This document shows, piece after piece, positions 1 through 58,943 of a stretch of DNA of 58,943 nucleotides (the stretch's first letter is position 1; the number at the start of each line of letters is the position of its first letter). A program made the translations under genes and the position numbers. The notes under the pieces were generated by a model. It did not search any database and was not told the origin of the DNA. It saw only the letters and a program-made list of their open reading frames with translations. Source of the DNA: Utricularia gibba (Eukaryota; Streptophyta; Magnoliopsida; Lamiales; Lentibulariaceae); contig NEEC01000258.1 in the NCBI GenBank assembly GCA_002189035.1, positions 1 through 58,943 on the forward strand, written 5' to 3'.

Positions 1-32
1 ACTTACTTTATACTTGAGAAGGCGGTCTTTGG

Positions 33-345
33 GTGCACTTGGAACCGGAAAAAGATCAGCTTAGGCCTTGCCCAAAGTAAGTTGTAGCCCGGCAAAGAAA
101 GTGATGTATTTATTAACGTTCGGTTTTCGGTGTTGCCTACATGGTTTTTCAAGGAACAGCTTCTCGTTTTGTGGCGGCCAGTCTCGCTAGGAACTTGGTC
201 CGGGCCCGCGATTCTTTATGGCTCATGAGGACAAAAGGATGCAAATCGATGAATACAATGTTGCATTTGTTTAAATTGCGATATCACGTGCACCCCACAT
301 GATTTTTTCAACAACTTACTTTATACTTGAGCAGGCGGTCTTTGG
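33..345 (+). repeat. Reference monomer, family A (313 bp)
   Basis: An intact A copy. Diagnostic bases are cacttggaaccggaaaaag, atcagcttaggcc, tagcccggcaaagaaag, ttaacgttcgg, ggtgttgcc, ggaacagc, ctaggaac, cgggcccgcgattctttatgg, ggacaaaaggatgc and gatgaatacaatgttgc. Against family B it lacks the AATAAA hexamer because it reads AAGAAA. In zone 2 the A copies carry extra changes (atacaaatcaatg) absent here, so A has at least two lineages in the window. Confidence 0.85.
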
Positions 346-3300
346 GTGCACCTGGAACGGGACAAAGGTAAGGTTTGGCTTGCACCGAGAGTTAGTTGTA
401 GTCCGGCAAATAAAGTGATGTATTTATTATCGTTCGGTTTTTCGGGGGCTGCCTACATGGTTTTTCAAGGAACCGCTTCTCGTTTTGTGGCGGCCAGTCT
501 CGCTGGGAACTTGGTCCTTGACCCCGATTCTGTATGGCTCATGAGGTCAACTGGATGCAAATCGATTAAAAAAAATGATCCATTTGTTTAAATTATGATG
601 TCACGTGCACCCCACATGATTTTTTTAAAACTACTTTATACTGAGAGGCGGTCTTTGGGGCACTTGGAACCGGAAAAAGATCAGCTTAGGCCTTGGCCAA
701 AGTAAGTTGTAGCCCGGCAAAGAAAGTGATGTATTTATTAACGTTCGGTTTTCGGTGTTGCCTACATGGTTTTTCAAGGAACAGCTTCTCGTTTTGTGGC
801 GGCCAGTCTCGCTAGGAACTTGGTCCGGGCCGCGATTCTTTATGGCTCATGAGGACAAAAGGATGCAAATCGATGAAACAATGTGCATTTGTTTAAATTC
901 GATATCACGTGCACCCCACAATTTTTTCAACAACTTACTATACTTGAGAAGGCGGTCTTTGGGTGCACTTGGAACGGAAAAAGGTTTTGGCTTGTAGTTG
1001 TAGTCCGGCAAAAAAGTGATGTATTTATTATCGTTCGGTTTTCGGTTGCCTACATGGTTTTTCAAGGAACCGCTTCTCGTTTTGTGGCGGCCAGTCTCGC
1101 TGGAACTTGGTCCGCCCCGATTCTTTATGGCTCATGAGGTCAATGGATGCAAATCGATTAAAAAATGATGCATTTGTTTAAATTGATGTCACGTGCACCC
1201 CACATGATTTTTTCAACAACTTACTTTATACTTGAGAAGGCGGTCTTTGGGCACTTGGAACCGGAAAAAGATCAGCTTAGGCCTTGGCAAAGTAAGTTGT
1301 GCTGATGTTTTATTAACGTTCGGTTTTCGACATGGTTTTTCAAGGAACAGCTTCTCGTTTTGTGGCGGCCAGTCTCGCTAGTTGGTATTCTTTATGGCTC
1401 ATGAGCAAAAGGATGCAAATCGATGAATAAAATGTTGCATTTGTTTAAATTGCGATATCACGTGCACCCACATGATTTTTTCAACAACTTACTTTATACT
1501 TGAGCAGGCGGTCTTTGGGTGCACCTGGAACGGGACAAAGGTAAGTTGGCTTGCATTATTGTAGTCCGGCAAATAAAGTGATGTATTATTATCGTTCGGT
1601 TTTCGGGGGCTGCCTACATGGTTTTTCAAGGAACCGCTTCTCGTTTTGTGGCGGCCAGTCTCGCTGGGAACTTGGTCCTTGACCCCGATTCTGTATGGCT
1701 CATGAGGTCAACTGGATGCAAATCGATTAAAAAAAATGATCCATTTGTTTAAATTATGATGTCACGTGCACCCCACATGATTTTTTTCAACTTACTTTAT
1801 ACTGAGAGGCGGTCTTGGGGGGCACTTGGAACGGAAAAAGATCAGCTTAGGCTTGGCCCAAAGTAAGTTGTAGCCCGGCAAAGAAAGTGATGTATTTATT
1901 AACGTTCGGTTTTCGTGTTGCCTACATGGTTTTTCAAGGAACAGCTTCTCGTTTTGTGGCGGCCAGTCTCGCTAGGAACTTGGTCCGGGCCGCGATTCTT
2001 TATGGCTCATGAGGACAAAAGGATGCAAATCGATGAATAAATGTTGCATTTGTTTAAATTGCGATATCACGTGCACCCACATGATTTTTTCAACAACTTA
2101 CTTTATACTTGTCTTGGGCACTGGAACGGGACAAAGGTTTTGGCTTGCAAAGAAGTTAGTTGTAGTCCGGCAAATAAAGTGATGTATTTATTATCGTTCG
2201 GTTTTCGGGGGCTGCCTACATGGTTTTTCAAGGAACCGCTTCTCGTTTTGTGGCGGCCAGTCTCGCTGGGAACTTGGTCCTTGACCCCGATTCTGTATGG
2301 CTCATGAGGTCAACTGGCAAATCGATTAAAAAAAATGATATTTGTTTAAATTACGATGTCACGTGCACCCCACATGATTTTTTCAACAACTTACTTTATA
2401 CTTGAGAGGCGGTCTTCACTTGGAACCGGAAAAAGATCAGCTTAGGCCTTGGCCCAAAGTAAGTTGTAGCCCGGCAAAGAAAGTGATGTATTTATTAACG
2501 TTCGGTTTTCGGTGTGCCTACATGGTTTTTCAAGGAACAGCTTCTCGTTTTGTGGCGGCCAGTCTCGCTAGGAACTTGGTCCGGGCCCGCGATTCTTTAT
2601 GGCTCATGAGGACAAAAGGATGCAAATCGATGAATACAATGTTGCATTTTTTAAATTGCGATATCACGTGCACCCACATGATTTTTTCAACAACTTACTT
2701 TATACTTGAGAGGCGGTCTTTGGGTGCACCTGGAACGGGACAAAGGTAAGGTTTGGCTTGCCGAGAGTTAGTTGTAGTCCGGCAAAAAAGTGATGTATTT
2801 ATTATCGTTCGTTTTCGGGGCTGCCTACATGGTTTTTCAAGGAACCGGTTTTGTGGCGGCCAGTCTCGCTGGGAACTTGGTCCTTGACCCGATTCTGTAT
2901 GGCTCATGAGGTCAACTGGATGCAAATCGATTAAAAAAAATGATTTTGTTTAAATTTGTCACGTGCACCCCACATGATTTTTTATTACTTTATACTTCTT
3001 TTGGAACCGGAAAAAGGTCAGCTTAGGCTTGAAAGTAAGTTGTAGCCCGGCAAAGAAAGTGATGTATTTATTAACGTTCGGTTTTCGGTGTTGCCTACAT
3101 GGTTTTTCAAGGAACAGCTTCTCGTTTTGTGGCGGCCAGTCTCGCTAGGAACTTGGTCGCCCCGATTCTTTATGGCTCATGAGGTCAAAGGATGCAAATC
3201 GATGAAGTTGCATTTGTTTAAATTGCGATATCACGTGCACCCACATGATTTTTTCAACAACTTACTTTATACTTGAGGAGGCGGTCTTTGGGGCACTTGG

Positions 3301-3412
3301 AACGGAAAAAGATTTAGGCTTGCGTAAGTTGTAGCCCGGCAAATAAAGTGATGTATTTATTAACGTTCGGTTTTCCCTACATGGTTTTTCAAGGAACCGC
3401 TTCTCGTTTTGT

Positions 3413-5047
3413 GGCGGCCAGTCTCGCTGGGAACTTGGTCTTCTTTATGGCTCATGAGGGGATGCAAATCGATCCATTTGTTTAAATTGCGATATCACGT
3501 GCACCCCACATGATTTTTTCAACAACTTACTTTATACTTGAGAGGCGGTCTTGGGCACTTCTTGCAACCGGCAAAAAGTGATGTACGTTCGGTTTTCTGG
3601 TTTTTCAAGGAACGCTTCTCGTTTTGTGGCGGCCAGTCTCGCTGGGAACTTGGTCCCCCGATTCTTATGGCTCATGAGGTCAACTGGATGCAAATCGATG
3701 CATTTGTTTAAATTATATGTCACGTGCACCCCACATGATTTTTTCACTTACTTTATACTTGAGAGGCGGTCTTGGGGGCACTTTAGGGCTTGGTTGTAGC
3801 CGGCAAATAAAGTGATGTATTTATTATCGTTCGGTTTTCGGGGTGCCTACATGGTTTTTCAAGGTTCTCGTTTTGTGGCGGCCAGTCTCGCTGGGAACTT
3901 GGTACCCCGATTCTGTATGGCTCATGAGGTCAACTGGATGCAAATCGATTAAAAAAAATGATGCATTTGTTGTCACGTGCACCCACATGATTTTTTCAAC
4001 AACTTACTTTATACTTGAGAAGGCGGTCTTTGGGCACTTGGAACCGGAAAAAAGGCTTAGAAAGTAAGTTGTAGCCCGGCAAAAAAGTGATGTATTTATT
4101 AACGTTCGGTTTTCGGGTGCCTACATGGTTTTTCAAGGAACAGCTTCTCGTTTTGTGGCGGCCAGTCTCGCTGGAACTTGGTCCGCCCGCGATTCTTATG
4201 GCTCATGAGGTCAAAGGATGCAAATCGATCAATGATGCATTTGTTTAAATTGGATATCACGTGCACCCCACATGATTTTTTCAACAACTTACTTTATACT
4301 TGAGAAGGCGGTCTTTGGGTGCACTTGGAACCGGAAAAGGCTTAGGCTTGGAAAGTAAGTTGTAGCCGGCAAAGAAAGTGATGTATTGTTCGGTTTTCGG
4401 TGCCTACATGGTTTTTAGGAACCGCTTCTCGTTTTGTGGCGGCCAGTCTCGCTGGGAACATTCTGGAGAACTGGATGCAAATCGATCCATTTGTTTAAGA
4501 TTCACGTGCACCCCACATGATTTTTTAAAACAGAGTCTTGGGCACTTGGATCAGCTTTTGTAAGTTGTAGGGCAAAAAAGTGATGTATGGTTTTCCCTAC
4601 ATGGTTTTTCAAGGAACAGCTTCTCGTTTTGTGGCGGCCAGTCAGGAACTTGGTTTCTCATGAGGACAAAGGATGCAAATCGACAATGTTGCATTTGTTT
4701 AAATTGCGATGCTGATTTTTTCAACAACTTACTTTATACTTGAGGGCGGTCTTTACTTTTTAACAAAGAAAGTGATGTATTTATTAACGTTCGGTACATG
4801 GTTTTTCAAGGAACAGCTTCTCGTTTTGGCGGCCAGTCTCGCTAGGAACTTGATTCTTTATGGTGCAAATCCAATGTTGCATTTGTTTAAATTGCGATAT
4901 CACGTGCACCCCACATGATTTTTTCAACAACTTACTTTATACTTGTCCACTGGAATTTTGGCTTTTAGTTGTAAAATAAAGTGATGTATTTATTATCGTT
5001 CGGTTTTGCCTACATGGTTTTTCAAGGAACCGCTTCTCGTTTTGTGG
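3413..5047 (+). repeat. Cluster of shortened A/B monomers
   Basis: Core-to-core spacing falls to about 215, 249, 281, 280, 195, 197 and 217 bp. Conserved blocks remain while the segment between ggcggtctt and the AAAGTGATG block is largely missing. Near 4740-4800 almost the whole leader is gone. Intact copies stand further along the same zone, so the shortening is local. Confidence 0.75.
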
Positions 5048-7408
5048 CGGCCAGTCTCGCTGGGAACTTGGTCCTTGACCCCGATTCTGTATGGCTCATG
5101 AGGTCAACTGGATGCAAATCGATTAAAAAAATGATGCATTTGTTTAAATTGATGTCACGTGCACCCCACATGATTTTTTAACAACTACTTTATACTGAGG
5201 AGGCGGTCTTACTTGGAACCGGAAAAAGGTCAGCTTAGGCCTTGGCCCAAAGTAAGTTGTAGCCGGCAAAAAGTGATGTATTTATTATCGTTCGGTTTCG
5301 GTGCCTACATGGTTTTTCAAGGAACGCTTCTCGTTTTGTGGCGGCCAGTCTCGCTGGGAACTTGGTCCTTGGATTCTGTATGGCTCATGAGGTCAACTGG
5401 ATGCAAATCGATTAAAAAAAATGATGCATTTGTTTAAATTGTCACGTGCACCCCACATGATTTTTTCAACTTACTTTATACTTGAGAAGGCGGTCTTGGG
5501 CACTGGAACCGGAAAAAGGTCAGCTTAGGCCTTGGCCCAAAGTAAGTTGTAGCCCGGCAAAGAAAGTGATGTATTTATTAACGTTCGGTTTTCGGGTTGC
5601 CTACATGGTTTTCAAGGAACAGCTTCTCGTTTTGTGGCGGCCAGTCTCGCTAGGAACTTGATTCTTTATGGCTCATGAGGACAAAGGATGCAAATCGATG
5701 TGTTGCATTTGTTTAAATTGGATATCACGTGCACCCACATGATTTTTTCAAAACTTACTTTATACTTGAGTCTTTGGTGCACTTGGAACTTTAGGCTTTA
5801 AGTTGTAGCCCGGCAAAAAAGTGATGTATTTATTAACGTTCGGTTTTCGGGTTGCCTACATGGTTTTTCAAGGAACCGCTTCTCGTTTTGTGGCGGCCAG
5901 TCTCGCTGGAACTTGGTCATTCTTTATGGCTCATGAGGAGGATGCAAATCGACAATGGCATTTGTTTAAATTATGTCACGTGCACCTGATTTTTTCAACA
6001 ACTTACTTATACTTGAGTCTTTGGGGCACTTGGAACGGAAAAAGTCAGCTTAGGCTTGAAAGTAAGTTGTAGCCCGGCAAAAAAGTGATGTATTTATTAA
6101 CGTTCGGTTTTCGGGTTGCCTACATGGTTTTTCAAGTTCTCGTTTTGTGGCGGCCAGTCTCGCTGGAACTTGGTATTCTTTATGGCTCATGAGGTGGATG
6201 CAAATCGATGAAAAAAATGTTGCATTTGTTTAAATTGCGATATCACGTGCACCCCACATGATTTTTCAACAACTTACTTTATACTTGAGAAGGCGGTCTT
6301 TGGGTGCACTTGTTTTGGCTTGGCAAAGTAAGTTGTAGCCCGGCAAAGAAAGTGATGTATTTATTAACGTTCGGTTTTCGGGTTGCCTACATGGTTTTTC
6401 AAGGAACAGCTTCTCGTTTTGTGGCGGCCAGTCTCGCTGGAACTTGGTCCCCCCGATTCTTTATGGCTCATGAGGTCAAAGGATGCAAATCGATGAAAAA
6501 ATGTTGCATTTGTTTAAATTGCGATATCACGTGCACCCCACATGATTTTTTCAACAACTTACTTTATACTGAGGGCGGTCTTTGGGGCACTGGAACCGGA
6601 AAAAGGTAGCTTAGGCTTGCCCAAAGTAAGTTGTAGCCCGGCAAAGAAAGTGATGTATTTATTAAGTTCGTTTTCGGGCCTACATGGTTTTTCAAGGAAC
6701 GCTTCTCGTTTTGTGGCGCCAGTCTCGCTGGAACTTGGTCCCCCCGATTCTTTATGGCTCATGAGGGATGCAAATCGATTAAAAAAATGATGCATTTGTT
6801 TAAATTGCGATATCACGTGCACCCCACATGATTTTTTCAACAACTTACTTTATACTTGAGAAGGCGGTCTTTGGGTGCACTTGGAACTGGCCTTGCCAAA
6901 GTAAGTTGTAGCCCGGCAAAGAAAGTGATGTATTTATTACGTTCGGTTTTCGGTGTTGCCTACATGGTTTTTCAAGGAACAGCTTCTCGTTTTGTGGCGG
7001 CCAGTCTCGCTGGAACTTGGTCCGGATTCTTTATGGCTCATGAGGACAAGGATGCAAATCGATGAATACAATGTTGCATTTGTTTAAATTGCGATATCAC
7101 GTGCACCCCACATGATTTTTTCAACAACTTACTTTATACTTGAGCAGGCGGTCTTTGGGTGCACCTGGAACGGGACAAAGGTAAGGTTTGGCTTGCACCG
7201 AGAGTTAGTTGTAGCCGGCAAATAAAGTGATGTATTTATTATCGTTCGGTTTTCGGGGGCTGCCTACATGGTTTTTCAAGGAACCGCTTCTCGTTTTGTG
7301 GCGGCCAGTCTCGCTGGGAACTTGGTCCTTGACCCCGATTCTGTATGGCTCATGAGGTCAACTGGATGCAAATCGATTAAAAAAAATGATGCATTTGTTT
7401 AAATTACG

Positions 7409-7890
7409 ATGTCACGTGCACCCCACATGATGAGGAGGCGGTCTTCACTTGGTTTAACTGATGTATTTATCAACATGGTTTTTCAAGGAACAGCTTCTCG
7501 TTTTGTGGCGGCCAGTCTCGCCTTATTCATGGCTCATGAGGGATGCAAATCGCCCACGTGCACCCCACATGATTTGAGAAACTTGGAATCAAAGTTGTTG
7601 ATGTATTTATTAACGTTCGGTTTTCGGGCCTACATGGTTTTTCAAGGAACAGCTTCTCGTTTTGTGGCGGCCAGTCTCGCTAAACTTGGTTTCTTTATGG
7701 CTCATGAGGACAGGATGCAAATCGATTTGCATTTGTTTAACCACGTGCACCCCACATGATTTTTTCAACAACTTACTTTATACTTGAGCAGGCAGTCTTT
7801 AGTTGTAGTCCGGCAAATAAAGTGATGTATTTATTATCGTTCGGTTTTGCCTACATGGTTTTTCAAGGAACCGCTTCTCGTTTTGGCGGC
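7409..7890 (+). repeat. Cluster of strongly shortened monomers
   Basis: Two successive core-to-core distances are about 198 and 153 bp, half a monomer or less. Around 7433-7470 the region from CACATGAT to the central T-tract block is condensed to a few short pieces. The flanking monomer at about 7160-7410 is intact B. Confidence 0.75.
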
Positions 7891-9200
7891 CAGTCTCGCT
7901 GGGAACTTGACCCGATTCTGTATGGCTCATGAGGTCAACTGGATGCAAATCGATTAAAAAAAATGATGCATTTGTTTAAATTACGATGTCACGTGCACCC
8001 CACATGATTTTTTAACAACTACTTTATACTGAGGAGGCGGTCTTTGGGGGCACTTGGAACCGGAAAAATCAGCTTAGGCCTTGGCCCAAAGTAAGTTGTA
8101 GCCGGCAAAGAAAGTGATGTATTTATTAACGTTCGGTTTTCGGTGTGCCTACATGGTTTTTCAAGGAACAGCTTCTCGTTTTGTGGCGGCCAGTCTCGCT
8201 AGGAACTTGGTCTTCTTTATGGCTCATGAGGACAAAAGGATGCAAATCGCCATTTGTTTAAATTGCGATATCACGTGCACCCCACATGATTTTTTCAACA
8301 ACTTACTTTATACTTGAGCAGGCGGTCTTACCTTTTGGCTTGCCCGGTGATGTATTTATTATCGTTCGGTTTTCGGGGTGCCTACATGGTTTTTCAAGGA
8401 ACCGCTTCTCGTTTTGTGGCGGCCAGTCTCGCTGGAACTTGGTCCTTGACCCGATTCTGTATGGCTCATGAGGTCAACTGGATGCAAATCGATTAAAAAA
8501 ATGATGCATTTGTTTAAATTACGATGTCACGTGCACCCACATGATTTTTTCAACTACTTTATACTGAGAGGCGGTCTTTTGGAACCGGAAAAACTTAGGC
8601 AAAGTAAGTTGTAGCCCGGCAAAGAAAGTGATGTATTTATTAACGTTCGGTTTTCGGTGCCTACATGGTTTTCAAGGAACAGCTTCTCGTTTTGTGGCGG
8701 CCAGTCTCGCTAACTTGGTCACCCCGATTCTTATGGCTCATGAGGTCAACTGGATGCAAATCGATCATTTGTTTAAATTACGATGTCACGTGCACCCCAT
8801 GATTTTTTAACAACTACTTTATACTGAGAGGCGGTCACTTGGAACGGAAAAAGCTTAGGCTTGGCCCAAAGTAAGTTGTAGCCCGGCAAAGAAAGTGATG
8901 TATTTATTAACGTTCGGTTTTCGGGTTGCCTACATGGTTTTTCAAGGAACAGCTTCTCGTTTTGTGGCGGCTCTCGCTAACTTGGTCATTCTTTATGGCT
9001 CATGAGGACAAAGGATGCAAATCGATCCATTTGTTTAAATTGCGATCACGTGCACCCCACATGATTTTTTCAACAACTTACTTTATACTTGAGAAGGCGG
9101 TCTTTGGGTGGAACTTTAGGCTTGCTTGTTGATGTATTTATTAACGTTCGGTTTTCGGGTTGCCTACATGGTTTTTCAAGGAACAGCTTCTCGTTTTGTG

Positions 9201-9789
9201 GCGGCCAGTCTCGCTGAACTTGGTCTGATTCTTTATGGCTCATGAGGGATGCAAATCGACCATTTGTTTAAATTGCGATATCACGTGCACCCCACATGAT
9301 TTTTTCAACAACTTACTTTATACTTGAGGAGGCGACTTGGAACCAGCTTAAAAGTAAGTTGTAGCCCGGCAAAGAAAGTGATGTATTTATTAACGTTCGG
9401 TTTTCGGGTTGCCTACATGGTTTTTCAAGGAACAAGTCTCGCTAGGAACTTGATTCTTATGGCTCATGAGGGGATGCAAATCGATGGCATTTGTTTAAAT
9501 TATATCACGTGCACCCCACATGATTTTTTCAACAACTTACTTTATACTTGTCTTTGGTGCACTGGAACCTTTAGTTGTAGGGCAAAAAGTGATGTATTTA
9601 TTGTTCGGTTTTCACATGGTTTTTCAAGGAACCGCTTCTCGTTTTGTGGCGGCCAGTCTCGCTGGGAACTTGGTCCCCCGATTCTTATGGCTCATGAGGT
9701 CAACTGGATGCAAATCGATTACCATTTGTTTAAATTACGATGTCACGTGCACCCCACATGATTTTTTCAACAACTTACTTTATACTTGA
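9201..9789 (+). repeat. Shortened monomers, one lacking the core block
   Basis: The copy near 9420-9460 reads ggaacaagtctcgct. It has lost CTTCTCGTTTTGTGGCGGCC, which nearly all other copies keep. The next copy has only ttgttcgg in place of the usual ttattaacgttcgg. Spacing of the cores here is about 210-250 bp. Confidence 0.7.
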
Positions 9790-10329
9790 CGGTCTTGCAC
9801 TTGTTTAAAAGTAAGTTGTAGCCGGCAAATAAAGTGATGTATTTATTATCGTTCGGTTTTCGTGCCTACATGGTTTTTCAAGGAACCGCTTCTCGTTTTG
9901 TGGCGGCCAGTCTCGCTGGGAACTTGGTCCCCGATTCTTATGGCTCATGAGGTCAACTGGATGCAAATCGATTAAAAAAATGATGCATTTGTTTAAATTG
10001 ATGTCACGTGCACCCCACATGATTTTTTCTACTTTATACTGAGGAGCGGTCTTGGGGCACTTGGAACCGGAAAAAGATCAGCTTAGGCCTTGGCCCAAAG
10101 TAAGTTGTAGCCCGGCAAAGAAAGTGATGTATTTATTAACGTTCGGTTTTCGGTGTTGCCTACATGGTTTTTCAAGGAACAGCTTCTCGTTTTTGGCGGC
10201 CAGTCTCGCTAGGAACTTGGTCCGATTCTTTATGGCTCATGAGGACAAAAGGATGCAAATCGATGAATACAATGTTGCATTTGTTTAAATTGCGATATCA
10301 CGTGCACCCCACATGATTTTTTCAACAAC

Positions 10330-10760
10330 TTACTTTATACTTGAGCTCTTTGGGTGCACCTGGAACGGGACCTTGGAGAGTTAGTTGTAAAATAAAGTGA
10401 TGTATTTATTATCGTTCGGTTTTGCCTACATGGTTTTTCAAGGAACAGTCTCGCTGGGAACTTAATTCTGTATGGCTCATGAGGTCAAGGATGCAAATCG
10501 ATCATTTGTTTACCACCCACATGATTTGAGAACTTGGAACCGGAAAAAGCAGCTTAGAAGTAAGTTGTAGCCCGGCAAAAAGTGATGTATTTATTAACGT
10601 TCGGTTTTCGGGTTGCCTACATGGTTTTTCAAGGAACAGCTTCTCGTTTGTGGCGGCCAGTCTCGCTGGAACTTGGTCCCCCGATTCTTGGCTCATGAGG
10701 TCAAGGATGCAAATCGATCATTTGTTTAAATCACGTGCACCCCACATGATTTTTTCAACT
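10330..10760 (+). repeat. Shortened monomers with core deletion and lost CACGTG
   Basis: Near 10440-10460 the text reads ggaacagtctcgctggg, without the core block. Near 10505-10530 it reads ttaccacccacatgatttgag, which lacks CACGTG and the TTTATACTTG block. These are among the few places in zone 1 where normally invariant blocks are missing. Confidence 0.7.
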
Positions 10761-13700
10761 TACTTTATACTGAGAGGCGGTCCACTTGGAATTTAGGCTT
10801 GTAAGTTGTAGTCCGGCAAATAAAGTGATGTATTTATTATCGTTCGTTTTGCCTACATGGTTTTTCAAGGAACCGCTTCTCGTTTTGTGGCGGCCAGTCT
10901 CGCTGGGAACTTGGTCCTTGGATTCTCTCATGAGGTCAACTGGATGCAAATCGATTTGATGCATTTGTTTAAATTATGATGTCACGTGCACCCCACATGA
11001 TTTTTTAACAACTACTTTATACTGAGGAGGCGGTCTTGGGGGCACTTGGAACGGAAAAAGATCAGCTTAGGCCTTGGCCCAAAGTAAGTTGTAGCCCGGC
11101 AAAGAAAGTGATGTATTTTAACGTTCGGTTTTCGGTGCCTACATGGTTTTTCAAGGAACAGCTTCTCGTTTTGTGGCGGCCAGTCTCGCTGGAACTTGGT
11201 CCCCCGCGATTCTTTATGGCTCATGAGGACAAAAGGATGCAAATCGATGAATTTGCATTTGTTTAAATTGCGATATCACGTGCACCCCACATGATTTTTT
11301 CAACAACTTACTTTATACTTGAGAGGCGGTCTTTGGGGGCACTGGAACGGGAAAAGGCAAAGTAGTTGTAGCCGGCAAATAAAGTGATGTATTTATTATC
11401 GTTCGGTTTTCGGGGTGCCTACATGGTTTTTCAAGGAGCTTCTCGTTTTGTGGCGGCCAGTCTCGCTGGGAACTTGGTCCTTGACCCCGATTCTGTATGG
11501 CTCATGAGGTCAACTGGATGCAAATCGATTAAAAAAAATGATGCATTTGTTTAAATTACGATGTCACGTGCACCCCACATGATTTTTTCAACATACTTTA
11601 TACTGAGAGGCGGTCTTGGGCACTTGGAACCGGAAAAAGATCAGCTTAGGCCTTGGCCCAAAGTAAGTTGTAGCCCGGCAAAGAAAGTGATGTATTTATT
11701 AACGTTCGGTTTTCGGGTTGCCTACATGGTTTTTCAAGGAACAGCTTCTCGTTTTGGCGGCCAGTCTCGCTAGGAACTTGGTGGCTATGGCTCATGAGGA
11801 CAAAAGGATGCAAATCGATCATTTGTTTAAATTACACGTGCACCCCACATGATTTTTTTAACAACTACTTTATACTGAGAGGCGGTCTTGGGGGCACTTG
11901 GAACGGAAAAAGGTTTAGAAAGTAAGTTGTAGTCCGGCAAATAAAGTGATGTATTTATTATCGTTCGGTTTTCGGGGGCTGCCTACATGGTTTTTCAAGG
12001 AACCGCTTCTCGTTTTGTGGCGGCCAGTCTCGCTGGGAACTTGGTCCTTGACCCCGATTCTGTATGGCTCATGAGGTCAACTGGATGCAAATCGATTAAA
12101 AAAAATGATGCATTTGTTTAAATTATGATGTCACGTGCACCCCACATGATTTTTTAACAACATACTTTATACTGAGGAGGCGGTCTTGGGGGCACTTGGA
12201 ACCGGAAAAAGATCAGCTTAGGCCTTGGCCCAAAGTAAGTTGTAGCCCGGCAAAAAGTGATGTATTTATTAACGTTCGGTTTTCGGTGTTGCCTACATGG
12301 TTTTTCAAGGAACAGCTTCTCGTTTTGTGGCGGCCAGTTCGCTAGGAACTTGGTCCGGGCCCGCGATTCTTTATGGCTCATGAGGACAAAAGGATGCAAA
12401 TCGATGAATACAATGTTGCATTTGTTTAAATTGCGATATCACGTGCACCCCACATGATTTTTTCAACAACTTACTTTATACTTGAGCAGGCGGTCTTTGC
12501 ACTGGAACGGACAAAGGTAAGTTTGGCTTGCAAGTTAGTTGTAGTCCAAATAAAGTGATGTATTTATTATCGTTCGGTTTTCGGGGTGCCTACATGGTTT
12601 TTCAAGGCTTCTCGTTTTGTGGCGGCCAGTCTCGCTGGGAACTTGGTCCTTGAGATTCTGTATGGCTCATGAGGTCAACTGGATGCAAATCGATTAAAAA
12701 AAATGATGCATTTGTTTAAATTATATGTCACGTGCACCCCACATGATTTTTTCAACTACTTTATACTTGAGAAGGCGGTCTTTGGGTGCACTTGGAACCG
12801 GAAAAAGATCAGCTTAGGCTTGAAAGTAAGTTGTAGCCGGCAAGAAAGTGATGTATTTATTACGTTCGGTTTTCGGTTGCCTACATGGTTTTTCAAGGAA
12901 CAGCTTCTCGTTTTGTGGCGGCCAGTCTCGCTGGAACTTGGTCATGGCTCATGAGGACAAAAGGATGCAAATCGATCAATGTTGCATTTGTTTAAATTGC
13001 GATTCACGTGCACCCCACATGATTTTTCAACAACTTACTTTATACTTGAGCAGGCGGTCACTGGATCTTGCTCGGCAAATAAAGTGATGTATTTATTATC
13101 GTTCGGTTTTCGGGGGCTGCCTACATGGTTTTTCAAGGAACGCTTCTCGTTTTGTGGCGGCCAGTCTCGCTGGAACTTGGTCCTTGACCCCGATTCTGTA
13201 TGGCTCATGAGGTCAACTGGATGCAAATCGATTAAAAAAAATGATGCATTTGTTTAAATTACGATGTCACGTGCACCCCACATGATTTTTTTAACAACAT
13301 ACTTTATACATGAGGAGGCGGTCTTGGGGGCACTTGGAACCGGAAAAAGATCAGCTTAGGCTTGGCCCAAAGTAAGTTGTAGCCCGGCAAAGAAAGTGAT
13401 GTATTTATTAACGTTCGGTTTTCGGTGTTGCCTACATGGTTTTTCAAGGAACAGCTTCTCGTTTTGTGGCGGCCAGTCTCGCTGGAACTTGGTCCCCGCG
13501 ATTCTTTATGGCTCATGAGGTCAACTGGATGCAAATCGATGCATTTGTTTAAATTGATGTCACGTGCACCCACATGATTTTTTCAACAACTTACTTTATA
13601 CTGAGAGGCGGTCTTAGGAACGGAAAAAGGTTTAGGCTTGGCCCAAAGTAAGTTGTAGCCGGCAAAAAATGATGTACGTTCGGTTTTCGTGCCTACATGG

Positions 13701-14569
13701 TTTTTCAAGGAACCGCTTCTCGTTTTGTGGCGGCCAGTCTCGCTAACTTGGTCCTTGACCCGATTCTATGGCTCATGAGGTCAACTGGATGCAAATCGAT
13801 TACATTTGTTTAAATTACGATGTCACGTGCACCCCACATGATTTTTTTAACAACTACTTTATACTTGAGAGGCGGTCTTGGGGGCACTTGGAACCGGAAA
13901 AAGATCAGCTTAGGCCTTGCCCAAAGTAAGTTGTAGCCCGGCAAAGAAGTGATGTATTTATTAACGTTCGGTTTTCGGGTTGCCTACATGGTTTTTCAAG
14001 GAACAGCTTCTCGTTTTGTGGCGGCCAGTCTCGCTGGAACTTGGTCCGGATTCTTATGGCTCATGAGGTCAACTGGATGCAAATCGATTGCATTTGTTTA
14101 CACGTGCACCCCACATGATTTTTTTGGAGCGGTCTTTGGGGCACTTGGAACCGGAAAAAGATCAGCTTAGGCCTTGGCCCAAAGTAAGTTGTAGCCCGGC
14201 AAAGAAGTGATGTATTTATTACGTTCGGTTTTCGGTGCCTACATGTTTTTCTTCTCGTTTTGTGGCGGCCAGTCTCGCTAGGAACTTGGTCGGGCCCGCG
14301 ATTCTTTATGGCTCATGAGGACAAAAGGATGCAAATCGATGAATACAATGTTGCATTTGTTTAAATTGCGATATCACGTGCACCCCACATGATTTTTTCA
14401 ACAACTTACTTTATACTTGAGCAGGCGGTCTTTGGGTGCACCTGGAACGGGACAAAGGTCTTGCCGAGAGTTAGTTGTAGTCCGGCAAATAAAGTGATGT
14501 ATTTATTATCGTTCGGTTTTCGGGGGCTGCCTACATGGTTTTTCAAGGAACCGCTTCTCGTTTTGTGGC

Positions 14570-14815
14570 GGCCAGTCTTTGGGATTCTGTATGCTCATGA
14601 GGTCAAGGATGCAAATCGATCATTTGTTTAACACGTGCACCCCACATGAGTCACTTGTGACCGTTCGGTACATGGTTTTTCAAGGCTTCTCGTTTAGTCT
14701 CGCTGGGAACTTGGTCGTTCTGTATGGCTCATGAGGTCAAATGCAAATCGATCATTTGTTTAAATTGATGTCACGTGCACCCACATGATTTTTTAACAAC
14801 TTACTTTATACTTGA
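14570..14815 (+). repeat. Shortest monomer of the window (~124 bp core to core)
   Basis: Between the core at 14570 and the next partial core at 14694 only about 124 bp remain. The sequence runs cacatgagtcacttgtgacc and then gttcggtacatgg, so the 150 bp or so that normally separate these blocks are reduced to a few bases. The second core is itself damaged (cttctcgtttagtctcgct). Confidence 0.75.
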
Positions 14816-17361
14816 GAGGCGGTCTTACTTGGAACGGGCTTAGGCCTTTAAGTTGTAGCCCGGCAAAGAAAGTGATGTATTTATTAGTTCGGTTTTCGGG
14901 TTGCCTACATGGTTTTTCAAGGAACGCTTCTCGTTTTGTGGCGGCCAGTCTCGCTGGGAACTTGGTCCGCCCCGATTCTATGGCTCATGAGGTCAACTGG
15001 ATGCAAATCGATCATTTGTTTAAATTGATGTCACGTGCACCCCACATGATTTTTTCAACAACTTACTTTATACTGAGCGGTCTTGGGCACTTGGAACGGA
15101 AAAGGCTTAGGCAAAGTAAGTTGTAGTCAAATAAAGTGATGTATTTATTATCGTTCGGTTTTCGGGGGCTGCCTACATGGTTTTTCAAGGAACCGCTTCT
15201 CGTTTTGTGGCGGCCAGTCTCGCTGGGAACTTGGTCCTTGACCCGATTCTGTATGGCTCATGAGGTCAACTGGATGCAAATCGATTAAAAAAAATGATGC
15301 ATTTGTTTAAATTGATGTCACGTGCACCCCACATGATTTTTTTAACAACTGAGGAGGCGGTTTGGGGCACTTGGAACCGGAAAAAGATCAGCTTAGGCCT
15401 TGGCCCAAAGTAAGTTGTAGCCCGGCAAAGAAAGTGATGTATTTATTAACGTTCGGTTTTCGGTGTTGCCTACATGGTTTTTCAAGGAACAGCTTCTCGT
15501 TTTGTGGCGGCCAGTCTCGCTAGGAACTTGATTCTTTATGGCTCATGAGGACAAAAGGATGCAAATCGATTGTTGCATTTTTTTAAATTGCGATATCACG
15601 TGCACCCCACATGATTTTTTCAACAACTTACTTTATACTTGAGAGGCGGTCTTTGGGTGCACCTGGAACGGACAAAGCTTGCGAGAGTAGTTGTAGTCCG
15701 GCAAATAAAGTGATGTATTTATTATCGTTCGGTTTTCGGGGTGCCTACATGGTTTTTCAAGGACCGCTTCTCGTTTTGTGGCGGCCAGTCTCGCTGGGAA
15801 CTTGGTCCTTGACCCGATTCTGTATGGCTCATGAGGTCAACTGGATGCAAATCGATTAAAAAAAAATGATGCATTTGTTTAAATTGATGTCACGTGCACC
15901 CCACATGATTTTTTTAATACTTTATACATGAGGAGGCGGTCTTGGGGCACTTGGGAAAAAGTCAGCTTAGGCCTTGGCCCAAAGTAAGTTGTAGCCCGGC
16001 AAAGAAAGTGATGTATTTATTAACGTTCGGTTTTCGGTGTTGCCTACATGGTTTTTCAAGGAACAGCTTCTCGTTTTGTGGCGGCCAGTCTCGCTCTTGG
16101 TCCGCCCGATTCTTTATGGCTCATGAGGCAATGGATGCAAATCGATCATTTGTTTAAATTGATTCACGTGCACCCACATGATTTTTTCAACTTACTTTAT
16201 ACTGAGGAGGCGGTCTTGGGGCACTTGGAACCGGAAAATCAGCTTAGGCCTTGGCCCAAAGTAAGTTGTAGCCGGCAAATAAAGTGATGTATTTATTATC
16301 GTTCGGTTTTCGGGGGCTGCCTACATGGTTTTTCAAGGAACGCTTCTCGTTTTGTGGGGCCAGTCTCGCTGGGAACTTGGTCCCCCGATTCTGTATGGCT
16401 CATGAGGTCAAAGATGCAAATCGATTAAAAAAAATGATGCATTTGTTTAAATTGATGTCACGTGCACCCCACATGATTTTTTCAACTTACTTTATACATG
16501 AGGAGGCGGTCTTGGGGGCACTTGGAACGGAAAAAGATCAGCTTAGGCCTTGGCCAAAGTAAGTTGTAGCCCGGCAAAGAAAGTGATGTATTTATTATCG
16601 TTCGGTTTTCGGGTTGCCTACATGGTTTTTCAAGGAACAGCTTCTCGTTTTGTGGCGGCCAGTCTCGCTAGGAACTTGGTCCGGCCCGCGATTCTTTATG
16701 GCTCATGAGGGATGCAAATCGATGAAACAATGTGCATTTGTTTAAATTGCGATATCACGTGCACCCCACATGATTTTTTCAACAACTTACTTTATACTTG
16801 AGCAGGCGGTCTTTGGGTGCACTGGAACGGGACAAAGGTAAGGTTTGGCTTGCAAGAGTAGTTGTAGTCCGGCAAATAAAGTGATGTATTTATTATCGTT
16901 CGGTTTTCGGGTGCCTACATGGTTTTTCAAGGAACGCTTCTCGTTTTGTGGGGCCAGTCTCGCTGGAACTTGACCCGATTCTTATGGCTCATGAGGTCAA
17001 CTGGATGCAAATCGATTAAAAAATGCACGTGCACCCCACATGATTTTTTAAACAGAGAGGCGGTCTTGGGGGCACTTGGAACCGGAAAAAGGCTTAGGCT
17101 TGGCCCAAAGTAAGTTGTAGCCCGGCAAAGAAAGTGATGTATTTATTAACGTTCGGTTTTCGGTTGCCTACATGGTTTTTCAAGGAACAGCTTCTCGTTT
17201 GTGGCGGCCAGTCTCGCTGGGAACTTGGTCCTTGACCCGATTCTATGGCTCATGAGGTCAACTGGATGCAAATCGATTAAAAAATGATTGCATTTGTTTA
17301 AATTATGATGTCACGTGCACCCCACATGATTTTTAACAACTTACTTTATACTGAGTCTTTG

Positions 17362-17664
17362 GCACTTGGAACCGGAAAAAGATCAGCTTAGGCCTTGGTA
17401 AGTTGTAGCCCGGCAAAGAAAGTGATGTATTTATTAACGTTCGGTTTTCGGGTTGCCTACATGGTTTTTCAAGGAACAGCTTCTCGTTTTGTGGCGGCCA
17501 GTCTCGCTGGGAACTTGGTCCTTGACCCCGATTCTGTATGGCTCATGAGGTCAACTGGATGCAAATCGATTAAAAAAAATGATGCATTTGTTTAAATTAC
17601 GATGTCACGTGCACCCCACATGATTTTTTTAACAATACTTTATACTGAGAGGCGGTCTTGGGGG
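17362..17664 (+). repeat. Chimeric monomer A to B (switch 17,478-17,509)
   Basis: The left half is A (ccggaaaaagatcagc, agcccggcaaagaaag, ttaacg, ggaacagc). The right half is B (ctgggaac, cttgaccccgattctgtatgg, tcaactgg). The change lies between the a of aacagc and the ggg of ctgggaac. This is expected of unequal crossing over or gene conversion between copies, or of a mis-joined consensus. Confidence 0.75.
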
Positions 17665-17971
17665 GCACTTGGAACCGGAAAAGATCAGCTTAGGCCTTGG
17701 CCCAAAGTAAGTTGTAGTCCGGCAAATAAAGTGATGTATTTATTATCGTTCGGTTTTCGTGCCTACATGGTTTTTCAAGGAACCGCTTCTCGTTTTGTGG
17801 CGGCCAGTCTCGCTGGGAACTTGGTCCTTGACCCGATTCTGTATGGCTCATGAGGTCAACTGGATGCAAATCGATTAAAAAAAATGATGCATTTGTTTAA
17901 ATTATGATGTCACGTGCACCCCACATGATTTTTCAAAACTTACTTTATACATGAGGAGGCGGTCTTGGGGG
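17665..17971 (+). repeat. Chimeric monomer A to B (switch 17,709-17,718)
   Basis: It starts as A through cccaaagtaag and is B from tagtccggcaaataaag onward. The switch is about 70 bp earlier in the monomer than in the preceding chimera, so the two chimeras did not arise by simple copying of one junction. Confidence 0.7.
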
Positions 17972-19882
17972 GCACTTGGAACCGAAAAAGTCAGCTTAGG
18001 CCTTGGCCCAAAGTAAGTTGTAGCCCGGCAAAGAAAGTGATGTATTTATTAACGTTCGGTTTTCGGTGTTGCCTACATGGTTTTTCAAGGAACAGCTTCT
18101 CGTTTTGTGCGGCCAGTCTCGCTAGGAACTTGGTCCGGGCCCGCGATTCTTTATGCTCATGAGGACAAAAGGATGCAAATCGATGAATACAATGTTGCAT
18201 TTGTTTAAATTGCGATATCACGTGCACCCCACATGATTTTTTTTCAACAACTTACTTTATACTTGAGCAGGCGGTCTTTGGTGCACCTGGAACGGGACAA
18301 AGGTAAGGTTTGGCTTGCACCGAGAGTTAGTTGTAGTCCGGCAAATAAAGTGATGTATTTATTATCGTTCGGTTTTCGGGGGCTGCCTACATGGTTTTTC
18401 AAGGAACCGCTTCTCGTTTTGTGGCGGCCAGTCTCGCTGGGAACTTGGTCCTTGACCCGATTCTGTATGGCTCATGAGGTCAACTGGATGCAAATCGATT
18501 AAAAAAAATGATGCATTTGTTAAATCACGTGCACCCCACATGATTTTTAAAACCTTTATACTGAGCGGTCTTGGGCACTTTTTAGGCAAAGTAAGTTGTA
18601 GCCCGGCAACGTTACATGGTTTTTCAAGGAACAGCTCTCGTTTTTGGCGGCCAGTCTCGCTGGGAACTTGACCCCGATTCTGTATGGCTCATGAGGTCAA
18701 ATGCAAATCGCATCACGTGCACCCACATGGAGAGGCGGTCTTGGCACTTGGAACCGGAAAAAGTCAGCTTAAAAGTAAGTTAGCCGGCAAAGAAAGTGAT
18801 GTATTTATTAACGTTCGGTTTTCGGTGTTGCCTACATGGTTTTTCAAGGAACAGCTTCTCGTTTTGTGGCGGCCAGTCTCGCTAGGAACTTGGTCCGGGC
18901 CCGATTCTTTATGGCTCATGAGGACAAAAGGATGCAAATCGATGAATACAATGATGCATTTGTTTAAATTATTCACGTGCACCCCACATGATTTTTTAAC
19001 AACTACTTTATACTTCTTGGGCACTTGGAACGGAAAAAGTAAGGCAAAGTAAGTTGTAGTCCGGCAAATAAAGTGATGTATTTATTATCGTTCGGTTTTC
19101 GGTTGCCTACATGGTTTTCAAGGAAGCTTCTCGTTTTGTGGCGCCAGTCTCGCTGGGAACTTGGTCCTTGATTCTGTATGGCTCATGAGGTCAACTGGAT
19201 GCAAATCGATTAAAAAAATGATGCATTTGTTTAAATTACGATGTCACGTGCACCCCACATGATTTTTTAACAACTTACTTTATACTGAGAGGCGGTCTTG
19301 GGGCACTTGGAACCGGAAAAAGTCAGCTTAGGCCTTGGCCAAAGTAAGTTGTAGCCCGGCAAAGTGATGTATTTATTATGTTCGGTTTTCGGTGTTGCCT
19401 ACATGGTTTTTCAAGGAACAGCTTCTCGTTTTGTGGCGGCCAGTCTCGCTAGGAACTTGGGGGCCCGCGATTCTTTATGGCTCATGAGGACAAAGGATGC
19501 AAATCGATGAATACAATGTTGCATTTGTTTAAATTGCGATATCACGTGCACCCCACATGATTTTTTCAACAACTTACTTTATACTTGAGCAGGCGGTCTT
19601 GGGCACCTGGAACGGGACAAAGTAAGTTTGGCTTGTAGTTGTAGTCCGGCAAATAAAGTGATGTATTTATTATCGTTCGGTTTTCGGGTGCCTACATGGT
19701 TTTTGGAACCTTCTCGTTTTGTGGCGGCCAGTCTCGCTGGGAACTTGGTCACCCGATTCTGTATGGCTCATGAGGAACTGGATGCAAATCGATTAAAAAA
19801 ATGATGCATTTGTTTAATTGATGTCACGTGCACCCCACATGATTTTTTCAACAACTTACTTTATACTGAGAGGCGGTTTTGG

Positions 19883-20188
19883 GTGCACTTGGAACCGGAA
19901 AAAGATCAGCTTGGCCTTGGCCCAAAGTAAGTTGTAGCCCGGCAAAGAAAGTGATGTATTTATTAACGTTCGGTTTTCGGTGGCCTACATGGTTTTTCAA
20001 GGAACAGCTTCTCGTTTTGTGGCGGCCAGTCTCGCTAGGAACTTGGTCCGACCCCGATTCTGTATGGCTCATGAGGTCAACTGGATGCAAATCGATTAAA
20101 AAAATGATGCATTTGTTTAAATGATTCACGTGCACCCCACATGATTTTTTCAACAACTTACTTTATACATGAGGAGGCGGTCTTTGGG
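19883..20188 (+). repeat. Chimeric monomer A to B (switch 20,050-20,061)
   Basis: A markers run to ctaggaacttggtccg and B markers begin with tgtatgg and tcaactgg. This is the latest switch point of the chimeras in this stretch. Confidence 0.7.
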
Positions 20189-20799
20189 GCACTTGGAACC
20201 GGAAAAGGTCAGCTTAGGCTTGCCAAGTAAGTTGTAGTCCGGCAAATAAAGTGATGTATTTATTATCGTTCGGTTTTCGGGGGCTGCCTACATGGTTTTT
20301 CAAGGAACCGCTTCTCGTTTTGTGGCGGCCAGTCTCGCTGGAACTTGGTCCTTGACCCCGATTCTGTATGGCTCATGAGGTCAACTGGATGCAAATCGAT
20401 TAAAAAAAATGATCATTTGTTTAAATTATGATGTCACGTGCACCCCACATGATTTTTTCAACAACTTACTTTATACTTGAGAGGCGGTCTTTGGGTGCAC
20501 TTGGAACCGGAAAAGATTTGGCCTTGGCCCAAAGTAAGTTGTAGCCCGGCAAAGAAAGTGATGTATTTATTAACGTTCGGTTTTCGGGGTTGCCTACATG
20601 GTTTTTCAAGGAACAGCTTCTCGTTTTGTGGCGGCCAGTCTCGCTGGGAACTTGGTCCTTGACCCCGATTCTGTATGGCTCATGAGGTCAACTGGATGCA
20701 AATCGATTAAAAAAAATGATGCATTTGTTTAAATTGATGTCACGTGCACCCCACATGATTTTTTCAACAACTTACTTATACTTGAGCAGGCGGTCTTTG
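20189..20799 (+). repeat. Two further A-to-B chimeric monomers at the zone 1/2 boundary
   Basis: The copy 20,189-20,494 changes from A to B around gtaagttgtagtccgg. The copy 20,495-20,799 changes after ggaacagc. From 20,800 on, B copies dominate and lengths return to about 310 bp. Confidence 0.65.
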
Positions 20800-21412
20800 G
20801 TGCACCTGGAACGGGACAAAGGTAGTTTAGGCTTGCACCGAGAGTTAGTTGTAGTCCGGCAAATAAAGTGATGTATTTATTATCGTTCGGTTTTCGGGGC
20901 TGCCTACATGGTTTTTCAAGGAACCGCTTCTCGTTTTGTGGCGGCCATCTCGCTGGGAACTTGGTCTTGACCCCGATTCTATGGCTCATGAGGTCAACTG
21001 GATGCAAATCGATTAAAAAAAATGATGCATTTGTTTAAATTATGATGTCACGTGCACCCCACATGATTTTTTCAACAACTTACTTTATACTTGAGCAGGC
21101 GGTCTTGGGTGCACTGGAACGGACAAAGTTTGGCTTGCACGAGAGTTAGTTGTAGTCCGGCAAATAAAGTGATGTATTTATTATCGTTCGTTTTCGGGGG
21201 CTGCCTACATGGTTTTTCAAGGAACCGCTTCTCGTTTGTGGCGGCCAGTCTCGCTGGGAACTGGTCCTTGACCCGATTCTGTATGGCTCATGAGGTCAAC
21301 TGGATGCAAATCGATTAAAAAAAAATGATGCATTTGTTTAAATTACGATGTCAAGTGCACCCCACATGATTTTTTAACAACATACTTTATACTGAGGAGG
21401 CGGTCTTGGGGG

Positions 21413-21715
21413 GCACTGGAACCGGAAAAAGATCAGCTTAGGCTTGGCCCAAAGTAGTTGTAGCCCGGCAAAGAAAGTGATGTATTTATTAACGTTCGGT
21501 TTCGGGTTGCCTACATGGTTTTTCAAGGAACAGCTTCTCGTTTGTGGCGGCCAGTCTCGCTGGAACTTGGTCCGACCCCGATTCTGTATGGCTCATGAGG
21601 TCAACTGGATGCAAATCGATTAAAAAAAATGATGCATTTGTTTAAATTATGATGTCACGTGCACCCACATGATTTTTTCAACAACTTACTTTATACTTGA
21701 GCAGGCGGTCTTTGG
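21413..21715 (+). repeat. A-type monomer 1 of zone 2 (A-to-B chimera)
   Basis: A leader and A centre (agcccggcaaagaaag, aacagc), then B from gaccccgattctgtatgg. It is preceded by a B copy with the CAAGTG variant at 21352-21357. The distance to the next A copy is 2,177 bp, about 7 monomers. Confidence 0.75.
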
Positions 21716-23589
21716 GTGCACCTGGAACGGGACAAAGGTAAGTTGGCTTGCACCGAGAGTTAGTTGTAGTCCGGCAAATAAAGTGATGTATTTATTATCG
21801 TTCGTTTCGGGGGCTGCCTACATGGTTTTTCAAGGAACCGCTTCTCGTTTTGTGGCGGCCAGTCTCGCTGGGAACTTGGTCCTTGACCCCGATTCTGTAT
21901 GGCTCATGAGGTCAACTGGATGCAAATCGATTAAAAAAAATGATGCATTTGTTTAAATTATGATGTCACGTGCACCCCACATGATTTTTTCAACAACTTA
22001 CTTTATACTTGAGCAGGCGGTCTTTGGGTGCACCTGGAACGGGACAAAGGTAAGGTTGGCTTGCACGAGAGTTAGTTGTAGTCCGGCAAATAAAGTGATG
22101 TATTTATTATCGTTCGTTTTCGGGGGCTGCCTACATGGTTTTTCAAGGAACCGCTTCTCGTTTTGGCGGCCAGTCTCGCTGGGAACTTGGTCCTTGACCC
22201 CGATTCTGTATGGCTCATGAGGTCAACTGGATGCAAATCGATTAAAAAAATGATGCATTTGTTTAAATTATGATGTCACGTGCACCCCACATGATTTTTT
22301 CAACAACTTACTTTATACTTGAGCAGGCGGTCTTTGGGTGCACCTGGAACGGGACAAAGGTAAGTTTGGCTTGCACGAGAGTTAGTTGTAGTCCGGCAAA
22401 TAAGTGATGTATTTATTATCGTTCGTTTTCGGGGGCTGCCTACATGGTTTTTCAAGGAACCGCTTCTCGTTTTGTGGCGGCCAGTCTCGCTGGGAACTTG
22501 GTCCTTGACCCCGATTCTGTATGGCTCATGAGGTCAACTGGATGCAAATCGATTAAAAAAAATGATGCATTTGTTTAAATTATGATGTCACGTGCACCCC
22601 ACATGATTTTTTCAACAACTTACTTTATACTTGAGCAGGCGGTCTTTGGGTGCACCTGGAACGGACAAAGGTAATGTTTGGCTTGCACCGAGAGTTAGTT
22701 GTAGTCCGGCAAATAAAGTGATGTATTTATTATCGTTCGGTTTTCGGGGCTGCCTACATGGTTTTTCAAGGAACCGCTTCTCGTTTGTGGCGGCCAGTCT
22801 CGCTGGGAACTTGGTCCTTGACCCGATTCTGTATGGCTCATGAGGTCAACTGGATGCAAATCGATAAAAAAAAATGATGCATTTGTTTAAATTATGATGT
22901 CACGTGCACCCCACATGATTTTTTCAACAACTTACTTTATACTTGAGCAGGCGGTCTTTGGGTGCACCTGGAACGGGACAAAGGTAAGTTTGGCTTGCAC
23001 CGAGAGTTAGTTGTAGTCCGGCAAATAAAGTGATGTATTTATTATCGTTCGGTTTTCGGGGGCTGCCTACATGGTTTTTCAAGGAACCGCTTCTCGTTTT
23101 GTGGCGGCCAGTCTCGCTGGGAACTTGGTCCTTGACCCCCGATTCTGTATGGCTCATGAGGTCAACTGGATGCAAATCGATTAAAAAAAATGATGCATTT
23201 GTTTAAATTATGATGTCACGTGCACCCCACATGATTTTTTCAACAACTTACTTTATACTTGAGCAGGCGGTCTTTGGGTGCACCTGGAACGGGACAAAGG
23301 TAATGTTTGGCTTGCACCGAGAGTTAGTTGTAGTCCGGCAAATAAAGTGATGTATTTATTATCGTTCGTTTTCGGGGGCTGCCTACATGGTTTTCAAGGA
23401 ACCGCTTCTCGTTTTGTGGCGGCCAGTCTCGCTGGGAACTTGGTCCTTGACCCCATTTCTGTATGGCTCATGAGGTCAACTGGATGCAAATCGAAAAAAA
23501 AAATGATGCATTTGTTTAAATTACGATGTCAAGTGCACCCCACATGATTTTTTTAACAACTACTTTATACTGAGGAGGCGGTCTTGGGG

Positions 23590-23893
23590 GCACTTGGAAC
23601 CGGAAAAAGATCAGCTTAGGCCTTGGCCCAAAGTAAGTTGTAGCCCGGCAAAGAAAGTGATGTATTTATTATCGTTCGGTTTTCGGGTTGCCTACATGGT
23701 TTTTCAAGGAACAGCTTCTCGTTTGTGGCGGCCAGTCTCGCTGGAACTTGGTCCGGCCCCGATTCTTTATGGCTCATGAGGACAAGGATACAAATCAATG
23801 AAAAAATGATGCATTTGTTTAAATTACGATATCACGTGCACCCCACATGATTTTTTCAACAACTTACTTTATACTTGAGCAGGCGGTCTTTGG
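23590..23893 (+). repeat. A-type monomer 2 of zone 2
   Basis: A markers from ccggaaaaagatcagc to ctttatgg, with ttatcg of B at the centre and atacaaatcaatg (23788 on) in place of the octamer. The upstream copy carries CAAGTG at 23530-23535. The next A copy is 1,232 bp away, about 4 monomers. Confidence 0.8.
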
Positions 23894-24821
23894 GTGCACC
23901 TGGAACGGGACAAAGAAGGTTTGGCTTGCACCGAGAGTTAGTTGTAGTCCGGCAAATAAAGTGATGTATTTATTATCGTTCGGTTTTCGGGGGCTGCCTA
24001 CATGGTTTTCAAGGAACCGCTTCTCGTTTTGTGGCGGCCAGTCTCGCTGGGAACTTGGTCCTTGACCCCGATTCTGTATGGCTCATGAGGTCAACTGGAT
24101 GCAAATCGATTAAAAAAAATGATGCATTTGTTTAAATTATGATGTCACGTGCACCCCACATGATTTTTTCAACAACTTACTTTATACTTGAGCAGGCGGT
24201 CTTGGTGCACCTGGAACGGGACAAAGGTAAGTTTGGCTTGCACCGAGAGTTAGTTGTAGTCCGGCAAATAAAGTGATGTATTTATTATCGTTCGTTTCGG
24301 GGGCTGCCTACATGGTTTTTCAAGGAACCGCTTCTCGTTTTGTGGCGGCCAGTCTCGCTGGGAACTTCCTTGACCCGATTCTGTATGGCTCATGAGGTCA
24401 ACTGGATGCAAATCGATAAAAAAATGATGCATTTGTTTAAATTATGATGTCACGTGCACCCCACATGATTTTTTCAACAACTTACTTTATACTTGAGCAG
24501 GCGGTCTTTGGGTGCACCTGGAACGGGACAAAGGTAATGTTTGGCTTGCACCGAGAGTTAGTTGTAGTCCGGCAAATAAAGTGATGTATTTATTATCGTT
24601 CGTTTTCGGGGGCTGCCTACATGGTTTTCAAGGAACCGCTTCTCGTTTTGTGGCGGCCAGTCTCGCTGGGAACTTGGTCCTTGACCCCGATTCTGTATGG
24701 CTCATGAGGTCAACTGGATGCAAATCGAATAAAAAAAATGATGCATTTGTTTAAATTACGATGTCACGTGCACCCCACATGATTTTTTAAACAACATTTA
24801 TACATGAGAGGCGGTCTTGGG

Positions 24822-25128
24822 GCACTTGGAACCGGAAAAAAGATCAGCTTAGGCCTTGGCCCAAAGTAAGTTGTAGCCCGGCAAAGAAAGTGATGTATTT
24901 ATTAACGTTCGGTTTTCGGGGCCTACATGGTTTTTCAAGGAACAGCTTCTCGTTTTGTGGCGGCCAGTTGCTAGGAACTTGGTCCGGACCCCGATTCTTT
25001 ATGGCTCATGAGGTCAAAAGGATGCAAATCAATGAATACAATGATGCATTTGTTTAAATTACGATGTCACGTGCACCCCACATGATTTTTTCAACAACTT
25101 ACTTTATACTTGAGCAGGCGGTCTTTGG
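24822..25128 (+). repeat. A-type monomer 3 of zone 2
   Basis: A markers throughout, with atgcaaatcaatg retaining the octamer but losing ATCGAT. The upstream B copy has cgaataaaaaaa but an intact CACGTG. The next A copy is 2,180 bp away, about 7 monomers. Confidence 0.8.
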
Positions 25129-27001
25129 GTGCACCTGGAACGGGACAAAGGTAAGGTTTGGCTTGCACCGAGAGTTAGTTGTAGTCCGGCAAATAAAGTG
25201 ATGTATTTATTATCGTTCGGTTTTCGGGGGCTGCCTACATGGTTTTTCAAGGAACCGCTTCTCGTTTTGTGGCGGCCAGTCTCGCTGGGAACTTGGTCCT
25301 TGACCCCGATTCTGTATGGCTCATGAGGTCAACTGGATGCAAATCGATTAAAAAAAATGATGCATTTGTTTAAATTATGATGTCACGTGCACCCCACATG
25401 TTTTTTTAACAACTTACTTTATACTTGAGCAGGCGGTCTTTGGGTGCACCTGGAACGGACAAAGGTAAGGTTGGCTTGCACGAGAGTTAGTTGTAGTCCG
25501 GCAAATAAAGTGATGTTTTATTATCGTTCGTTTTCGGGGGCTGCCTACATGGTTTTTCAAGGAACCGCTTCTCGTTTTGTGGCGGCCAGTCTCGCTGGGA
25601 ACTTGGTCCTTGACCCCGATTCTGTATGGCTCATGAGGTCAACTGGATGCAAATCGATTAAAAAAAATGATGCATTTGTTTAAATTATGATGTCACGTGC
25701 ACCCCACATGATTTTTTCAACAACTTACTTTATACTTGAGCAGGCGGTCTTTGGGTGCACCTGGAACGGGACAAAGGTAAGTTTGGCTTGCACCGAGAGT
25801 TAGTTGTAGTCCGGCAAATAAAGTGATGTATTTATTATCGTTCGTTTTCGGGGCTGCCTACATGGTTTTCAAAGGAACCGCTTCTCGTTTTGTGGCGGCC
25901 AGTCTCGCTGGGAACTTGGTCCTTGACCCCGATTCTGTATGGCTCATGAGGTCAACTGGATGCAAATCGATTAAAAAAAATGATGCATTTGTTTAAATTA
26001 TGATGTCACGTGCACCCCACATTTTTTTCAACAACTTACTTTATACTTGAGCAGGCGGTCTTTGGGTGCACCTGGAACGGACAAAGGTAAGGTTGGCTTG
26101 CACGAGAGTTAGTTGTAGTCCGGCAAATAAAGTGATGTATTTATTATCGTTCGGTTTTCGGGGGCTGCCTACATGGTTTTTCAAGGAACCGCTTCTCGTT
26201 TTGTGGCGGCCAGTCTCGCTGGGAACTTGGTCCTTGACCCCGATTCTGTATGGCTCATGAGGTCAACTGGATGCAAATCGATTAAAAAAAATGATGCATT
26301 TGTTTAAATTATGATGTCACGTGCACCCCACATGATTTTTTCAACAACTTACTTTATACTTGAGCAGGCGGTCTTGGGTGCACCTGGAACGGGACAAAGG
26401 TAATGTTTGGCTTGCACCGAGAGTTAGTTGTAGTCCGGCAAATAAAGTGATGTATTTATTATCGTTCGTTTTCGGGGGCTGCCTACATGGTTTTTCAAGG
26501 AACCGCTTCTCGTTTTGGCGGCCAGTCTCGCTGGGAACTTGGTCCTTGACCCCGATTCTGTATGGCTCATGAGGTCAACTGGATGCAAATCGATTAAAAA
26601 AAATGATGCATTTGTTTAAATTATGATGTCACGTGCACCCCACATGATTTTTTAACAACTTACTTTATACTTGAGCAGGCGGTCTTTGGGTGCACCTGGA
26701 ACGGGACAAAGGTAATGTTTGGCTTGCACCGAGAGTTAGTTGTAGTCCGGCAAATAAAGTGATGTATTTATTATCGTTCGTTTTCGGGGCTGCCTACATG
26801 GTTTTTCAAGGAACCGCTTCTCGTTTTGTGGCGGCCAGTCTCGCTGGGAACTTGGTCCTTGACCCATTTCTGTATGGCTCATGAGGTCAACTGGATGCAA
26901 ATCGATAAAAAAAATGATGCATTTGTTTAAATTACGATGTCACGTGCACCCCACATGATTTTTTTAACAACTTACTTTATACTGAGGAGGCGGTCTTGGG
27001 G

Positions 27002-27311
27002 GCACTTGGAACCGGAAAAAGATCAGCTTAGGCCTTGGCCCAAAGTAAGTTGTAGCCCGGCAAAGAAAGTGATGTATTTATTAACGTTCGGTTTTCGGTG
27101 TTGCCTACATGGTTTTTCAAGGAACAGCTTCTCGTTTTGTGGCGGCCAGTCTCGCTAGGAACTTGGTCCGGGCCCCGATTCTTTATGGCTCATGAGGACA
27201 AAGGATACAAATCAATGAATAAAATGATGCATTTGTTTAAATTACGATATCACGTGCACCCCACATGATTTTTTCAACAACTTACTTTATACTTGAGCAG
27301 GCGGTCTTTGG
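27002..27311 (+). repeat. A-type monomer 4 of zone 2
   Basis: A full A copy with atacaaatcaatg (27205 on). A B copy with the gtaagg leader follows, as after most zone 2 A copies. The next A copy is 2,491 bp away, about 8 monomers. Confidence 0.82.
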
Positions 27312-27374
27312 GTGCACCTGGAACGGGACAAAGGTAAGGTTTGGCTTGCACCGAGAGTTAGTTGTAGTCCGGCA

Positions 27375-27394
27375 AATAAAGTGATGTATTTATT
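27375..27394. other. AATAAA...TTTATT inverted pair (example copy)
   Basis: AATAAA (27375-27380) and TTTATT (27389-27394) form an inverted pair with an 8-bp spacer, so a polyadenylation-like hexamer reads on both strands. B and most C copies have it. A copies read AAGAAA on the plus strand and keep only the minus-strand hexamer. There is no evidence of transcription, so this is a motif note only. Confidence 0.3.
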
Positions 27395-27440
27395 ATCGTT
27401 CGGTTTTCGGGGGCTGCCTACATGGTTTTTCAAGGAACCG

Positions 27441-27469
27441 CTTCTCGTTTTGTGGCGGCCAGTCTCGCT
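27441..27469 (+). other. Most conserved core block of the monomer (example copy)
   Basis: The 29-bp block begins CTTCTCGTTTTGTGGCGGCC and ends at TCTCGCT. It contains the odd-centred palindrome TGGCGGCCA (27453-27461). It is nearly unchanged in A, B and C copies and is usually retained in the most shortened copies of zone 1. Copies near 9437 and 10450 are exceptions that have lost it. Conservation could mean a bound protein, or only that the families happen to agree here. No known site is claimed. Confidence 0.6.
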
Positions 27470-27519
27470 GGGAACTTGGTCCTTGACCCCGATTCTGTAT
27501 GGCTCATGAGGTCAACTGG

Positions 27520-27531
27520 ATGCAAATCGAT
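27520..27531 (+). promoter_or_regulatory. Octamer ATGCAAAT overlapping ATCGAT (example copy)
   Basis: ATGCAAAT matches the canonical octamer bound by POU-domain factors in animals. It runs directly into the palindrome ATCGAT. It is present in A (zone 1) and B copies and in many C copies. C subtypes R and S read ATGGAAAT, and several zone 2 A copies read ATACAAAT. With no species known, a binding function is speculative. The motif match itself is exact. Confidence 0.3.
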
Positions 27532-27566
27532 TAAAAAAAATGATGCATTTGTTTAAATTATGATGT

Positions 27567-27575
27567 CACGTGCAC
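27567..27575 (+). promoter_or_regulatory. CACGTG/GTGCAC overlapping palindromes (example copy)
   Basis: TCACGTGCACCCCACATGAT occurs in nearly every copy of all three families. CACGTG is the canonical E-box/G-box hexamer of bHLH and plant bZIP factors, and GTGCAC overlaps it by three bases. Seven copies in zone 2 read CAAGTG instead. Function is not shown by sequence alone, because a hexamer in a satellite may be incidental. Confidence 0.3.
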
Positions 27576-29492
27576 CCCACATGATTTTTTCAACAACTTA
27601 CTTTATACTTGAGCAGGCGGTCTTTGGGTGCACCTGGAACGGGACAAAGGTAATGTTTGGCTTGCACCGAGAGTTAGTTGTAGTCCGGCAAATAAAGTGA
27701 TGTATTTATTATCGTTCGTTTTTCGGGGCTGCCTACATGGTTTTTCAAGGAACCGCTTCTCGTTTGTGGCGGCCAGTCTCGCTGGGAACTTGGTCCTTGA
27801 CCATTTCTGTATGGCTCATGAGGTCAACTGGATGCAAATCGATTAAAAAAAATGATGCATTTGTTTAAATTATGATGTCACGTGCACCCCACATGATTTT
27901 TTTAACAACTTACTTTATACTTGAGCAGGCGTCTTTGGGACCTGGAACCGGACAAAAGGTAAGGTTGGCTTGCACCGAAGTTAGTTGTAGTCCGGCAATA
28001 AAGTGATGTATTTATTATCGTTCGTTTTTCGGGGGCTGCCTACATGGTTTTTCAAGGAACCGCTTCTCGTTTTGTGGCGGCCAGTCTCGCTGGGAACTTG
28101 GTCCTTGACCCCGATTCTGTATGGCTCATGAGGTCAACTGGATGCAAATCGATTAAAAAAAATGATGCATTTGTTTAAATGATGTCACGTGCACCCCACA
28201 TGATTTTTTCAACAACTTACTTTATACTTGAGCAGGCGGTCTTTGGGTGCACTTGGAACGGGACAAAGGTAAGTTTGGCTTGCACCGAGAGTTAGTTGTA
28301 GTCCGGCAAATAAAGTGATGTATTTATTATCGTTCGGTTTTCGGGGCTGCCTACATGGTTTTTCAAGGAACCGCTTCTCGTTTTGTGGCGGCCAGTCTCG
28401 CTGGAACTTGGTCCTTGACCCCGATTCTGTATGGCTCATGAGGTCAACTGGATGCAAATCGATTAAAAAAAATGATGCATTTGTTTAAATTATGATGTCA
28501 CGTGCACCCCACATGATTTTTTTAACAACTTACTTTATACTTGAGCAGGCGGTCTTTGGGTGCACCTGGAACGGGACAAAGGTAAGTTGGCTTGCACGAG
28601 AGTTAGTTGTAGTCCGGCAAATAAAGTGATGTATTTATTATCGTTCGTTTTCGGGGGCTGCCTACATGGTTTTTCAAGGAACCGCTTCTCGTTTTATGGC
28701 GGCCAGTCTCGCTGGGAACTTGGTCCTTGACCCCGATTCTGTATGGCTCATGAGGTCAACTGGATGCAAATCGATTAAAAAAAATGATGCATTTGTTTAA
28801 ATTATGATCACGTGCACCCCACATGATTTTTTCAACAACTTACTTTATACTTGAGCAGGCGGTCTTTGGGGCACCGGAACGGACAAAGGTAAGTTTGGCT
28901 TGCACCGAGAGTTAGTTGTAGTCCGGCAAATAAAGTGATGTATTTATTATCGTTCGGTTTTCGGGGCTGCCTACATGGTTTTCAAGGAACCGCTTCTCGT
29001 TTTGTGGCGGCCAGTCTCGCTGGGAACTTGGTCCTTGACCCCGATTCTGTATGGCTCATGAGGTCAACTGGATGCAAATCGATTAAAAAAAATGATGCAT
29101 TTGTTTAAATTATGATGTCACGTGCACCCCACATGATTTTTTCAACAACTTACTTTATACTTGAGCAGGCGGTCTTTGGGTGCACCTGGAACGGGACAAA
29201 GGTAATGTTTGGCTTGCACCGAGAGTTAGTTGTAGTCCGGCAAATAAAGTGATGTATTTATTATCGTTCGTTTTCGGGGGCTGCCTACATGGTTTTCAAG
29301 GAACCGCTTCTCGTTTTGTGCGGCCAGTCTCGCTGGGAACTTGGTCCTTGACCCCATTTCTGTATGGCTCATGAGGTCAACTGGATGCAAATCGATAAAA
29401 AAAATGATGCATTTGTTTAAATTACGATGTCAAGTGCACCCCACATGATTTTTTTAACAACATACTTTATACATGAGGAGGCGTCTTGGGGG

Positions 29493-29795
29493 GCACTTGG
29501 AACCGGAAAAAGATCAGCTTAGGCTTGGCCCAAAGTAAGTTGTAGCCCGGCAAAGAAAGTGATGTATTTATTAACGTTCGGTTTTCGGGTTGCCTACATG
29601 GTTTTTCAAGGAACAGCTTCTCGTTTTGTGGCGGCCAGTGCTGGAACTTGGTCCTTGCCCCGATTCTTTATGGCTCATGAGGACAAAAGGATACAAATCA
29701 ATGAATACAATGATGCATTTGTTTAAATTACGATATCACGTGCACCCCACATGATTTTTTCAACAACTTACTTTATACTTGAGCAGGCGTCTTTG
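29493..29795 (+). repeat. A-type monomer 5 of zone 2
   Basis: An A copy with the atacaaat variant at 29691-29698 and part of the core lost (ccagtgctgg). The upstream copy has CAAGTG at 29431-29436. The next A copy is only 934 bp away, about 3 monomers, the shortest higher-order unit of the zone. Confidence 0.82.
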
Positions 29796-30426
29796 GTGCA
29801 CCTGGAACGGGACAAAGGTAAGGTTTGGCTTGCACCGAGAGTTAGTTGTAGTCCGGCAAATAAAGTGATGTATTTATTATCGTTCGGTTTTCGGGGGCTG
29901 CCTACATGGTTTTTCAAGGAACCGCTTCTCGTTTTGTGGCGGCCAGTCTCGCTGGGAACTTGGTCCTTGACCCCGATTCTGTATGGCTCATGAGGTCAAC
30001 TGGATGCAAATCGATTAAAAAAATGATGCATTTGTTTAAATTATGATGTCACGTGCACCCCACATGATTTTTTCAACAACTTACTTTATACTTGAGCAGG
30101 CGGTCTTTGGGTGCACCTGGAACGGGACAAAGGTAATGTTTGGCTTGCACCGAGAGTTAGTTGTAGTCCGGCAAATAAAGTGATGTATTTATTATCGTTC
30201 GTTTTCGGGGGCTGCCTACATGGTTTTTCAAGGAACCGCTTCTCGTTTTGTGGCGGCCAGTCTCGCTGGGAACTTGGTCCTTGACCCCATTTCTGTATGG
30301 CTCATGAGGTCAACTGGATGCAAATCGAATAAAAAAAATGATGCATTTGTTTAAATTACGATGTCAAGTGCACCCCACATGATTTTTTTAACAACATACT
30401 TTATACATGAGGAGGCGGTCTTGGGG

Positions 30427-30735
30427 GCACTTGGAACCGGAAAAAGATCAGCTTAGGCCTTGGCCCAAAGTAAGTTGTAGCCGGCAAAGAAAGTGATGTA
30501 TTTATTAACGTTCGGTTTTCGGTGTTGCCTACATGGTTTTTCAAGGAACAGCTTCTCGTTTTGTGGCGGCCAGTTCGCTAGGAACTTGGTCCGGGCCCGC
30601 GATTCTTTATGGCTCATGAGGACAAAAGGATACAAATCAATGAATACAATGATGCATTTGTTTAAATTACGATATCACGTGCACCCACATGATTTTTTCA
30701 ACAACTTACTTTATACTTGAGCAGGCGGTCTTTGG
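30427..30735 (+). repeat. A-type monomer 6 of zone 2
   Basis: A full A copy with cgggcccgcgattctttatgg and atacaaatcaatgaatacaa. The upstream copy has CAAGTG at 30365-30370. The next A copy is 1,252 bp away, about 4 monomers. Confidence 0.82.
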
Positions 30736-31678
30736 GTGCACCTGGAACGGGACAAAGGTAAGGTTTGGCTTGCACCGAGAGTTAGTTGTAGTCCGGCAAA
30801 TAAAGTGATGTATTTATTATCGTTCGGTTTTCGGGGGCTGCCTACATGGTTTTTCAAGGAACCGCTTCTCGTTTTGTGGCGGCCAGTCTCGCTGGAACTT
30901 GGTCCTTGACCCCGATTCTGTATGGCTCATGAGGTCAACTGGATGCAAATCGATTAAAAAAAATGATGCATTTGTTTAAATTATGATGTCACGTGCACCC
31001 CACATGATTTTTTCAACAACTTACTTTATACTTGAGCAGGCGGTCTTTGGGTGCACCTGGAACGGGACAAAGGTAATGTTTGGCTTGCACCGAGAGTTAG
31101 TTGTAGTCCGGCAAATAAAGTGATGTATTTATTATCGTTCGGTTTTCGGGGGCTGCCTACATGGTTTTTCAAGGAACCGCTTCTCGTTTTGTGGCGGCCA
31201 GTCTCGCTGGGAACTTGGTCCTTGACCCGATTCTGTATGGCTCATGAGGTCAACTGGATGCAAATCGATAAAAAAAAATGATGCATTTGTTTAAATTATG
31301 ATGTCACGTGCACCCCACATGATTTTTTCAACAACTTACTTTATACTTGAGCAGGCGGTCTTTGGGTGCACCTGGAACGGGACAAAGGTAATGTTTGGCT
31401 TGCACCGAGAGTTAGTTGTAGTCCGGCAAATAAAGTGATGTATTTATTATCGTTCGTTTTTCGGGGGCTGCCTACATGGTTTCAAGGAACCGCTTCTCGT
31501 TTTGGCGGCCAGTCTCGCTGGGAACTTGGTCCTTGACCCCATTTCTGTCTGGCTCATGAGGTCAACTGGATGCAAATCGAATAAAAAAATGATGCATTTG
31601 TTTAAATTACGATGTCAAGTGCACCCCACATGATTTTTTTAACAACATACTTTATACATGAGGAGGCGGTCTTGGGGG

Positions 31679-31987
31679 GCACTTGGAACCGGAAAAAGAT
31701 CAGCTTAGGCCTTGGCCCAAAGTAAGTTGTAGCCCGGCAAGAAAGTGATGTATTTATTAACGTTCGGTTTTCGGTGTTGCCTACATGGTTTTTCAAGGAA
31801 CAGCTTCTCGTTTTGTGGCGGCCAGTTTCGCTAGGAACTTGGTCCGGGCCCGCGATTCTTTATGGCTCATGAGGACAAAAGGATACAAATCAATGAATAC
31901 AATGATGCATTTGTTTAAATTACGATATCACGTGCACCCACATGATTTTTCAACAACTTACTTTATACTTGAGCAGGCGGTCTTTGG
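31679..31987 (+). repeat. A-type monomer 7 of zone 2
   Basis: A full A copy with the atacaaat variant at 31883-31890. The upstream copy has CAAGTG at 31616-31621. The next A copy is 1,567 bp away, about 5 monomers. Confidence 0.82.
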
Positions 31988-33245
31988 GTGCACCTGGAAC
32001 GGGACAAAGGTAAGGTTTGGCTTGCACCGAGAGTTAGTTGTAGTCCGGCAAATAAAGTGATGTATTTATTATCGTTCGGTTTTCGGGGGCTGCCTACATG
32101 GTTTTTCAAGGAACCGCTTCTCGTTTTGTGGCGGCCAGTCTCGCTGGGAACTTGGTCCTTGACCCGATTCTGTATGGCTCATGAGGTCAACTGGATGCAA
32201 ATCGATTAAAAAAATGATGCATTTTTTTAAATTATGATGTCACGTGCACCCCACATGTTTTTTTCAACAACTTACTTTATACTTGAGCAGGCGGTCTTTG
32301 GGTGCACCTGGAACGGACAAAGGTAAGGTTGGCTTGCATCGAGAGTTAGTTGTAGTCCGGCAAATAAAGTGATGTATTTATTATCGTTCGCTTTTCGGGG
32401 GCTGCCTACATGGTTTTTCAAGGAACCGCTTCTCGTTTTATGGCGGCCAGTCTCGCTGGGAACTTGGTCCTTGACCCCGATTCTGTATGGCTCATGAGGT
32501 CAACTGGATGCAAATCGATTAAAAAAAATGATGCATTTGTTTAAATTATGATGTCACGTGCACCCCACATGATTTTTTCAACAACTTACTTTATACTTGA
32601 GCAGGCGGTCTTTGGGTGCACCTGGAACGGGACAAAGGTAATGTTTGGCTTGCACCGAGAGTTAGTTGTAGTCCGGCAAATAAAGTGATGTATTTATTAT
32701 CGTTCGTTTTTCGGGGGCTGCCTACATGGTTTTTCAAGGAACCGCTTCTCGTTTTGTGGCGGCCAGTCTCGCTGGGAACTTGGTCCTTGACCCCGATTCT
32801 GTATGGCTCATGAGGTCAACTGGATGCAAATCGATTAAAAAAATGATGCATTTGTTTAAATTATGATGTCACGTGCACCCCACATGATTTTTTTAACAAC
32901 TTACTTTATACTTGAGCAGGCGGTCTTTGGGTGCACCTGGAACGGGACAAAGGTAATGTTTGGCTTGCACCGAGAGTTAGTTGTAGTCCGGCAAATAAAG
33001 TGATGTATTTATTATCGTTCGTTTTTCGGGGCTGCCTGCATGGTTTTCAAGGAACCGCTTCTCGTTTGTGGCGGCCAGTCTCGCTGGGAACTTGGTCCTT
33101 GACCCCATTTCTGTCTGGCTCATGAGGTCAACTGGATGCAAATCGAATAAAAAAAATGATGCATTTGTTTAAATTACGATGTCAAGTGCACCCCACATGA
33201 TTTTTTTAACAACTTACTTTATACATGAGCAGGCGGTCTTGGGGG

Positions 33246-33547
33246 GATTGGAACGGAAAAAATCAGCTTAGGCTTGCCCAAAGTAAGTTGTAGCCCGGCA
33301 AAAAAAAGTGATGTATTTTTATTAACGTTCGGTTTTCGGGTTGCCTACATGGTTTTTCAAGGAACAGCTTCTCGTTTTGTGGCGGCCAGTCTCGCTGGAA
33401 CTTGGTCCGGGCCCCGATTCTTTATGGCTCATGAGGTCAACTGGATGCAAATCAAAAAAATGATGCATTTGTTTAAATTATGATATCACGTGCACCCCAC
33501 ATGATTTTTTCAACAACTTACTTTATACTTGAGCAGGCGGTCTTTGG
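33246..33547 (+). repeat. A-type monomer 8 of zone 2 (A/B mixture)
   Basis: The leader is reduced (ggggggattggaacgg). The centre is A (ttaacg, aacagc) and the end is B (tcaactgg). The copy has ggcaaaaaaaagtg and an expanded tatttttattaac. The upstream copy has CAAGTG at 33183-33188. The next A copy is 3,413 bp away, about 11 monomers, the longest unit. Confidence 0.72.
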
Positions 33548-35355
33548 GTGCACCTGGAACGGGACAAAGGTAAGGTTTGGCTTGCACCGAGAGTTAGTTG
33601 TAGTCCGGCAAATAAAGTGATGTATTTATTATCGTTCGGTTTTCGGGGGCTGCCTACATGGTTTTTCAAGGAACCGCTTCTCGTTTTTGGCGGCCAGTCT
33701 CGCTGGGAACTTGGTCCTTGACCCCGATTCTGTATGGCTCATGAGGTCAACTGGATGCAAATCGATTAAAAAAATGATGCATTTGTTTAAATTATGATGT
33801 CACGTGCACCCCACATGATTTTTTCAACAACTTACTTTATACTTGAGCAGGCGGTCTTTGGGTGCACCTGGAACGGGACAAAGTAAGTTGGCTTGCATCG
33901 AGAGTTAGTTGTAGTCCGGCAAATAAAGTGATGTATTTATTATCGTTCGTTTTCGGGGGCTGCCTACATGGTTTTTCAAGGAACCGCTTCTCGTTTTGGC
34001 GGCCAGTCTCGCTGGGAACTTGGTCCTTGACCCCGATTCTGTATGGCTCATGAGGTCAACTGGATGCAAATCGATTAAAAAAAATGATGCATTTGTTTAA
34101 ATTATGATGTCACGTGCACCCCACATGATTTTTTCAACAACTTACTTTATACTTGAGCAGGCGGTCTTTGGGTGCACCTGGAACGGGACAAAGGTAAGTT
34201 TGGCTTGCACCGAGAGTTAGTTGTAGTCCGGCAAATAAAGTGATGTATTTATTATCGTTCGGTTTTCGGGGGCTGCCTACATGGTTTTTCAAGGAACCGC
34301 TTCTCGTTTGTGGCGGCCAGTCTCGCTGGGAACTTGGTCCTTGACCCGATTTTGTATGGCTCATGAGGTCAACTGGATGCAAATCGATAAAAAAAAATGA
34401 TGCATTTTTTAAATTATGATGTCACGTGCACCCCACATGATTTTTTCAACAACTTACTTTATACTTGAGCAGGCGGTCTTGGGTGCACTGGAACGGGACA
34501 AAGGTAATGTTTGGCTTGCACCGAGAGTTAGTTGTAGTCCGGCAAATAAAGTGATGTATTTATTATCGTTCGCTTTTCGGGGCTGCCTACATGGTTTTCA
34601 AGGAACCGCTTCTCGTTTTGTGGCGGCCAGTCTCGCTGAACTTGGTCCTTGACCCATTTCTGTCTGGCTCATGAGGTCAACTGGATGCAAATCGAATAAA
34701 AAAAATGATGCATTTGTTTAAATTACGATGTCACGTGCACCCCACATGATTTTTTCAACAACTTACTTTATACTTGAGCAGGCGGTCTTTGGGTGCACCT
34801 GGAACGGGACAAAGGTAATGTTTGGCTTGCACGAGAGTTAGTTGTAGTCCGGCAAATAAAGTGATGTATTTATTATCGTTCGGTTTTTCGGGGGCTGCCT
34901 ACATGGTTTTTCAAGGAACCGCTTCTCGTTTTGTGGCGGCCAGTCTCGCTGGGAACTTGGTCCTTGACCCGATTCTGTATGGCTCATGAGGTCAACTGGA
35001 TGCAAATCGATTAAAAAAAATGATGCATTTGTTTAAATTATGATGTCACGTGCACCCCACATGATTTTTTCAACAACTTACTTTATACTTGAGCAGGCGG
35101 TCTTTGGGTGCACTGGAACGGGACAAAGGTAATGTTTGGCTTGCACCGAGAGTTAGTTGTAGTCCGGCAAATAAAGTGATGTATTTATTATCGTTCGGTT
35201 TTTCGGGGGCTGCCTACATGGTTTTTCAAGGAACCGCTTCTCGTTTTGTGGCGGCCAGTCTCGCTGGGAACTTGGTCCTTGACCCCGATTCTGTATGGCT
35301 CATGAGGTCAACTGGATGCAAATCGATTAAAAAAAATGATGCATTTGTTTAAATT

Positions 35356-35371
35356 ACAAACACACACACCT
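35356..35371 (+). repeat. CA-rich replacement of the CACGTG block
   Basis: The text reads acaaacacacacacc between aaatt and tgattttttc. Every neighbour has atgatgtcacgtgcacccca there. It is the only CA-repeat patch seen in the window and removes the E-box-like palindrome from this copy. Confidence 0.85.
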
Positions 35372-36029
35372 GATTTTTTCAACAACTTACTTTATACTTG
35401 AGCAGGCGGTCTTTGGGTGCACCTGGAACGGGACAAAGGTAAGTTTGGCTTGCACCGAGAGTTAGTTGTAGTCCGGCAAATAAAGTGATGTATTTATTAT
35501 CGTTCGGTTTTCGGGGCTGCCTACATGGTTTTTCAAGGAACCGCTTCTCGTTTTGTGGCGGCCAGTCTCGCTGGGAACTTGGTCCTTGACCCGATTCTGT
35601 ATGGCTCATGAGGTCAACTGGATGCAAATCGATTAAAAAAAATGATGCATTTGTTTAAATTATGATGTCACGTGCACCCACATGATTTTTCAACAACTTA
35701 CTTTATACTTGAGCAGGCGGTCTTTGGGTGCACCTGGAACGGGACAAAGGTAAGTTTGGCTTGCACCGAGAGTTAGTTGTAGTCCGGCAAATAAAGTGAT
35801 GTATTTATTATCGTTCGGTTTTTCGGGGCTGCCTACATGGTTTTTCAAGGAACCGCTTCTCGTTTTGTGGCGGCCAGTCTCGCTGGGAACTTGGTCCTTG
35901 ACCCGATTCTGTATGGCTCATGAGGTCAACTGGATGCAAATCGATTAAAAAAAATGATGCATTTGTTTAAATTATGATGTCACGTGCACCCCACATGATT
36001 TTTTTCAACAACTTACTTTATACTTGAGC

Positions 36030-36050
36030 AGGCGGTCTTAACGGAACGGA
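36030..36050 (+). other. Leader deletion in a B monomer
   Basis: Reads ggtcttaacggaacggac where neighbours have ggtctttgggtgcacctgg followed by aacgggac. The GTGCACC motif is lost from this copy. Confidence 0.75.
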
Positions 36051-36658
36051 CAAAGGTAAGTTTGGCTTGCACCGAGAGTTAGTTGTAGTCCGGCAAATAA
36101 AGTGATGTATTTATTATCGTTCGGTTTTCGGGGGCTGCCTACATGGTTTTTCAAGGAACCGCTTCTCGTTTTGGCGGCCAGTCTCGCTGGGAACTTGGTC
36201 CTTGACCCGATTCTGTATGGCTCATGAGGTCAACTGGATGCAAATCGATTAAAAAAAATGATGCATTTGTTTAAATTATGATGTCACGTGCACCCCACAT
36301 GATTTTTTCAACAACTTACTTTATACTTGAGCAGGCGGTCTTTGGGTGCACCTGGAACGGGACAAAGGTAAGTTTGGCTTGCACCGAGAGTTAGTTGTAG
36401 TCCGGCAAATAAAGTGATGTATTTATTATCGTTCGTTTTTCGGGGCTGCCTACATGGTTTTTCAAGGAACCGCTTCTCGTTTTGTGGCGGCCAGTCTCGC
36501 TGGGAACTTGGTCCTTGACCCCGATTCTGTATGGCTCATGAGGTCAACTGGATGCAAATCGATAAAAAAAATGATGCATTTGTTTAAATTACGATGTCAA
36601 GTGCACCCCACATGATTTTTTCAACATACTTTATACATGAGGAGGCGGTCTTTGGGGG

Positions 36659-36969
36659 GCACTTGGAACGGGAAAAGATCAGCTTAGGCCTTGGCCCAAA
36701 GTAAGTTGTAGCCCGGCAAAGAAAGTGATGTATTTATTAACGTTCGGTTTTCGGTGTTGCCTACATGGTTTTTCAAGGAACAGCTTCTCGTTTTGTGGCG
36801 GCCAGTCTCGCTAGGAACTTGGTCCGGGCCCCGATTCTTTATGGCTCATGAGGACAAAAGGATGCAAATCAATGAATAAAATGATGCATTTGTTTAAATT
36901 ACGATATCACGTGCACCCCACATGATTTTTTTCAACAACTTACTTTATACTTGAGCAGGCGGTCTTTGG
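36659..36969 (+). repeat. A-type monomer 9 of zone 2
   Basis: An A copy with atgcaaatcaatg. The upstream copy has CAAGTG at 36598-36603. The next A copy is 2,770 bp away, about 9 monomers. Confidence 0.8.
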
Positions 36970-38818
36970 GTGCACTTGGAACGGGACAAAGGTAAGGTTG
37001 GCTTGCACCGAGAGTTAGTTGTAGTCCGGCAAATAAAGTGATGTATTTATTATCGTTCGGTTTTCGGGGGCTGCCTACATGGTTTTTCAAGGAACCGCTT
37101 CTCGTTTTGTGGCGGCCAGTCTCGCTGGAACTTGGTCCTTGACCCCGATTCTGTATGGCTCATGAGGTCAACTGGATGCAAATCGATTAAAAAAAATGAT
37201 GCATTTGTTTAAATTATGATGTCACGTGCACCCCACATGATTTTTTCAACAACTTACTTTATACTTGAGCAGGCGGTCTTTGGTGCACCTGGAACGGGAC
37301 AAAGGTAAGTTTGGCTTGCACGAGAGTTAGTTGTAGTCCGGCAAATAAAGTGATGTATTTATTATCGTTCGGTTTTCGGGGCTGCCTACATGGTTTTTCA
37401 AGGAACCGCTTCTCGTTTTGTGGCGGCCAGTCTCGCTGGGAACTTGGTCCTTGACCCCGATTGTATGGCTCATGAGGTCAACTGGATGCAAATCGATTAA
37501 AAAAAATGATGCATTTGTTTAAATTATGATGTCACGTGCACCCCACATGATTTTTTCAACAACTTACTTTATACTTGAGCAGGCGGTCTTTGGTGCACCT
37601 GGAACGGGACAAAGGTAAGGTTGGCTTGCAAGTTAGTTGTAGTCCGGCAAATAAAGTGATGTATTTATTATCGTTCGTTTTCGGGGCTGCCTACATGGTT
37701 TTTCAAGGAACCGCTTCTCGTTTTGTGGCGGCCAGTCTCGCTGGGAACTTGGTCCTTGACCGATTCTGTATGGCTCATGAGGTCAACTGGATGCAAATCG
37801 ATTAAAAAAAATGATGCATTTGTTTAAATTATGATGTCACGTGCACCCCACATGATTTTTTCAACAACTTACTTTATACTTGAGCAGGCGGTCTTTGGGT
37901 GCACCTGGAACGGGACAAAGGTAATGTTTGGCTTGCACCGAGAGTTAGTTGTAGTCCGCAAATAAAGTGATGTATTTATTATCGTTCGTTTTTCGGGGGC
38001 TGCCTACATGGTTTTTCAAGGAACCGCTTCTCGTTTTGTGGCGGCCAGTCTCGCTGGGAACTTGGTCCTTGACCCCGATTCTGTATGGCTCATGAGGTCA
38101 ACTGGATGCAAATCGATTAAAAAAAATGATGCATTTGTTTAAATTATGATGTCACGTGCACCCCACATGATTTTTTCAACAACTTACTTTATACTTGAGC
38201 AGGCGGTCTTTGGGTGCACCTGGAACGGACAAAGGTAAGTTTGGCTTGCACCGAGAGTTAGTTGTAGTCCGGCAAATAAAGTGATGTATTTATTATCGTT
38301 CGGTTTTCGGGGGCTGCCTACATGGTTTTTCAAGGAACCGCTTCTCGTTTTGTGGCGGCCAGTCTCGCTGGGAACTTGGTCCTTGACCCGATTCTGTATG
38401 GCTCATGAGGTCAACTGGATGCAAATCGATTAAAAAAAATGATGCATTTGTTTAAATTATGATGTCACGTGCACCCCACATGATTTTTTCAACAACTTAC
38501 TTTATACTTGAGCAGGCGGTCTTTGGGTGCACTTGGAACGGACAAAGGTAGTTTGGCTTGCACCGAGAGTTAGTTGTAGTCCGGCAAATAAAGTGATGTA
38601 TTTATTATCGTTCGTTTTCGGGGGCTGCCTACATGGTTTTTCAAGGAACCGCTTCTCGTTTGTGGCGGCCAGTCTCGCTGGGAACTTGGTCCTTGACCCC
38701 GATTCTGTATGGCTCATGAGGTCAACTGGATGCAAATCGATTAAAAAAATGATGCATTTGTTTAAATTATGATGTCACGTGCACCCCACATGATTTTTTA
38801 ACAACTTACTTTACTTGA

Positions 38819-38842
38819 GCAGGCGGTCTTAGTTAGGCTTGC
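38819..38842 (+). other. Leader deletion (~28 bp) in a B monomer
   Basis: Reads gcggtcttagttaggcttgc. The gtgcacctggaacgggacaa stretch is absent, and the preceding TTTATACTTG is cut to tttacttg. Confidence 0.75.
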
Positions 38843-39428
38843 ACCGAGAGTTAGTTGTAGTCCGGCAAATAAAGTGATGTATTTATTATCGTTCGGTTTT
38901 CGGGGCTGCCTACATGGTTTTTCAAGGAACCGCTTCTCGTTTTGTGGCGGCCAGTCTCGCTGGGAACTTGGTCCTTGACCCGATTCTGTATGGCTCATGA
39001 GGTCAACTGGATGCAAATCGATTAAAAAAAATGATGCATTTGTTTAAATTATGATGTCACGTGCACCCCACATGATTTTTTCAACAACTTACTTTATACT
39101 TGAGCAGGCGGTCTTTGGGTGCACCTGGAACGGGACAAAGGTAAGTTTGGCTTGCACCGAGAGTTAGTTGTAGTCCGGCAAATAAAGTGATGTATTTATT
39201 ATCGTTCGTTTTTCGGGGGCTGCCTACATGGTTTTTCAAGGAACCGCTTCTCGTTTTGGCGGCCAGTCTCGCTGGGAACTTGGTCCTTGACCCCGATTCT
39301 GTATGGCTCATGAGGTCAACTGGATGCAAATCGATTAAAAAAAATGATGCATTTGTTTAAATTACGATGTCACGTGCACCCCACATGATTTTTTAACAAC
39401 TACTTTATACTGAGGAGGCGGTTTGGGG

Positions 39429-39729
39429 GCACTTGGAACGGAAAAAGATAGCTTAGGCTTGCCCAAAGTAAGTTGTAGCCGGCAAAGAAAGTGATGTATT
39501 TATTAACGTTCGGTTTTCGGTGTGCCTACATGGTTTTTCAAGGAACAGCTTCTCGTTTTGTGGCGGCCAGTCTCGCTAGGAACTTGGTCCGGGCCCCGAT
39601 TCTTATGGCTCATGAGGTCAACTGGATGCAAATCGATTAAAAAATGATGCATTTGTTTAAATTATGATGTCACGTGCACCCCATGATTTTTTCAACAACT
39701 TACTTTATACTTGAGCAGGCGGTCTTTGG
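39429..39729 (+). repeat. A-type monomer 10 of zone 2 (A then B)
   Basis: A through ctaggaacttggtccgggcc, then B from tcaactgg. The upstream CACGTG is intact. The next A copy is 1,556 bp away, about 5 monomers. Confidence 0.75.
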
Positions 39730-40984
39730 GTGCACTTGGAACGGGACAAAGGTAAGGTTGGCTTGCACCGAGAGTTAGTTGTAGTCCGGCAAATAAAGTG
39801 ATGTATTTATTATCGTTCGGTTTTCGGGGGCTGCCTACATGGTTTTTCAAGGAACCGCTTCTCGTTTTGTGGCGGCCAGTCTCGCTGGGAACTTGGTCCT
39901 TGACCCGATTCTGTATGGCTCATGAGGTCAACTGGATGCAAATCGATTAAAAAAAATGATGCATTTGTTTAAATTATGATGTCACGTGCACCCCACATGA
40001 TTTTTTCAACAACTTACTTTATACTTGAGCAGGCGGTCTTTGGGTGCACCTGGAACGGGACAAAGGTAAGGTTTGGCTTGCACCGAGAGTTAGTTGTAGT
40101 CCGGCAAATAAAGTGATGTATTTATTATCGTTCGGTTTTCGGGGGCTGCCTACATGGTTTTTCAAGGAACCGCTTCTCGTTTTGTGGCGGCCAGTCTCGC
40201 TGGGAACTTGGTCCTTGACCCGATTCTGTATGGCTCATGAGGTCAACTGGATGCAAATCGATTAAAAAAAATGATGCATTTGTTTAAATTATGATGTCAC
40301 GTGCACCCCACATGATTTTTTCAACAACTTACTTTATACTTGAGCAGGCGGTCTTTGGGTGCACCTGGAACGGGACAAAGGTAAGTTTGGCTTGCACCGA
40401 GAGTTAGTTGTAGTCCGGCAAATAAAGTGATGTATTTATTATCGTTCGGTTTTCGGGGCTGCCTACATGGTTTTTCAAGGAACCGCTTCTCGTTTTGTGG
40501 CGGCCAGTCTCGCTGGGAACTTGGTCCTTGACCGATTCTGTATGGCTCATGAGGTCAACTGGATGCAAATCGATTAAAAAAAATGATGCATTTGTTTAAA
40601 TTATGATGTCACGTGCACCCCACATGATTTTTTCAACAACTTACTTTATACTTGAGCAGGCGGTCTTTGGGTGCACCTGGAACGGGACAAAGGTAAGTTT
40701 GGCTTGCACCGAGAGTTAGTTGTAGTCCGGCAAATAAAGTGATGTATTTATTATCGTTCGTTTTTCGGGGGCTGCCTACATGGTTTTTCAAGGAACCGCT
40801 TCTCGTTTTGTGGCGGCCAGTCTCGCTGGGAACTTGGTCCTTGACCCCGATTTGTATGGCTCATGAGGTCAACTGGATGCAAATCGATAAAAAAAATGAT
40901 GCATTTGTTTAAATTATGATGTCACGTGCACCCCACATGATTTTTTTAACAACTTACTTTATACTTGAGCAGGCGGTCTTGGGG

Positions 40985-41277
40985 GCACTTGGAACCGGAA
41001 AAAGATCAGCTTAGGCTTGCCCAAAGTAAGTTGTAGCCCGGCAAAGAAAGTGATGTATTTATTAACGTTCGGTTTTCGGGGCCCTACATGGTTTTTCAAG
41101 GAACCGCTTCTCGTTTTGTGGCGGCCAGCTGGAACTTGGTCCCCCGATTCTTTATGGCTCATGAGGTCAAAGGATGCAAATCGAAAAAAAATGATGCATT
41201 TGTTTAAATTACGATGTCACGTGCACCCCACATGATTTTTTCAACAACTTACTTTATACTTGAGCAGCGGTCTTTGG
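40985..41277 (+). repeat. A-type monomer 11 of zone 2 (A/B mixture)
   Basis: A leader and centre, B-like aaccgc, then a short gap in the core end (ccagctggaac) and A-like ctttatgg. The next A copy is 2,166 bp away, about 7 monomers. Confidence 0.7.
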
Positions 41278-43150
41278 GTGCACCTGGAACGGGACAAAGG
41301 TAAGGTTTGGCTTGCACCGAGAGTTAGTTGTAGTCCGGCAAATAAAGTGATGTATTTATTATCGTTCGTTTTCGGGGCTGCCTACATGGTTTTTCAAGGA
41401 ACCGCTTCTCGTTTTGTGGCGGCCAGTCTCGCTGGGAACTTGGTCCTTGACCCCGATTCTGTATGGCTCATGAGGTCAACTGGATGCAAATCGATTAAAA
41501 AAATGATGCATTTGTTTAAATTATGATGTCACGTGCACCCCACATGATTTTTTCAAACTTACTTTATACTGAGCAGGCGGTCTTTGGGTGCACCTGGAAC
41601 GGGACAAAGGTAAGGTTGGCTTGCACGAGAGTTAGTTGTAGTCCGGCAAAAAAGTGATGTATTTATTATCGTTCGGTTTTCGGGGGCTGCCTACATGGTT
41701 TTTCAAGGAACCGCTTCTCGTTTTGTGGCGGCCAGTCTCGCTGGGAACTTGGTCCTTGACCCCGATTCTGTATGGCTCATGAGGTCAACTGGATGCAAAT
41801 CGATTAAAAAAAATGATGCATTTGTTTAAATTATGATGTCACGTGCACCCCACATGATTTTTTCAACAACTTACTTTATACTTGAGCAGGCGGTCTTTGG
41901 GTGCACCTGGAACGGGACAAAGGTAAGTTTGGCTTGCACCGAAGTTAGTTGTAGTCCGGCAAATAAAGTGATGTATTTATTATCGTTCGGTTTTCGGGGG
42001 CTGCCTACATGGTTTTTCAAGGAACCGCTTCTCGTTTTGTGGCGGCCAGTCTCGCTGGGAACTTGGTCCTTCCCCGATTCTGTATGGCTCATGAGGTCAA
42101 CTGGATGCAAATCGATTAAAAAAATGATGCATTTGTTTAAATTATGATGTCACGTGCACCCCACATGATTTTTTCAACAACTTACTTTATACTTGAGCAG
42201 GCGGTCTTTGGGTGCACCTGGAACGGGACAAAGGTAAGTTGGCTTGCACCGAGAGTTAGTTGTAGTCCGGCAAATAAAGTGATGTATTTATTATCGTTCG
42301 GTTTTCGGGGGCTGCCTACATGGTTTTTCAAGGAACCGCTTCTCGTTTTGTGGCGGCCAGTCTCGCTGGGAACTTGGTCCTTGACCCCGATTCTGTATGG
42401 CTCATGAGGTCAACTGGATGCAAATCGATTAAAAAAAATGATGCATTTGTTTAAATTATGATGTCACGTGCACCCCACATGATTTTTTCAACAACTTACT
42501 TTATACTTGAGCAGGCGGTCTTTGGGTGCACCTGGAACGGGACAAAGGTAAGTTTGGCTTGCACCGAGAGTTAGTTGTAGTCCGGCAAATAAAGTGATGT
42601 ATTTATTATCGTTCGGTTTTCGGGGGCTGCCTACATGGTTTTTCAAGGAACCGCTTCTCGTTTTGTGGCGGCCAGTCTCGCTGGGAACTTGGTCCTTGAC
42701 CCGATTCTGTATGGCTCATGAGGTCAACTGGATGCAAATCGATAAAAAAAATGATGCATTTGTTTAAATTATGATGTCACGTGCACCCCACATGATTTTT
42801 TCAACAACTTACTTTATACTTGAGCAGGCGGTCTTTGGGTGCACCTGGAACGGGACAAAGGTAATGTTTGGCTTGCACCGAGAGTTAGTTGTAGTCCGGC
42901 AAATAAAGTGATGTATTTATTATCGTTCGTTTTTCGGGGGCTGCCTACATGGTTTTCAAGGAACCGCTTCTCGTTTTGTGGCGGCCAGTCTCGCTGGGAA
43001 CTTGGTCCTTGACCCCATTCTGTGGCTCATGAGGTCAACTGGATGCAAATCGATAAAAAAAATGATGCATTTGTTTAAATTACGATGTCACGTGCACCCC
43101 ACATGATTTTTTTAACAACATACTTTATACATGAGGAGGCGGTCTTGGGG

Positions 43151-43455
43151 GCACTTGGAACCGGAAAAAGATCAGCTTAGGCCTTGGCCCAAAGTAAGTT
43201 GTAGCCCGGCAAAGAAAGTGATGTATTTATTAACGTTCGGTTTTCGGTTGCCTACATGGTTTTTCAAGGAACAGCTTCTCGTTTTGTGGCGGCCAGTCTG
43301 CTGGAACTTGGTCCCCCGCGATTCTTTATGGCTCATGAGGTCAAAAGGATACAAATCAATGAATAAAATGATGCATTTGTTTAAATTACGATATCACGTG
43401 CACCCCACATGATTTTTTCAACAACTTACTTTATACTTGAGCAGGCGGTCTTTGG
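43151..43455 (+). repeat. A-type monomer 12 of zone 2
   Basis: An A copy with atacaaatcaatg at 43349 on and a B-like ggtcaa. The next A copy is 2,478 bp away, about 8 monomers. Confidence 0.8.
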
Positions 43456-44086
43456 GTGCACCTGGAACGGGACAAAGGTAAGGTTTGGCTTGCACCGAGA
43501 GTTAGTTGTAGTCCGGCAAATAAAGTGATGTATTTATTATCGTTCGGTTTTCGGGGGCTGCCTACATGGTTTTTCAAGGAACCGCTTCTCGTTTTGTGGC
43601 GGCCAGTCTCGCTGGGAACTTGGTCCTTGACCCCGATTCTGTATGGCTCATGAGGTCAACTGGATGCAAATCGATTAAAAAAAAATGATGCATTTGTTTA
43701 AATTATGATGTCACGTGCACCCCACATGATTTTTTCAACAACTTACTTTATACTTGAGCAGGCGGTCTTTGGGTGCACCTGGAACGGGACAAAGGTAATG
43801 TTTGGCTTGCACCGAGAGTTAGTTGTAGTCCGGCAAATAAAGTGATGTATTTATTATCGTTCGTTTTTCGGGGGCTGCCTACATGGTTTTTCAAGGAACC
43901 GCTTCTCGTTTTGTGGCGGCCAGTCTCGCTGGGAACTTGGTCCTTGACCCCGATTCTGTATGGCTCATGAGGTCAACTGGATGCAAATCGATTAAAAAAA
44001 ATGATGCATTTGTTTAAATTATGATGTCACGTGCACCCCACATGATTTTTTTAACAACTACTTTATACTGAGCAGGCGGTCTTGGG

Positions 44087-44377
44087 GCACTTGGAACGGA
44101 CAAATAGTTAGGCTTGCACCAGAGTTAGTTGTAGTCCGGCAAATAAAGTGATGTATTTATTATCGTTCGGTTTTCGGGTTGCCTACATGGTTTTCAAGGA
44201 ACCGCTTCTCGTTTTGTGCGGCCAGTCTCGCTGGAACTTGGTCATTCTGTATGGCTCATGAGGTCAACTGGATGCAAATCGAATAAAAATGATGCATTTG
44301 TTTAAATTATGATGTCACGTGCACCCCACATGATTTTTTCAACAACTTACTTTATACTTGAGCAGGCGGTCTTTTGG
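44087..44377 (+). repeat. A/B mixed monomer with small gaps
   Basis: Reads cacttggaacggacaaatag and then ttaggcttgcacc, mixing the A start with a B leader. It has gtgcggcc in place of gtggcggcc and lacks the gtcc...accccg segment (ggtcattctg). It resembles the zone 1 mixtures although it lies in clean zone 2. Confidence 0.65.
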
Positions 44378-45628
44378 GTGCACCTGGAACGGGACAAAGG
44401 TAATGTTGGCTTGCACGAGAGTTAGTTGTAGTCCGGCAAATAAAGTGATGTATTTATTATCGTTCGGTTTTCGGGGGCTGCCTACATGGTTTTTCAAGGA
44501 ACCGCTTCTCGTTTTGTGGCGGCCAGTCTCGCTGGGAACTTGGTCCTTGACCCCGATTCTGTATGGCTCATGAGGTCAACTGGATGCAAATCGATTAAAA
44601 AAAATGATGCATTTGTTTAAATTATGATGTCACGTGCACCCCACATGATTTTTTCAACAACTTACTTTATACTTGAGCAGGCGGTCTTTGGGTGCACTGG
44701 AACGGACAAAGGTAAGGTTGGCTTGCACGAGAGTTAGTTGTAGTCCGGCAAATAAAGTGATGTATTTATTATCGTTCGTTTTCGGGGGCTGCCTACATGG
44801 TTTTTCAAGGAACCGCTTCTCGTTTTTGGCGGCCAGTCTCGCTGGGAACTTGGTCCTTGACCCCGATTCTGTATGGCTCATGAGGTCAACTGGATGCAAA
44901 TCGATTAAAAAAAATGATGCATTTGTTTAAATTATGATGTCACGTGCACCCCACATGATTTTTTCAACAACTTACTTTATACTTGAGCAGGCGGTCTTTG
45001 GGTGCACTGGAACGGGACAAAGGTAAGTTTGGCTTGCACCGAGAGTTAGTTGTAGTCCGGCAAATAAAGTGATGTATTTATTATCGTTCGGTTTTCGGGG
45101 GCTGCCTACATGGTTTTTCAAGGAACCGCTTCTCGTTTTGTGGCGGCCAGTCTCGCTGGGAACTTGGTCCTTGACCCGATTCTGTATGGCTCATGAGGTC
45201 AACTGGATGCAAATCGATTAAAAAAATGATGCATTTGTTTAAATTATGATGTCACGTGCACCCCACATGATTTTTTCAACAACTTACTTTATACTTGAGC
45301 AGGCGGTCTTTGGGTGCACCTGGAACGGGACAAAGGTAATGTTTGGCTTGCACCGAGAGTTAGTTGTAGTCCGGCAAATAAAGTGATGTATTTATTATCG
45401 TTCGGTTTTCGGGGGCTGCCTACATGGTTTTTCAAGGAACCGCTTCTCGTTTTGTGGCGGCCAGTCTCGCTGGGAACTTGGTCCTTGACCCCATTCTGTA
45501 TGGCTCATGAGGTCAACTGGATGCAAATCGATAAAAAAAATGATGCATTTGTTTAAATTATGATGTCACGTGCACCCCACATGATTTTTTTAACAACATA
45601 CTTTATACATGAGAGGCGGTCTTGGGGG

Positions 45629-45937
45629 GCACTTGGAACCGGAAAAAGATCAGCTTAGGCCTTGGCCCAAAGTAAGTTGTAGCCGGCAAAGAAAGTGATG
45701 TATTTATTAACGTTCGGTTTTCGGTGTTGCCTACATGGTTTTTCAAGGAACAGCTTCTCGTTTTGTGGCGGCCAGTCTCGCTGGAACTTGGTCCGGGCCC
45801 CGATTCTGTATGGCTCATGAGGTCAACTGGATGCAAATCAATGAAAAAAATGATGCATTTGTTTAAATTATGATATCACGTGCACCCCACATGATTTTTT
45901 CAACAACTTACTTTATACTTGAGCAGGCGGTCTTTGG
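45629..45937 (+). repeat. A-type monomer 13 of zone 2 (A then B)
   Basis: A through ggtccgggcc, then B-like tgtatgg and tcaactgg, ending atgcaaatcaatg. Four monomers later (1,253 bp) the array turns into family C. Confidence 0.78.
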
Positions 45938-46881
45938 GTGCACCTGGAACGGACAAAGGTAAGGTTTGGCTTGCACCGAGTTAGTTGTAGTCCGGCAAAT
46001 AAAGTGATGTATTTATTATCGTTCGGTTTTCGGGGGCTGCCTACATGGTTTTTCAAGGAACCGCTTCTCGTTTTGTGGCGGCCAGTCTCGCTGGGAACTT
46101 GGTCCTTGACCCCGATTCTGTATGGCTCATGAGGTCAACTGGATGCAAATCGATTAAAAAAAATGATGCATTTGTTTAAATTATGATGTCACGTGCACCC
46201 CACATGATTTTTTCAACAACTTACTTTATACTTGAGCAGGCGGTCTTTGGGTGCACTGGAACGGGACAAAGGTAAGGTTTGGCTTGCACGAGAGTTAGTT
46301 GTAGTCCGGCAAATAAAGTGATGTATTTATTATCGTTCGGTTTTCGGGGGTGCCTACATGGTTTTTCAAGGAACCGCTTCTCGTTTTGTGGCGGCCAGTC
46401 TCGCTGGGAACTTGGTCCTTGACCCGATTCTGTATGGCTCATGAGGTCAACTGGATGCAAATCGATTAAAAAAAATGATGCATTTGTTTAAATTATGATG
46501 TCACGTGCACCCCACATGATTTTTTCAACAACTTACTTTATACTTGAGCAGGCGGTCTTTGGGTGCACCTGGAACGGGACAAAGGTAAGGTTGGCTTGCA
46601 TCGAGAGTTAGTTGTAGTCCGGCAAATAAAGTGATGTATTTATTATCGTTCGCTTTTCGGGGGCTGCCTACATGGTTTTTTCAAGGAACCGCTTCTCGTT
46701 TTGTGGCGGCCAGTCTCGCTGGGAACTTGGTCCTTGACCCCCGATTCTGTATGGCTCATGAGGTCAACTGGATGCAAATCGATTAAAAAAAAAATGATGC
46801 ATTTGTTTAAATTACGATGTCACGTGCACCCCACATGATTTTTTCAACAACTTACTTTATACTTGAGCAGGCGGTCTTTGG

Positions 46882-47190
46882 GTGCACCTAGGAACGGGAC
46901 AAAGGTAAGTTTGGCTTGCACCGAGAGTTAGTTGTAGTCCGGCAAATAAAGTGATGTATTTATTAACGTTCAGTTTTGGGGGCTGCCTACATGGTTTTTC
47001 AAGGAACAGCTTCTCGTTTTGTGGCGGCCAGTCTCGCTGGGAACTTGGTCCTTGACCCGATTATGTATGCTCATGAGGTCAACCGGATGCAAATCGATTA
47101 AAAAAATGATGCTTGTTTAAATTACGATATCACGTGCACCCCACATGATTTTTTCAACAACTTACTTTATACTTGAGGAGGCGGTCTTGG
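46882..47190 (+). repeat. Chimeric B-to-C monomer: zone 2/3 junction
   Basis: The first part is B (gtaagtttggc, ttgcaccgag, tagtccggc up to about 46,942). The rest is C (ttaacgttcag from about 46,963, aacagc, gattatgtatgc, tcaaccgg, acgatatcacg). The switch lies within about 25 bp. All copies to the right are C and those to the left are A or B. Confidence 0.85.
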
Positions 47191-49696
47191 GTGCACCTAG
47201 AACGGGACAAAGGTCAGGTTTGGCTTGCGCCGAGAGTTAGTTGTAGCTCGGCAAATAAAGTGATGTATTTATTAACGTTCAGTTTTTGGGGGCTGCCTAC
47301 ATGGTTTTTCAAGGAACAGCTTCTCGTTTTGTGGCGGCCAGTCTCGCTGGGAACTTGGTCCTTGACCCCGATTCTGTATGGCTCATGAGGTCAACCGGAT
47401 GCAAATCGATTAAAGAAAATGATGCCTTTCTTTAAATTACGATATCACGTGCACCCCACATGATTTTTTCAACAACTTGCTTTATACTTGAGGAGGCGGT
47501 CTTGGGGTGCACCTAGAACGGGACAAAGGTCAGGTTTGGCTTGCGTTGAGAGTTAGTTGTAGCTCGGAAAATAAAGTGATGTATTTATTAACGTTCAGTT
47601 TTGGGGGCTGCCTACATGGTTTTTCAAGGAACAGCTTCTCGTTTTGTGGCGGCCAGTCTCGCTGGGAACTTGGTCCTTGACCCCGATTATGTATGCTCAT
47701 GAGGTCAACCGGATGCAAATTGATTAAAAAAAATGATGCTTGTTTAAATTACGATATCACGTGCACCCCACATGATTTTTTCAAACTTACTTTATACTTG
47801 AGGAGGCGGTCTTGGGTGCACCTGAACGGGACAAAGGTCAGGTTTGGCTTGCGCCGAGAGTTAGTTGTAGCTCGGAAAATAAAGTGATGTATTTATTAAC
47901 GTTCAGTTTTGGGGGGCTGCCTACATGGTTTTTCAAGGAACCGCTTCTCGTTTTGTGGCGGCCAGTCTCGCTGGGAACTTGGTCCTTGACCCCGATTCTG
48001 TATGGCTCATGAGGTCAACCGGATGCAAATCGATTAAAGAAAATGATGCCTTTGTTTAAATTACGATATCACGTGCACCCACATGATTTTTTCAACAACT
48101 TACTTTATACTTGAGGAGGCGGTCTTGGGGTGCACCTAGAACGGGACAAAGGTCAGGTTTGGCTTGCGTTGAGAGTTAGTTGTAGCTCGGCAAATAAAGT
48201 GATGTATTTATTAACGTTCAGTTTTTGGGGGCTGCCTACATGGTTTTTCAAGGAACAGCTTCTCGTTTTGTGGCGGCCAGTCTCGCTGGGAACTTGGTCC
48301 TGACCCCGATTCTGTATGGCTCATGAGGTCAACCGGATGGAAATCGATTAAAGAAAATGATGCCTTTCTTTAAATTACGATATCACGTGCACCCACATGA
48401 TTTTTTCAACAACTTGCTTTATACTTGAGGAGGCGGTCTTGGGGTGCACCTGGAACGGGACAAAGGTCAGGTTTGGCTTGCCGAGAGTTAGTTGTAGCTC
48501 GGAAAATAAAGTGATGTATTTATTAACGTTCAGTTTTTGGGGGCTGCCTACATGGTTTTTCAAGGAACAGCTTCTCGTTTTGTGGCGGCCAGTCTCGCTG
48601 GGAACTTGGTCCTTGACCCCGATTCTGTATGCTCATGAGGTCAACCGGATGCAAATCGATTAAAGAAAATGATGCCTTTGTTTAAATTACGATATCACGT
48701 GCACCCCACATGATTTTTTTCAACAACTTACTTTATACTTGAGGAGGCGGTCTTGGGTGCACCTGGAACGGGACAAAGGTCAGGTTTGGCTTGCGCCGAG
48801 AGTTAGTTGTAGCTCGGAAAAATAAAGTGATGTATTTATTAACGTTCAGTTTTCGGGGCTGCCTACATGGTTTTTCAAGGAACAGCTTCTCGTTTTGTGG
48901 CGGCCAGTCTCGCTGGGAACTTGGTCCTTGACCCCGATTCTGTATGCTCATGAGGTCAACCGGATGCAAATCGATTAAAAAAAATGATGCCTTTGTTTAA
49001 ATTACGATATCACGTGCACCCCACATGATTTTTTCAACAACTTACTTTATACTTGAGGAGGCGGTCTTGGGGTGCACCTAGAACGGGACAAAGGTCAGGT
49101 TTGGCTTGCGCCGAGAGTTAGTTGTAGCTCGGCAAATAAAGTGATGTATTTATTAACGTTCAATTTTTGGGGGCTGCCTACATGGTTTTTCAAGGAACAG
49201 CTTCTCGTTTTGTGGCGGCCAGTCTCGCTGGGAACTTGGTCCTTGACCCGATTCTGTATGGCTCATGAGGTCAACCGGATGGAAATCGATTAAAAAAAAT
49301 GATGCCTTTCTTTAAATTACGATATCACGTGCACCCCACATGATTTTTTCAACAACTTACTTTATACTTGTGGAGGCGGTCTTGGGTGCACCTGGAACGG
49401 GACAAAGGTCAGGTTTGGCTTGCACCGAGAGTTAGTTGTAACTCGGAAAATAAAGTGATGTATTTATTAACGTTCAGTTTTGGGGGCTACCTACATGGTT
49501 TTTCAAGAAACAGCTTCTCGTTTTGTGGCGGCCAGTCTCGCTGGGAACTTGGTCCCCCCGATTCTGTATGGCTCATGAGGTCAACCGGATGGAAATCGAT
49601 TAAAGAAAATGATGCCTTTCTTTAAATTACGATATCACGTGCACCCCACATGATTTTTTCAACAACTTGCTTTATACTTGTGGAGGCGGTCTTGGG
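47191..49696 (+). repeat. Irregular C monomers (8 copies) before the regular units
   Basis: Copies start at 47191, 47507, 47816, 48130, 48444, 48757, 49072 and 49386. Subtype markers are shuffled, for example gcgttgag with gattctgtatgg at 48130. P-type markers (ttgtggagg, ctacctac, aagaaac) appear only in the last copy, which ends S-like. No stable higher-order order is seen here. Confidence 0.75.
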
Positions 49697-50954
49697 GTGC
49701 ACCTGGAACGGGACAAAGGTCAGGTTTGGCTTGCGCCGAGAGTTAGTTGTAACACGGCAAATAAAGTGATGTATTTATTAACGTTCAGTTTTTGGGGGCT
49801 GCCTACATGGTTTTTCAAGAAACAGCTTCTCGTTTTGTGGCGGCCAGTCTCGCTGGGAACTTGGTCCTTGACCCGATTATGTATTGCTCATGAGGTCAAC
49901 CGGATGCAAATTGATTAAAAAAATGATGCCTTGTTTAAATTACGATATCACGTGCACCCCACATGATTTTTTCAACAACTTACTTTATACTTGAGGAGGC
50001 GGTCTTGGGGTGCACCTAGAACGGGACAAAGGTCAGGTTTGGCTTGCGTTGAGAGTTAGTTGTAGCTCGGAAATAAAGTGATGTATTTATTAACGTTCAG
50101 TTTTGGGGGCTGCCTACATGGTTTTTCAAGGAACAGCTTCTCGTTTTGTGGCGGCCAGTCTCGCTGGGAACTTGGTCCTTGACCCCGATTATGTATTGCT
50201 CATGAGGTCAACCGGATGCAAATTGATTAAAAAAAAATGATGCCTTTGTTTAAATTACGATATCACGTGCACCCCACATGATTTTTTCACAACTTACTTT
50301 ATACTTGAGGAGGCGGTCTTGGGGTGCACCTAGAACGGGACAAAGGTCAGGTTTGGCTTGCGCCGAGAGTTAGTTGTAGCTCGGAAAATAAAGTGATGTA
50401 TTTATTAACGTTCAGTTTTGGGGGCTGCCTACATGGTTTTTCAAGGAACAGCTTCTCGTTTTTGTGGCGGCCAGTCTCGCTGGGAACTTGGTCCTTGACC
50501 CCGATTATGTATGGCTCATGAGGTCAACCGGATGGAAATCGATTAAAGAAAATGATGCCTTTGTTTAAATTACGATATCACGTGCACCCACATGATTTTT
50601 TCAACAACTTACTTTATACTTGAGGAGGCGGTCTTGGGGTGCACCTGGAACGGGACAAAGGTCAGGTTTGGCTTGCGCCGAGAGTTAGTTGTAGCTCGGC
50701 AAATAAAGTGATGTATTTATTAACGTTCAGTTTTTCGGGGGCTGCCTACATGGTTTTTCAAGGAACAGCTTCTCGTTTTGTGGCGGCCAGTCTCGCTAGG
50801 AAACTTGGTCGGGCCCCGATTCTTTATGGCTCATGAGGTCAACCGGATGGAAATCGATTAAAGAAAATGATGCCTTTCTTTAAATTACGATATCACGTGC
50901 ACCCCACATGATTTTTTCAACAACTTGCTTTATACTTGTGGAGGCGGTCTTGGG
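49697..50954 (+). repeat. C higher-order unit, 4 monomers (P-Q-R-S)
   Basis: P at 49697 (aacacgg, aagaaacagc, gtattgctc), Q at 50010 (gcgttgag), R at 50324 (gtatggctc, ggatgg), S at 50639 (ctaggaaacttggtcgggcc, ctttatgg, ctttctttaaatt). Confidence 0.75.
50324..50638 (+). repeat. Reference monomer, family C (315 bp, subtype R)
   Basis: An intact C copy. It differs from B by cctagaacgg, ggtcagg, gcgccgag, gctcggaaaataaag, ttaacgttcagttttggggg, ggaacagc, gattatgtatgg, tcaaccggatgg and gatgcctttg, and it ends acgatatcacg. It shares aacagc, ttaacg and gatatcacg with family A and the remaining body with B. C could therefore be an old A/B recombinant that later diverged, but this is inference. Confidence 0.85.
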
Positions 50955-51896
50955 GTGCACCTGGAACGGGACAAAGGTCAGGTTTGGCTTGCGCTAGAGT
51001 TAGTTGTAACACGGAAAATAAAGTGATGTATTTATTAACGTTCAGTTTTTGGGGGCTACCTACATGGTTTTTCAAGAACAGCTTCTCTCGTTTTGTGGCG
51101 GCCAGTCTCGCTGGGAACTTGGTCCTTGACCCGATTATGTATTGCTCATGAGGTCAACCGGATGCAAATTGATTAAAAAAAATGATGCCTTTGTTTAAAT
51201 TACGATATCACGTGCACCCCACATGATTTTTTCAACAACTTGCTTTATACTTGAGGAGGCGGTCTTGGGTGCACCTAGAACGGGACAAAGGTCAGGTTTG
51301 GCTTGCGTTGAGAGTTAGTTGTAGCTCGGAAAATAAAGTGATGTATTTATTAACGTTCAGTTTTGGGGGGCTGCCTACATGGTTTTTCAAGGAACAGCTT
51401 CTCGTTTTGTGGCGGCCAGTCTCGCTGGGAACTTGGTCCTTGACCCCGATTATGTATTGCTCATGAGGTCAACCGGATGCAAATTGATTAAAAAAAATGA
51501 TGCCATTGTTTAAATTACGATATCACGTGCACCCCACATGATTTTTTCAACAACTTACTTTATACTTGAGGAGGCGGTCTTGGGGTGCACCTAGAACGGG
51601 ACAAAGGTCAGTTTTGGCTTGCGCCGAGAGTTAGTTGTAGCCCGGCAAAGAAAGTGATGTATTTATTAACGTTCGGTTTTCGGGGGCTGCCTACATGGTT
51701 TTTCAAGGAACAGCTTCTCGTTTTGTGGCGGCCAGTCTCGCTGGAACTTGGTCGGGCCCCGATTCTTATGGCTCATGAGGTCAACCGGATGGAAATCGAT
51801 TAAAGAAAATGATGCCTTTCTTTAAATTACGATATCACGTGCACCCCACATGATTTTTTCAACAACTTGCTTTATACTTGTGGAGGCGGTCTTGGG
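50955..51896 (+). repeat. C higher-order unit, 3 monomers (P-Q-S)
   Basis: P at 50955, Q at 51269, S-like at 51585 (agcccggcaaagaaag, cggttttcggggg, cgggccccgattc). R is missing compared with the preceding unit. Confidence 0.72.
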
Positions 51897-53152
51897 GTGC
51901 ACCTGGAACGGGACAAAGGTCAGGTTTGGCTTGCGCCTAGAGTTAGTTGTAACACGGAAAATAAAGTGATGTATTTATTAACGTTCAGTTTTTGGGGGGC
52001 TACCTACATGGTTTTTCAAGAAACAGCTTCTCGTTTTGTGGCGGCCAGTCTCGCTGGGAACTTGGTCCTGGACCCCGATTCTGTATGGCTCATGAGGTCA
52101 ACCGGATGGAAATCGATTAAAAAAATGATGCCTTTCTTTTAAATTACGATATCACGTGCACCCCACATGATTTTTTCAACAACTTGCTTTATACTTGAGG
52201 AGGCGGTCTTGGGGTGCACCTGAACGGGACAAAGGTCAGGTTTGGCTTGCGAGAGTTAGTTTAACTCGGAAAATAAAGTGATGTATTTATTAACGTTCAG
52301 TTTTGGGGGCTGCCTACATGGTTTTTCAAGGAACAGCTTCTCGTTTTGTGGCGGCCAGTCTCGCTGGGAACTTGGTCCTTGACCCCGATTATGTATTGCT
52401 CATGAGGTCAACCGGATGCAAATTGATTAAAAAAAAAATGATGCCTTTGTTTAAATTACGATATCACGTGCACCCCACATGATTTTTTCAACAACTTACT
52501 TTATACTTGAGGAGGCGGTCTTGGGGTGCACCTAGAACGGGACAAAGGTCAGGTTTGGCTTGCGCCGAGAGTTAGTTGTAGCTCGGCAAATAAAGTGATG
52601 TATTTATTAACGTTCAGTTTTGGGGCTGCCTACATGGTTTTTCAAGGAACAGCTTCTCGTTTTGTGGCGGCCAGTCTCGCTGGGAACTTGGTCCTAGACC
52701 CCGATTCTGTATGGCTCATGAGGTCAACCGGATGGAAATCGATTAAAGAAAATGATGCCTTTCTTTAAATTACGATATCACGTGCACCCCACATGATTTT
52801 TTCAACAACTTGCTTTATACTTGTGGAGGCGGTCTTGGGGTGCACCTGGAACGGGACAAAGGTCAGGTTTGGCTTGCGAGAGAGTTAGTTGTAACACCGG
52901 AAATAAAGTGATGTATTTATTAACGTTCAGTTTTTGGGGGCTACCTACATGGTTTTTCAAGAACAGCTTCTCGTTTTGTGGCGGCCAGTCTCACTAGGAA
53001 CTTGGTCGGGCCCCCGATTCTTTATGGCTCATGAGGTCAACCGGATGGAAATCGATTAAAGAAAATGATGCCTTTCTTTAAATTACGATATCACGTGCAC
53101 CCCACATGATTTTTTCAACAACTTGCTTTATACTTGTGGAGGCGGTCTTGGG
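51897..53152 (+). repeat. C higher-order unit, 4 monomers (P-Q-R-P/S)
   Basis: Copies at 51897, 52214, 52526 and 52840. The last begins as P (ttgtggagg, ctacctac) and ends as S (cactaggaac, cgggcccccgattc, ggatgg), so it is itself a chimera. Confidence 0.65.
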
Positions 53153-53249
53153 GTGCACCTGGAACGGGACAAAGGTCAGGTTTGGCTTGCGCCTAGAGTT
53201 AGTTGTAACACGGCAAATAAAGTGATGTATTTATTAACGTTCAGTTTTT

Positions 53250-53260
53250 GGGGCTAGGTT
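53250..53260 (+). other. Small deletion in a P-type C monomer
   Basis: Reads ggggctaggtttttcaag where neighbours read gggctacctacatgg before tttttcaag. The lost cctacat lies next to a repeated cta, as expected from slippage. Confidence 0.75.
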
Positions 53261-55032
53261 TTTCAAGAAACAGCTTCTCGTTTTGTGGCGGCCAGTCTCG
53301 CTGGGAACTTGGTCCTTGACCCGATTATGTATTGCTCATGAGGTCAACCGGATGCAAATTGATTAAAAAAAATGATGCCTTGTTTAAATTACGATATCAC
53401 GTGCACCCCACATGATTTTTTCAACAACTTACTTTATACTTGAGGAGGCGGTCTTGGGTGCACCTAGAACGGGACAAAGGTCAGGTTTGGCTTGCGTTGA
53501 GAGTTAGTTGTAGCTCGGAAAATAAAGTGATGTATTTATTAACGTTCAGTTTTGGGGGGCTGCCTACATGGTTTTTCAAGGAACAGCTTCTCGTTTTGTG
53601 GCGGCCAGTCTCGCTGGGAACTTGGTCCTTGACCCCGATTATGTATTGCTCATGAGGTCAACCGGATGCAAATTGATTAAAAAAAATGATGCTTTGTTTA
53701 AATTACGATATCACGTGCACCCCACATGATTTTTCACAACTTACTTTATACTTGAGGAGGCGGTCTTGGGTGCACCTAGAACGGGACAAAGGTCAGGTTT
53801 GGCTTGCGCCGAGAGTTAGTTGTAGCTCGGAAAATAAAGTGATGTATTTATTAACGTTCAGTTTTTGGGGGCTGCCTACATGGTTTTCAAGGAACAGCTT
53901 CTCGTTTTTGTGGCGGCCAGTCTCGCTGGGAACTTGGTCCTTGACCCCGATTATGTATGGCTCATGAGGTCAACCGGATGGAAATCGATTAAAAAAAATG
54001 CCTTTGTTTAAATTACGATATCACGTGCACCCACATGATTTTTTCAACAACTTACTTTATACTTGAGGAGGCGGTCTTGGGGTGCACCTGGAACGGGACA
54101 AAGGTCAGGTTTGGCTTGCGCCGAGAGTTAGTTGTAGCCGACAAAGAATGTGATGTATTTCTTAACGTTCGGTTTTCGGGGCTGCCTACATGGTTTTTCA
54201 AGGACAGCTTCTCGTTTTGTGGCGGCCAGTCTCGCTAGGAACTTGGTACGGGCCCCCGATTCTTTATGGCTCATGAGGTCAACCGGATGGAAATCGATTA
54301 AAGAAAATGATGCCTTTCTTTAAATTACGATATCACGTGCACCCCACATGATTTTTTCAACAACTTGCTTTATACTTGTGGAGGCGGTCTTGGGGTGCAC
54401 CTGGAACGGGACAAAGGTCAGGTTTGGCTTGCGCCTAGAGTTAGTTGTAACACGGAAAATAAAGTGATGTATTTATTAACGTTCAGTTTTGGGGGCTACC
54501 TACATGGTTTTTCAAGAAACAGCTTCTCGTTTTGTGGCGGCCAGTCTCGCTGGGAACTTGGTCCTTGACCCGATTATGTATTGCTCATGAGGTCAACCGG
54601 ATGCAAATTGATTAAAAAAAATGATGCCTTTGTTTAAATTACGATATCACGTGCACCCCACATGATTTTTTCAACAACTTGCTTTATACTTGAGGAGGCG
54701 GTCTTGGGGTGCACCTAGAACGGGACAAAGGTCAGGTTTGGCTTGCGTTGAGATTTAGTTGTAACTCGGAAAATAAAGTGATGTATTTATTACGTTCAGT
54801 TTTGGGGGGCTGCCTAGATGGTTTTTCAAGGAACAGCTTCTCGTTTTGTGGCGGCCAGTCTCGCTGGAACTTGGTCCTTGACCCCGATTATGTATTGGCT
54901 CATGAGGTCAACCGGATGCAAATTGATAAAAAAAATGATGCCATTGTTTAAATTACGATATCACGTGCACCCCACATGATTTTTTTCAACAACTTACTTT
55001 ATACTTGAGGAGGCGGTCTTGGGGTGCACCTA

Positions 55033-55041
55033 GAACGGTTT
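55033..55041 (+). other. 13-bp deletion in an S-type C monomer
   Basis: Reads agaacggtttggcttgcg, missing gacaaaggtcagg. The copy is 297 bp, the shortest of zone 3. Confidence 0.75.
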
Positions 55042-55320
55042 GGCTTGCGCCGAGAGTTAGTTGTAGCCGAAAAAATGTGATGTATTTCTTAACGTTCGTT
55101 TTTTGGGGCTGCCTACATGGTTTTTCAAGGTACAGCTTCTCGTTTTGTGGCGGCCAGTCTCACTGGAACTTGGTACGGGCCCCCGATTCTTTATGGCTCA
55201 TGAGGTCAACCGGATGGAAATCGATTAAAGAAAATGATGCCTTTCTTTAAATTACGATATCACGTGCACCCACATGATTTTTTCAACAACTTGCTTTATA
55301 CTTGTGGAGGCGGTCTTGGG

Positions 55321-57489
55321 GTGCACCTGGAACGGGACAAAGGTCAGGTTTGGCTTGCGCCTAGAGTTAGTTGTAACGGAAATAAAGTGATGTATTTATT
55401 AACGTTCAGTTTTTGGGGGCTACCTACATGGTTTTTCAAGAAACAGCTTCTCGTTTTGTGGCGGCCAGTCTCGCTGGGAACTTGGTCCTTGACCCCGATT
55501 ATGTATTGCTCATGAGGTCAACCGGATGCAAATTGATTAAAAAAAATGATGCCTTTGTTTAAATTACGATATCACGTGCACCCCACATGATTTTTTCAAC
55601 AACTTACTTTATACTTGAGGAGGCGGTCTTGGGGTGCACCTAGAACGGGACAAAGGTCAGGTTTGGCTTGCGTTGAGAGTTAGTTGTAGCTCGGAAAATA
55701 AAGTGATGTATTTATTAACGTTCAGTTTTGGGGGCTGCCTACATGGTTTTTCAAGGAACAGCTTCTCGTTTTGTGGCGGCCAGTCTCGCTGGGAACTTGG
55801 TCCTTGACCCCGATTATGTATGCTCATGAGGTCAACCGGATGCAAATGATTAAAAAAATGATGCCTTTGTTTAAATTACGATATCACGTGCACCACATGA
55901 TTTTTTCAACAACTTACTTTATACTTGAGGAGGCGGTCTTGGGTGCACCTAGAACGGGACAAAGGTCAGGTTTGGCTTGCGCCGAGAGTTAGTTGTAGCT
56001 CGGAAAATAAAGTGATGTATTTATTAACGTTCAGTTTTTGGGGGCTGCCTACATGGTTTTTCAAGGAACAGCTTCTCGTTTTGTGGCGGCCAGTCTCGCT
56101 GGGAACTTGGTCCTTGACCCGATTATGTATGGCTCATGAGGTCAACCGGATGGAAATCGATTAAAGAAAATGATGCCTTTGTTTAAATTACGATATCACG
56201 TGCACCCACATGATTTTTTCAACAACTTACTTTATACTTGAGGAGGCGGTCTTGGGGTGCACCTGGAACGGGACAAAGGTCAGGTTTGGCTTGCGCCGAG
56301 AGTTAGTTGTAGCAAAAAAAGTGATGTATTTATTAACGTTCAGTTTTTGGGGGCTACCTACATGGTTTTTCAAGGACAGCTTCTCGTTTTGTGGCGGCCA
56401 GTCTCGCTGGAACTTGGTAATTCTGTATGGCTCATGAGGTCAACCGGATGGAAATCGATTAAAGAAAATGATGCCTTTCTTTAAATTACGATATCACGTG
56501 CACCCCACATGATTTTTTCAACAACTTGCTTTATACTTGTGGAGGCGGTCTTGGGGTGCACCTGGAACGGGACAAAGGTCAGGTTTGGCTTGCGCCGAGA
56601 GTTAGTTGTAACACGGAAAATAAAGTGATGTATTTATTAACGTTCAGTTTTTGGGGGGCTACCTACATGGTTTTTCAAGAACAGCTTCTCGTTTTGTGGC
56701 GGCCAGTCTCGCTGGGAACTTGGTCCTTGACCCCGATTCTGTATGCTCATGAGGTCAACCGGATGCAAATCGATTAAAAAAAAATGATGCCTTTGTTTAA
56801 ATTACGATATCACGTGCACCCCACATGATTTTTTCAACAACTTGCTTTATACTTGAGGAGGCGGTCTTGGGGCACCTAGAACGGGACAAAGGTCAGGTTT
56901 GGCTTGCGCCGAGATTTAGTTGTAACTCGGAAAATAAAGTGATGTATTTATTAACGTTCAGTTTTGGGGGGCTGCCTACATGGTTTTTCAAGGAACAGCT
57001 TCTCGTTTTGTGGCGGCCAGTCTCGCTGGGAACTTGGTCCTTGACCCCGATTATGTATGCTCATGAGGTCAACCGGATGGAAATCGATTAAAGAAAATGA
57101 TGCCTTTGTTTAAATTACGATATCACGTGCACCCACATGATTTTTTCAACAACTTACTTTATACTTGAGGAGGCGGTCTTGGGGTGCACCTAGAACGGGA
57201 CAAAGGTCAGGTTTGGCTTGCGCGAGAGTTAGTTGTAGCCCGAAAATAAGTGATGTATTTATTAACGTTCAGTTTTCGGGGGCTGCCTACATGGTTTTTC
57301 AAGGAACAGCTTCTCGTTTTGTGGCGGCCAGTCACTGGAACTTGGTCGGGCCCCGATTCTGTATGCTCATGAGGTCAACCGGATGGAAATCGATTAAAGA
57401 AAATGATGCCTTTCTTTAAATTACGATATCACGTGCACCCACATGATTTTTTCAACAACTTGCTTTATACTTGTGGAGGCGGTCTTGGG
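55321..57489 (+). repeat. C 7-monomer higher-order repeat, copy 2 (P-Q-R-S + P-Q/R-S)
   Basis: Copies start at 55321, 55634, 55943, 56257, 56556, 56871 and 57184. The total is 2,169 bp, one base from copy 1. The order of subtypes matches copy 1, but the sixth copy mixes Q (attatgtatgctc) with R (ggatgg). Confidence 0.72.
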
Positions 57490-58943
57490 GTGCACCTGGA
57501 ACGGGACAAAGGTCAGGTTTGGCTTGCGCTAGAGTTAGTTGTAACCGGAAAATAAAGTGATGTATTTATTAACGTTCAGTTTTTGGGGGCTACCTACATG
57601 GTTTTTCAAGGAACAGCTTCTCGTTTTGTGGCGGCCAGTCTCGCTGGGAACTTGGTCCTTGACCCGATTATGTATTGCTCATGAGGTCAACCGGATGCAA
57701 ATTGATTAAAAAAAATGATGCCTTTGTTTAAATTACGATATCACGTGCACCCCACATGATTTTTTCAACAACTTGCTTTATACTTGAGGAGGCGGTCTTG
57801 GGGTGCACCTGGAACGGGACAAAGGTCAGGTTTGGCTTGCGCCGAGAGTTAGTTGTAGCTCGGAAAATAAAGTGATTTATTTATTAACGTTCAGTTTTGG
57901 GGGCTGCCTACATGGTTTTTCAAGGAACAGCTTCTCGTTTTGGGCGGCGAGTCTCGCTGGGAACTTGGTCCTTGACCCCGATTATGTATGGCTCGTGAGG
58001 TCAACCGGATGGAAATCGATTAAAGAAAATGATGCCTTTGTTTAAATTACGATATCACGTGCACCCTACATGATTTTTTCAACAACTTACTTTATACTTG
58101 AGGAGGCGGTCTTGGGGTGCACCTGGAACGGGACAAAGGTCAGGTTTGGCTTGCGCCGAGAGTTAGTTGTAGCTCGGAAAATAAAGTGATGTATTTATTA
58201 ACGTTCAGTTTTTGGGGGCTACCTACATGGTTTTTCAAGGAAGCTTCTCGTTTTGTGGCGGCCAGTCTCGCTAAAACTTGGTCCCCCCGATTCTTTATGG
58301 CTCATGAGGTCAACCGGATGGAAATCGATTAAAGAAATGATGCCTTTCTTTAAATTACGATATCACGTGCACCCCACATGATTTTTTTCAACAACTTGCT
58401 TTATACTTGAGGAGGCGGTCTTGGGGTGCACCTGGAACGGGACAAAGGTCAGGTTTGGCTTGCGCCTAGAGTTAGTTGTAACACGGAAAATAAAGTGATG
58501 TATTTATTAACGTTCAGTTTTTGGGGGCTGCCTACATGGTTTTTCAAGAAACAGCTTCTCGTTTTGTGGCGGCCAGTCTCGCTGGGAACTTGGTCCTTGA
58601 CCCCGATTATGTATTGCTCATGAGGTCAACCGGATGCAAATTGATTAAAAAAAATGATGCCTTTGTTTAAATTACGATATCACGTGCACCACATGATTTT
58701 TTCAACAACTTACTTTATACTTGAGGAGGCGGTCTTGGGGTGCACCTGAACGGGACAAAGGTCAGGTTTGGCTTGCGCCGAGAGTTAGTTGTAGCTCGGC
58801 AAATAAAGTGATGTATTTATTAACGTTCAGTTTTTGGGGGCTGCCTACATGGTTTTTCAAGGAACAGCTTCTCGTTTTGTGGCGGCCAGTCTCGCTGGGA
58901 ACTTGGTCCTGACCCCGATTCTGTATGGCTCATGAGGTCAACC
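57490..58943 (+). repeat. C monomers at right edge (3-monomer unit, then partial)
   Basis: P at 57490, a Q/R mix at 57803 with private changes (gatttattt, gggcggcgagtc, ggctcgtgagg), S-like at 58117, P-like at 58426, and a copy from 58740 cut by the window end. Confidence 0.7.

Follow-up and report, generated by a model that had tools for sequence, protein, structure and literature searches.

The window analysed here is the entire contig C10 (positions 1-58943, plus strand) of a Utricularia gibba assembly of 100.09 Mb in 516 contigs, and it consists from end to end of a satellite with a unit of ~314 bp. The units are arranged head-to-tail and belong to monomer families A and B, plus a family C within 47131-58943. 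The same satellite was found on at least six other contigs, 28-50 kb each (C38, C46, C54, C78, C90 and C484); this count is a lower bound, as the contig search scored the best candidates only. On the plus strand the window divides into three zones. Zone 1 (1..20799) holds about 75 shortened monomers in which A and B roughly alternate (the family changes at 55 of 75 steps, expectation 37), with deletions clustered on or near the columns that are diagnostic for A versus B. Its two outermost monomers are a truncated and almost intact A monomer at 1-284, with 39 diagnostic sites scored (33 A, 4 B, 1 other, 1 deleted), and at 285-601 the intact B monomer of the contig start, which carries B letters at 40 of 40 diagnostic sites. 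Zone 2 (20800..47130) is B-rich and mostly full-length, with one A monomer per few units. Zone 3 (47131..58943) is made up of family C of the same satellite in near full-length copies. Family C mixes some A letters with some B letters, and support for the own consensus is lower in C copies (mean 0.958) than in B copies (0.981). Family alternation is clearest in C484, a clean A-B dimer array of 53 A and 53 B monomers with a change of family at 104 of 106 neighbour steps; C90 resembles zone 2 in that it consists mainly of B, with A copies interspersed at intervals of a few units. A single satellite is found in two array architectures, regular A-B dimers (C484) and B-rich arrays (zone 2 and other contigs). 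Apart from the satellite, we noted on C515 (~183500-185900) a split mitochondrial-type cox1 whose frame extends into an apparent intron ORF, with motifs that we take to be of the LAGLIDADG type. Serines stand where phenylalanine is usual, presumably explicable by C-to-U RNA editing, and the best PDB match is 7jro, which we take to be plant complex IV; overall the gene resembles a land plant cox1.

The A and B consensus sequences rest solely on 71 A and 326 B monomers of the other contigs; the copies of the window were kept out because circularity was to be avoided. As input served 546 aligned monomers of 295-330 bp, other lengths being excluded; 86 of them fell into cluster A and 432 into cluster B before removal of the window copies, and 28 monomers of small clusters were left unused. 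When only monomers of the window were clustered by average linkage, A and B were lumped together, and this grouping was replaced by families defined on diagnostic columns and then by the reference from other contigs. Aligned to each other, A and B span 316 columns, namely 273 shared columns (S), 40 diagnostic substitutions (D) and 3 indels. Zone 1 was aligned to a cyclic form of this reference in which the A or the B letter counted as a match at D columns, so that the alignment is biased against detecting deletions there. Since a dropped base often fits two neighbouring columns, each count was carried out twice, with ties assigned on D or off D. The null consisted of the same event lengths placed randomly in a refilled template, in 40 uniform simulations and 40 with events of 1-2 bases placed in homopolymers. 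Monomers with <20 scored diagnostic sites were excluded from the per-monomer tables, which concerned 0 of 76 in zone 1, 0 of 84 in zone 2, 2 of 134 in C38, 2 of 113 in C54, 1 of 91 in C46, 0 of 106 in C78, 1 of 160 in C90 and 1 of 107 in C484.

The initial annotation had cited five short forms from zone 1, in each of which a base seemed to be lost where the families differ. All five are present on the plus strand, two of them offset by 1-2 bases from the positions originally given (5323 for 5321, 4195 for 4194). These are CAAAAAAG at 1009..1016 (A CAAAGAAAG, B CAAATAAAG), where the placement of the dropped base is unambiguous, CTGGAAC at 1100..1106 (A CTAGGAAC, B CTGGGAAC), CTTATGG at 4195..4201 (A CTTTATGG, B CTGTATGG), AACGC at 5323..5327 (A AACAGC, B AACCGC) and TTATTACG at 6934..6941 (A TTATTAACG, B TTATTATCG). 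The form GGAACGCTTC also occurs 16 times in C38 and 13 times in C46, where three of the four other forms are found 0-2 times; on these two contigs it could represent a true one-base variant.

Alignment to the A/B reference gave 719 deletion events in zone 1, which has lost 12-13% of its columns. With ties on D we counted 980 D losses (rate 0.326) and 1977 S losses (rate 0.096), a D/S ratio of 3.38; with ties off D there were 569 D losses (0.190) and 2384 S losses (0.116), a ratio of 1.63. The highest ratios among the simulations were 1.29 (uniform) and 1.33 (homopolymer) with ties on D, and 0.80 and 0.81 with ties off D, so that the observed ratio exceeded 80 of 80 random placements under both tie rules. 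The claim that deletions fall on A/B-diagnostic positions in a non-random manner is thereby confirmed, with 19-33% of D against 10-12% of S columns lost, and the even spread over diagnostic and shared columns that would speak against it was looked for and not found: the spread is uneven. Single-base events, 234 of 312 of which can be placed on a D column, have a D/S rate ratio of 20.5 with ties on D, where the two nulls do not exceed 2.6 and 4.4. The ratio drops to 0.38 with ties off D, the S rate then being the higher one, and the null maxima are lower still (0.31 and 0.11). At columns whose letters match no neighbour the placement is fixed, a property of 4 of the 40 D columns, and here single-base losses amount to 12 of 260 sites in these 4 D columns versus 33 of 7670 in 109 S columns (Fisher p 1.3e-8).

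Deletion loss in zone 1 falls with distance from the D columns. S columns ≥6 positions from the nearest diagnostic column have lost 3.4-4.0%, compared with simulated means of 12.6-13.3%, and the loss at the middle column of shared runs is 31% at a run length of 1 and 2% at a length of ≥11. The initial annotation had further stated that agreed positions are kept. This is too strong: it largely holds for S columns far from diagnostic ones, at a loss of 3-4%, but not for short agreed islands between D sites, which are often lost; in absolute number most lost columns are S columns, though these lie near D columns. The shared column 8, which is situated within CCCC, accounts for 12 single-base losses. 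Deletions of 5-20 columns (210-211) contain a diagnostic column, substitution or indel, in 89-93% of cases (null means 66-67%), and deletions of ≥5 columns follow D density across 16 blocks (rho 0.86). For the 10-12 deletions of >20 columns in zone 1 no enrichment at diagnostic columns was found. Insertions in zone 1 amount to 61 runs with 181 letters; among 14 runs listed, 11 sit at 7431-7500 and resemble one misaligned stretch, and the other 3 have 1-2 letters. On the other contigs, too, single-base losses favour D columns if ties are set on D (raw ratio of 7-17), but the ratio falls below 1 if they are set off D.

Letters that fit neither A nor B number 62-65 per 20,799 bases in zone 1 versus 78-79 per 26,331 in zone 2. 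Loss at D columns of zone 1 monomers climbs with the minority family's share of letters (rho 0.41, p 2e-4, 76 monomers), a correlation made noisier where loss is heavy, because mixing is scored on surviving letters. By their signature 19 of the 76 monomers are almost pure A or B, yet their mean D loss is 8.4 of 40. In zone 2 the loss of diagnostic bases is mild, with a mean of 5.2 of 40 in A monomers and 1.8 of 40 in B monomers, and the corresponding A/B means are 5.7/2.4 in C54, 10.7/2.0 in C46, 6.9/2.2 in C78 and 4.2/1.6 in C90. The rare A copies of B-rich arrays lose more D bases than the B copies in 5 of 6 arrays. The exception is C38, where 8 A monomers have a mean D loss of 2.3 and 124 B monomers one of 3.8, the B monomers also showing a heavy S-column loss of 16.1. 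Where the families are near equal in number, A and B lose near-equally (2.5/2.8 in C484, 13.1/12.7 in zone 1). The S-column loss of A is smaller than or similar to that of B in 4 of 5 arrays (zone 2, C54, C46, C78 and C90), C46 being the exception (A 8.4, B 2.1). The greater A loss in the five B-rich arrays looks like that of an outvoted minority, a pattern into which C38 does not fit. In C38, monomers with 5-15% minority letters (n=15, 14 of them B-type) have a mean shared-column loss of 48.8 and long losses; these degraded copies differ in character from those of zone 1.

The pattern was also modelled with a toy consensus, in which noisy A-B reads were aligned with indels only and a base was retained only with more than half of the votes. 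When half of the reads were shifted by one monomer, D loss was 0.28, S loss 0.026 and the column profile correlated with that of zone 1 (rho 0.68). All five short forms arose in the first stretch of the output (GGAACGCTTC, CGCTGGAAC, TTATTACG, GGCAAAAAAG and ATTCTTATGG). Without shifted reads D loss dropped to 0.015 and the profile correlation to -0.05. D loss was 0.06 when mismatches were tolerated and a plurality vote was taken, and only 7-13% in a path-scored consensus based on edge counts; these low values under path-scored and plurality callers indicate that the pattern requires a particular kind of caller. Across 15 settings the profile rho was 0.52-0.72 in the 13 with a substantial proportion of shifted reads, 0.25 at 15% shifted reads and -0.05 at 0%. 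None of the 15 settings, including two-round consensus, reduced coverage, raised error and path-scored consensus, came up to zone 1 in long deletions: they produced 0-70 of 5-20 columns and 0 longer ones, against 211 and 10.

It is very probable, in our judgement, that the shortened copies of zone 1 are an artefact of assembly, a consensus of mixed copies with deletions that are absent from the organism's DNA. Five observations support this reading, which the initial annotation had already favoured and which holds up here: the enrichment of losses at D columns, the lack of extra substitutions, the link between loss and mixing, the bias against the minority family in 5 of 6 arrays and the simulated short forms. 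The true array of zone 1 would then consist of A and B monomers, probably in A-B dimers as in C484. Reads, or corrected reads, of unlike copies would have been stacked out of register, for instance with a shift of one monomer that puts A over B. At the sites where A and B differ neither base would clearly outvote the other, and the consensus caller may treat the conflict as indels and emit nothing. Agreed islands of less than ~10 bases between conflict sites would often be dropped too, and deletions of 5-20 columns might arise where conflict sites less than ~10 bases apart are handled as if they were one region. The stage at which this happened was presumably read correction or contig consensus, and the register shift was probably one monomer; given the alternation of A and B in zone 1, such a shift would often lay A over B, as needed.

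Satellite array edges are known to harbour degenerate copies, and zone 1 is a terminal part of the contig. It could represent a real, old array edge in decay, in which copies that are no longer homogenised gather random deletions, similar to deletion-rich satellite copies that favour array ends in an oomycete PacBio assembly and for which the authors dispute an assembly artefact (PMC7290008). Decay should, however, add substitutions, and foreign letters are no commoner in zone 1 than in zone 2, which disfavours it; moreover, the deletions shun long shared runs and heed family-diagnostic sites, contrary to random decay. As the contig both starts and stops within the satellite, its end is an end of the assembly and not a known array edge, and we regard a decaying edge as very unlikely. 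Plain sequencing error, i.e. homopolymer or other indel noise in a thinly covered contig end, is suggested by the many diagnostic drops that can also be read as the shortening of one family's run (4 of 40 D columns are unambiguous in this respect) and by the single-base losses at shared homopolymer column 8. The homopolymer null, however, yields no single-base D/S ratio above 4.4, where 20.5 was observed; with ties off D its maximum is 0.11 and the observed value 0.38. Single-base drops are found within AAA-G/T-AAA in 7 of 65 copies, and the centre of long shared runs loses just ~2%, all of which leaves sequencing error with very little probability.

Two further explanations place the deletions on or near diagnostic columns by biological means. 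Where A and B copies pair as heteroduplexes or gene-conversion intermediates, repair might excise both mispaired bases, and such deletions would likewise fall on diagnostic columns and in copies that are A/B mosaics. To our knowledge, mismatch repair does not normally drop both bases, and this process alone leaves unexplained both the minority bias in 5 of 6 B-rich arrays and the nearly equal loss of the two families in C484, each of which is explained by the counting of votes; we hold it to be extremely unlikely. In the second, the deletions would be real and A/B recombination would lose mismatched bases together with the short stretches between them, so that copies shrink toward their shared sequence, a course of events that we find exceedingly improbable. 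If the mixed-copy consensus is the correct reading, zone 1 is unfit for monomer catalogues, for the study of array-edge evolution and for estimates of deletion rates. The pattern would also offer a cheap test for other assemblies, in that deletions on or near family-diagnostic columns without extra substitutions would point to consensus mixing, and deletion-dominated satellite variation from noisy long-read assemblies may merit the same check.

Among the matches listed in our literature search, judged by titles and the openings of abstracts, we recognised no paper on satellites that lose disputed bases in this way or on the consensus programs responsible. NextDenovo defines low-score regions from positions with ≤50% support for the chosen allele, extended until ≥16 good positions are met (PMC11046930). 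Like zone 1 in the proposed reading, these regions are linked to repeats and join positions without a clear majority (PMC11046930). NextDenovo goes on to re-correct them, in which it differs, and there is no indication of its use for this assembly. The satellite PpSat1 of Phytophthora parasitica was described from a PacBio assembly, and 89% of its variants are deletions at few sites, favouring array ends (PMC7290008). It shares with zone 1 the tandem arrangement and the dominance of deletions, but its authors call the variation real and contest an assembly artefact; the PpSat1 deletions might deserve a check for family-diagnostic sites (PMC7290008). Also close to our case is the HiCanu paper, according to which the collapse of alleles yields a consensus that is a mosaic and contains frameshifting errors, while the permissive approach of Canu blends haplotypes and similar repeat copies (PMC7545148). 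The kind of error is thus already known, and zone 1 would be a clear instance of it inside one tandem array. The cases described there and in the Canu paper agree with our reading of zone 1 in that unlike copies are merged into a result that corresponds to no real copy and carries spurious indels (PMC7545148, PMC5411767). They concern alleles and repeat copies in general, whereas in zone 1 neighbouring monomers of one tandem array are involved, and in contrast to the mosaics described there the disputed base is often omitted instead of one version being picked, a loss that spans 20 kb.
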